64,000 nucleotides of DNA from Artocarpus heterophyllus (lineage: Eukaryota > Streptophyta > Magnoliopsida > Rosales > Moraceae), in the NCBI GenBank assembly GCA_025403435.1, contig CM046345.1:10048235-10112234 (forward strand). Direction: 5' to 3'. Within the stretch, counting starts at the first letter, position 1. Every line of letters begins with the position of its first letter. Both the position numbers and the translations under genes were made by a program. Under the pieces are notes generated by a model that saw only the letters and a list, made by a program, of their open reading frames with translations, was not told where the DNA came from and made no database searches. Below are positions 1 through 64,000 of this stretch, one piece after another.

Positions 1-385
1 AGTTGTGGCTAATGTCATTAGGCTATCAGCTTTCTCCATAGCTGAGAGAAGCCTTGGAACAACAAGTGGAGACATTCAAGTGGCTTCCAGAAACTTCCAA
101 CCCACCACCATGACAGACAATGTCAACACGGTTGCAACCAACAAGCCTTTGTTAAGGGCACAATGGCCTCAGACCATCACAAACCAAACTTACCTTGTTG
201 AACCTGAAGATGGAGTTAATAAACGGTCTTCTTCATCATATGTTATCAAGGAAGATACGAACGTTGATGGCAGAGCTTCTGATTACATTAGGAAGGTGCG
301 TGAGAAGAACCAGAAAGATCTCTCTGTGATTTCAAAACCTTCTTCATACAACAACAAACTAGCCCGAAGCCAGGTTGTGAAGTAG
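1..385 (+). CDS. 3' end of an unidentified protein gene (partial at the left edge)
   Basis: An open frame enters from the left edge in frame 2 and ends at TAG 383-385, giving about 127 C-terminal residues. No start can be assigned because the frame is still open at base 2. The tail is hydrophilic and Ser/Asn/Thr-rich, with a charged stretch ASDYIRKVREKNQKDL near its end that could be an amphipathic helix. There is no membrane segment and no catalytic motif. I do not recognise the family, and a short basic-helix tail like this is not diagnostic. It is probably the last exon of a host gene, because the codon content is balanced compared with the AT-rich DNA after it. Confidence 0.55.
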   Translation, partial: VVANVIRLSAFSIAERSLGTTSGDIQVASRNFQPTTMTDNVNTVATNKPLLRAQWPQTITNQTYLVEPEDGVNKRSSSSYVIKEDTNVDGRASDYIRKVREKNQKDLSVISKPSSYNNKLARSQVVK

Positions 386-1531
386 TTGAGTTCTTCTTCA
401 TCTTTGCCATGTAATTTTTTTGTGTTTTTTGTTCTTCCTTTGTTGTTTGGTCCACAATTACGTATTGTATTAGAACCCCCCCTCCCTCCCTCCCCCCTGT
501 TACGGAGAGGGGGAGTTCGATGTTAACATACCTTCTGGGTGTTACTAATGGAGCTTTTTAAATGCTGACAAGAATATTCGCTGAAGGTTTTAGAATCTGG
601 ACCCATTCACCCCAGCCTTACTAAATATACCAGCGAGCGTGATCTCAAACACTCTAAATAGAGTAATAAGCCAACAGGGACAAACTTTCAATTTGTTAAA
701 TTATGTTTTCTTATAATAGGAAATATTAACTAGTGTGTAGTAAAAATTGGGCCCTTTATTCTTGTTAAATGGGGAAGTAGTAATTAGGGTCATGTGTTCT
801 AAAGCCTATTTGACCTTTTCTTTTTTAGCTGCAAATTAAGTCCCTTAGCTATCTTTTTCTTTTGTGTCATGTTGTTGAGTCCATTAATACCTTTGTTGGC
901 CTTTTCTCATGGTTCATTCATTCATCAAAAGACTAATTATTGAAGAGATAGATGGCATCTTGGTTGGGGATAAGGTTACCTAATACACTCAATAAGATTC
1001 CAAAAGATTTTTGGGGTTATACCTGCTTTTGGCGCTTTGTTTTTACGAGTCTATTTATAAGCACGCTTCACAAGGGTTACATAAGCAATGTTTTTTTAGC
1101 AAACAAATAAGGATTATTTGGTGCTTTGCCCCTTGGATTTTTAATAAATTGGCAAACTATCTTTTGAATTCTAATGATTAATAAATTGCCCCTAAAATTA
1201 AAAAAAAATATTGTAAAGCATTTCTAGATCGACGACAGCTATTAAAGTTTGGAATAAAACACCCTCATACACTGACAATGAAATGCTCTTCGTCATTTGA
1301 AATTTTAATCTTTGTCTTCAAACGAGCTCACATGATATGTATGAGGGTGTTTCCATTCATATTTATTATCGTCATTGATTTAGACGCAGTACTTTTTTCC
1401 AATTCAAGATTATATAATAAAATTAAAAGTTTGAAAACAACTTGTCAAATCGTAAAAAATAAGGGAAATAAAAGTGCCTAATGCTCAATGAGTAACACAT
1501 ATAATGTTCCACAAAATCTGGTAGTAGAGGT
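386..1531. other. 3' flank of the first gene and intergenic DNA
   Basis: This stretch begins with the probable 3' UTR of the preceding gene and contains a pure C/T tract at about 476-498. The rest is AT-rich with no open frame I would call a gene. It ends at the GACTT target duplication (1532-1536) of the outer copia element. Confidence 0.6.
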
Positions 1532-1536
1532 GACTT

Positions 1537-3570
1537 TGTTAGACATGTATGCTCTAAGGAGTAAAAATGTAATACGTTTTTGGAGACATTTTTATCAATA
1601 AAGAATTTATTCATTTATATATACCAAATATTGTCCTCTTTACGTTCATATTTGTTGAATGTATGATAAGCAAACAGTAGTCTGAGACTGTCAGTCTAAA
1701 CCTTAAGAATTGGGCATATGATGGGATGATTATGCGGAAGACACAATTCTTAGGGTGACGGTCTAAAACATATGATCCGCAATCGAGGGAATGAAGTTGG
1801 GCACTTTATTCATGTAAAGATTGTTATGTTGTCTTTATCCCTTTTGGGAGATGGTTTGTCTTGACCATCGGAGTTGGACTCCATGAATAGAAACATTGGC
1901 ACGTTGTCATAAGTGACGATGTGTTGGATCGGGACATAAAGTGAATTGATTTGGATTAATAATTCTGTCTTGACAAATCGATTCACTTTAGACAATCATT
2001 TGTATTGTATCTTAATCCTGAGATGAATAATAGGCCTGTTGTCTCGACTTGTGTCTTTTGATGTACCAATGGGTGACTCCCACATCTCTATAGTGGCATG
2101 CATGCCGGTACGTTGGAGGCATGACTCTTGATAGCGTAGACTTGTTATTCATAGATATGGAATCCATAGCTCCTCTTTAGGAGTAATGATATCCTCTTAT
2201 ATGCGTTGTCCTGTAATTGGAAAACTGGAGCACTCAACCATTTGGATACATAGGTGTAACCGAATGGTATACTATCTTTGGATGGTAAGTTTTCTAATGG
2301 TGAGACAATGGAACGTAAGACAAAAATAATCGAGAAGGTAAGACAGAACTTGTCCTTAAGCCGATTCTGGATGATCATATGGGGATGCGATACACTATGA
2401 TATGTCACGGAGACTTAGCTACACGAGCTTTGTAATTCTATAAAGTTCGAGAGTGCAGCTCCAAGCTTTTAGTGGAGTAGCGTTGGAGTTGATAATTGTG
2501 AAATGTATATCTGGGATATTGGGTTTCATAATTATCATGAGCTTGAACTTTATAGGTCCATTTTGGTCCCCTTGCTAGCTCACAAAATCCTGTAACGACA
2601 CGGCGTGTTTTTCCAATAATTGGTGACTTATGTCGGATTTATCAGATTGGTTTAAAATTTATAAGAATCAAATAATTCATGTCTGTTTATCGGTTGAATT
2701 AATTATGTAAGAAAATTAGTTCAAGATGAACTTGTTGAATTATTGCGTTCGGGTAATTCTTGTCTGTTTATCGGTTGTTTTAATTTTGGACAATTAGAAC
2801 AAGATAAACTTGTAGAATTATTGTGAATTAATTTATTTTCTTAGAGATTATCTTGATAAAGTTTGTTTTGATCAGATATCTTTTCTATTGGGCTATTTGA
2901 ATCAAAACTGAGACTTTATCCTTTAGAATCTCGGGTGGAAAATAAAAGATTCGCGGAGATTTTTTCTCGGCAGTTCGGCCTGCCGGATGACGTGTTCGGC
3001 CTGCCGAACTGGCCTGTTCGGCCTGCCTATCAGAAAGTTCGGCATGCCGACCGACGACAGTTAAGATTACGCGTTTTCACGCGTATCTTATCAGATATTG
3101 ATCCGAACTTGATTCTGTTTCAATTTTTTGAGACCTAATCTGATATGGATTGACCCTAGGACCAATAGGTATAAAAAGGGAGTGAGTCTAATGATTTACT
3201 CAGAGATCAATTTGAGAGATTAAGAGTGATACTCTTCTAGTGAGCATCTGAAAACTCCCTGAGAGCTTTTGTTCACAAATCACGAACACTAGCTTTGGGT
3301 TCTCTCTGTTGGTTGGAAGGAGAGTCACCGGTGGAAGAGCTGTATGTGTGAGCCCACACTCACTCCGGTTGTGGATAGAGAATAGCAAAGAAGACCAGTT
3401 GGTTGAGGCTCTTCTGAAACGTTACTTCCCTACACAGGTCGCGGAAGTTCTTCGGCACACTGAGGTTAGTAAGATTTGTCTAATTTATACATATAACATG
3501 TCAAACTTGTGTTTTGAAAATACTCTGATGAAAAATTTTAAAAATTCCGTTGCGTACTTTGTTTCCAACA
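1537..3570 (+). repeat. 5' LTR of the outer copia element
   Basis: It runs from TGTTAGACATG to TTTCCAACA and is 2034 bp long. It holds a GC-rich cluster of TTCGGCCTGCCG words at about 2967-3052, then a hairpin at 3063-3091 (TAAGATTACGCG pairing with CGCGTATCTTA), then a TATA box at 3170. Everything before about 3200 is therefore probably U3. The matching 3' LTR is split into 9204-9856 and 18052-19427. Confidence 0.93.
3170..3178 (+). promoter_or_regulatory. TATA box of the copia LTR promoter
   Basis: TATAAAAAG follows a CCAAT sequence (3162-3166) and is preserved in the 3' LTR at 19030-19038. Transcription would start near 3200, which sets the U3/R border. Confidence 0.6.
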
Positions 3571-3572
3571 AT

Positions 3573-3585
3573 TGGTATCAAAGCC
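3573..3585 (+). other. Primer-binding site of the outer copia element
   Basis: TGGTATCAAAGCC lies two bases after the LTR end. It matches the usual plant initiator-tRNA-Met primer-binding pattern with one variant base (AAAGC rather than AGAGC). Confidence 0.8.
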
Positions 3586-5235
3586 AAGGTTTTTACATAA
3601 ATTTGCAAGTTTGTGATCATGTTATATGCATAAATTTTGTGATCTTAGTCTCTCCTATGCTTGAATTGAATTTTATAGAGAGATGGCACTCTAGGTTTCT
3701 ATATAATATATAAATGTTGTCATGGATTATGTGGTGAATATTTATTAATTAATTATGGTTGATTAAATTGTTGTTTAATTATTTATTAATTAATTAATAC
3801 CGGTTATGGTTCCTTAGAGGTTAGAATGTGTATCTAGGTCTTTCATGTAATTAGATGGCGGACTATCATCTCCGTCTAGGCATTGTTATTTAATTTTTAA
3901 TTTGTAAGAATTTTGTAATTAAATAATTATTCAGAGAAGACAGAACGAGAAGTCGGATCTTAAAGATTGATGATGGCGCCTCCAGGTATTTCCTGAGTCT
4001 CTAATTTTATGTTTTTGAATTGTTGAAAATAAAATTGATGAATTGCATTAAAATTGTATTTTCTGGATTAAGGTTTCTTCTGCTCGGTCGGCATGCTGGA
4101 CCTCACAGTTCGGCAGGCCGAAGGTCACAAATCGGCAGGCCGGACGTACGGTCCGGCAAGCCGACAGTGGGGCAGAAATTTTGGTGCTCTGCCGGCAGGC
4201 CGAACCTTCATGTTCGGCAGGCCGAACCACCATGATCGGCAGACCGATCATCCAGATCGGACTGCCGACCGAGAGCTGCCAGGTGTCTAGAAAAGGTACA
4301 ATTTTTTCAATGCAGTTTTAATTTTATTTTTGGGACATTTCTGAGAAACATAAAATTTGGATAAGACCGGAAATATGAAGTGTTCGATTCATGCGGGATT
4401 GAGGACTTGAAGATGGATATTACATGAAGAAGGATACAGCTTGAGGATTCAAGGATGAAGAATCGATAAATGTCTCGATTATTCTCTTGTAATCTTAGTT
4501 TTCTATTCTCTAGGGTGGAACCATAATATTACGGTTATTATTATTATGCTTGTAGCTTTGCTTGATTGCTTTGCTTGTCTGCATTATAATATGATTTACC
4601 ATGTATATTGATAACATGCCATATAGAATAGGGAGTGCCGCTCATATTAAAATTGTTCATGCATAATTTTAAAATAAAACCTTGACTTCAAAAGATTGAG
4701 TGGGAGAAGGTTTTCGAAGAGAGAACCTAAGGCCTCCATCGTTGGTCCATAGGAAGAACATGATGGTCCTGACCCCTAGGAAGGGATTTCTATCATGTAC
4801 CAGATTGGATCTCTGAAAGGATAAGGTATTTTAGTATGATTTATGGTTGCACACCCCTAGGTGCTGATTATAAATCGTGGATAAAATATTAAAACGGTGG
4901 TTATACACTCACGTTAATTTTATTATTAACCTCCCCTAGGAGCTCTGTTAATAAAATTAATGGCTAAAGAAACAATTATTAGTATATGCTGGATCATACG
5001 GGTCCTGGATGGCATATATTAATCAGGAAGGGATCCGTGTTCAGATTGAATTTGGCATGACTCCCCTAGGAGCTTGTTGAATTCTGAGTTGGGAATTATC
5101 GTTGTAAGGTTGTGATATTTTCAAGGTTTTGACACATAAACACATTTGTATAATTTTACATGATTGTGTTATCTTACTAAATTATTATATATGTTTGCTT
5201 ATGTTTGGTATATGATTCTTTATTGTAGATTGAAA
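3586..5235 (+). other. Untranslated leader of the copia element with GC word array and hairpin array
   Basis: About 1.65 kb separates the primer-binding site from gag and contains no gene. Two ordered structures stand out. At about 4084-4275, roughly eight copies of a TCGGCAGGCCGA-like near-palindrome occur every 20-28 bp. At 4757-5092 there are five successive stem-loops, four of them holding CCCCTAGG near the apex (4773, 4854, 4933, 5063). A pyrimidine-rich TTTATTGTAG just before the gag ATG looks like a splice acceptor, so part of the leader could be an intron. Confidence 0.7.
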
Positions 5236-8200
5236 ATGTCTAAAAACGCTTTATCATCGATACTTGACAAAAACCAATTAACCGGTGAGAACTATAATGA
5301 TTGGAAACGGAACCTGGACATCGTCCTTTCCTTTGAGAAACTGAAATATGTACTGACAACTCCTTGTCCTCCCGAGCCTACGGGAGACTCAAGTAATGAG
5401 CAATTCCAAGCGTACGATTGCTGGAAAGATGCTAATGATCAGGCCCGCTGCTATGTTATGGCTAGCATGAACAATGTGCTGCAGGCTCAACATCAGGATT
5501 ATGAGACTGCGAAGCAGATCTTGGATAATCTTGAGGACATGTTTGGAGGCCAAGCCATAACAAAGCGGCAAGGGGCGCTTCGGAAACTCTTAAACTGTAG
5601 ACAGAGACCGGGGACATCTGTAAAGGAGCATATGATGTTGGTCATGGGTTACCTCGCTGAGGCTCAAACCAATGGAGCCGACATCGATGCTGAAACTCAG
5701 ATGACTATGGTCTTTGAGACTCTGTCTAAGGAATTTATTCCGTTTAGAGCTACTTTTAATTTAAGCAATAGACGGGATATGACCTTAACAGAACTGATGA
5801 AACAGTTACAGGAGTTTGAACTGCTGATCAGGGAGTCTCCTGCTGGTGGAGAGGCCAATATGGTAGCTGCTTCTGGTTCCAATCCTAACTCTGGGAATGG
5901 AAAGAAGCAACGGGCCAAGAGTGGCAAGTCTTCTATTCCTGTTGCTACCAAGAGCAAGAAGAAGAAGAAGAAGAACCCAAAGAAGCTTAAGTGCTTCTTC
6001 TGTGGTAAGGTCGGGCATATAAAGAAGCATTGCAAGGACTTCCTTTCCAAGGGAGGTAGGTGTGATCTTCTATATTTAGAAACTTGTTTGGTTGAGGAAT
6101 CCAGTGACATTTGGGTCATAGATTCTGGTGCAACTAATCATGTTTGTGTTTCTCTGCAGGGATTCAAAGAAACGAGAAGTCTACTTCGTGAAGACTTAAC
6201 GCTTCGGATGGGCGATGGATCCTTGGTCTCAGCGGAAGCAGTGGGAGATGTCCATCTTTATTTTGATAATTATAGGAGTTTAATTTTGCGAGACTGTTTT
6301 TATGTTCCTAAATTTAAAAGGAATTTAATTTTTGTATCTTCTTTATTTAAAGACTCCTACGTGGTATCTTTTAATGAAAAAGTGGTGATTCGTAAAAACA
6401 AATCTTTTATCTGTTCTGGATGGATGCAAAATAATCTATATTTTATCAAACCTAAGATGGACTTATTGCTTAATGCTGAGATAAATGATAATGACTCAAA
6501 AAGACTTAAAACTTCTCACTCTAATAAGACTTATCTTTGGCATTTGCGCCTTGGCCATATTAACCTAAATAGGATTCAAAGGTTGGTAAGGGATGGACCT
6601 TTAAGTCACTTAAAGGTGGAATCTATACCTCAATGTGAGTCTTGTTTGGAGGGTAAAATGACCAAAAGACCATACGGGTCTAAGGGCAATAGGGCCGAAG
6701 GGGTTCTAGAACTAGTGCATAGTGATGTTTGCGGACCGATGAACATCCAGGCACGAGGAGGGTATGAGTACTTCGTCACTTTTATTGACGATTACTCAAG
6801 ATATAGGTATGTGTACCTAATGCACCACAAAAGCAAAACTTATGATAAGTTCAAGGAGTTTCGGGCTGAAGTGGAAAAGCAATTGGGTAGACCCATAAAG
6901 GCACTTCGATCTGATCGAGGTGGGGAATACCTTTCTGATGAGTTCTTGGGACACTTGTTAGAGAATGGGATTTTATCCCATTTGACTACGCCGGGCACTC
7001 CGCAGCAGAATGGTGTAGCGGAGAGAAGGAATAGGACTTTGTTGGACATGATTCGGTCCATGATGAGTTATTCATCATTGCCTTTATCCTTTTGGGGACA
7101 TGCACTACAAACCGCATGTTATCTTTTGAACAATGTGCCTTCAAAATCGGTCCCTAAAACTCCTCACGAGTTGTGGACAAGACGGAAGACATCATTAAAC
7201 CATATTCGCATATGGGGATGTCCAGCTCATGTCCTGTTTAAGGATCCGAATAAGTTGGAAGCACGTTCAGAAGTTTGCGTGTTTGTAGGATATCCAAAAG
7301 GGACTAAAGGGGGTTATTTTTATAACCCAAAGGAAAATAAAGTCGTGGTTTCAACTAATGCAACTTTCCTTGAGGAGAGTTACATGAACGACTTTAAACC
7401 TCGAAGCAAAGTGGTGCTTGAGGAGTTAAGGGGTGATCCGTTTACTCCAGAGGTTCCGAATGAAACTATTCTGATCAGTGTAGAAAAACCAAACAAACCT
7501 GAACAACAACGTTAGGGGCTTCGGCGTAGTGGGAGGATCGGGCGTCAACCTGAGAGGTATATGTTCAATGGGGAGGTCTTTTTGGCTGAACCGGATGAAC
7601 ATGACAGGGATCCTTATACTTACGCAGAAGCTATGGAGGATGTTGATTCAAGACTCTGGACAGAAGCCATGAACATAGAGATGAGGTCTATCGAGACTAA
7701 TCAGGTCTGGGAGCTTGTGGATCTTCCCGAAGGGGTAAAACCCATAGGGTGTAAGTGGATCTACAAGAGGAAAAGAGGAGTGGATGGAAAGGTCGAAACC
7801 TTTAAGGCTAGACTGGTAGCTAAGGGTTATACGCAAAAGGAAGGAATCGATTATGAGGAAACCTTTTCGCCTGTAGCCATGCTTAAGTCCATCCGGATTC
7901 TCTTGTCCATAGCTGCCGCTCTCGACTACGAGATTTGGCAGATGGATGTCAAGACGGCTTTTCTGAATGGCTATCTTGATGAGTCCATTTATATGGAACA
8001 ACCAGACGGGTTCAAGGTCGCGGGTCAAGAGGGTAAGGTTTGTAAGCTGCTAAAGTCAATTTATGGACTTAAGCAGGCTTCTCATTCTTGGAACATAAGA
8101 TTTAATCAAGTGATCAAGACTTATGGGTTCTCACAAAATGTGGATGAACCATGTGTTTACAAACACATTAAGAATAGGAAGGTGGTTTTTCTACTACTCT

Positions 8201-9165
8201 ATGTAGATGACATTCTGCTAATTGGCAATGACGTTGGGGCATTGTCATCGGTCAAATTATGGTTGACCAAGCAGTTTGACATGAAGGAATTAGGTGAGGC
8301 TAATTTTGTTCTCGGTATCCAGATCTTTCGAGATAGGAAGAACAAAATGATAGCTTTGTCACAGGCCGGCTACATAGATAAAATTCTCAGGAGGTTTGCA
8401 ATGCAGGATTCCAAGAAAGGTGGGCAACCATCTAGGTCTGGAATTACTCTTTCTAAGAAAGACTCTCCAAAGTCTTATGAAGAAAGAGAATACATGAAGA
8501 AGGTACCTTATGCTTCTGTAGTGGGTAGTCTCATGTATGCCATGCTTTGCACTCGACCGGATATTAGCTATGCGGTTGGGATTGTGAGTCGATTTCAGGC
8601 GGATCCAGGACCGAACCATTGGGTTGCGGTAAAGCATATTTTCAAGTACCTGAGAAGGACTCGAGGGTATATGCTTGTGTATTCGGGTGAGGATTTAACT
8701 CCTCTAGGATACACTGATTCAGATTTTCAATCCTGCCTAGATTCTAGGAAATCGACTTCGGGGTTTGTGTTTACTCTAGGTGGCGGTGCCATCAGTTGGA
8801 GAAGTGCGAAGTAAGATTGCACTTCAGATTCAACGATGGAGGCCGAGTATGTGGCGGCTAGTGATGCTTCGAAAGAAGCAGTGTGGCTCCGCAAGTTCCT
8901 TGGGGATCTTGAGGTAGTTCCTGGTATGGATAAGGCGGTATCACTGTACTGTGATAACAGTGCGGCGGTAGCTAATGCTAAGGAACCAAGATTTCACAAG
9001 AAGAGTAAACATATTGATCGGAAGTATCATGTGATAAAGGACTTCGTTGAGAGCGGGCATGTCACGGTGTGCAAGATCGCGTCAGAGGACAATTTAGCTG
9101 ATCCATTTACGAAGACACTTACTGGGAGAGTCTTCGAGAGGCATGTGGAAGCTATGGGGATGTAA
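5236..9165 (+). pseudogene. Copia gag-pol polyprotein with two in-frame stops
   Basis: A single frame runs from ATG 5236 to TAA 9163-9165 (1309 codons) with internal stops at 7513-7515 (TAG) and 8812-8814 (TAA) and no frameshift. Gag has a UBN2-like N-terminus, a lysine-rich stretch and a CCHC knuckle ([14 protein letters not shown], near 5990). The protease motif is IDSGATNH near 6118. The GAG-pre-integrase HLRLGH region is near 6540. The integrase core has [14 protein letters not shown] and [12 protein letters not shown] (6720-7040). The reverse transcriptase carries [11 protein letters not shown] and YVDDILL (near 8200). RNase H lies at 8710-9150. The first stop falls in the linker between integrase and reverse transcriptase, the second in RNase H. 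Product, if any: a truncated gag-protease-integrase. ATG 5236 was chosen because the conserved gag N-terminus starts there. Confidence 0.93.
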
Positions 9166-9192
9166 AATTTGCAGTATTTACTCACATAGTGC

Positions 9193-9203
9193 AAGTGGGA
9201 GAT
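9193..9203 (+). other. Polypurine tract of the outer copia element
   Basis: AAGTGGGAGAT lies immediately before the 3' LTR start TGTTAGACA, as expected for the plus-strand primer. Confidence 0.8.
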
Positions 9204-9856
9204 TGTTAGACATGTATGCTCTAAGGAGTAAAAATATAATACGTTTTTGGAGATATTTTTATCAATAAAGAATTTATTCATTTATATATACCAAATATTG
9301 TCCTCTTTACGTTCATATTTGTTGAATGTATGATAAGCAAACAGTAGTCTGAGACTGTCAGTCTAAACCTTAAGAATTGGGCATATGATGGGATGATTAT
9401 GCGGAAGACACAATTCTTAGGGTGACGGTCTAAAACATATGATCCGCAATCGAGGGAATGAAGTTGGGCGCTTTATTCATGTAAAGATTGTTATGTTGTC
9501 TTTATCCCTTTTGGGAGATGGTTTGTCTTGACCATCGGAGTTGGACTCCATGAATAGAAACATTGGCACGTTGTCATAGGTGACGATGTGTTGGATCGGG
9601 ACATAAAGTGAATTGATTTGGATTAATAATTATGTCTTGGCAAATCGATTCACTTTAGACAATCATTTGTATTGTATCTTAATCCTGAGATGAATAATAG
9701 GCTCGTTGTCTCGACTTGTGTCTTTTGATGTACCAATGGGTGACTCCCACATCTCTATAGTGGCATGCATGCCGGTACGTTGGCATGACTCTTGATAGCG
9801 TAGACTTGTTATTCATAGATATGGAATCCATAGCTCCTCTTTAGGAGTAATGATAT
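9204..9856 (+). repeat. 3' LTR of the outer copia element, first part
   Basis: This matches 1537-2193 of the 5' LTR with scattered substitutions and a 4-bp deletion (GGAG lost near 9783). It is cut at GATAT (9852-9856), the target site of the nested element, and resumes at 18052. Confidence 0.92.
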
Positions 9857-11821
9857 TGTGACACCCGTTATTCTCCTAACGGGTATTGAGGTAATTAAAT
9901 TAATTTTTAATGTATAAAAAAAAAATTGCTTCATTTAAATTTATTTTATAATATTTATTTTTATCTATTTTTAAATTTTCTAAAATTCTCCTATATTTAA
10001 TTAGTATGATTACTAAAAAGCCTTAGACCTTCTAATAAATCTCAAAAATGTCATATTGGCATTATGTGTGTTAAAGTCTTTAGATGAGACATAAGGATAT
10101 CTTTTGCAACTACTCTTGACCCTCATTTTCTTTATTTCCTTCGTGACATGCTGAAGCATGTCTCCTCTATAATTGTTTCTATCACTTCTCTTCAAAGACT
10201 TCATCTTTTCTTCCTTTCTCTTCCACGGTTCCCACACTCTTCTTCTCATTTCTTTGCTGAAGCAAAATACTTAGAGAACTTCTTCAAGGCAGCCATAAAA
10301 ATCAGCCACCATCACCTCCATTTGAGCAAGAATTTCAGTCATACCGAACTAAAGGAACCTGTTTTGAAGCCATTTCAAGCTTCCAACTAACCATAATCCG
10401 AGGTTAGAATCTTATGAACAAATTTAGTCTTTCATTTATAAATTTTCTTTTATACTAAAGGATTATTCAAATTTGCGTTCTTAAACCTAAGTATATGTTT
10501 GTTGCTATTTTGGAGCATATGTATGAAGTCTAAGTGTATATGCCCTAGACAGAAAATTTATATTGTTAAACTTTATAATACCTCTATGGGCAGTGGTTAT
10601 TTCTTGAAATTCTAAGATTAAATTAAAATAAATTTTATGAATGTAGTTGTATGTTGTGCTTTAGTTTTAATTGTCCTTATGCACGCCTTAGGATCAAGGG
10701 AGTATGGAGCTAACGTTAACTGATTCCAGGATTAAAAGATTGTTGATAAGCTTGAAAGGTAGGGATTCTATTACTCATTTTTGTGAGGTTTTTATAGAAT
10801 TAAAATTGATTGTTTTGCCGCAATATATATATATCTATGTTGAACTGATATTATATGAGTATCACATATGAAACTATGACATGGACTCGTCTTGTATTGT
10901 ACGGCGAGGAACATAATGAATTGACATATGTTATAAATTGAGAAGCATGGTTAGGAAAACTGACTCTATTAATAATGATTTAATATAGAGAAATGATGAG
11001 ACATGAAGAGGGCGGCGGTTACGTCCTTGGGCATGAATACCCAAAAAGGTAAAATAGGGGGAAGGTGATGACGCTTCCTTGGGTTGAAAGTCCCAGAACA
11101 CACTGTACAGGAATTGATTTGGTGAGGACTCGGGGCTTGATGTCCCCTCACCGGAACACCCTTGGAATGTTTATAGGGTGATCAAGTGCGCCCATTTGGG
11201 TTTCGATGAGTTGAGTGATACTCAATTTAACATGGATACCTAGGAACAATGATGATTGGTAATATTTGTATAAATGTGTAATTATGACACTTGGTAATGA
11301 TTAACTACGGTATCCATAAGATGTGATCATAATAAACCTCATAATCTGAAATATGATGTGACTTACTAACCATGCAGATTTTAATGTGGTAATGATAGAG
11401 GTGAGTAATGGCTTTCTCTACTGAGCATAGTGTCGCTCATTCCCTTATGTTTATATCTTTTAGGACTCACTAAGTGTGAGGTGGCTACGAGAAATATAGT
11501 TGAGGAAGCGATGTAACTATATTACATTGGGACTGCTCAATTGTAAAGAATGTTCTTCATGATAATGTAAGCATCAATTGTTACTTTCTGTGACTGTAAT
11601 TATAATGTGTTGAGGGTTAAAATGATGATGACAACAGTTTATATTATTAAATTTAAGGTGCTACATTAAAACTGTGGTTTATTTGTCGTTTATATTTTTA
11701 TTTTTGAGTTGAGAGTTTTCATTTAAGTCCCGGGCAAATTTTATTTTTAAGGTTTTACTTTTATTATTTATTTTTATTTTATCTCATTAAAAACTGTTAA
11801 CCCCCATATAGGGGCGTTACA
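9857..11821 (+). repeat. 5' LTR of the non-autonomous element
   Basis: 1965 bp, TG...CA. The downstream portion (from about 10690) is nearly the same as the downstream portion of the solo LTR at 59545-60673. A block of it (about 10530-11390) matches the Tekay LTRs, while the upstream 0.8 kb is different in each. I could not place a TATA box with confidence. Confidence 0.93.
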
Positions 11822-11828
11822 GAATTTT

Positions 11829-11840
11829 TGGTATCAGAGC
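11829..11840 (+). other. Primer-binding site of the non-autonomous element
   Basis: TGGTATCAGAGC, seven bases after the LTR end, is the canonical plant initiator-tRNA-Met primer-binding sequence. Confidence 0.88.
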
Positions 11841-13312
11841 CTAGGTTCGGTTAACCTAGGGAGTGTAGCACCACTTTAAAAAAATATATTTTTGAGATGG
11901 TTTTGAAGCTGAATTTTCATTGTCATCATCAAAATGAACCTTCACATTGATTTATACAGTCTAGAAGGATGTAACATGGAAAGGCCATAGAATGAAAATA
12001 TCAATAGTTATATGAGTACAATAATTATATAGAAGGAAAGTATTAATAGTTATAAGGGAATGATAATTATATGGAATGAGTTTATAAGTAGAATGCTTAT
12101 GAGAGATTCGTATAATATTTGGATCTATAAGCATATCTAATTCGTATAAACGATGAGAAATTCGTATAGATAAGAGGATTTAAAAGTCTTTTGTCTCGTG
12201 AAAAACAATAAGAAATATAAGGCTTGATTTATTGATTTTAAAGTTTGACATAGATATGCCAATTTTTTTTTCGTAATTGATTCAAACCTAAGTAATGATT
12301 ATGTGTGGATTCGATGGAGCACATAAGTGTCAATAACTTTTCTTGAAAGTTCTATTTATTTGAGGAATATGATATAAGTTGGGAATCATGGTATTGAATC
12401 TTGAGAGAGATAAATGTTAGACTTTTGGTCTGTTGAGACTGTGTCAAGTCTAGAATGCATGAATCTCAAAATTGGAATATTTCGTTACGTACATTGTATT
12501 TAAGTGTATCAGTGAATCTTTTGGTTACCTAAGGTTTTGTTATATGAGGAAATTATATATTGTATGAGTAGAATTGTGGGGATTGTAGATGTTCTTAAGT
12601 AGTAACATCTAGTGTCTTTGTTCATTGATATGATCTACGTTGAAAGACGTAAATCGTATTGATTTCAAGGTTAGTCACATTCTAAACCCTTGGTAGTAAT
12701 GATGATGAATCCATTGATAGATGTTGAGTATTATCAATAACATATGGGTGTATGTATTGTTCAATAAGGTTTTGATTAAAACAAAATTATTTGAGTTGCT
12801 GGAAGATTGTGTTGTTATGAAATGATTTTAAATATCATTCAGGAAGATCCTTGTTGTCGTTAAATTAGATTTGTTGTTTATAGTTAACTTTATCTATAGT
12901 GGGCTTTGAATTGGGTTTAAGATTCATACGAATTGGTTTTCAATTTTATGTTTGTTATTTAACTCGTTCTAAATGTGTTAAGGCCGAAACAACCTGACCA
13001 TTTTCAACTAAGAACATTTGGGCCTAGTTTAAATCTTAAATCAGTTTGATTCACACTGTCTCTCCCACGTGGTCTCTATACGTGTCATATACAGTGGTTT
13101 AATCATTGTTTACATATACGTTTACTGTGCATAAGAGTTTATTTCTCCGAGTTCACTTTTTCTCTCTTAATTTGTTATTTTCTCTCTAAATCGCAAATCC
13201 TCTTCTTTTGCATTATAAATTCTTCTTTTCCTCTAAAAGAAGAAGGAATTCTAGGATTCTGCAATTTACTATCTTAATTTTTCCTTTCTATTTACTCTTC
13301 TTTCATCTCATC
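11841..13312 (+). other. Untranslated interior of the non-autonomous element upstream of its first ORF
   Basis: 1.5 kb of AT-rich DNA with no credible frame. Its last 300 bp changes character to pyrimidine-rich DNA with TATAAAT at 13214-13220, about 90 bp before the first ATG. CGTGTCATATACAGT at 13081-13095 recurs in similar form upstream of the second ORF. This could be a captured promoter and 5' UTR, but the sequence alone does not prove it. Confidence 0.45.
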
Positions 13313-13834
13313 ATGGACCCAAAGTACCAACATCTGAGAAAGTATTTCCCATCACTCTCCCAAAAGATTCTCAAAAAGAAATATAAGGCTAGAATTACTC
13401 GGTTGTGGATTCTTATGCGTTTTGGCATCCCTTGTGATGTGAGAATGTTGATAGAGGGGAAAATCCGTCCGAGTGACTTTAGTCAAGATGTCGGTTTACC
13501 AGGAACAGGTACCAGTCGTAGTGCAATGAAAAGAAGAGCTCGTGCCATCGTGGTCACTTGTAACAAATGTGGAAGACAAAATTGTAACGGTAAATGTACT
13601 TCACCTGGTTATATGTCTACGACTAGAGAGGATAAAATAAGGTTTTGTAAGAATGGACTTTCAAAGGAGAACTTGGATAGTATCCATCCTCCTCTCCACG
13701 GTCACCCTAGTGGATATGTTCAAGGAGCTATTTTTAAACTTTGGCCTAAATTTTATACAGAAAGACAACGCCTTAGGAATATGGTATTTCTAGATCCTGT
13801 TTGCCAAGCCATAAGAAAACTGGATGGGGAATAA
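13313..13834 (+). CDS. Cysteine-rich basic protein, resembling plant RNA-virus nucleic-acid-binding proteins (tentative)
   Basis: 173 aa from ATG 13313. The frame is open further upstream, but without an earlier ATG. The N-terminus is Lys-rich. It is followed by a short hydrophobic segment (LWILMRFGIPCDVRMLI, 31-47), a Gly/Ser patch (GLPGTGTSRS), a basic run (MKRRARA, 72-78), then a CX2CX4CX3C cluster (Cys83, 86, 91, 95) and PGY. This order (hydrophobic segment, GTG-Ser-basic run, four-Cys cluster, PG) is what I know from the Carla_C4 family of betaflexivirids, small RNA-binding proteins that can suppress silencing. It is not a CCHC gag knuckle. The last 70 residues have no counterpart I recognise. 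The frame is undamaged. Homology is inferred from layout only; a host zinc-binding protein is the alternative. Confidence 0.5.
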   Translation: MDPKYQHLRKYFPSLSQKILKKKYKARITRLWILMRFGIPCDVRMLIEGKIRPSDFSQDVGLPGTGTSRSAMKRRARAIVVTCNKCGRQNCNGKCTSPGYMSTTREDKIRFCKNGLSKENLDSIHPPLHGHPSGYVQGAIFKLWPKFYTERQRLRNMVFLDPVCQAIRKLDGE

Positions 13835-14477
13835 GTCATCACTCTATAAAGGTTATTTAGTCTTTACTTATTTGAAGCAGTTTTAGCTGATGTTCAACAG
13901 TTTGTGTTTTTCTTTTACTCAGAATATTTGCTTTTGTGTTTGAAATAATTGTGATTATTAGATTGATACAGTAAGTGTTAATATCTTATTTAATTTATGA
14001 TTTTCTTAAATATATATATAATAAAATATATTATCTTATCAGACACGTCACATACAGTACAGTAATATGTTTGAATTTTGAAAAGCTTATCCAGATATTT
14101 CAAGATTTGTGTCTCAAATTTCAAAAGTTCTACAGTATTTGTCGTTTATATTAAATTTCTAGACTTGGTGTATATTTGTCAAAAAGTCTACAGTTGTGTC
14201 AAGAGGGTCTTTTGTCAAATTGTTCTCAATTGTCAAAAGTTATACAATTAGAGTCTAATCTTTTTCAAAAAGTGAATCAGATTTTCTGTAAACTATCAAT
14301 CACCTTATCTTACTTTCTTATCCGCACAAGATTTTGTTTAAATCTTTGGATTACTTTTTCATTACCTACTCGTCTATCTCTTTAGCCCTTTTTGTATATT
14401 TCTCATCTTTAAAATCTCATGTAGAACCCGAAGTCTAAGTGGAGCAGACATTAGGCAACCACTTCTATAAACCAAAT
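13835..14477 (+). other. Spacer between the two cargo genes of the non-autonomous element
   Basis: AT-rich, with several TTGTCAAA/TGTCAAAAGT near-repeats at 14175-14245 and ACGTCACATACAGT at 14045-14058, similar to the motif upstream of the first ORF. No coding frame was found. It may hold the terminator of the first unit and the promoter of the second. Confidence 0.4.
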
Positions 14478-15128
14478 ATGTCTACCTCCCAGTCCACGAA
14501 GAAAATAAAGAATGTCTGTGTCTTTTGTGGTTCCAGCCTTGGAAAAGATAAAGCTTATTTAGAAGCTGCAAATCACTTAGGGCAAGTCCTAGCACGCAAG
14601 AAGATTAACATAATCTATGGGGGTGGTAGTATAAAAATGATGGTAAATATGGCACTAGCAGCTAGGTCTAGCGACGCTACTGATGTAAGAATTTGGCCTC
14701 ATATTCCAGTTGAAGGAAACCTTTGTAAGGAAGCCATAGGTAAGGGAGAAGGAGTTAGGAGTATCCCTAAAAATTTTAAAGACATAATCTATAATTCTGA
14801 TGCTTTTATAGCATTACCTGGTGGTCTAGGTACTCTTGAGGAAATATTTATAGTTGCTTGTGGGCAATTGTTGGGCTTTTATTCCAAACCTTTGGGACTG
14901 CTGAATGTAAAGGGTTTTTATGACGGTCTTTTGAAATTTCTAGATTACGCTGTGGAAGAAAACATCACTACAGAATCGGAGAGACAAATCTTTGTCACTG
15001 CTTCAACAGCTGAGGAATTGATAGATAAAATGCAAATCATACATCCAGAATCCGACACTGCAACATCCAAGCTTGAATGGGAAAGGGAAAGCCGGGAGCG
15101 GCCAATTGATTTGAATCTCCATCTGTAA
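14478..15128 (+). CDS. LOG-like cytokinin riboside 5'-monophosphate phosphoribohydrolase, intronless, inside a retroelement
   Basis: 216 aa from ATG 14478, the normal length for plant LONELY GUY enzymes, which release active free-base cytokinin from its riboside 5'-monophosphate. Family marks, in order: CVFCGSS (14-20), IIYGGGSI (46-52), SDAFIALPGGLGTLEE (107-122, the PGGxGTxxE phosphate-binding/catalytic signature), KPLGLLNVKGFYDGLL (137-152) and a normal C-terminal helix region. Unusual points: the GLMG after GGGSI is replaced by KMMV, and the Arg-Lys pair usually about a dozen residues before SDAF is absent (KNFKDIIY here). The protein ends in DLNLHL, an LxLxL pattern. Host LOG genes contain several introns; this one has none, so it is probably a retrocopy. 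Activity is uncertain because a catalytic Arg appears lost. Confidence 0.85.
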   Translation: MSTSQSTKKIKNVCVFCGSSLGKDKAYLEAANHLGQVLARKKINIIYGGGSIKMMVNMALAARSSDATDVRIWPHIPVEGNLCKEAIGKGEGVRSIPKNFKDIIYNSDAFIALPGGLGTLEEIFIVACGQLLGFYSKPLGLLNVKGFYDGLLKFLDYAVEENITTESERQIFVTASTAEELIDKMQIIHPESDTATSKLEWERESRERPIDLNLHL

Positions 15129-16042
15129 TCTTTTTGTTTTATCTTTGGCATGTAGGCATGTGTGTCCGTATTTCGTGTGTTACGAATAACCGTTTGCCTT
15201 GTATTCTGTGTTTCTTGTGGTACGTCGTTGTTCAATCTTTTAGATTCATTGAGCCTAATGCCGGGATGGTTGGATACGGAGTACTTGATGCTCTCGAAAC
15301 GCATCCTTCTTAAGGTCCGATCTTTTGTTTATCGATGTTTTTGTATCCTATAAGCATGCATGATATGGATAGCTGGTATACGGAGTGCCTTGTACTCTCG
15401 AAACGTATCCGTATTATGTTTGTAATGTGTAATATTCTGTTAATATTATGTGGAAGTACCAGAGTCAGTTATGGGGATATTCCATATGAAATATGAATAT
15501 ATTATTTGGGTTGAATGTTTGTGTCATGAGGATAGCTGTTTAATGAAAAATATGTCGGGTTTGTCTGCAACTCTGAGATTCTGTTTAATATCTCTATGAG
15601 TAAGTTTAATGTATAGTTTTGAATAAAAGTGTTTGTGATATATGTTTTATGATTATGTTCTAGTTTATTAGTTGAGGTATGAAATCAAATATATTTGACT
15701 TTTCTTTACTCAAAAAGGAAAAGGAACCTAAAGATGAAGTATATAAAATTTCTCTGGCAATCTCCTTAAATGTGATTGTAAATCACAGTCCATGGACAAT
15801 GAAGGACTGGAATCATGATATGGTCAATATGTATGCCTGATCAAATTCTTAGACTATTATACGGTGTTATAAGTTGAAACTTGTCAGAAATACTCTCATT
15901 GAGGGATTTAGGAGTAAGATTTATTATGCAAGTAAATAAGTGGAGATACGATGACTTAAATTGGAGGACAAACAACATTAACGGTTTAGACTCGAAATTG
16001 AATCATAATGGAATCAAAATTTTTACTAGTATTGCTAGAATT
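15129..16042 (+). other. 3' non-coding interior of the non-autonomous element with a hairpin-forming direct repeat
   Basis: Two copies of a roughly 35-bp sequence lie at 15272-15306 and 15375-15410. Each begins GGATACGGAG or GTATACGGAG and ends CTCGAAACG(C/T)ATCC, so each copy can also fold on itself (GGATACG with CGTATCC). The rest is AT-rich without a gene. Confidence 0.55.
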
Positions 16043-16081
16043 GAAATTTCGAGGACGAAATTTCTTTAAGGGGGGTAGAGC
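16043..16081 (+). other. Conserved hairpin and polypurine tract of the non-autonomous element
   Basis: GAAATTTCG, an AGGA loop and CGAAATTTC form a perfect 9-bp stem at 16043-16064. It is followed by AAGGGGGGTAGAGC up to the 3' LTR start. The same hairpin precedes the polypurine tract of the Tekay-type element at 38202-38222. Confidence 0.85.
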
Positions 16082-18046
16082 TGTGACACCCGTTATTCTC
16101 CTAACGGGTATTGAGGTAATTAAATTAATTTTTAGTGTATAAAAAAAAATTGCTTCATTTAAATTTATTTTATAATATTTATTTTTATCTATTTTTAAAT
16201 TTTCTAAAATTCTCCTATATTTATTTAGTATGATTACTAAAAAGCCTTAGACCTTCTAATAAATCTCAAAAATGTCATATTGGCATTATGTGTGTTAAAG
16301 TCTTTAGATGAGACATAAGGATATCTTTTGCAACTACTCTTGACCCTCATTTTCTTTATTTCCTTCGTGACATGCTGAAGCATGTCTCCTCTATAATTGT
16401 TTCTATCACTTCTCTTCAAAGACTTCATCTTTTCTTCCTTTCTCTTCCACGGTTCCCACACTCTTCTTCTCATTTCTTTGCTGAAGCAAAATACTTAGAG
16501 AACTTCTTCAAGGCAGCCATAAAAATCAGCCACCATCACCTCCATTTGAGCAAGAATTTCAGTCATACCGAACTAAAGGAACCTGTTTTGAAGCCATTTC
16601 AAGCTTCCAACTAACCATAATCCGAGGTTAGAATCTTATGAACAAATTTAGTCTTTCATTTATAAATTTTCTTTTATACTAAAGGATTATTCAAATTTGC
16701 GTTCTTAAACCTAAGTATATGTTTGTTGCTATTTTGGAGCATATGTATGAAGTCTAAGTGTATATGCCCTAGACAGAAAATTTATATTGTTAAACTTTAT
16801 AATACCTCTATGGGCAGTGGTTATTTCTTGAAATTCTAAGATTAAATTAAAATAAATTTTATGAATGTAGTTGTATGTTGTGCTTTAGTTTTAATTGTCC
16901 TTATGCACGCCTTAGGATCAAGGGAGTATGGAGCTAACGTTAACTGATTCCAGGATTAAAAGATTGTTGATAAGCTTGAAAGGTAGGGATTCTATTACTC
17001 ATTTTTGTGAGGTTTTTATAGAATTAAAATTGATTGTTTTGCCGCAATATATATATATCTATGTTGAACTGATATTATATGAGTATCACATATGAAACTA
17101 TGACATGGACTCGTCTTGTATTGTACGGCGAGGAACATAATGAATTGACATATGTTATAAATTGAGAAGCATGGTTAGGAAAACTGACTCTATTAATAAT
17201 GATTTAATATAGAGAAATGATGAGACATGAAGAGGGCGGCGGTTACGTCCTTGGGCATGAATACCCAAAAAGGTAAAATAGGGGGAAGGTGATGACGCTT
17301 CCTTGGGTTGAAAGTCCCAGAACACACTGTACAGGAATTGATTTGGTGAGGACTCGGGGCTTGATGTCCCCTCACCGGAACACCCTTGGAATGTTTATAG
17401 GGTGATCAAGTGCGCCCATTTGGGTTTCGATGAGTTGAGTGATACTCAATTTAACATGGATACCTAGGAACAATGATGATTGGTAATATTTGTATAAATG
17501 TGTAATTATGACACTTGGTAATGATTAACTACGGTATCCATAAGATGTGATCATAATAAACCTCATAATCTGAAATATGATGTGACTTACTAACCATGCA
17601 GATTTTAATGTGGTAATGATAGAGGTGAGTAATGGCTTTCTCTACTGAGCATAGTGTCGCTCATTCCCTTATGTTTATATCTTTTCAGGACTCACTAAGT
17701 GTGAGGTGGCTACGAGAAATATAGTTGAGGAAGCGATGTAACTATATTACATTGGGACTGCTCAATTGTAAAGAATGTTCTTCATGATAATGTAAGCATC
17801 AATTGTTACTTTCTGTGACTGTAATTATAATGTGTTGAGGGTTAAAATGATGATGACAACAGTTTATATTATTAAATTTAAGGTGCTACATTAAAACTGT
17901 GGTTTATTTGTCGTTTATATTTTTATTTTTGAGTTGAGAGTTTTCATTTAAGTCCCGGGCAAATTTTATTTTTAAGGTTTTACTTTTATTATTTATTTTT
18001 ATTTTATCTCATTAAAAACTGTTAACCCCCATATAGGGGCGTTACA
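16082..18046 (+). repeat. 3' LTR of the non-autonomous element
   Basis: 1965 bp, the same length as the 5' LTR. By eye it differs by one A-run length, AATGTAT/AGTGTAT, TTTAATTA/TTTATTTA and one C insertion near 17686. Confidence 0.93.
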
Positions 18047-18051
18047 GATAT

Positions 18052-19427
18052 CCTCTTATATGCGTTGTCCTGTAATTGAAAAACTGGAGCGCTCAACCAT
18101 TTGGATACATAGGTGTAACCGAATGGTATACTATCTTTGGATGGTAAGTTTTCTAATGGTGAGACAATGGAACGTAAGATAAAAATAGTCGGGAAGGTAA
18201 GACAGAACTTGTCCTTAAGCCGATTATGGATGATCATATGGGGATGCGATACACTATGATATGTCATGGAGACTTAGCTACACGAGCTTCGTAATTCTAT
18301 AAAGTTTGAGAGTGCAGCTCCAAGCTTTTAGTGGAGTAACGTTGGAGTTGATAATTGTGAAATGTATATCTAGGATATTGGGTTTCATAATTATCATGAG
18401 CTTGAACTTTATAGGTCCATTTTGGTCCCCTTTGCTAGCTCACAAAATCCTGTAACGACACGGCGTGTTTTTCCAATAATTGGTGACTTATGTCAGATTT
18501 ATCAGATTGGTTTAAAATTTATAAGAATCAAATAATTCATTTCTGTTTATCGGTTGAATTAATTATGTAAGAAAATTAGTTCAAGATGAACTTGTTGAAT
18601 TATTACGTTCGAGTAATTCTTGTCTGTTTATCGGTTGTTTTAATTTTGGACAATTAGAACAAGATAAACTTGTAGAATTATTGTGAATTAATTTATTTTC
18701 TTAGAGATTATCTTGATAAAGTTTGTTTTGATCAGATATCTTTTCTATTGGGCTATTTGAATCAAAACAGAGGCTTTATCCTTTAGAATCTCGGGTGAAA
18801 AATAAAAGATTCGCGGAGATTTTTTCTCGACAGTTCGGCCTGCCGGATGACGTGTTCGGCCTGCCGAACTGGCCTGTTCGGCCTGCCTATCAGAAAGTTC
18901 GGCATGCCGACCGACGACAGTTAAGATTACGCGTTTTCACGCGTATCTTATCAGATATTGATCCGAACTTGATTCTGTTTCAATTTTTTGAGACCTAATC
19001 TGATATGGACTGACCCTAGGACCAATAGGTATAAAAAGGAAGTGAGTCTAATGATTTACAGAGATTAATTTGAGAGATTAAGAGTGATACTCTTCTAGTG
19101 AGCATCTGAAAACTCCCTGAGAGCTTTTGTTCACAAATCACGAACACTAGCTTTGGGTTCTCTCTGTTGGTTGGAAGGAGAGTCACCGGTGGAAGAGCTG
19201 TACGTGTGAGCCCACACTCACTCCGGTTGTGGATAGAGAATTTCAAAGAAGACCAGTTGGTTGAGGCTCTTCTGGAACGTTACTTCTCTACACAGGTCGC
19301 GGAAGTTCTTCGGCACACTGAGGTTAGTAAGATCTGTCTAATTTATACATATAACATGTCAAACTTGTGTTTTGAAAATACTCTGATGAAAAATTTTAAA
19401 AATTCGCTGCGCACTTTGTTTCCAACA
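18052..19427 (+). repeat. 3' LTR of the outer copia element, second part
   Basis: This resumes the outer LTR after the nested insertion and ends TTTCCAACA, followed by GACTT. It contains the second set of TTCGGCCTGCCG words (about 18832-18912) and the TATA box at 19030. Confidence 0.92.
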
Positions 19428-19432
19428 GACTT

Positions 19433-20024
19433 ACATCACAAAATTGCAAGGTAAATAAATCATAAGTCTGATCTACTACATCACATGCCAATTTTCTTTT
19501 GAAAGGGGAAGAAATGCAAATATGAGAAGCATATTTACAGGGAAGTTGGTTTCATAACTTGTGTGTCTTTTATTATTTTATAACACCCTTTACTCTGTTT
19601 GATCAGCCTAAGCCAAAAGCATCCATTCATCTCAACTATTCACCCACAATTTTGAGAGCCAATTTTGAAGAACTGCTTATCATTCGCCGGAAAACGTACC
19701 ACCCTTAATAGTCCACCAAAAAAAAAAAAATAGAATAAAATAAAAAAAAATAAAATAAAATAAAATAAAATCTGTTGAATGAATTATAAATGAATCTTGA
19801 GATCGTTCTTGAACATGATTGTTTGTTCAAATTTATGTGAGAATTTCTGTACTATAAGTTTTCAGGTTATTAGTTTTAAAAAGGACAACCAACATTTTAG
19901 CATTACCAAGGGAGAGTTGTAGTTTTCTGGCATCCAGAAGAAATTGTAAATTCCACTTTTGTGATGTTTTGATCGTCAGTTCAAATTACCAATTTAGACT
20001 AAAAACAATATAACAATTCAAATC
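19433..20024. other. Intergenic DNA
   Basis: AT-rich, with an AAAAT-type simple repeat at about 19720-19770. No gene seen. Confidence 0.6.
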
Positions 20025-20279
20025 TTATAAAACAAGTGACTGTAACAATATCAAATAGAAAACCGATAAACCAAACATCACTAGGTCACTCTCTCTGTAA
20101 GTTGTCTTTTTATAAAACAAGTGACTGTAACAATATCAAATAGAAAACCGATAAACCAAACGTCACTAGGTCACTCTCTCTGTAAGTTGTCCTTTTATAA
20201 AACAAGTGACTGTAACAATATCAAATAGAAAACCGATAAACCAAACATCACTAGGTCACTCTCTCTGTAAGTTGTCTTT
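20025..20279. repeat. Three tandem copies of an 85-bp unit
   Basis: Copies start at 20025, 20110 and 20195, each beginning TTATAAAACAAGTGACTG and running to GTAAGTTGTC(T/C)TTT. They are nearly identical, with one or two substitutions, so the duplication is recent. No coding content. Confidence 0.9.
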
Positions 20280-21853
20280 TTTTTTTTGGCTAATAATAAC
20301 GGCACACCCTGCCTGAGAACCATCAATAATTGCTATTATTTCCATATGTTAGTTGAGACAAGTGGATACAATTTCCCATCATACTCTTTATATAAAACAT
20401 GCTTCTCTATGTAGTGAAATGAAAACCCCACTTAGCAAGTAATGATGTTGGAAAGTATTAGCCAATGTAGAAAGTTTGTAGTCGCTTTTGCTTTAATAAT
20501 AGGAGGTTTGCTCAAGTATTGAAGACCCCACAAAAGAAATTAGTTCATCTATACTATATGCATATATTGCTTGGAAAGCAAGGGTCACTCCTACTTAATT
20601 CACATGTTAACATTCTTATAAGCTTTACTTTTCTAAGAGAAAAGCTTCAATGCAACAAAATAATTGTATCATCTTTCAAGGGATTGAGTTTTATTTAAAA
20701 ATAATTGCATACATTCAAAGTGTCCATTCATAGACTGCATTAACATGCAATCTCTTTCTTTCCCACATAATCCCTCATTGGATGTCATGTTTTAATTGCT
20801 TATTGTTTCCTTCATACCTCCTTTCTTTCTTGTAATTTTCTCTTTTTACGAGGTGGGATAATCTACTCTATAATTGTCTAATTAGATAGTTTATCATCAA
20901 GTTAATAAACTAATCTCGGGTGCTAACTTTTTTGAGTTTTTAATCATTTAGGCAAGGGATTAAATCAAAGTATATTTTGCAAGAGATTTGTAGTTAATGA
21001 TTATTAGTTTGAAAAGGGTTATCTTCCTACTTCACCTCCCATATATTCCTTCTTTATTATTATTATTATTATTATTAATTTCAATCAAACTGTAAAACTA
21101 GTACGTTGAACACGAGCTCCATTGACCAAGATGAAACTCGGAATATGGCCAAGAATTCGTGTCAAGTGCAATCTTTCCTTGGGAACGAGGGAAAAGAATA
21201 GAATTAAAAAAAAAAAAAAAAAAGACTTGGTAAGTCTCTTTGGTCTTAGCATTGAGTTCCTTTCTGTTGAGGTTCCCATTTCACTGTAACTACCAGCAAC
21301 AATGAACCTTCCTCTTTCTTTTTACCTCTTCGCCGGAAGGTAGTGGTGCTTTTTCAATGTTGGACTCGTTGAATTCAGAAGCTAATATACATATGATATA
21401 AGTACACACGCATATTTCTAGCAAAAAAAAAAGGTACACAAATATAAAATTCCTCTCATGACCTAGAATTCAGCCAAAATGGTCTGAAACCCTTTACTCC
21501 CGATGAATTCACACGTAAAACATCCGAACGATTGTGAGGTGCAAAGTTGGTCCACATCCGACTGACCAATTCAGAAATGGCCCAACTAATATTTGAGTAA
21601 TATATGACTCCGTTCTATAAAACAGTAAGACTCAATCTAAAAAGTAGACTATAAACTTGACACTTATGGTTTTATGAGTAATAAGGTTATAACCTATAAA
21701 AATTAAAAAGATTCTTCCTAACTTTTATTCCCGCTATTTTTTTTTTAGTAATTCCTCTTCACATCAGAAAAAATGATTTTGAACTGAGCACCACCGGTTA
21801 AAAGGCCCTTTTTTTTTTGAATCGGCCGACTTCAACCTCAGAGTTGAAATTAG
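20280..21853. other. Intergenic DNA
   Basis: AT-rich sequence with an ATT microsatellite at about 21055-21076 and poly-A/T runs. No supported gene; the short frames present have no recognisable domain. Confidence 0.55.
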
Positions 21854-22965
21854 AGTTAATGAGACATGTGGTCTTTTTTATTTGTAGAATTAAAATATGT
21901 CTACAATTTATGAATATACTTTATATGTTTCAATATATATGTATAAAGACATTAATAACCATAATAATGATATTGTTAGTTTTAATTTATTTTTTTAGAA
22001 TAACTATAATATACATATTTAAGATTTCAAATAGATTATGAATCATTATATTTAAAAAAAATCTCTAGAATTAAAGTGTTTGCTGCTTAAATTCAAATTA
22101 GTACCTAAAAAGATGGAATTTTTGTATTGACAAGTTGGATTTACTGACAAATTAGAATTAAAGTGTCGTAATTAAATTAATGATATAGTTTTATTGACCA
22201 ATTGAAATTAAGGTGTTGTAACTAAATTAATGGCACAATATTATTAAGTCTTTTTATGTGTCTTGCTAGTTATATAATTGATATATCATAAAGTTAATGA
22301 TACGTAATGATAATAATACGCAATGACATTCATTTCTTAAAACTTTAAGTGAATGATATTTTCTTTTTTTGTGATATATAATTAAATTAATGCTATAGTA
22401 TTTATTAAGTCTTTTTGTGTATCTTATAGGTTATATAATTGTTATATCATTAAGTTAATAATACGTAATGATAATGATACTCAATGACATTCATTTCATT
22501 TTTTTAAGACTTTAAGTGATAATGATGATACATCAATGTAATATTTTAAAATAATAAATATATGTGTATATTTTTTTCTAATTTAATTATTCAAAAAAAT
22601 AAAATTTGTTATAAAAATTTAAATACATGATAATATTTAGTTAGAGGGTATTTTGAGATTTTAAATATATAAAATTTTAAAAAAGAGGCATATAAGTGAT
22701 ATTTATATAACAAAAACAAATATTGATTCACTCCTTTAAAAATAGACAGATTATATAATTTTTACTTGAAATAAGTTAATGAGACATGTAGCCCTTTTTA
22801 TTTATAGAATTAAAATATGTCTATAATTCATGAATATTCTTTATATATCCCAATACATATGTATAAAGGCATTAATAACTATAATAATGATATTATTAGT
22901 TTTAATTTATTTTTTTAAAATAACTATAATATATGTATTTAAGATTTTAAATAGATTATACGCGG
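21854..22965. repeat. Degenerate repeat block bounded by two ~180-bp direct repeats
   Basis: About 21856-22036 and 22774-22959 are direct copies. Both start GTTAATGAGACATGT and end AATAGATTAT, with the middles roughly 90% alike. Between them, two shorter copies of TAAGTCTTTTT...AATGACATTCATTTC lie at about 22235-22350 and 22405-22500. The ends are not TG...CA and no target duplication is clear, so I do not name the element class. Confidence 0.6.
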
Positions 22966-23764
22966 AGATAGTGATGATAACTGTTAGTGATATAATTGGT
23001 GAATAAAAAAATATACACACAGAGAGCTAAGTTAAAGCCTAATAAACAAAAGCATACCACAAGCTTGATGAGACCCTTATCTTCATTCTCTCCAAACTGG
23101 AAAATAAATTATTTAAGCGCTGGTGCAATATAATAGCTTTGCTTGGCCGGACTTTTTTCTAGTGTTGTGTCCTGCTCGACCCAAAATCAGTTCTTTAAAT
23201 CTCAAACCTAACAAAAGCATTATCACTTCCCAATATTCAGCTTCACATTACCCAAAATGGAACAAGAGCCCAGCCGTTTCCAGTTTGAGCTCTAGAGCAA
23301 AAAAACAAACGTACTTGTCTTATATTAAACAAGAAATATAATGTTGTTAGAACAACAACGACTAATAATTATAAAACTTGTCCATCAAAGAAAAAAGAAT
23401 AATGGAAGCTCCACCAGAATCCAAAACTTGATTTTTTTTTCTCATAATGCTATTGAAGCCACTAGTAAGGTTTATAGAGCGAACCCACCACACAATTAAT
23501 GAACTGGGTCACCTGTTATTTTCAGTTCCATCAGCTACTGACATAAACAGCCAGAAGGAACAGTGGAGAATCTAAACCAAATACCACAAAACAACAAGAA
23601 CAGGACATAACATTTTCTTAAGAGAGTCTGTACAACGAACGACAGGGATCAAATTCAAGTCACCCTAATTAATTCACCTTTGTCTTTTCTAATCCGTTGT
23701 CTTTTTCGGGATAAACGTTTTTTTCGACGCCAGATTATGAGCCCACTCTCTCATTAACTTATTA
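22966..23764. other. Intergenic DNA and probable 3' UTR of the MYB gene
   Basis: No coding frame is supported. The portion next to 23764 is presumably the 3' UTR of the minus-strand MYB gene. Confidence 0.5.
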
Positions 23765-25413
23765 TTAAGCAACACTGATGATGCTATCCCCGTTGTTGAA
23801 GCTTGACATTGACTGGAAAGCTGAGTGCCTTGCCGACGATGATTCCCTTGCATCGGACGGCAATGAGAGCTTGAGAGATAGAGGCGATGGATCGATTGCT
23901 GGCTTCAAATTCAGGCTAAGATCAGTTATAGCAGGACCGTGTGGGATCAAGTGCAGAGCAATTGGACGGACAAGCTTGGGCGACGAATTAGTCTCTGGAT
24001 TTTTCTGTCCTAAAGTCAAATTTTCCATTGGATTCTCAACAGGGGTTGGGGGTACTGAGGAGCCAACTGTACTCAGTGGACAAGTTGGCACAAGAGAGAA
24101 GCCGCCGGGATTGCAAGATTCAGATGGCAATGGATGTGACTGAGGGGCATTCTCCTGATGATGCACCACTTGGTCTTCTTCCATTGGAATTGCTGCGACC
24201 TAATGCGAAGAAAATAAGGTTGTCCCTTGTCAGAATGAGTTGGTTCTATTACTATTCTTGTTCTTTTTCTGGTTTTTTGTTTTCTCTTTGGTTGTTGAGA
24301 AAATCCAAGAAATGAAAAAGAAAAAATTGAACATCTTGATTAGAAAAACCCATAAAAACTAGACGCTCTAAATCCCTTGTGAGATTAGTTTTACTGCCTA
24401 ATTTTCCCAACAGGCAAATTTATATAACAGGGCATAGGCCTTAACTTATCTTGTTATCTGTTTTAATTCAGATTATGACAAATTTCAACTTGTCAAACAA
24501 AAACTTTACAAGTTTCAAATCAAATTATTAGACCTTAGAAAACTAAATTCACCACTAAGTTGACCTCAAATGGACAAGTCTAATGGGCATAAACCTATTG
24601 AACACAGGATTCAATTATCCCACATTTACTCAGGAACTGAACAAATTGATAATCAACTCTTAACAAACAGGAAAAAAAATGATCGGATGCGATTATTACC
24701 GTATCGGTGGTGATGTCGAAGAGGCTAGATCTGCGGCGACGGCGATTGTGATTGTTCAGGCGGAGAAAGTACTTCTGCGCGTGGCTAGCGACCTGTGTCG
24801 GCGTCCGAGTCTTGACGAAGTTTCTGGAGATTCCTCTCCAATCGCCTTTCCCAACCTTCTGAAGTCCCAGCAAAAACAGCTTGTGCTCTTCTTCCGTCCA
24901 TGGAATTCCTAATCGTCAATCCACAAACATTTTAGTCTTTCAACAAAATAACCAAAAAAAAAAAAAAAGGAAAAAGTACGAATTTCTTCTCACGTGCAAA
25001 ACCATAGAAATCATAAAAAAAAACCGCATTTTTCTGATTAATTTAACCACCGCTTAAATCGATATTCCATTAAATCACCATAGAAAGATCTGAGGCTAAC
25101 CTCGTTTGCGCTCGCGCTCGCGCTCGCGCTCGCGGTTCCCGCCGGAGTTGTGGACGACGTCGTTCTCGGAGGTATACCCCGGAGCCACGTCTTCTTTACC
25201 GTTGCCGTTGCCGGTGTTGTTAGCGTTAGGGCCGTTGTTAATGGCGGACTCCTGAGGCTGTTCGTACTGCGAGAGATTGTTCAGACTCACGCTCTTCCTC
25301 ATGGAATCCACCACCACTCTCACGCCGAACAGCATGATCTCTCCGACGCCGAAGTCCTCGCAGCCGGCGACCGCGACGGAAGGATCGTTGTTCGCTGAGC
25401 ACGAAAGCGACAT
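23765..25413 (-). CDS. SHAQKYF-type single-MYB transcription factor, MYB1R1/MYBD-like, three exons
   Basis: Exons on the minus strand: 25413-25101, 24908-24700, 24199-23765, giving 318 aa. The introns are GT-AG, and the joins restore [10 protein letters not shown] and DITTDTVAAIP. Nuclear DNA-binding regulator. Visible parts: EIMLFGVRV (25-33, the R/KLFGV-type motif); an Asn/Gly-rich linker; an Arg-Glu repeat (94-102); one MYB repeat at about 105-155 with [23 protein letters not shown] and SHAQKYF (146-152), the form that binds I-box/TATCC-type sites; and two EAR-like repression motifs, DLSLNL (267-272) and LSLKLSL (281-287). No CCHC knuckle precedes the LFGV motif, which separates it from KUA1-type members. 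The start was chosen at the ATG whose product aligns with the family; an in-frame ATG lies 30 codons upstream in GA-rich DNA that I take as 5' UTR. Predicted transcriptional repressor, perhaps stress- or light-related. Confidence 0.9.
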
Positions 25414-25571
25414 CTTCGTCGGAATGTTCGGCGGCGATCGACAGTCGACGATTGAGAATCTCCGATGACCGTACGATCTCAGAGAGACTGAAATGGAGGT
25501 CACAAAAGAGGAAGAGAGAGAAACTCGAGCGTGCGTGACACAGAGAAAGAGAGAGAGAGAGATGGCACGCG

Positions 25572-25579
25572 TATTTATA
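25572..25579 (-). promoter_or_regulatory. TATA box of the MYB gene
   Basis: TATAAATA on the minus strand lies about 160 bp upstream of the chosen ATG. The region between contains a GA microsatellite (about 25538-25561) that would lie in the 5' UTR. Confidence 0.55.
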
Positions 25580-25599
25580 TGTGGTGGAGGTTACGGAAA

Positions 25600-26654
25600 G
25601 TCCGAGTGAAAGTCGTTTTGTCTGCTTAAAACAGTTGGCGTTATGTGGTTGGTTTATCTGGTTACCTTTTGTATTTCGCGGTGTCTGTTTATCGAATCTT
25701 TTTTTTTTTTTTTTTCCTTTCCTGATATCTATCACACAAGTATTAAATTAGATTTTTTGTTGGATTTGCTAGATGTCGCTTTTTAACGGAGGAAAAATAA
25801 ATAAAATTTTCAGTTTGCAAATAAATAAAAAAACCGAGTTTACGTTTCTCAAATAAAATAAAATGTTCATATTTATTTTTGTGATTTTTGAAATTGTTTG
25901 ATTTTTTTTTTATTTTGATTTGTTGTTGAGATTAAGGGAGTTAACAAAAATGGGATTGAATCTAGGAGGACTATTGAATTTCTAAAATTAGATAATGTTA
26001 TTTCCCCGCCTAATTTAGCATTGACATGAAAGAAAGAAAGAAAGAAAATTGGAAGATAATTGGAGGAGTTTTCATTTTTTATTTTATTTTTTTGCTGAGA
26101 AGGAAAATAATCGAAGCTGTTGGAACATATCAGATGTATAATTGACTTGGTCTTATTGTTAAGACAATATAGGTAAACACTCTTTCTTATTTTATTTTAT
26201 TGGGATAATATGCCCTACATAGGAATAAAGTTGCCAAATGAAATAGGAATTTATCAGGCTGGTTGTGTGGACAAAATAAAGAGCCTATATCTGGTTGTTG
26301 TAGACTTCCATGTTAGAATTTTATGCCATATTTGGGTTAATTATATTCCTCAATAGTGGCAAAATATCACAATGAAGTTTGACTAGGTAAATCACAACTG
26401 ATTTGCCATCTTTGGTAGCGAAAGAGAGAGATGTTGGAATCAATAATTTACACTGTTGGATGTTTTACGTGATTGTTAGAATTATTGGTTACAACTGTAA
26501 ACATTATAATATCTGAGAGTTTTATACTGTAACATCTTTTTTACTTTCATTGTAGCATATGATAGTTTTACATTATTCCTAACTAAAAAATTAGTTAGAA
26601 CCAACTAATACTAAACAAGCTGTTAATAGTTTTAAAATTAGACCATAGGCAACA
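25600..26654. other. MYB promoter region and intergenic DNA
   Basis: Long T-run near 25700 and AAAG repeat near 26028-26046. At about 26428-26630 there is a MITE-like stretch (AGTTTTATACTGTAACATC...GTTAGAACCAA) that recurs in looser form at about 41850-41975 and 57690-57780. Confidence 0.45.
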
Positions 26655-27240
26655 AATTTAGAGGTGGCAAAATCGTGTTCCTATCGGCACGTTTACAGCA
26701 CGACACGTTTAGCCCGAACACGAATACGACACAATTAATAAATGTGCCAAAAATGCAAACACGAACACGACATGCCTATGGCACGCGTAACACGATGTGA
26801 CACGATTATTAAACGTGCCGTGACGGATTGACATGATAACAACATGCATATGACGCGTTTATGACCCAATTAACTAAAAAATTTAAAAAAAATTTAAAAA
26901 AGCCAATAAAGAAAATTAACAAAAACACAATATCTAATTAATACTAACCTACTACAAATATTTCAAATATTTTTATTTTTAAGTTTAAATGTGTTATAAA
27001 TTGATGGGTCGTGTCGTGCCGTATCAACACGTTTACGGCCCGTTTAATTAAACGTGTTAAGATGTGTTTAGTGTGTTAGCACGAATCCAGCCAGTTTATT
27101 TTCGTATTATTCATGCCAACCTATTTATGGCACAATTAATAAACGTACGACCTAAACTCGTTTATTTCATGTCGTTATCGTATTGTGTCATTGTGCCGTG
27201 TTCAAAATTGTTGGTCCTAGCAACAATCATATAAATTAGG
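26655..27240. repeat. CACGAC-rich dispersed repeat
   Basis: This stretch is full of GCACGACACG, GGCACG and their complements (CGTGTCGTGCCG near 27009), unlike the flanks. The left half carries CACGAC-type words and the right half CGTGTCGTG-type words, so the ends are loosely inverted. No coding capacity. Probably an old non-autonomous DNA element; the class cannot be set by eye. Confidence 0.5.
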
Positions 27241-30023
27241 ATAGGCCTATTATGTCATTATTAATGTGTTCACATTATTTTTTATAATTATTATTTCTTT
27301 AAAAATTTTGATGTCAAGGGTTTTGAACTCTGTGCCTTATAGTAAAGTCAAGCAAAAATTATTATTAGTTTATGCATGCAATTATAATTTGTGGATGACA
27401 ATTATTTTTGCGACAACAATGTGTTAAAAAAAAAAAAAAAAAAACATTATATAAACTACAAGCGGAATCAAACCCACGACAATCTCACCTTAAAGCTCTC
27501 CCCAACGTCTATTCCCGTGCCACTTGACTGAAGAGTCACGCGCCATAAGATAACAATGTTTTTTAATTATGCTTTAGTATTAAGGTTTTTTTTTTTTTCC
27601 AAAGAATTGTTACTTAAAGAATTTAAGTCAATTGCTTATTAACTACAAGAGAAATAATTTACTTTATGAGAAAATGGCCCTCATTATTCCTATAAACTTG
27701 TTAATGGTGTTTTAATAATCATATATTATATGCTACCTTGATTATGGAATGTTCTCTTATTATTATTATTATTATTATTATTATGCCTATATTCACGTGA
27801 AATTTGTGTAACATTTATTAAGGACTAAAATGGACAATCATGAATGAGTGAACCTTCTAAGTATTGCTATATGCGTACACAAACTCAAGAAGAACAACAC
27901 TAAAGCTTTTTTTTTTTTTTTTTTTTTTTTGAGCGAACTAGAGCTTGATATTTTATTTTATATTGGTACTTTCTCCTCTCTAATTAAATAAGGATTTTTT
28001 TAATTTAATAAAAAATTTAAAATTATAAGAAACGTCACTTTTTAAAACTAATTGCAGTACATGTCAAGTTGTGAAATTATTTGTAATAAATGTCAAATTT
28101 GTTATGTAAATAATTTATCTGTCACTTTGTTTATAGTACAAATAATTCTTATTTATACAATTTGTTTACAATATAAATATTTCTTATTTACATAATAAAT
28201 AAGTTTACATTGTAAATCTACATTTGCTGCAAATATTTTCAAAACCTGATATTTACTTTAAAAAGTTTGAAAATTTTGACACTTCCTTCGTTCTTCGGCC
28301 AAAATTGAGAAAGCCGACTAGGTGATCAAGTTGTTTGCTCTCCTAATCAACGAGAGTCAAAGTTAATGTTGCGTCGTTCAGTCAATCAATTTTAATTGGG
28401 TTTTTAATACACACATTATTAGTTAAAATTTTAATGACCATAATTCGAAATGCTTGTAAATCAGGACGGTGAAGTACTAATAGTCTAATAAACAATAATG
28501 CGGAAGTTTTAGTGCCTAATAAAAAAAATTTGAGGAGTAAGGTATCAAACAGCTAAAAATTTAAGGGCATCAATTCAGCTGGGTCTATTTCATAATATGG
28601 AAAGATAGGATATGGCTTGGGATGCTCATGAACTTGTACGAAGATCTGAGAGAAATGAAGAATAAAAGGGTGGAAAAAAAAGAAAAGAAAGGTGCAGACA
28701 GTTCTTATGAGCCCCACTCAACCACCAGTTTTTGCTGTCCTTAAAAATTGAAATGATCAAGAGCATAGCACATGCACAGGAAAGCAAATCAGCAATTAAC
28801 AAATACAATATCCTATATTCAACATTTATTTACCACTAAGATGAATCTAGTCAAAACAATTTATCTCAACATATTAGCAAGTGGATAATTAAAAAAGAAA
28901 TTTAGTTGTAATAGTTAATCAGCAAATAAATGAATAGATCTACACAAAAAATTTTCTGTAGTCGTTGATTTGAAAAATTCCCCCAAAATTATCATATAAA
29001 TATTCTATAAAGTGGGATAATTATAAGCTATCGAGTCACATCATATTTTATTTGTAAAAGATTTTTAAAAAATAAAATAAAAATGAGACAATTATCGTTA
29101 AATTATGTATGCAACCAAACAATTGTATTAGATTTAATAAAAAATAAAAATTTATGATCTATTTTACATTAATATAGTTCGAACAAAAAGTTAAAGTTAA
29201 TTTGTTTTAATTCAAACAAATTTTTTTATAATATTTTTTCTCACATAATTTAAATTATTATGGTATTATGATTTGAACTCTTTTTTCATACAAATTTGCT
29301 TCTTCATAGAATTCTGCGGGTAAAAAAAAAAAAAAGGTATCACGGTGCATATATATGGACCATTCAGCTTATTTAAGCATATTCCCTATGTCCCACTAAA
29401 CAAAAAGTAGGGAGATTTTTTTTTTTAATATTATCTTTCCCCAATCTGTACGTCCTACTAATTTGCATTATACACCCCCTTCAACGGTGGGAGGTTGCCT
29501 TCTGCAAAGATAAAACCAAGATAAGGTTTTGTGGGGTTCCACCACATGGCTTTGAGCTTCTCTATGCTTCAGTCATTTTTAACCTTTTTTTATCAAGCAC
29601 ACCCCCAGAAGGCCCCAGAAGTTTGGGTCCCACACCAGCTCACCCTTATTAGGATACACCCTTTTTTAATCACCATTTCTTTTTCTTTTTTTTTTTTGGG
29701 TATTGAAATCTGCATAGATAACTTAGGTGCACCACATCAAAAGGAATTCTTCTTGCTTGCAAGCCAAACAGTAAAGAGGAAGAAAAATCATTTTCACTCC
29801 ATGGGCCAAAATCTTACCGTTTATAAAACTTTAGTCTAGTATGCGATATATTTTTTATATTAAGACTCATTACTTTTGTATTTCTGTTGTTATAATGTAA
29901 AATTTTCTTATATTTTAATAAAAAAATAAAAAATTACTATAACGTAAAATTTTTATATATTACAACATTTAAGTATTAATATATTCCAAACGATGTAAAG
30001 GGGTTTTATATCCATGAAGTTAA
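27241..30023. other. AT-rich intergenic DNA
   Basis: Contains an ATT microsatellite at about 27757-27783, long A runs near 27425 and T runs near 27908-27930. No gene or structured RNA that I can support. Confidence 0.6.
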
Positions 30024-30143
30024 GGGTATGTTTGGTTGAATATTCAAATCAAGGTTTGAATCATTTTACTACAGTATTTTTTCTCATAAAAATTTAAATC
30101 TTCATTCAAATATTTTATTCAAATACTCGAACCAAACGGGCAT
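30024..30143. mobile_element. Tourist-like MITE
   Basis: A 120-bp element with terminal inverted repeats GGGTATGTTTGGTT and AACCAAACGGGCAT and TAA on both sides (30021-30023 and 30144-30146), as expected for PIF/Harbinger-derived MITEs. The interior is AT-rich and partly self-complementary (ATTCAAAT...ATTTGAA words). Confidence 0.7.
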
Positions 30144-30825
30144 TAAATACGAGTGTTTGCTTGGATAATTGGATTAGAGGATTTTCTTCCTTTTTTTTTT
30201 TTTTTTTTGTCTGGATTCTTTGGATCCGTGAAAAGACACAACGTACCTACACTAGCAGCTTCAGAGAATCAAGATCATATGTAATTTGTCTCCACCTCAC
30301 TTTGTTTGTTCCTTTTTTTTCCCCCATATATTCCATTTATATCTTGATTGAAATTGACCTCATTTTTTTGGTTTCCTTTTTTTAATCCGCTAGTTATATA
30401 TTATCTACTTTGCTTTTACCACCGAGGACTAGAGAATAATTTGCAAATAGGAAATGTTGCACAAGTATTTCAAGACCATGTGTGACACACAGAATCATGA
30501 TAGTTTTTTTTTAGTGTATTTAATGATGAATATTCGATTAATTCCATGTTGAATTCTAATCTCTTTTGTTTGCATGCTGGTTTCGTATTGGTTAAGAAGT
30601 TTTTTTTTTTATTTTTTTTTGTGTGAAAATAAAAAGGGATAGTACATAAAATAAGTGGTAGATCCCACCAAAGAATGCACTTCCAATGGAAGAAAATGTC
30701 TCAAACTAGGCCATCAAAATTGACTTTAATATGGTGTTAGACAACATGCGTGGTTTTTTACCCCAAAAAAAAAAAGAAAAAGACAAGGTTTCTTTCTTTC
30801 ACTTTTTTCCTTTTTATTACTGTTT
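30144..30825. other. Intergenic DNA
   Basis: Several poly-T runs and no gene. It ends at the AAATC target duplication of the gypsy locus. Confidence 0.6.
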
Positions 30826-30830
30826 AAATC

Positions 30831-33635
30831 TGTAACACCCGTATTTTTAACGGGCATGATTTTGTAAAATTTAATGAATAAAATGTGACTATTTAAAATT
30901 ACTAAGTCGTTTACGATCATTAAAAAAAAAATACCACTTTAGTATTTTCTTACCAAGTCTTCCTAAGAAACATTCAAAATTTACCAACACTTCTACCAAT
31001 CTTGTCTCCCTAAATTATTGCTCAATTATATAGCCTTCTTCTTATTTTGCTAAAGGTATCCGAAGGGGACATTGAATTATTTTCCCTCAATTCATAAAAG
31101 ACATGGAGATATTTTCTCAACCACCTCTTTAATTATTTCCTTATCTTCTTCTATAATTCACTCCAATTGTCCCCTCAATTATGTTAGCATGATTTGCTAA
31201 AAATCTTCATGGGAGACAAGATGATATTTTCCTTTAAGACTCTTTTGTTTCTTCTTACAACTTTCCCCCGTAAACATCCCATTCCTCTTAAGCATTTTGA
31301 TATCTTTTTATTTAACTATCACCACCTTCTTCTCTAGTTCTCATTCTCTCCCTTTCTCACTTCAAATTTCTAACTAAAGACATAGAGCACAAAGCTCTCT
31401 TTGTGGCCAAGACAATTATAATTCCCAACCATGATCGAGGCGGTTTTAGAGTTAATTCAAGCTTGATTGTTAACCCGAACTTTGGTGCTTTTCAAAGAAG
31501 TTTTGAGGTAGGTTTTCTTTAATCTAAACTTAGTTTTTAGTATGTATTTTCTCCATGTTTAATGCATAATTTTCGTGTTCAAAATTCATGCAAATTTCTA
31601 GTTAAGTTAACATGCATCCTTAAACATTTATGAACAAAAACTTGAGTCTTGAGTTACAACCCACAACCAACTTTTATTTTGGTTTGATGACAATGTTAGA
31701 AACATGTTAGGAATGTTTAAAACCGGTTTCCATAACTTTAAGATTGATGTTCTAATGTTTTGAGCTTAAAGAGCAAATTTAAGCATGTTTTCATCATTAT
31801 TTACAAGAAAGGCTAGAGATATAATTTGATAATGATTTTGGTATAAAACTCATGAGAATATGTTTATTCTGATTATATAATGCATGTTGCATATTTTGGA
31901 ATGGTTTTGAGATTTTAAACAAGGATAATATGCTTTAAGTTAAAGAAAAATTTGACATCCCATAAACTTTATAATACCTCTATGGGCAGTGGCTATTTCT
32001 TAAAATTCTGGAGTTAAATGAAAATGAATTTTGTAAATTGGTTTGCATATTTAAAAAGTAGACATCCTAAGCTTTCCAATGAGCTATCATGACCCTAAAT
32101 CGGAGTTGTATTTTAATTTCTATGAATTTTTCAATTTTCGGATTAGAAACTAGTAAACCTGCCAGTGGTAATAAACCACCCGTCTATCTTAAGTAAACCA
32201 CCTGTTAACCCGTGTGTTAATTGTAGATAGTGAACCCGCCTTTTTACAAAAGTATACCACCAAGTTGCCATGGTATACTAGCTGTTAACTTGAACCAAAA
32301 ACCCAATTTTGCTCACCTTCTAGTCTCTTAATGTCTTACAACCTTTCCAATACTACCCTAAATGATTTATGAATTCTTATTAGAGACTAAAACATAAAAA
32401 TTGCTTGTATGTATTTTATATTGCGTTTAAGATAAAAATTGTTTACTTGGTATTTAAAGAACAATTGCATAAAAATACTTTAATGGCACTAGTAGACGGG
32501 TTTACACATAATTCACTTATGAATGTGATTATACGTTGTGCTTTAGTTTTAATTGTCCTTATGCATGCCTTAGGGTCAAGGATGTGTGGAGCTAACGTTG
32601 ATTAATTCCGAGAATAAAAGTTTGTTGTTAAGCTTTGAAGGTAGGGATTCTATTACTCATCTTTTGTGAGGTTTTGGTAAATTAAATTTGATTGTTTTAT
32701 ATTGTAAAATATGTATATTGTATAGCGATAAATATAATGATTTGACATATGTTATAAATTGAGAAGCATGGTTAGGAAATTGACTCTATAAATATAAATT
32801 GAATACAAAGGAATAGTGAGATGTAAAAAGGGCGACAGTTACGTCCTTGGGCACGAATACCCTAAAAGGAAAAATAGGGGGAAGGTGATGACGCTTCCTT
32901 GGGTTGAAAGTCCCAGAACGCACTGTACATGAATCGATTTGGTGAGGACTCGGGGCTTGATGTCCCCTCACCGGAACACCCTTGAAATGTTTATAGGGTG
33001 ATCAAGTACGCCCATTTGGGTTTCGATGAGTTGAGTGATACTCAATTTAACATGGATACCTAGGAACAATGATGATTGGTAATATTTGTATAAATGTGTA
33101 ATTATGACACTTGGTAATGATTAACTACGGTATCCATAAGATGTGATCATAATAAACCTCATAATCTGGAATATGATGTAACCTACTAACCATGCAGTTT
33201 TTAATGTGGTAATGGATAAACCATAAGGTGAGTCATGATTTCCCTACTGGGCATGTCGATGCTCATCCCTATTATATCTTCATATCTCAGGTGGAACTCA
33301 ATGCAACATATTTGAAGAGGAATAAGCGAAAACAATCTTGCTGTTTTCGTGTTAGAAGACTCTGTTTAATTACAACTTATCTACAACATGTAAGAGTTGT
33401 ATTATTTTTTTTATGGCTGTGTTAAGTTATTTGGGGATTGTACTATGGTGATGATGACTGTAATTATATATATTTGGTGCTACACTAAAAACTGTGGTTT
33501 GTATTTAAAACGTTTATTTTTATTTTTCTTGTTGTTTAAAGACCCATGGGCATTGTTTAATTGATTTAAATAATATAAAATTTAAAATTATTTTTATTTA
33601 TTTAAAACTGTTAACCCCCACATAGGGGTGTTACA
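30831..33635 (+). repeat. Tekay-type LTR, first copy (solo-like)
   Basis: 2805 bp, TGTAACACCC...GTTACA, with AAATC at both borders. It includes a cluster of AAACCACC-like words and the hairpin GTATACCA/TGGTATAC (32252-32259 with 32271-32278). From about 32530 to 33200 it matches the LTRs of the non-autonomous element. Confidence 0.93.
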
Positions 33636-34084
33636 AAATCCCCTAATTTTTATTTTATTTTTTTTCCTCATTCTTGCCTTTGTGTGGGATTTTGCTTCTT
33701 TTTTTTTTTTTTTAGCATGTGATTTGATGATATTTTCTTTCCCCTTCTTTTTCATCTTGAATCTTGTGTATTATGTATCTTTGTTTCATAAGTGTTTTCC
33801 TTAGTGTCAAAGAAATCTAATGAGAGCAGTTCTTCTTTTTTCTTTTTTTTTTTGTTTCATGAACATATTTTTTTAGGGAAAAATAATTTTAAAAAAGGAA
33901 GCCATCTTATTCATCAAATGAGAGCACCTTTTTGTTTTTCATAAGATAATTAAAAAGATGGAGAGTCGGAATTCTGGATATTTCTTGGTGCACAAAAAAA
34001 CCTCACATGCATATAGATTCTTCACCAAGTGAGGAAGTAAATTTCTCACATAATCTGTCTAATTGAGAATGATAAAGGTGAATC
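33636..34084 (+). repeat. Duplicated host flank, first copy
   Basis: 449 bp that appear identical to 41045-41493. It begins with the AAATC target duplication and ends abruptly at 34084, where gag coding sequence starts. Rich in poly-T, with no gene. Confidence 0.9.
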
Positions 34085-37000
34085 CCGGGGCTGTATCGGA
34101 TCCAATGGCGAGATGCGAAAAATTTAGAAATAACCTGAGGCCGAAAATCAGACAAATGATAGCTGCTGTTCCATCAACAGATTTTCTTGATCTTGTAGCT
34201 GCGGCACAGCGGGCAGAGACAGAACTAAATAACTCCTATGGAGAGTATAAGGGTTCTGGTGGGCGTCAAAGGAAAATAAGTAAGAAAGAGAAGTCACAAG
34301 GGCAAGTCATTCAGCATAGTGGAGTGACTATTGGTGGTGGATCTTCTGGTAGTGGTCGTTTCCAACCGTATGCTTGTCATAACTGTGGACAAGTGGGACA
34401 TCTGAGGAGAAATTGCCCTAACCACCCTACACAATCATCCTTTGCACCAAGGCCACAAGGAAGTCATTTTGGCTCCACTGTTTGGGGAGGGAGTCAAAAT
34501 CGTGGAGCGCCTCAGCAAAACACTCCAGCTTCCCAAGTCTCAGTAACTCAACCTCGAGGGTTCCAGCCTCAGTACAACTATCAACAGCGGCCACAGGGTT
34601 CCAATTTTTATGCTAATCAGAACTTCCAACCGACTCCACAAGGCTCAATGAATCAAAGGCCATATTTTTCTGGGAGAAATAATAATAAGGCTAGTAGTAG
34701 CCAAGGAAACCGAGGAAAAAGTGATAAAGGAAAAGCACCAGCACAAGCTTATGCAATTACGGCTACAGCTGGACAAGCAAAACAGGCTGATCACTCAGTT
34801 GTAGACGGTATGATTCACGTGTCTCATTCTTGGGCTCATGTATTATTTGACACTGGTGCCACTCATTCATTTATATCTATGTTATTTGCTTCCGTACTAC
34901 AATTAGAAACTGAGACATGTAGTTCATCATTAACCCTTAGTACACCAATGGGCGGGATAGCTGAAGTATCCATAATTTGTAAATCAGTGTGTATTGTTAT
35001 AGGAGAACATAAACTATCGGCTGACCTATATGTAATAACTATGACAGAGTTTGATGTAATCTTAGGAATGGATTGGCTAACTAAATACCAGGCAATAGTA
35101 GATTGTCATAGGAAACGTGTCTCTTTATTCACCAAGAATGGACAAGTCGTCGAATTTCAGGCAAAAACAGGAACAGTGACACCAGCCCCGGTGCTAAAGG
35201 CTTGTATTGGAGGACGAAGGAATTTCACCAATCTTGGGACGATCTTTGCTTCAAATGGAGAACTAAAGAAGAGTGACCTATCCTCTCACACTCCTGTGGT
35301 GGACGAATTTTCAGATGTTTTTCCAGATGAATTGCCCGGACTTCCGCCTAATAGAGAAATTGAGTTTGTCATCGACCTAACTCAAGGAGCAACGCCTGTT
35401 TCTATCGCTCCGTATCGAATGGCACCTGCTGAGAAAGTGGAATTGAGGAAGCAGTTGGACGAATTACTGGAAAAAGGATTTATTCGACCAAGTACATCAC
35501 CTTGGGGAGCTCCAGTACTTTTTGTGAAGAAACATGATGGATCGTTGAGGCTCTGTGTCGATTATCGCCAGCTTAATCGATTGACTATCAAGAACAAGTA
35601 CCCTCTACCCCGAATTGATGAGTTGTTCGATCAGTTAGGAGGATCTTGCTATTTCTCAAAGATTGACTTACGATCCGGATATCACCAACTGAAGATAAGA
35701 GAAGAGGACATTCCAAAGACAGCTTTTCGGACTCGCTACGGTCATTTTGAGTTTCTTGTCATGCCTTTCGGGTTGACTAATGCACCAACGGCTTTCATGG
35801 ACTTGATGAACCGTGTCTTTCGACCGTACTTAGATCAATTTATCATTGTCTTCATAGATGATATCTTGATCTATTCTAAAAACGAAGAAGAACATGCTGA
35901 GCATTTGAGGATCGCTCTACAAACGTTGAGAGAACATGGTCTTTATGCAAAAAGAGAAAAATGTGATTTCTGGATGACGAAGGTCAAGTTCCTTGGACAC
36001 GTTGTCTCTGAAGAAGGCATCTCAGTGGACCCCTCCAAAATTGAAGCAGTGCTAAATTGGGAACGACCAAAGAACGTGTCGGAGATTCGAAGTTTCCTCG
36101 GACTAGCTGGATACTATCGACGCTTCGTAGAGAATTTTTCAAAGATTGCTTCTCCATTAACAAAACTCACAAGGAAGAATGTCAAGTTCGTGTGGGATGA
36201 TAAATGTGAAGAAGCATTTGAGGAACTGAAGCAAAGACTCACTAGTGCACCTGTGCTAATCATACCTAACAACGAGGAACCTTACACAGTATACACTGAT
36301 GCCTCAGGAAACGGTTTGGGTTGTGTGTTAATGCAGCATGGACGAGTAGTTGCCTACGCCTCACGCCAATTGAAACCCCATGAGAGGAACTACCCCACAC
36401 ATGATCTTGAGTTAGCTGCTGTGGTTTTCGCACTCAAAATTTGGAGATGTTATCTATATGGCGCAAAGTTCAAGCTATATTCAGATCATCAAAGTCTGAA
36501 ATATTTGTTTACTCAAAAGGATCTCAATCTAAGGCAACGAAGATGGACTGAGTACATGGTGGACTATGACTTTAGTATCCAATATCATCCTGGAAAAGCA
36601 AATGCCATGGCAGATGCTCTAAGTCGTAAGAACAACGGACGTATAGCCAGTTTAGCATTGGAAGATTGGAGACGAGTCACCATCGCCGACTTCAACTTGC
36701 AATATTATGAAGATGACGAGAGAGCTTTCCTATTCAATGTGATAGCAACTCCTACGTTAATTCAGAAAGTAAAACAAGGACAATGGCACGATGAAGGATT
36801 ACGTAGGGTTTGGGAGCAAATACAAAATGGAGAACAACTGGATGGATGGCAGATTGAGCCAGAAGGATTTTTACTTTACAAAGGAAGATTAGTTGTTCCA
36901 GAGGATCCATATCTCAGGCATGCGGTGCTAGATGAGGCTCACCGTTCAAAGTTTGCTATTCATCCTGGAAGCACAAAAATGTATATGGATCTAAAACGAC

Positions 37001-38184
37001 AATACTGGTGGCGAGGAATGAAACGAGATGTAGCAACCTTTGTCTCTAAGTGCATGACGTGCCAACAGGTTAAAGCGGAACATCAAAAGCCTGGAGGCGA
37101 GTTGAGGAGCTTACCTATTCCAGAATGGAAGTGGGATCATGTGACAATGGACTTTGTTACTGGATTTCCTAAGACTCAAATAAGGCATGACGTCGTTTGG
37201 GTAATTGTAGATCGTTTAACTAAGACAGCCCACTTCATCCCAATCAGAACTAGTTATAGTGTCTCAAAATTATGTCAATTATACGTGGAAAAGGTAGTGA
37301 CATTGCATGGAGTGCCAATGTCAATAGTTTCCGATAGAGATACACGTTTCACGTCGAAATTTTGGAGAGGATTGCAGAGGGCCTTGGGAACTCAATTGAA
37401 TTTTAGTACAGCTTTTCATCCTCAAACAGATGGACAATCTGAACGTGTCATTCAGATTCTCGAGGATATGCTTCGGGCTTGTGTGCTGGACTTTGGAACA
37501 AATTGGGCTACACAGCTGCCATATGTTGAATTCGCATATAACAACAGTTACCAAGCAAGTATTAGAATGGCTCCATATGAGGCCTTATATGGTAGACCTT
37601 GTAGATCTCCATTGTGTTGGGCTGAAAAGGAAGAGCGTCTTGAACTTGGGCCTCAGTTTATCAGAGAAACAACGGACAAGATCCAGATTATTTGCGAACG
37701 TCTTCAGACAGTTCAAAGTCGACAAAAGAGTTATGCAGATAAGAGGAGGCGACCTTTAGAGTTCATGATTGGAGACTTTGTGTTCTTAAAAGTGAAACCA
37801 AAACGAGGTGTATCTCGATTTGGTGTTAAAGGAAAGTTAGCACCAAGGTATACAGGACCGTTTGAGATTGTGGAACGCATTGGAACGTTGGCATACCGTT
37901 TAGACCTACCACCACAATTGTCTCATGTACATAATGTGTTTCATGTATCGATGTTGAGAAAGTATGAACCCGACCCTTCACATGTGATCATGTGGACAGA
38001 TGTGCCGATTCAAGGAGATACGAATTATGAAGAAATTCCAGTTCAAATACTGGATCATGAAATAAAAATATTACGTCGTCGTGAAATTCCTCTGGTGAAA
38101 GTGATGTGGCAACACCATGATGTGGAGGAAGCCACATGGGAACTTGAATCTGAAATGAGAGAAAAGTATCCACAATTGTTTTAA
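34069..38184 (+). CDS. Truncated but open Ty3/gypsy (Tekay-type) gag-pol polyprotein with chromodomain
   Basis: Open from ATG 34069 to TAA 38182-38184 (1371 aa). The ATG and first five codons come from duplicated host flank, so the usual gag N-terminus is lost. Present in order: gag C-terminal part; CCHC knuckle [14 protein letters not shown] (from 34375); Gln/Pro-rich linker; protease [10 protein letters not shown] (near 34846); reverse transcriptase with [10 protein letters not shown] and [11 protein letters not shown] (near 35850); RNase H YTDASG (36292); integrase zinc finger HPGSTKMY...CMTCQQVK, core [10 protein letters not shown] and [14 protein letters not shown]-type region; and a C-terminal chromodomain-like segment ([18 protein letters not shown]). 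No internal stop or frameshift, so pol enzymes could still be made if transcribed. Such a copy could in principle supply pol, but not complete gag, to non-autonomous relatives. Confidence 0.93.
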
Positions 38185-38201
38185 CATTGTAATCAGTGTA
38201 A

Positions 38202-38240
38202 GAAATTTCGAGGACGAAATTTTTTATAGGAGGGGAGAGC
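38202..38240 (+). other. Conserved hairpin and polypurine tract of the Tekay-type element
   Basis: GAAATTTCG / CGAAATTT stem (38202-38222), then AGGAGGGGAGAGC directly before the LTR. The same hairpin occurs in the non-autonomous element at 16043. Confidence 0.88.
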
Positions 38241-41044
38241 TGTAACACCCGTATTTTTAACGGGCATGATTTTGTAAAATTTAATGAATAAAATGTGACT
38301 ATTTAAAATTACTAAGTCGTTTACGATCATTAAAAAAAAAATACCACTTTAGTATTTTCTTACCAAGTCTTCCTAAGAAACATTCAAAATTTACCAACAC
38401 TTCTACCAATCTTGTCTCCCTAAATTATTGCTCAATTATATAGCCTTCTTCTTATTTTGCTAAAGGTATCCGAAGGGGACATTGAATTATTTTCCCTCAA
38501 TTCATAAAAGACATGGAGATATTTTCTCAACCACCTCTTTAATTATTTCCTTATCTTCTTCTATAATTCACTCCAATTGTCCCCTCAATTATGTTAGCAT
38601 GATTTGCTAAAAATCTTCATGGGAGACAAGATGATATTTTCCTTTAAGACTCTTTTGTTTCTTCTTACAACTTTCCCCCGTAAACATCCCATTCCTCTTA
38701 AGCATTTTGATATCTTTTTATTTAACTATCACCACCTTCTTCTCTAGTTCTCATTCTCTCCCTTTCTCACTTCAAATTTCTAACTAAAGACATAGAGCAC
38801 AAAGCTCTCTTTGTGGCCAAGACAATTATAATTCCCAACCATGATCGAGGCGGTTTTAGAGTTAATTCAAGCTTGATTGTTAACCCAAACTTTGGTGCTT
38901 TTCAAAGAAGTTTTGAGGTAGGTTTTCTTTAATCTAAACTTAGTTTTTAGTATGTATTTTCTCCATGTTTAATGCATAATTTTCGTGTTCAAAATTCATG
39001 CAAATTTCTAGTTAAGTTAACATGCATCCTTAAACATTTATGAACAAAAACTTGAGTCTTGAGTTACAACCCACAACCAACTTTTATTTTGGTTTGATGA
39101 CAATGTTAGAAACATGTTAGGAATGTTTAAAACCGGTTTCCATAACTTTAAGATTGATGTTCTAATGTTTTGAGCTTAAAGAGCAAATTTAAGCATGTTT
39201 TCATCATTATTTACAAGAAAGGCTAGAGATATAATTTGATAATGATTTTGGTATAAAACTCATGAGAATATGTTTATTCTGATTATATAATGCATGTTGC
39301 ATATTTTGGAATGGTTTTGAGATTTTAAACAAGGATAATATGCTTTAAGTTAAAGAAAAATTTGACATCCCATAAACTTTATAATACCTCTATGGGCAGT
39401 GGCTATTTCTTAAAATTCTGGAGTTAAATGAAAATGAATTTTGTAAATTGGTTTGCATATTTAAAAATTAGACATCCTAAGCTTTCCAATGAGCTATCAT
39501 GACCCTAAATCGGAGTTGTATTTTAATTTCTATGAATTTTTCAATTTTCGGATTAGAAACTAGTAAACCTGCCAGTGGTAATAAACCACTCGTCTATCTT
39601 AAGTAAACCACCTGTTAACCCGTGTGTTAATTGTAGATAGTGAACCCGCCTTTTTACAAAAGTATACCACCAAGTTGCCATGGTATACTAGCTGTTAACT
39701 TGAACCAAAAACCCAATTTTGCTCACCTTCTAGTCTCTTAATGTCTTACAACCTTTCCAATACTACCCTAAATGATTTATGAATTCTTATTAGAGACTAA
39801 AACATAAAAATTGCTTGTATGTATTTTATATTGCATTTAAGATAAAAATTGTTTACTTGGTATTTAAAGAACAATTGCATAAAAATACTTTAATGGCACT
39901 AGTAGACGGGTTTACACATAATTCACTTATGAATGTGATTATACGTTGTGCTTTAGTTTTAATTGTCCTTATGCATGCCTTAGGGTCAAGGATGTGTGGA
40001 GCTAACGTTGATTAATTCCGAGAATAAAAGTTTGTTGTTAAGCTTTGAAGGTAGGGATTCTATTACTCATCTTTTGTGAGGTTTTGGTAAATTAAATTTG
40101 ATTGTTTTATATTGTAAAATATGTATATTGTATAGCGATAAATATAATGATTTGACATATGTTATAAATTGAGAAGCATGGTTAGGAAATTGACTCTATA
40201 AATATAAATTGAATACAAAGGAATAGTGAGATGTAAAAAGGGCGACGGTTACGTCCTTGGGCACGAATACCCTAAAAGGAAAAATAGGGGGAAGGTGATG
40301 ACGCTTCCTTGGGTTGAAAGTCCCAGAACGCACTGTACAGGAATCGATTTGGTGAGGACTCGGGGCTTGATGTCCCCTCACCGGAACACCCTTGAAATGT
40401 TTATAGGGTGATCAAGTACGCCCATTTGGGTTTCGATGAGTTGAGTGATACTCAATTTAACATGGATACCTAGGAACAATGATGATTGGTAATATTTGTA
40501 TAAATGTGTAATTATGACACTTGGTAATGATTAACTACGGTATCCATAAGATGTGATCATAATAAACCTCATAATCTGGAATATGATGTAACCTACTAAC
40601 CATGCAGTTTTTAATGTGGTAATGGATAAACCATAAGGTGAGTCATGATTTCCCTACTGGGCATGTCGATGCTCATCCCTATCATATCTTCATATCTCAG
40701 GTGGAACTCAGTGCAACATATTTGAAGAGGAATAAGCGAAAACAATCTTGTTGTTTTCGTTTTAGAAGACCCTGTTTAATTACAACTTATCTACAACATG
40801 TAAGAGTTGTATTATTTTTTTATGGCTGTGTTAAGTTATTTGGGGATTGTACTATGGTGATGATGACTGTAATTATATATATTTGGTGCTACACTAAAAA
40901 CTGTGGTTTGTATTTAAAACGTTTATTTTTATTTTTCTTGTTGTTTAAAGACCCATGGGCATTGTTTAATTGATTTAAATAATATAAAATTTAAAATTAT
41001 TTTTATTTATTTAAAACTGTTAACCCCCACATAGGGGTGTTACA
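38241..41044 (+). repeat. Tekay-type 3' LTR
   Basis: 2804 bp, TGTAACACCC...GTTACA. It differs from 30831-33635 by about a dozen substitutions and one T-run length. Confidence 0.93.
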
Positions 41045-41493
41045 AAATCCCCTAATTTTTATTTTATTTTTTTTCCTCATTCTTGCCTTTGTGTGGGATT
41101 TTGCTTCTTTTTTTTTTTTTTTAGCATGTGATTTGATGATATTTTCTTTCCCCTTCTTTTTCATCTTGAATCTTGTGTATTATGTATCTTTGTTTCATAA
41201 GTGTTTTCCTTAGTGTCAAAGAAATCTAATGAGAGCAGTTCTTCTTTTTTCTTTTTTTTTTTGTTTCATGAACATATTTTTTTAGGGAAAAATAATTTTA
41301 AAAAAGGAAGCCATCTTATTCATCAAATGAGAGCACCTTTTTGTTTTTCATAAGATAATTAAAAAGATGGAGAGTCGGAATTCTGGATATTTCTTGGTGC
41401 ACAAAAAAACCTCACATGCATATAGATTCTTCACCAAGTGAGGAAGTAAATTTCTCACATAATCTGTCTAATTGAGAATGATAAAGGTGAATC
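41045..41493 (+). repeat. Duplicated host flank, second copy (original position)
   Basis: Same 449 bp as 33636-34084, here continuing without a break into TTTGACTTTATC and unique intergenic DNA. This is probably the ancestral flank. Confidence 0.88.
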
Positions 41494-42401
41494 TTTGACT
41501 TTATCATGACAACATGTAACCTTATCAGTCCACCAAATAAAATGAAATAATTTCTTACCTTTATCATGCATATATTTTAATATAAATACAAAAAGAGAAT
41601 GAATTTTACGTAGTGTTTACAGGACGTTGGAAACTTGAAATGTTTTTTTTTTTTCAAAGCCTTTTTTTTCAAGCGAAACATTTTTTAAGCTTTTTTGTAC
41701 TTTTTTTTTCCTTTAGGCTTTCATAACGGTTTTTCTCTTTTAAAAACCCTTTTTTTTATTTATTATTATTTTTTTGTTAACATACTTAACATGCCTCCAA
41801 TCAAAAGCAAGTCTTCACCTAAAAAGTTTATAACAATAGGATATTTAGGATAGCGGTTGAAACTAAAAATATTGATCTAAAAACTATAACATATAAGAGT
41901 TTTATACCGTAGTAATTTTTTATTTTTTATTATGGCTATTAAGAATTTTACATTGTTTGTTAGAACCAACTGTTTTAATCGAAATGCCACACAGCCATTA
42001 AGTGCAAAATATTGTTAACCACCTATAAAAGAACCACCAATCATTGTGATATGCAGAATCAAGTTCTTAAAGATGTAACAAACATAAGCAACGCAGAAAA
42101 AAAAGAAAAAAAGAATAATCATGTAACATCATTGAACGAATGCAAAATGCAAATAATAAAAAAAATAGGATCCATTAGTTTAATCAATTTTTTTAATATA
42201 TCGAGCCAAAATATATTTATTTTTTAATTAAAAAAATAGAGCAGACAAGATTCATGCACACTCTGTAGTGCTCATATTTAAGGAAAATAAAATTTAGTTG
42301 AAAATCATCAACTTGAATATTTCGTCAAGGAGATTTAGCGGTTGGAATTCAACGAAGATCATGGAACTACCTGTAGTTGTGCGTTGATGACAGTTCTATT
42401 T

Positions 42402-42432
<31 letters not shown>

Positions 42433-42457
42433 TTATATATATATATATATTATATAA
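42402..42457. repeat. AT microsatellite
   Basis: Interrupted (TA)n tract. Confidence 0.9.
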
Positions 42458-43472
42458 TTAAGTATGGTTTGCATTTTTCTTATTCATTTCTATGGGTAAC
42501 CACTTTGTTTTCCCCTTGTTTTCTTTGCAACCAATCTTACCTCTCTGCGTTTCATTGTCCCCCTTGAGTTCTATTGACAAAGAGAAAACTTCTAAAATGC
42601 AAATAATGTCCTTAACCTCCCTTTTGATAATCTTGTGCTCATAAAGTGAACAACTTTCATAATTTCTGTAATAAAATGAAAGAGCCATTTACTGTGCCTA
42701 GAGAATTGAAAATGTAGAATCATATTTGGAGTTTTTTTTTTTTTTTTTTTAATTGTGGGTTAACTCTTCAGATAATGGCTGTTTTTGAACTTTAAATTTA
42801 ACAGGTCAAAATATTTTTTAAAAAAAGTCTAAATCTTTAAAACTGATAAAATATAATACAAATTTGTCGATTTAAAATAGATATTTACTAATAGTTTTTT
42901 TTTCCGTTCTTCATCATGGAATTCTCAATTAAGACACAATATTTTACGAAGAATTATGTAATAGAGTACAAAATTAAAAAAAAAAATAAACTATTAGTTG
43001 ATATAAAAGTACGATAGTTAAACTTGAAAAAAGTGCGACGATTTAAAATTATAACATTTTTTTTTTGTAAGCATTCCTATTTAATTCATGAGGTTAAAAC
43101 TTCGTCACTCATAAAATAATTGATCTCAATCTAAAAAATACACTATAAATTAGACTACGTTTTATTGTTTTATGAACCCTGAAGGTTTAATTTTATGCGA
43201 TTAAAAATGATTTTTCTTTTTTCCGGCTTATCCTACCATTATCCATATCTTATATGCCCATCTAACCTTCTTCCCCTTTTGCATTTAACTTTCCCAAGTT
43301 ACTTTTGCCCATGAAAACAAATGCTTTTTATCCCTTCTCTTTTCTCTCTCACCTTGCGTAGTTGTCTGCATAGTTGTCTGTTCATTTAAAATAACCTAAA
43401 GAACCACCGAAAGCCGAAAGCCGAAAGCCTGTAAAGTTGGTGAACTCATCCATGCCCATTTTACATATCAAG

Positions 43473-43474
<2 letters not shown>

Positions 43475-43527
<53 letters not shown>
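43475..43527. repeat. Compound (TC)n-(TA)n microsatellite
   Basis: About 17 TC units run directly into about 9 TA units. Confidence 0.92.
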
Positions 43528-43528
<1 letters not shown>

Positions 43529-44499
43529 TATCTTGGAATTTTATATTAATGTCTTTACTTATATTCTTTCACAAAGTCTTACACGTTTCAAATTTTGCGG
43601 GGGTATTATTGCTGCATGATTAGTTTACAGTTTTGTAATGGCTTTTAGGCTTGCTCTACTCTCTTAACTCTCTTAACAAGTTGACTAGAAAAAGGCTCTC
43701 TGTTTCGAACTCCATTTAGTGGCAAAGCAACTGAATTATTTCTTCTGTTTTTCTTTTTTCCCCTCTTTTTTGTAAAGTGGTGATATGATAACCAGATCAC
43801 AAAGACCCCGACAGAAGCTTTAATGGAGCAAAGCATGGCTGCCACTAGCTGATTGGCAAACGACATTGTGACACCCAACAGCTAAAGAAGAATTTGGGAA
43901 GCATAGCTGATTTGATATATATATATATATATACACACATATATATACACATATATAATATATGTATGCTAAGAATACTTACTTTCTCACTCTTTTCTAC
44001 ACTCTTCAATCTGACACATAAAATCCATTAACATTATAAATTATTATTTAAACAGAAAATAAAAATGAAGTCTACATGTCGCCGTTTATGCGTCAAACAG
44101 TTAATGGAGGTATAGTTAACACTTCTCATACACATATATACTCTGAGCATATTCTTTCTACTTCAATCAATCACATGAAGATATTAGTTGTAACACCTTG
44201 AAATTGATTTAATGATATTATAATGTAAAATGATGGATTAATGTGTCATAATTAATATTTTAAAATTAATTTGATCATTTAATAAAATTTTGGGTGTAAA
44301 GTTGTTTTGGTTATCTTAATGACTTCTACTTGTTTTTAATTATTTTAAATGTTATTTTGAATATTTGGGATACAAAAATTTATAAAATGTCAAATATATT
44401 TCGTTTTACAAAACCGTGAGTGGCACATAGTTTTCACACAGTAAAACCATCAACTATTTCTCTCTATTTATTCTCTCTCCTCTCCCTCTCTTTGATTCA

Positions 44500-44530
<31 letters not shown>

Positions 44531-45848
44531 CGAGCGCCTTTCACTCTCTCTCTCGGTCTCTCTTCTTCTCTCTCCTTTTCTCTCAAATTTTAACTCTAAT
44601 CAAGCTCAAGCTTCGGGTTTTGGTGGATTGGAAGCTCGGGAGCTCGATTGAACAACCAAAGACGTGAATTGAAGCTTGAATTTGAGGTTAGATTTGAAAT
44701 TTCTAAACTTTTTCAAATGTTTAATTTTTCATGCATTTTTGAAATCTAAGTTTGTTTGAGCTTAGAAAACCCTTGATTTGAGTTAAAGGAACTTAGAATA
44801 ACTAGGATCTCTGCTTTGTTTAAAGAAAAATGGATTAGATTCAAGATTTTTCATTTTTTCCTATTTTTGGATTTTTAGGATTTTGTGTTCAAATCTTGTT
44901 TAAATGAGTTCAAAAGTGTTCTATTATGTTTTTCTATCATCTATGATTGTTTTATATGCCTAGGATTTGAGAAAAATAGGTTAAAATGAAGATTTGAGTT
45001 TTGGGAGACCCAAAACCCGTAACTACAATTTCTAAAAATTTTCCAGTTCGGCAGGCCGGATTTATCCGTCCAACAGGCCGAACCTGGGAATGTTCGGCAG
45101 ACCGGACATGGTCCTCTGGCAGGCCGAACTGTGCAGTTCGGCCGACCGAATCACAGGATCGGCAGGTCGACCGAACAATGGTAAATTTTGTGATTTTTAT
45201 CTTTTTTTACTGTTTTAAATCCCAATTGAAATTCCAACTTTATAAAATGATTTTAAGGATACAATTTGTACACTATGACATCATGAAATGGTTTAGTAAC
45301 ATAGAATGTCTCAAACTAGATATTGATCAACTTAGTTTGTATCTAGGATCGTTCGTTGTTTCGCAGAGCTAACATATAGCGGGCCGGGATTACGGTGTGG
45401 GGGCACCGACATGAGTATCGAGATAGGACTTTTACCCCTTCTTTGGTAACCCAGTTTCAAATGATTTGGCTTTGAAAAGGGTTTTTATCAAAATGTTTTC
45501 AACGGTTGATTGAAAATGAATTTATCAGTTATATTTTAATAAACCGTGAACTGAAATAAACTTCATAATGAATGATAATGAAAACATCTGGTAAATGAAT
45601 TTTTAATAATGATAGAAATGAACACAAGGGCATGATGCCATATCAGAGATCGGGTCGGGTAGCGATCGACCTTGGGGGTAGGTCTCGAAACCCAGCTGGG
45701 CCACTACGGTGTTGTTATTCATATGGTTTGCCTAGGAAAAGAAAATGATGAGATTTTTGGTCGACCAAATAAACTATTTTGGGTAAGAATGGTTTTACTT
45801 AAATTTATTTATCAAGTTTTCTTTTAAATAATCTCTTGAATAACGATA

Positions 45849-46147
45849 TGTCGTCAAATCAGGGATTTTGTGTGTTTTTGTTATCATTTGAATAAATTAG
45901 GAAATCACATAAAATCAGGGAGTTAAAGAAATCAGGGATTTTTTGTGAATAAATTAGGAAATCACATAAAATCAGGGAGTTAAAGAAATACTGATTTTAT
46001 GTTCCTATTCCTGATTTTATGTTCCTAAAATTAGTCCTAGAATCACTCTTTATTTTTTCCTATTTATGTGTACCGGCTATTGTTTTCAAGAATAAGAAAA
46101 AAGTTATTCAGACTACTTCCCTATCTTTTCTATCTTCTTTTTCTACA
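45849..46147 (+). repeat. 5' LTR of the decayed copia element
   Basis: 299 bp ending TCTACA. It contains repeated AAATCAGGG words and their complements (CCTGATTTTAT), so much of the LTR can fold back on itself. Confidence 0.9.
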
Positions 46148-46163
46148 TGGTATCAGAGACGGC

Positions 46164-49100
46164 ATGAATTACAGAGCCGCCATGGTAGGCTCAAGTTCGA
46201 CTACATCATCTGCTACCAGTCCAGTAGTGTCATCTGAAGGGAATTCTCAACCATCTCCTATCACATCCATCGTCGAAAGCCCTCTGCAAATTACCATCCA
46301 TAAATTAAATGGTAAAAACTATTTAGAATGGTCCCAATCCGTGCATTTGGTGATTGACGGAAAGGGAAAGCTTGGATATTTGAATGGAGAAATCAAAGCC
46401 CCACCTGCAGATGATCCAAAATACCGGCAGTGGAGATCAGAAAACTCCATGGTTACCGCTTGGCTTGTTAACTCCATGGAGCCAACAGTGGGTAAGCCGT
46501 TCTTGTTCCTGTCAACCGCTTATGATGTCTGGGAGACGGTTAGAGAAACTTACTCTGACCTAGAGAATCATTCCCAGTTATTTGAGTTAAATACTCGATT
46601 GTGGCAGATGCAACAAGGTGAAAGAGAGGTCACTTCCTATTATAATGAAATGATGACGTTGTGGCAAGAATTGGACATGTTTGAGAATGAATTATGGGAG
46701 AATCCAACTGATGGCGCTCCGTACAAGAAAAAGGTTGAACGTGGTCGAGTGTTTTTGTTTTTTTGGCAGGTCTAAATAAGGATCTTGATGAGGTTCGGGG
46801 ACGAATTTTAGGACGGAAACCTCTGCCATCCATCAGGGAATTTTTTTCTGAGGTACGAAGAGAGGAGGCTCGTAGACAAGTGATGTTAAAGGGAGTAGAG
46901 GAGAAAAAATCTGATCAGGATGGGTCAGCTCTTGTGGCTCGCAGCAGTGACCAACATGGAGAAAAACGAGGAGGCAAACAAAGGCCGTGGTGTGATCATT
47001 GTCGAAGACCATGGCATACACGTGAAACCTGTTGGAAACTCCATGGAAAGCCTGCAAATTTGAAGAAAAAATTTGGTGAAGATGCATGGACAGCAGGGGA
47101 GACTCGGGCTCTTCAAGTTAACACTTCCAATCTGGAGCAACAGTCATCCTCAGAATCTCTTCCTTTCACTAAGGAACAAATGGAGCACCTGTACAAGCTA
47201 TTTCAGTCCCAATCCATAGGAAAGTCTAATGCATCTTGTTCTTTAGCCCAGTCAGGTAATTTTTCACCCACAGCCTTTACCTATGTCAATCCAAGTACCT
47301 CCTGGATATTAGATTCAGGAGCAACCGACCATATGACTGGATCCTCGCAGTTGTTTTCCTCTTACATTCCTCGTGCAGGAAATCAAAAAGTCAAAATAGC
47401 AGATGGGTCCTATTCCACCGTTGCAGGGAAAGGAAAAATTGTTATTTCTCCTCGTCTTATTTTAAAAGATGTCCTTCACATTCCTCAATTGTCATATAAC
47501 CTCTTGTCAATCAGCAAGTTAACTCGTGATCTCAATTGTCAAATTAATTTTTTGTCATCTCATTGTAAATTTCAGGATTTAATCTCAGGGAAGACGATTG
47601 GGGATGCTAGACAAGATGGTGGCCTCTACCTCCTGAATAACGGTACAAGCTTTGGAAAACAAGATCAGACTTGTTTCAATTCTATTTCTGTTTCTAGTGA
47701 AAGTGAAATTATGTTATGGCATTTTAGGTTTGGACATCCAAACTTTCATTATGTAAAACAGTTGTTACCCAAATTATTTATGAATAAAAATGCCTCTGTT
47801 TTTAAATGTGAAGTTTGTGAATTAGCTAAACATCATCGTGTTGTTTTTCTTCCACAACCATACAAAAGGTCAAAACCATTTACTATGATTCACAGTGATG
47901 TATGGGGTCCTTCTAGAGTGGCAATTTTTTCTGGAAAACATTGGTTCATTACTTTTATTGATGATCATATTCGGGTTAGTTAGGTGTTTTTACTAAAGGA
48001 TAAATCTGATGCTAAGAGTGTGTTTAAAAATTTTATAATATGGTTCAAACACAATTTGAAACGCAGATCAAGATTTTTCGAAGTGATAATGGCAAAGAAT
48101 TCTTTAATCACGTATTAGGGAGTTTTTTTGATGAAAAAGGGATTATACATCAAAGTTCTTGTAACAACACACTTTAACAAAATGGGATGGCTGAAAGAAA
48201 AAATAAGCACCTCCTTGAAGTAGCTAAGGCCTTAAGTCTTACAACAAAAGTTCCAAAGTATCTTTGGGGAGAAGCCGTTTTAACAGCCGCTTTTTTAATC
48301 AACAGAATGCCTTCAAGAACCTTGGGGTTTAAAACACCACTCAAATTTTTTAATGAGTGCTTTCCGAATTTGAGGTTAATAATGAGTATTCCTCTTAAAA
48401 TTTTTGGCAGTGCTGCATTTGTTCATGATCATGACCCTAGGCGAACAAAACTTGATCCAAAAGCACATAAATGCATTTTTGTAGGCTATCCGATGAATCA
48501 AAAAGGTTATAAATGTTTTGATCCAGTTCTGAAAAAAATGTTTGTTTCTATGGATGTCACTTTCTTTGAAGGACAATCATACTATCACACTCCTCATCTT
48601 CAAGGGGAGAAGAACTTTAGTGAAGATGATATTTTTTTAAATGGTTCTGACTTAACTATTGATTTTGAATGTAGTAGCAATGATATTTTGTCAAAACTAA
48701 ATGAGAAAGGGGATACAAATGAGTTAAATGATGAAAAGTCTCAAAAATGTCCTATAATGCCATCTCAGAATCAAAACCCGAAAACAGTAGAGGAATGTGC
48801 AAAACAATGGAAAGGTCTTGTTTATTCTAGGAAGTACCAAGAAAAAAAGGGGAAGAGGAACACTATCTTACAGCACCACCAAGAATCTGACCAGAGGTTA
48901 GATCATGAGGTCAATGATCCTTTGATCAATTCAGACAATAATTCCCCAGGTAATTCTGAGTCAAATTTCTCGAGTCCGGATGATCTCCCTATTGCTCTTA
49001 GGAAAGGTGCTAGGACTTGTACTAAGCATACCATATCCAATTTTATTTCTTATAACAATCTTTCACCCCGATTTCATGCTTTTGTTTCACAAGTTTCTAG

Positions 49101-50646
49101 TGTGTCTATTCCAAGCAATGTACAGGAAGCTCTAAATATTCCTGAATGGAGAGAAGCTATTCTTGAGGAGATGAGAGCTTTGGAGAAGAATGCTACTTGG
49201 GAAAAGGTTGATCTACCACAAGGAAAAACAATTGTTGGATGCAAGTGGGTATTCACTGTGAAGTATAATTCTGATGGAACTCTGGAACGATACAAGGCTC
49301 GACTAGTAGCTAAAGGCTATACACAGACTTATGGAGTGGATTATTCTGAGACTTTCTCGCCGGTTGCAAAACTAAACACTATTCCTGTACTTTTATCTAT
49401 TGTAGCAAATCTTGACTGGTCTCTAAATCAGCTAGACGTGAAAAATGCCTTTCTTAATGGAGACCTTGAAGAGGAAGTCTATATGGAAGCACCACCTGGT
49501 TTTACTGAGAAGTTTGGATCCAAAGTATGCAGACTTAAGAGATCACTATACGGCCTTAAGCAGTCACCTAGAGCTTGGTTTGAAAGATTTACAAAGTTTG
49601 TGAAAAGTCAGGGCTATAGTCAAGGGCTGGCAGACCACACTCTTTTTACAAAAGTTTCCTCCAGAAATAAAATCTCAATTTTAATTGTATATGTAGATGA
49701 CATAATTGTGACGGGGGATGATGAAGAAGAAATGAGTCGGTTGAAGCAGAATCTAGCCAAGGAATTTGAGGTTAAAGATCTGGGGCAACTAAGATACTTC
49801 TTGGGTATGGAAATTGCAAGATCAAAGACAGGTATAGCAGTGTCACAATGAAAGTATATCTTGGATCTCCTGAAGGAAACTGGTATGAGTGGGTGTAAGC
49901 CAGCCAATACTCCAATTGAAGCTAATGTGAAGCTGGGAGAAGTGAAGGGTAGAGTTCCTGTGGACATTGGTAGATATCAAAGATTAGTTGGGAAGTTAAT
50001 TTATTTATCCCATACTCGGCCAGACATTGCATTTGCGGTGAGCTTGGTAAGTCAGTTCATGCACTCTCCTTGTGAGGAACATCTTGAAGCAGTGTTTCGA
50101 ATCCTTCGATATTTAAAAGCTACTCTAGGGAAAGGCTTGTTCTTCAGCAAGAATGAAAATAGAGGAATTGAAGTCTATATTGATGCTGATTGGGCAGGTT
50201 CAATCACTGATAGAAGATCAACATCTGGATACAGTACTTTTGTATGGGGTAATTTGGTCACTTGAAGAAGCAAAAAACAAGATGTTGTTGCACGAAGTAG
50301 TGCAGAAGCTGAATTTCGTTCAATGGCTCAAGGAGTATGTGAGGTAATCTGGCTGAAGCGAGTGTTAGAAGAGATTAAAAGGCCAGTTAGTCTTCCTATG
50401 AAGCTGTACTGTGATAATAAATCAGCCATCAGCATTGCTCATAATCCTGTTCTACATGACAAAACAAAACATGTTGAAATCGATAGACATTTTAAAAAAG
50501 AAAAGCTCGAAGAAGGGATAATTTGTACTCCTTTTGTTCCCACTTTGAAGCAGGTAGCAGATATCTTCACCAAGGGCTTGATGAAGCAGCCGTTTGAAGT
50601 TCAAGTTAGCAATTTGGGCATGATTGATATCTTTGTGCCAACTTAA
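46164..50646 (+). pseudogene. Broken copia gag-pol polyprotein
   Basis: Gag starts at ATG 46164 or 46182 with a UBN2-like domain (HKLNGKNYLEWSQSV). A frame change in a T run near 46755-46765 shifts the reading to the next frame. Then come a CCHC-like knuckle (WCDHCRRPWHTRETCWKLHG), protease (WILDSGATDHM), pre-integrase (LWHFRFGHPN) and the start of integrase. A stop at 47981-47983, a second frame change near 48030, and stops at 48175-48177, 49849-49851 and 50263-50265 follow, before the final TAA 50644-50646. Reverse transcriptase ([27 protein letters not shown] near 49690) and RNase H (DADWAGSITDRRSTSGY) are recognisable. With at least two frame changes and four premature stops it cannot make a polyprotein. 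Confidence 0.93.
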
Positions 50647-50653
50647 GGGGGAG

Positions 50654-50983
50654 TGTCGTCAAATCAGGGATTTTTTGTGTTTTTGTTATCATTTGAATAA
50701 ATTAGAAAATCATATAAAATCAGGGAATTAAAGAAATCAGGGATTTTTTGTGAATAAATTAGAAAATTACATAAAATCAGGGAGTTAAAGAAATCCTGAT
50801 TTTATTTTAACTCCCTGATTTTATGTTCCTATTCCTGATTTTATGTTCCTAAAATTAGTCCTAGAATCACTCTTTATTTTTTCCTATTTATGTGTACCGG
50901 CTATTGTTTTCAAGAATAAGAAAAAAGTTATTCAGACTACTTCCTTATCTTTTCTATCTTCTTTTCTATCTTCTTTTTCTATA
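50654..50983 (+). repeat. 3' LTR of the decayed copia element
   Basis: 330 bp, as the 5' LTR but with two small internal duplications. Confidence 0.9.
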
Positions 50984-51481
50984 CGATATTTCTTTTTAAA
51001 TTAAATGATTTCTTAAAATATAGTCCTATTGAGTTTTTCGTTCATATTTTATTTGTTTTCAAACTCCCCCTCTAGGTGGATTTCCTCTTAGGTTCAGAGA
51101 TGACTCAAAGGATAAAATTCAGGAGCAGTAGAAGGACTAGTAGATTATTTGTAATAATTGAACAAGGCATGTAAGGTTTTAACTTTCTTTGTGCTTGGAC
51201 TGTGGTTGTATTATTATATTGTCAGTACAATGTGTGTCCACAAGTTGTAGGTCAATGGAATCCATACTCACTATATTTATTATTTTATTTCCTGCATAAT
51301 GATTTGTTCAATAATTTTATCTGTTTAATGATTATAAATTCTTTTACAAAATGGTTTTTAAATATTTCATACTTTTATATTTAACTTAACCCTTAAACTC
51401 ATGTGTTTTAACTAAATTTTTATTTAATTAAATTAAATCAACTGCCACGTCACCTTCCGTACCCCGGGACGTGACATTAGC

Positions 51482-52168
51482 ACATCAATGATTGACAATA
51501 TTCTGACCTGCTCAAAACAAAAACAATCTACAGGACCCCTACAAAATTTATTTGCATAAAACAGATTTCTTTTACTGGCAAAACTCCAAAACATTGCAGG
51601 GAATTTTATGTGTTGCAAATGAGGCGAAATAGTGAAACTATCAATCATTTGATCACGAACACTCTGCAGCAGCTGAGATCACAGGAAAAGTTGTTACTTT
51701 TGTCAAGATCCTCATGGATTTTTCATCTCTCTACCAGGAGTAAAAGCATCTAAAATAATCAGTAAATTTTGGACCAAGTGCCACTATCAATAACTTTCCC
51801 AAACAGATCTAGATGAAAAAGTATAATGTACTTGTAAATTTTGAAAAAAGAATCATCTAAAGCTACAAAATTACAAGCCACTCCCTCAGAGGACTCTCCC
51901 TGCTGCTGTTCTGGGGCAAGAACAGTTTCATCGTTGAGTCCGCTTTTCTGGGGCAATTGAACTTTCGTTGGGTGTCATTAGAAAGAAATATCTTGCTTGT
52001 CTCGTCAATTCAAAAATTTAGACAAGCTGACAACTAACCGCGTGAAGACCCTGGGTTCATTCTTGAAAAAGTCGAAACATCAGATGGTACAATGTTGAAC
52101 GGTCCTCGGGCATTGCGTTCTAGATGGAAAAATGGGCATAATCGAACATTTTAAGCCTCTGCCTTTGG
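51482..52168. other. 3' flank of PTAC2
   Basis: Includes the probable 3' UTR of the minus-strand PTAC2 gene next to 52169. A short minus-strand frame at 51759-51956 has no recognisable domain. Confidence 0.5.
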
Positions 52169-55100
52169 TTAAACTGTGCTTGTCGTAAGCTCTGCTCTTG
52201 TCCCAATTATTGCATCAGAGTTGGAATTATTATTCGGGGAACTCTGAATTCCAAAGGCAGACATTTTGGTTCCAGGAGCTGTGGAGTTACTCAAAGTAAT
52301 TATTTTATCCTTTTTGGATCCCTCTAATGATGATTCTATGCCCGAGAGAGTCTGTTTAAGCTGAGAACGCTGGCAGACAATTCTACCCTTGTTCCACGTC
52401 GCGAAACCGAAGGATGAGTACATGTTTTCCTGCAAAAATAAGTAGGAAGCCTTTGCAATGGGCGTGTCCTGTGCACTTGGACTTCCCTCCATCTTCCCCC
52501 GTCTGATCAACACAAAACAAACAAAAAAGAGGAGTCGACAATTTTTCATATTATCATTATGTACGAAAACTATAAACTAGATTATATAATTGAACCATCC
52601 AAATCTATTTTTCTCTCTAGCAAAAACTAGACATCATAACAAACCTTGGTCCTGTGGTAATAGATACTATAGTAAATATTATCTCTTTACTCACATGGCA
52701 TTCAATTTTCACATCTATGGCTCTAGATACAATATAATTATTAAAAAAGGATAAAAAGTTAATACAATGGACTTAAGAGCAGCGAGTAGCATCAAGTTTC
52801 TCTGTGCTATGAGCCTATGACCAGTTCAAGTCTGGCCCCATGTAGATTGTTCTAGCTCCAAATTCGAACAAATAAATATTTCTACTCATAATAAAGATGC
52901 TCCACAAGGAATCAAAAGCCAATACTAGAATTGAACTTAGAAGGTGCAAGCAAGCAACATGACAAACTACTGGATCTTGGTAGCAAAGAAAGCCAGGATG
53001 GTACAGCATAAAATTCATGCATTCAAAGCATAGGAGCAGATAACAAAGGAGTATTAATGCCCCAACCACAGGGAATTGAGATTTAGAGCTTTGTTTGAGT
53101 TGAGATAAAGTAGCTTTCTGGCACTATTATAGCCCAAGCAAAGCTTGCAAATCCTTGGCCAAGTTGCAAATTGGAACAGTAATAGAACTGGTTACCAAAT
53201 ACCACTTAAAAAAATATATAAAATAAAGAGCAATTAAGAATGAAATCAGAGGAAAACAGCTTACACTACAACAACAGTTGCAACATGAGGAAGATCGTCC
53301 CCATTCATGAACATCTCAAAAAGATCATTTAGCCAAACTGAAATTGCTGTACACGCACCGCCTTCCCACATCCTGCAATGTGGTTAAAATCCCATTTCAT
53401 GATCTTTACTTGAGTGAAAAAGAAGACTAACCGGTTCTCTTGATACCTGTGCACATCAATGGACCAAACAAGTTTATTTCTGCGGAAAAGTTCTGGAAAA
53501 AGTCCCCGCTTTGTTGCTTCATTTAGCACTCGTGCGGCTCGTTCTTTCTGACCCATCCACCAAAGAGCTTCCAGAAGTGTATTATAGAACCTTATTCCCA
53601 GCCCACATCCTTCAGAATTCAGTTTGTCAAAGACATACTCCACCATCTGCCAGTTGGAACCATCGTCACAGTCTCCCTTAATCATCTGTCCAATCACTTG
53701 ATGAATATTTGACGCCTTATTCTTAAGCATCTCATCCAGTAACCTAAAGGCATCATCCCACCTGAAAACAAGAGGCTTGGTACTTTAGATGACTACATCA
53801 AATCTGTCAAATTCTGCCAATCACTTTTTTTGTTCAAAACCCATTTCCAATAGAGAAATAGGCACGTTCTATAACCATTGCAGAATCCAAAAGTGGATAA
53901 CTTCTGACAGCCGCACAATTTGGAACGTTTTTAAGATATTATAACAACATCCAGGAAAACACCATTGCTACACAAAAACGAAAACTAAAAAGGATTAACT
54001 CCTTTTTTGGCAGGAGGGAAAAGAGGAGGCAAGGATTGGGTGAGTGATTTCAAATACCCAATTTTCTCTATTAATATTGAAAGATTAAAGGAGGGAATTC
54101 ATACCAAACACAATAAAAGAACAGTCCTTCCCCTCCTGTCCATTTTCGTTACCTATGTTATACACCTTCCTTTCCCTGTTACCACAGAAAGCCTAATGGT
54201 TCCAGAGGTTATCTTGCACTATTTCCTACAAATTATGTTGTGATACAAGTCTTCAAGGATAGAGGATAAACTATCTCAACACCTGCAGGATAAAGTTCCA
54301 TAACATAACTCTCTCGACCTCTTTGAGTTCCTGTATAATCATCTACAATTCCACCGTACATGAGATGTATATTCCCCTTTTCAAAGATAGACAAGATGTA
54401 GTTTTGAAACTATTTTAGTAGTATCTTTAAAGGTGTTCAAAGTATACTCATAGAACACCTCTAGACAGCATCTGCTACATGGGACGGAATACAATTACTG
54501 CTTACTATAATTTTGCCAAATTTCGAAAATTGTTATATCTATGGTGCTCTTCAATTCTCCCATATACTTTGGATTGTTAGGATGGTAAAAAGTGGCTTTG
54601 ACAATCTTCCTTTATAAAAGCAACAAAACTTGCAGTATAATTTCATTAAATGCTTGCCTGCCACGTCTTGCATATACAGCAAGCATCATGCAATAGCTCA
54701 TGACGCTAGGCAATATTCCTGAAGCCTGTATCTCTTTGAAGTGATCCTCGCACTCGTCAACAAGACCTGCAAAGCAGTAAACACTCAAGAGTGCCTCAAG
54801 TGTCTGTTCATCTGGATTGCACCTCGACTTTCCCATTTCAGCATATGCCTTTACAGCTTCTTCAAACTGACCCCCTTGCCTAAAAGCTTCAATAAGACCA
54901 TTGAACGAGTTGACACTCCTTTCAACACCAGAATCACCCATTCTCCGAAGAATTGCTTCAGCCTCCATATAAAGTCCACCTCGTGAAAAGGCATGAACAA
55001 ATGAGTTGTATGTTTCAACAGACGGCTTGCTTCCCACTTCATTCATTGTGTTGAAGGCAACAAGAGCTTCTTCGTACAGTGCAGCTTGCCCATAGGCTTC

Positions 55101-56558
55101 AATGACCCCTGTATAAACTTTCGAGCTTGGCACTATTCCTTTCTCATTCATGTGATTTAAAATGATCTTGGCATCCCCATAAAGCCCCCCCTTCCCACAA
55201 GCAATTATTAACCCCTCATACGTCTCCATATTTGGCTTTACATTCTCCTCCACCATATCACGAAACAAAGTCACCACCTCCTTAAAGTACCCACCTTGAC
55301 CAAACACCTGGATGAGAATGTTATAAGTAGCCGCATCCGGCTCCGTATTACTTACTTTCATCTCAAGAAAAAGCTCACGAACATCCTCGTACCTCCCCTG
55401 CTTTCCATACAAATTCAACAAGATACTATACGTATTAGCATTCGGCAAGCACCCTGCTGCTTGCATCTGCCTAAACACACCCACCGCCTCTCTTATCGAC
55501 CCAGATTCTGCATAAGCCTCCAACAACACGTTATACGACGTTATATCGGCCAAATTTCCTCCAGACTCCATCTCCTTAAGCAACTCGGAAACCTTCTCAA
55601 GCTTACCCAACTTCCCAAAAGTCTCAACAAGACAACCATAAGTGGTTATATCAGGAACTATCCCACCCTCATTCATAGTCCTAAACACCATCTCTGCCTC
55701 ATCACCTAAACCTCTATTGGCACAAGCCCCAAGCAAAGTATTATAAGTTACTAGATCAGGTTGTATGCCTTCATGCCTCATTTCCGCAAACAAGCCCAAT
55801 AACCCTTCCCAATCCAAACCACCCCTAGCACAGGCATTAATCACAGTATTATAAGTCAATGTGTTAGGAGAAACCTTGTCTTTCTTCATCCTATCAAGGA
55901 GTTGAAGCGAGGTCTCGTATTGTCCATTACGACCATAGGCATTGATCAAAGCAGTGTAAGAGAAGACGCTACGTACCACGCCTTGGCTCGGCATTTCGTC
56001 GAATATCTCGGCGGACTTGTCCAGCAAACCTTCGCGGCCAAGCAAGCTGACCATGATCGTGTAGATATGCTCGTTAGGTTTACACCAAATCTGCCTTTGC
56101 ATATACTTGAAGAGCCTGAGCGATCTCTGCCAATCGCCGCGCTGCGCGAACTCCTTGAAGACCAGGGCGAAGTCGTTGAGCGAGAGCTTGTTCTTAAAGA
56201 TGTCGAGGCACCGAGCGATGCTCCCTCGGGGAGGGAGGCTGCTGAGCTTGTTGATTAGGGCTTCGACGTCGTAGCTGTACTTCCCCTTCTCCACCGTCAC
56301 CGCCGGGTTCCCGAGGACGACTTCCTTCCGCTTCGCCCTCGCCGAGAAGGACCTGCTCCGGTCGCCCGAGAGGAAAGTGATGACCTTTTCTCTCCGGCGA
56401 TTAAAGAGAAACCTCTTTTGCTCCGACAAATCCGACGACGGCAACGTCCTCGTGAAGAACGACAGCTGGTGAGGCTTAGGGCTTGGTTTCAAGAGCGTGG
56501 CGGCCGGGATTGAGGGCGAAGCATTGGGAATGGAGATTGCGTGCGCCGCAAGCGTCAT
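52169..56558 (-). CDS. PTAC2: PTAC2, plastid transcriptionally active chromosome protein 2 (PPR-SMR protein), four exons
   Basis: Minus-strand exons 56558-54658, 53761-53447, 53372-53265, 52502-52169; 885 aa, close to the Arabidopsis length. Chloroplast nucleoid protein needed for plastid-encoded RNA polymerase activity. The N-terminus is Ser/Pro/Arg-rich like a transit peptide. The conserved block SYDVEALINKLSSLPP and KNKLSLNDFALVFKEFA follows, then about 14-15 tandem PPR repeats (consensus TYN.LI.A....G....A..LF..M...G..P). The C-terminus continues with IHQVIGQMIKGD, WSIDVHR and WEGGACTAISVWLND, an SMR-type domain. Intron 1 has a GC donor (CAG|GCAAGC at 54657-54656) and a normal AG acceptor, which restores GRWDDA; the other introns are GT-AG. 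Exon phases fit throughout and no damage is seen. Recognised by long stretches matching what I know of pTAC2. Confidence 0.95.
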
Positions 56559-57645
56559 TTTCCGCGATTCTGACGGAAAATTTGAAGAGAAATGTTACGA
56601 GGGTTTATCAAGCATATTCGATGAAAATCTTTGCTTTTCCTTTTTCTATTTCTCGGAAGGAGTTCCAGATTGAGAGCAGAAACTGAAGGGAATATAAATA
56701 TTGTTAAAGTTTTTCGCAGCTTTCGTCTTGTTTCTTAGCTGAAAATTTTCTATCCGATTTTCTCGAGAAAATTACAGGGGAAAAATGGAGAAGAAAGAGT
56801 GAGGCTTTCTACAGCAGCTCGAAGAAAAGAAAAGACAGGTGGGCTTGTTGCGGATTACTCCCTTACAATGAAAAGAAATAGTTTCCAAAACGGGTCGGGT
56901 CATCACCCGACTTAGAAAGTCAGCCGCTTTGTGCCAAATAATTGGCGGTAAACGGATTTTAAAATTGTGCAATTAGAGAAATGTCGTTTTTTCCACCCGA
57001 CACGGGAAAAGTCAAATTGTAATCTCTACATTGCTAGTCTGTTTGAGCTAATGGGTTCCAATAATAACAAACTAAAATATTATATATTATAATGTAAAAT
57101 AAAATATTATTATAATATAAAATTTTTATATGTTATAATTTTATAATAAATTTTTTTATTTTAAACAGATTTATCAAACACTTTAATAAAACGATTTCAA
57201 AACTAAAATGAATTGAATTTAGAGCTCTAGTTGTATAACCAAAAGCTCAACTAGGACTATATGGTATTTTTCAATTCCTGAACTACATTGTATAACTTCG
57301 TGAACTCTTTTATCTTGTAAGATTACTCTCTCTCTTTTTCTTTTTCTTTTTCTTTTTCTTTTTCTTTTTGACAATTTTATTTCTTGAAACTAAAATTCAA
57401 CCAAAAAAAAATCTAAAATTTAATATTTTTCCCCGAATTGAGGGTTTCTAATAACCCGTGCATTTTAAAAGTTTGACTGCACTTTTTTATTTTTTATTTT
57501 GTTTGTGTGCAACTTCGCTACCCTACACCGCTTGATGGTCTAATTGGTCTTAAAATAAGCATAATTACAATTATGGGGCACCATAACAACACCCAACAAA
57601 AAATTACCCTTTTAATATCAAATAGAAAAAGAAATATGTTCTTAA
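56559..57645. other. PTAC2 upstream region and intergenic DNA
   Basis: The 5' UTR and promoter of PTAC2 must lie in the first few hundred bases; no clear TATA box seen. A (TTTTTC)n microsatellite sits at about 57336-57369. Confidence 0.5.
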
Positions 57646-57648
57646 TTA

Positions 57649-57820
57649 GGGTGTTTGAGAGAGAAGTTTAAACCATTAATTTGGGTTTAAAAATTATAGC
57701 ATTGAGAGCTTTACACTGTAACTTTTTACTGTAACATATGATAACTTTACACTGTTTACAGTTCAAATCATTGGTTTGAAAACTAGTTCAAACCATGGTT
57801 TAAACTATGCTTTCAAACAC
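57649..57820. mobile_element. MITE-like fold-back element
   Basis: About 170 bp bounded by GGGTGTTTGA and TCAAACAC, with TTA on the left and TAA on the right. The interior is self-complementary (AGTTTAAACCATTAA...AACCATGGTTTAAACT) and repeats TACACTGTAACTTTT-type words seen in other MITE-like stretches of this window. Confidence 0.6.
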
Positions 57821-57823
57821 TAA

Positions 57824-58282
57824 GTATTTCGTTATATTAAACATTAAAAACCTGAAAAGAATTTGAAAAGAGAATAATACAAGCAATTTCACATAGACTA
57901 GTCTTTTTTTTAGTGCGGATAAACAATACGATGTTCACGATCAGTTTATTAATAGCTTCTGATAACACGTAAAAATGTACGCGTTCATGAGTTTGAAATG
58001 ATATAATTAATATTTTATTTGTTATTAAAACCTCTAATTAAGCATTTTTACGTGTTTCTAGCATTTTAGTGTAATTTTTGTAAAATACATTTAATCTCAT
58101 ATTTTTATCATTTAATTATATTTTTGGTAATTTCTAGAAATGTTTTTAAATATTAATTATTTCATTTTAAAATAGTAAGTTTAATTAAGTTTGGTTTTGA
58201 TTTTGATTTTAATCTTTATTTTTATTTTAAAGTTTGTTTCTAGTATTAATTTAGTTTTGTGTTAACAATCTGTTTATATTTA
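57824..58282. other. AT-rich intergenic DNA
   Basis: No gene seen. It ends at the ATTTA target duplication of the next solo LTR. Confidence 0.6.
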
Positions 58283-60673
58283 TGTGACACCCGTTATTCT
58301 CCTAAGGGTATTAAGGTAATTAGATTAATTACCTAGTATATATATAAAAAAAATCAGAAAATCTCTCATAATTCGAAACTCTCTCTCTCTCTACTTTCTC
58401 TCTCTAAAAAAATTCTCTCTCTCTCCTCAAAGATCGTCTGAGATTTCGGCATCCGTTTTCGACACCTCCCGCACCAATGGAAAGCTCTCGACGAGCTGAG
58501 TCCAACGAGGTGCCGCGCCGCCCAAAACGCCGCCGGAGGAGGCCACACGCGCCGCCCAAAGTGGCGGCAAAACCCATTTCTTTCCGACGAGATATCTTCG
58601 CCGTCCGACGTCCGATCGACGTGATTCTTGTTCCTACACGACCACCGTGATGAGAGGAACAAAACCCACCCTTGGTGGCAGCTCAACAACCGCCGGATTG
58701 CTCCGCCCGCCTATTGCCGCCGTGCACCGCCGCCCCCATGGTGGAACTCCGCCTTGCCGGAGGAGGTGATTGACACCACCCCTCCCAATGAGTTCAGAGG
58801 ATCAAGGGGAGTAAAACCCCTCGATCAATTGCACGGAAGGAGCCGGTTTCGCCGGAGAACGGCCAACGCCGCCGTCAACCGCCGCGGGAGCCTCCGTTTT
58901 GGCTCTTCCCAGCCACGTTTCTTCAAATTGGATGAGGGGAAATGCTCATAGGAGGATGGGTAGCAAAAACCCTCAGCCAATTTCAGGTTTCCATCGTCGG
59001 AGAATCAAGATCGGAGCTCATCCATTTCTACCGACGTTGTACTTCACGACCCGCTATGTTAGAGGCAGAATTGGGTGAAATTGACCCTGCCATTGGACTC
59101 AGAAGGGTCGATTTAGGGGGGGTAGGCCCGAGCCCAGCTGCCAACGGACCCCGATTGACGCCGGTCAACGACGGTCAAAGTCGGTCAACGCCGGTCAACG
59201 GTGGTCAACGCCGGTCAACGGCCGGTCAAAGGCCAAAATGGGATTTTGTGATCCGGACCTCCGATCGAAGATCCGAGACCGCCTCCTGACTCGTTTCGAT
59301 GCTCTGGATGCAATGGTGACCTCCGTTTGAGCAAATTCCTCTCCGATGAAAATCATCCGGTACCGACTGCACGCGAATCGAGGCGATTCAAACAGCAGTA
59401 TCGGAGTCCAGAATGACGTTTTCAAGAATGTATGATCTCCAGGAAGCATTCCTAGCCATTCATAGTCGCTCGAGGAGCACTACAGAGGATGCTTCGTAGA
59501 TACAGCGAGATACAACTGGATCTGTTTTGCTTGGAGTTCAAGATCAAGGGAGTATGGAGCTAACGTTAATTGATTCCAGGATTAAGAGACTGTTGATAAG
59601 CTTGAAAGGTAGGGATTCTATTACTCATCTTTTGTGAGGTTTTTATAGAATTGAAATTGATTGTTTTGCCGCAATATATATATATCTATGTTGAACTGAT
59701 ATTATATGTGTATCACATATGAAACTATGACATGGACTCGTCTTGTATTGTACGGCGAGGAACATAATGAATTTACACATGTTATAAATTGAGAAGCATG
59801 GTTAGGAAAACTAACTCTATTTAATAATGATTCAATATAGAGAAATTGTAAGACATGAAGAGGGCGACGGTTACGTCCTTGGGCATGAATACCCTAAAAG
59901 GTAAAATAGGGGGAAGGCGATGACGCTTCCTTGGGTTGAAAGTCCCAGAACACACTGTACAGGAATCGACTTGGTGAGGACTCGGGGCTTGATGTCCCCT
60001 CACCGGAACACCCTTGGAATGTTTATAGGGTGATCAAGTGCGCCCATTTGGGTTTCGATGAGTTGAGTGATACTCAATTTAACATGGATACCTAGGAACA
60101 ATGATGATTGGTAATATTTGTATAAATGTGTAATTATGACACTTGGTAATGATTAACTACGGTATCCATAAGATGTGATCATAATAAACCTCATAATCTG
60201 AAATATGATGTGACTTACTAACCATGCAGATTTTAATGTGGTAATGATAGAGGTGAGTAATAGCTTTCTCTACTGAGCATAGTGTTGCTCATTCCCTTAT
60301 GTTTATATCTTTTCAGGACTCACTAAGTGTGAGGTGGCTACGAGAAATATAGTTGTGGACGTGATGTAGCTATATTACATTGGGACTGCTTCAATCGTTG
60401 AGAATGTTCTTCATGATAATGTAAGCATCAATTGTTACTTCTGTGACTGTATTATAATGTGTTGAGGGTTAAAATGATGATGACAACAGTTTATATTATT
60501 AAATTTAAGGTGCTACATTAAAACTGTGGTTTATTTGTCGTTTATATTTTTATTTTTGAGTTGAGAGTTTTCATTTAAGTCCCGGGAAAATTTTATTTTT
60601 AAGGTTTTACTTTTATTATTTATTTTTATTTTATCTCATTAAAAACTGTTAACCCCCATATAGGGGCGTTACA
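58283..60673 (+). mobile_element. Solo LTR with a GC-rich upstream module
   Basis: 2391 bp, TGTGACACCC...GTTACA, flanked by ATTTA on both sides (58278-58282, 60674-60678). The first 30 bp and everything after about 59545 match the LTR of the non-autonomous element. The intervening 1.2 kb is different: a CT-rich stretch (58379-58430), then GC-rich sequence full of GCCGCC/CGCCGG, then the GGTCAAC array at 59163-59229. Long open frames in the GC-rich part reflect base composition and show no domain. No internal region, so a recombined solo LTR. Confidence 0.88.
59163..59229 (-). promoter_or_regulatory. Array of seven W-box cores at 10-bp spacing
   Basis: GGTCAA, the complement of the WRKY-binding W-box TTGACC, starts at 59163, 59173, 59183, 59193, 59203, 59213 and 59224. 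Six of the seven are exactly one helical turn apart. A further TTGACG on the plus strand is at 59155. This lies in the upstream, promoter-bearing part of the LTR. WRKY binding is inferred from the motif. Confidence 0.6.
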
Positions 60674-60678
60674 ATTTA

Positions 60679-62061
60679 CTTACTTCTAATAATCTTTGTT
60701 TTATAAAATAATCGTCTTCTTTGGGTTCATTTGCAAGGGAAGTAGGATTTGGGGCAAAAAAGTGAGAAAGAGTGAAAGGAAAATAAATTTGGGGCTAAAG
60801 AATTAAATTTCTAAAGTTATGGGTAACCCCTCCAAGCCGAGCCGAGCACTTCTCCCTGTCTGCCAAGAGCTGGAGCCGAGCTATGACAAGGGTGGCCCAC
60901 CTGACATGGGCTGCCCAGATCTCTCCAGCTGCGTGCGAGAGCGCACATAGCAGTCCCGTGCAGCCCAAGACCAAGCCGTCCAACCCCCGGTCATGACTGG
61001 ATCTGACGGTCTCCAAAGCTTCAAGCTGTTCACCAAATCTCTCTGCCTCCACGCCGTCGAATCATGCAAGCTAAAGGCCCATATTGTATCGTTTCGTCCG
61101 TTCAACTGATGAGCCGCACCGAATTTGAAGCCCAAATTTGCACAGTAACCAGCTGCAACCGAGTGAAGGAAACGAAAGAAAAAGAGAGGAAAGAATCAAA
61201 TCTTTTGTTTTGATTAACTCTAGCAACAATTAGCAATGAAAAATAAAATATATATATATATATATAAAGCAAGTGTCTCTTGAAGCAGTAGCCGACGAGA
61301 GAAAAGATAAAAAAAAACTCAACCAATCAGCTTCAATTCTTGAAGCATGAGCCAAATCATGTACCTGTTCCGTCAAGATTGCGGCTGAATCATTCGACCG
61401 CTACTTAAACAAAACAGCTTAATAAGATTTTTGAAACCTGGGTTTGAATCATCCTTTGGTAGATAAATTTAAATTATATTAATTTAAGTTATATAATTTG
61501 AATTGGTTATTTATATTACAATCTAAATTAATGTTTAGATGTATATTTAAAGTGTTAATCTGAATAAAAAATAAAATTTAAATTTGTGTTTGGATAAATG
61601 GTAGAAGAATTTTTAGATTTGTTAACAAATTTAACAAAATTTTAATGCTCATGATATTAAAAAAATATACAATATAGATCTTGATTTATTTTTTTTTTTA
61701 TTAAGAATGCAATGAAAGAAGAATCGTCTTAATCGGATATTAAATGAAGAAGTTGTTTTTTTCCCCAAATATAAGAGAGAGAAAATTAGATTTGATTGCA
61801 GCAAATGATTTAAGTTTTTAGGAGGAAGGAGAACTCTCAAATCAAGGATTTTGATGGATTCAAAGGATTTGGATTTTAAAGGATGCCAAAGAATTACCTA
61901 GATGATTAAGGGGCCTTTTGTTTAATGGACTGGGATCCAAATTTTGGACCTATAGTATTAAGAATAGACGAATACGTGTTTGATGAAGGTAAAATTCAAA
62001 TGCTACTTGAGTATTTCAAATATAATGAATAGCCCTTTTTCAAGTTCTCCTCCCTCCTAAA
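60679..62061. other. Intergenic DNA with a GC-richer island
   Basis: About 60830-61080 is GC-richer than its surroundings (GCCGAGCCGAGC at 60836) but gives no domain in any frame. A TA microsatellite lies at 61247-61266. About 61480-61830 is a third, looser copy of the arm of the inverted repeat that follows. Confidence 0.5.
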
Positions 62062-62952
62062 GGTCCGTTTGATCGACAAATTTGAATTTTGTTGATTTGA
62101 ATATTTTGATTTGAGTTGTGAAATTTGAATTGTCATCCGAATTAATGTTTAGATGTGTAGTTGAAGTGTTAATTTGAACATTGAATAAAATTGAAATTTG
62201 TATTTAGATAGATTGTGGAAAAATTTTTAATTTTCTAAAAAATCTAACAAAATCTTAACATTTATGATTTTAAAAAATATGCAGTCTTCATTACGAACAC
62301 ACTGAAAGAAAATCGTCTCAATGGATATTAAATAAAGAAGTTATCATATTTTTTTCAAGTGTATGAGAGAAAAAATTTGAAAAAAATAATATTGTATTGT
62401 AGGAGTTGGATTCAAATCTTGTGAATTCCAGGGGGCTAAAACTCGAGTTTTATACTCAAAATTCAATTAAAATTTAAATTGAGATTCGAATATTAATGCT
62501 ACCAAATGCATATCTATATCTAATCTAAAGACTTGAGTCCAAAGAATCCACTTAATGCGTAAAAACAAATGGGTCTTACGATTTGAATCAGTTTTATACA
62601 GTAAAGATGCCACAGATTTCTTTTTTCCCTCTCTTATATTTTTAGGAAAAAATTCCGTAACTTTTTCATTTTATATCATATTGAGACGATTCTTTTTTCA
62701 TTATGTTTATAGTGAAGAAATAAAAAAATCAATATCCATATTGCATATTTGAATATGTCATAAACTGATAGGTTTTGTTAGATTTTATTAGTAAATCAAA
62801 AAATTTTCTATAATCTATCCAAACATAAATTCTAATTTTATTTTTTGTTCAGATTAAACTTCAAATGCACGTCCAAATAGCAATTCAAATCACACAACTT
62901 AAATCGAAACAATCCAAATCAACATAATTCGAGTTCATTTATCAAACAGACC
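62062..62952. repeat. Long imperfect inverted repeat (MITE-like pair)
   Basis: Arms at about 62062-62380 and 62600-62952 are reverse complements at roughly three quarters of positions, with ends GGTCCGTTTGAT and ATCAAACAGACC. Shared words include TTAATGTTTAGATGTG, TCTAACAAAA and GAATCGTCTCAAT. No coding capacity. It is either one fold-back element or two MITE copies in opposite orientation. Confidence 0.65.
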
Positions 62953-63700
62953 ATAAGTTTAAAAATACCATATCATATAAGGGTTTTATATTGTTTAAGT
63001 TCAAACCAATTGATTTAAAACACGAGAATTTTCGCTATAACATACGAGAGTATTATGCTATTAAAGTCCACACCAATTCATCAAACCAATGCTCTAAACA
63101 TATACTAATACAAAACACTTGTTCCTCATATTCCAACTAAAAATTTGAATTAAAAAAAAAAACATTAATAAAATCTGTTCAAACCCATAACCCAAATACC
63201 ACCAACATACATTTGCACGCAAGAACACGGTTTTTATTTAAAAATATATTTTTAATCTACAAATATGAACACACAGGCTTTTCTGTCCTGTTGTGTTAAC
63301 ATACACTCCCACAGTAGGCCCGCAATCACTACCGTCCAACTGTCAATACTTCCACGTTTCCAAAGCACCCTTCTTCCCACCACCACTACATGCGCCATGC
63401 CCCATGCATCATGCCACGTGTTACTACCTCTACCCTCTGTCCCACGGACTGGGACCCACGGTCTACGGCGCGCGCGGTCGCTGTGGGCCCTGAGACTTGA
63501 GCCACTCGGGGGTTGAAAGACTTGAGAGAGGGGCCTGTTATAGGAGGGAAAACGAACCGCACCGAAGCGGCAGCATCGTAAAAAGACGAAGGAATTGAGG
63601 GCAAATTCGGTAATATGAAAAATATAGGACAACTTCTCCTTGTTTCAGTTCCTAACAGACAGCTGCTGAAACTGAAAAACCTCTCTTTTCTTCTTCTTCT
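62953..63700. other. Intergenic DNA and probable promoter of a gene to the right
   Basis: AT-rich to about 63250, then GC-richer (63380-63560), then a CT-rich stretch (63685-63715) typical of plant 5' UTRs. The frames over the GC-rich part, on both strands, show no domain. Confidence 0.4.
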
Positions 63701-63781
63701 TTGTTCTTACTTCTCAAGTTTTGTTCTTTAAAAAAAAAAAAAAAAAAAAAGAAAAGCATTTTTTTTTATGGAATACTGAAA

Positions 63782-63796
63782 ATGGAAGACTCAGAG
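63782..63796 (+). CDS. Possible first coding exon of a gene continuing beyond the window
   Basis: ATGGAAGACTCAGAG is followed at once by GTGAGA, a good splice donor, after a CT-rich 5' UTR-like stretch and a poly-A run. It would encode MEDSE before an intron that continues past the edge. A short upstream frame (ATGGAATACTGA at 63768) precedes it. The product cannot be identified and the exon is a guess from signals only. Confidence 0.25.
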
Positions 63797-64000
63797 GTGA
63801 GAATTTAGAACTTTTTTCTAATGGGTTTTTTCATTTTCTTTCTTCTTGGTCTGGAATCTAAACCTACCACAACTTTCACCGTTAACAACAAACCTTTTTT
63901 TTTTTTGTTGGTCAAATAAGGATGGTGAAAACAAAGGCTTTTTGAAGTGGAAAATGAATTTTGATCTTGTTTCTATGCTTGTTTGTGAGTTTGGTTTTTT

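Follow-up and report, generated by a model that had tools for sequence, protein, structure and literature searches.

Non-autonomous LTR elements are usually regarded as empty passengers, and LARDs, which have long LTRs, a primer-binding site (PBS) and a polypurine tract (PPT) and lack gag-pol, are described as non-coding. Gypsy elements with a YgdH/LOG domain are said to have been reported by Steinbauerova et al. in 2011. Alvarado-Marchena et al. 2022 (PMC9289625) document LOG (YgdH) domains in Citrus and Populus gypsy elements; these are RT-anchored consensuses, so pol-bearing, and the section on them describes neither a virus-type partner ORF nor loss of the active site. The same source presents orchid gypsy elements that likewise keep an accessory ORF, an m6A demethylase whose domain also occurs in some plant RNA viruses, but these elements are 25-kb and pol-bearing and the protein belongs to another family. 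Betaflexivirus-related sequence is also present in a cucumber chromosome, but there CsFRLS1 is replicase-related and is no mobile-element gene (PMC3136472).

The element analysed here lies in a window of 64,000 nucleotides of the Artocarpus heterophyllus genome (contig CM046345.1, 10,048,235 to 10,112,234), and all positions below are those of the window. It shares with LARDs the long LTRs, the target-site duplication, the PBS, the PPT, the lack of gag-pol and, by inference, mobilization in trans; unlike LARDs, which are by definition non-coding, it has two ORFs with N/S below neutral. Like the Citrus and Populus elements (PMC9289625) it has a LOG-domain ORF within Ty3/gypsy, but it lacks pol. 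LOG domains in gypsy elements are thus already known, but neither the virus-type partner nor the gene pair turned up in the literature searched. The searches also found nothing joining carlavirus or Carla_C4 to LTR retrotransposons, and nothing on LONELY GUY in a non-autonomous retrotransposon or on cytokinin riboside with a captured LTR element; a search for Athila with carlavirus returned a single paper, on viral proteases, and none of the terms looked for occurs in Vicient and Casacuberta 2020 (PMC7264820).

The element is full-length and recent, and occupies 9857-18046 on the forward strand. Comparison of the LTR pair delimited a 5' LTR (9857-11821) and a 3' LTR (16082-18046) of 1965 bp each, and the about four differences counted in the first-pass annotation resolved into 2 substitutions and 2 one-base indels. 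The other landmarks it listed were located as well: the GATAT target-site duplications read from the sequence at 9852-9856 and 18047-18051, the PBS TGGTATCAGAGC at 11829-11840, which we take to be the complement of initiator tRNA-Met, and the PPT AAGGGGGG at 16068-16075. Of 6 other copies, 5 have exactly the same 40 bases in the PBS region (11812-11851). A tblastn search of the interior (11822-16081) with the window's own 1373-aa gypsy frame, itself without the first part of gag, revealed no gag-pol remnant (best E = 0.17), in agreement with the earlier statement that no retroviral-type domain is present. Instead, there are two intact ATG-started frames on the forward strand, ORF1 (13313-13834, 173 aa) and ORF2 (14478-15128, 216 aa), separated by a spacer of 643 bp (13835-14477). 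Both had been noticed before, and ORF2 is indeed uninterrupted. The longest ATG frame in 500 dinucleotide shuffles of the interior was 144 aa, and none of the 500 reached 173 aa. In 200 kb of flanks no match to either ORF was found, only LTR pieces (L006, L015, L022).

A first look at the host genome gave 6120 candidates for the LOG-like protein, a count that is not a census. The 150 of these that were scored were all identical and open; for ORF1, the frame was open in 149 of 150 scored copies. Both ORFs occurred together in 6/6 copies of one sample and 20/20 of a second; in the latter the LOG frame was intact in 17, and copy L045 is listed with a stop in ORF1. Each of four further insertions checked has its own target duplications, and divergence of copies from the window reaches about 2-3% in the spacer and in ORF1. 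The element has undergone a recent burst in its own genome, the insertions checked are independent, and copies apparently number in the thousands. The proposal of a non-autonomous, multi-copy element is supported. In the copies examined we saw none of the three outcomes named as contrary to it, namely frames in this copy alone, ordinary gag-pol at this place in other family members, or dN/dS near 1.

Intact frames alone prove little, because the LTR pairs and the copies are nearly identical. With the spacer as the neutral yardstick, N/S of the shared variants was 0.14-0.15 of neutral for both ORFs in the samples of 6 and 20 copies, which were hand-picked, non-randomly, from lists in which the similarity of the adjacent ORF set the order. 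In each ORF most of the shared changes were synonymous (p = 0.0007 and 0.004); the window served as the reference for scoring, and some of the changes counted as shared therefore arose in the window itself. Taken by themselves, variants seen in one copy were not significant (p = 0.15 and 0.07). Purifying selection thus acts on both ORFs in the sampled copies, in line with the full-length cargo kept by selection that the first-pass annotation had put up for checking. Selection on accessory genes in a non-autonomous element implies a benefit that acts in cis or at the level of the cell.

ORF1 contains a basic KRRAR motif followed by C-x2-C-x4-C-x3-C, and the four cysteines are kept in 114, 122, 123 and 121 of 125 relatives. 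The window protein scores below the Pfam cut-offs (15.9 vs 23 and 13.4 vs 20.9), and 98 of the 126 aligned family members match the Pfam profile at E<=1e-3. In a fold search against a viral library, viral NABPs occupied ranks 1-17 (best E 0.019, so that none attained E 0.001; TM by query 0.24-0.42), and all 15 named high-probability matches were plant-virus proteins in a library of viral proteins only. Mean pLDDT was below 70 in 4 of 5 structure models, and the search against the PDB returned four chance-level rows and nothing else. ORF1 is a member of the Carla_C4/Viral_NABP family, the NABP/CRP proteins known from flexuous plant RNA viruses, and it resembles the betaflexivirus and carlavirus CRPs (NABP; PF01623/PF05515) in the basic motif and Cys4 finger as well as through the profile matches of its family members and the best-ranked fold matches. 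It differs in being encoded by a retrotransposon and in its size of 173-182 aa, compared to 62-225 aa in the viral matches of ranks 1-17. The earlier suggestion of a partner gene holds as to an intact frame beside the LOG-like one, but missed this kinship. NABP/CRP proteins are defined by a basic motif and then a Cys4 finger (C-x2-C-x9-C-x4-C in PVH), and carlavirus CRPs differ in function: those of PVH and PVM suppress silencing, and CVB p12 is a transcription factor that showed no suppression when assayed locally (PMC3689765). By analogy, ORF1 may have an anti-silencing role.

ORF2 has the LOG fold, the PGGLGTLEE signature reported in the first-pass annotation and intact Glu121 and Glu122. 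However, position 99 is Asn, opposite the Arg of AtLOG3 in the alignment, in the window and in all 150 scored copies. Arg99 was proposed to be catalytic in the C. glutamicum LOG, in which replacing such residues by alanine left almost no activity, and the adenine-site residues Met96 and Lys100 named in that source (PMC4979012) are Ile and Phe in ORF2. Further changes are G53K, G66D and W129G, and in total 23 of the 80 columns conserved at >=90% are altered, compared to a median of 2.5 among the relatives and a next-highest value of 15. The enzyme activity may therefore have been lost, and ORF2, judged from its residues, is probably not a cytokinin enzyme, against the earlier label of a hormone-metabolism gene. 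The C-terminus reads LNLHL, and an LxLxL tail occurs in 87 of the 120 alignment rows. We take LxLxL to be an EAR motif of TOPLESS-type co-repressor recruitment, short motifs of this kind being weak evidence, and ORF2 might act as a co-repressor recruiter. The idea that a host LOG transcript was captured recently, as first proposed, was rejected because ORF2 shares no more than 49% identity with any of the 119 other relatives listed and stands apart from the LOG1-like host rows, which split off by a 0.8 branch with support of 100/100. The ORF2 branch is 1.24 long in this unrooted tree of 38 of the 120 rows, hand-chosen and without a host LOG of this species, in which the exact place of ORF2 is unsure. 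IMG/VR viral contigs contained no relatives of ORF1 or ORF2; one phage LOG match (L002) was unrelated.

The LTRs carry segments 70-90% identical to the window's gypsy element at 30832-41044, and the 39 nt of the PPT region (16043-16081) match that element's 3' internal end (38202-38240) at 87%. From its 3' motifs we assume that the gypsy element is Tekay, and these matches suggest a Tekay-type helper. The presumed helper had no Pfam match to a chromodomain, and the same negative result for L001 is thus uninformative. L001 (3330 bp) contains a gypsy integrase frame and, 204 bp downstream, an intact NABP-type ORF. Its integrase frame shares just 23% of residues with the gypsy polyprotein of the window and so belongs to another gypsy lineage, presumably of the Athila type. 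No LOG ORF was found in L001, and a LOG search of the 600-kb genome holding it gave 0 matches.

We consider it rather probable that the element derives from Ty3/gypsy, is non-autonomous and has Tekay-type LTRs and two selected accessory genes, a CRP-family ORF1 and a regulatory LOG-fold ORF2, and that its movement would depend on gag-pol supplied in trans. ORF1 would most likely suppress RNA silencing of element transcripts or activate transcription. Since the catalytic Arg is lost and the PGGxGTxxE loop and the C-terminal LxLxL are kept, ORF2 would most likely be a regulator, either a nucleotide sensor or a TOPLESS-type co-repressor recruiter, and probably derives from a LOG gene acquired long ago by gypsy elements. 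It is unlikely that ORF2 is a working cytokinin-activating enzyme, in which case every insertion would be a mobile LOG gene and would aid transmission of the element by stimulating cell division or meristem activity. The fold, the signature with both glutamates and the selected frame would suit it, and 112 of 119 relatives retain Arg99, so that relatives elsewhere may well be enzymes; the residue changes of ORF2 listed above, from Arg99 to the 23 altered columns, speak against it. Even less credit is due to functionless cargo, captured sequences multiplied in a burst from one intact source. The near identity of LTR pairs and copies and the insignificant single-copy variants fit such cargo, but the shared changes are mostly synonymous despite 2-3% divergence, ORF1 differs from the L001 NABP by an NG86 dN of 0.47 and a dS of 2.96 (near saturation), and related proteins of both ORFs exist in several named plant genera.

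On the origin of the two genes, a somewhat less than even chance is given to transfer of the ORF pair, as one cassette, onto Tekay-type LTRs from a different gypsy lineage (Athila type, accessory ORFs behind pol), which would make the element a chimera of two retrotransposon lineages. It competes on origin alone and is compatible with the preferred explanation. The position of the L001 NABP-type ORF and the LOG domains in Citrus and Populus gypsy elements (PMC9289625) favor this origin, but L001 is of presumed Athila type and shows no LOG ORF. The LOG relative P0065 and the NABP relative P0149 also have the same longest contig of 8723 nt, an agreement that could be coincidence. More doubtful is the view that ORF1 began independently as a zinc-finger protein of the host or of a transposon and that viruses took theirs from it, or that both converged. 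Its 855 relatives at E<=0.01 have plant genomes among the named sources, and the 173-182-aa form exceeds most viral matches in length; the 15 named fold matches, all from plant viruses, point the other way, though within a viral library.

The preferred reading of a derivative with two selected genes would make this a mobile element that fights with borrowed weapons, a virus-related gene of anti-silencing type and a LOG relative without the catalytic residue. Its fullest form is tentative: a counter-defence kit of an RNA-virus-derived silencing suppressor and a former hormone enzyme turned co-repressor-recruiting regulator, both selected, might circulate among eudicot retrotransposon lineages, here in a gag-pol-less parasite with apparently thousands of copies. 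The element would be a parasite of a parasite with selected accessory genes, and a gene family common to plant RNA viruses, some of which use it against silencing, and retrotransposons would make transposon-encoded silencing suppression directly testable. Some annotated plant LOG genes, such as the Populus proteins named LOGL10, may also be transposon genes.

The element at 9857-18046 is a complete LTR retrotransposon, with two LTRs of 1965 bp each that differ by two substitutions and two one-base indels, a GATAT target-site duplication, a primer site (TGGTATCAGAGC) and a purine tract, or PPT (AAGGGGGG). Its internal region of 4260 bp holds two ATG-started frames, ORF1 (13313-13834, 173 codons) and the LOG-like ORF2 (14478-15128, 216 codons); in 500 dinucleotide shuffles of this region the longest frame had 144 codons and none reached 173. 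The gypsy frame of the window did not match the internal region (best E 0.17). The first-pass annotation, which described LTRs about four differences apart, these terminal signals, two intact frames and no retroviral-type domain inside, was thus correct on all these points.

It had also inferred that the element is spreading a full-length cargo, and had named multiple copies with dN/dS well below 1 as the sign of cargo kept by selection; the copies sampled agree with this. In the 985-Mb host genome, where the window lies at G000:C19:10048235-10112234, the LOG-like protein query gave 6120 and the ORF1 query 5815 first-look candidates, which are no census. All 150 scored LOG-like matches were open and 100% identical over 216 residues, and lay on contigs C1-C10; the 150 scored ORF1 matches were 98-100% identical, 149 of them without a stop. 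Six copies, hand-picked from the LOG list, all carried ORF1, the spacer (13835-14477) and LOG in identical order. The primer site and PPT/LTR junction were present in five of the six, with the same spacing in four; in the fifth, the primer site lay closer by about 475 bp, and in the remaining copy (L027) neither was found within the stretch fetched. Ends were examined in four of the six, and each of these had its own 5-bp duplication, and their LTR pairs showed 0-5 mismatches and 0-3 gap columns. There were two LTR length classes among the copies, about 1.97 and 2.36-2.40 kb.

Because picking on the tested ORF was to be avoided, the six LOG-selected copies served for scoring ORF1, and 20 copies hand-picked from the 150 ORF1 matches served for scoring LOG; these 26 copies came from lists ranked by similarity of the linked ORF. 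Summed over the copies, ORF1 had 45 synonymous and 26 nonsynonymous differences from the window (109 and 410 sites; pN/pS 0.154), and LOG had 61 and 30 (143 and 505 sites; pN/pS 0.14). The neutral expectation was derived from the spacer's own mutation spectrum, with 59 variants over 643 bp in the 26 copies, and each variant was counted once. N/S was 0.22 of neutral for ORF1 (p 0.0005) and 0.35 for LOG (p 0.002) over all variants. It was 0.14 (p 0.0007) and 0.15 (p 0.004) for variants in at least two copies, some of which are changes of the window's own lineage, as with six ORF1 variants found in all six copies. Single-copy variants gave 0.39 (p 0.15) and 0.49 (p 0.07), which were not significant. 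We read this pattern of variants as selection in the replicating lineage and decay after insertion. The LOG frame was intact in 17 of the 20 copies; L042 and L045 had a one-base insertion, L045 being also the copy listed with an ORF1 stop, and the alignment of L044 lacked 201 bases. Since the element has no gag-pol, selection on its cargo implies a benefit to the copies that encode it, either by action in cis or via the cell where they are active.

ORF1 is best read as a relative of the NABP/CRP proteins of plant viruses. Its direct Pfam matches were under the cut-off; 15 relatives were found in a first search and 855 in a profile search (E<=0.01), and the 120 listed of these included proteins of Xanthoceras, Populus, Acer, Rhamnella, Hibiscus and Orobanche. 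Among 126 aligned family members, 98 matched Viral_NABP and 98 matched Carla_C4 (E<=1e-3). The AlphaFold model had a mean pLDDT of 82.6 and a pTM of 0.65 (the other four models, pLDDT 65-70), and in a fold search ranks 1-17 were all plant flexuous-virus proteins, with probability 0.57-1.00 but E of at least 0.019; 14 of the 15 named among them are an NABP, an RNA-binding protein or an RNA silencing suppressor. The basic stretch and four cysteines fit the CRP description in the available text of PMC3689765. According to that text, the CRP of PVH suppresses local silencing and PVM is cited as similar, whereas CVB p12 is cited as a transcription factor without local suppression. A tree was built from L001 and 36 of the 126 members (37 rows); in it, the window's ORF1 grouped with P0001, P0002 and P0003 (100/99), separate from the other 33.

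L001 (DAIEQH010000041.1, 3330 bp) was the one stretch encoding an ORF1 relative among 137 candidates in prokaryote assemblies. Although recorded under a 'Candidatus Nomurabacteria' MAG, this contig resembles retrotransposon DNA of a plant, and the NABP that it encodes is the same protein as P0139. A gypsy integrase frame (104-1594) is followed, 204 bp further on, by an intact 182-aa NABP ORF (1799-2347), and therefore the ORF1 family is also found downstream of pol, in a gypsy element that carries pol. This integrase frame and the gypsy frame of the window share 23% identity, hence a different gypsy lineage, which by its look may be Athila. The NABP shares 89 of 172 residues with ORF1 (NG86 dN 0.47; dS 2.96, near saturation).

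LOG (YgdH) domains have already been published for gypsy consensuses of Citrus and Populus (PMC9289625, in the available text, citing Steinbauerova 2011). Neither a carlavirus-type NABP encoded by a retrotransposon nor this pairing of NABP and LOG genes came up in our literature searches. We suggest that a helper would supply gag-pol in trans, that ORF1 may act on RNA silencing or on transcription, and that ORF2, with Asn in place of the proposed catalytic Arg99, might be a non-catalytic LOG-fold regulator. The mobile LOG locus of the first-pass annotation would hold only if catalysis can still proceed at the altered site. Three Populus proteins named LOGL10 (P0022, P0031 and P0054) are LxLxL-tailed relatives of ORF2; some annotated plant LOGs, these among them, may be transposon genes.

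Judging from shared sequence, the likely source of the trans-acting proteins is the kind of gypsy element found at 30832-41044, which has an open 1373-aa frame with zinc knuckle, protease, RT, RNase H and integrase (Pfam). The LTR of the element at 9857-18046 resembles that of this gypsy element in four pieces, which cover about 1040 of its 1965 bp at 70-90% identity, and the last 39 internal bases of the gypsy element are matched at 87%. From its 3' motifs we presume the gypsy element to be Tekay; Pfam gave no chromodomain match in it, and this copy lacks the start of gag. Its 5' LTR runs not into a primer site but into a stretch of about 450 bp (33636-34084) that repeats the element's 3' flank (41045-41493) without a difference, which points to a rearranged copy or an assembly effect.

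Elsewhere in the genome, five LOG copies lie in a single orientation 6.62-6.66 kb apart at G000:C9:16537152-16564376, and ORF1 pairs are 6.19-6.63 kb apart on C15, C20, C28, C207 and C285; these are probably tandem LTR-sharing arrays. Opposite-strand LOG pairs at G000:C5:21324967-21333479 and 21452647-21461169 (spacing 7865 and 7875 bp, 128 kb apart) are probably a segmental duplication. A solo LTR of the element's family at 58283-60673 (2391 bp, duplication ATTTA, 97% over LTR 836-1965) belongs to the longer class. The window's flanks hold a 98% LTR copy (L015:7456-9328) and a more distant LTR of a sister family (L006:8584-9661, 71%). Two elements with long open gag-pol pieces, presumably copia-like, lie at 5164-9165 and 46041-49851, and a PPR-type host gene, which we take to be PTAC2-like, at 54612-56594 on the minus strand.
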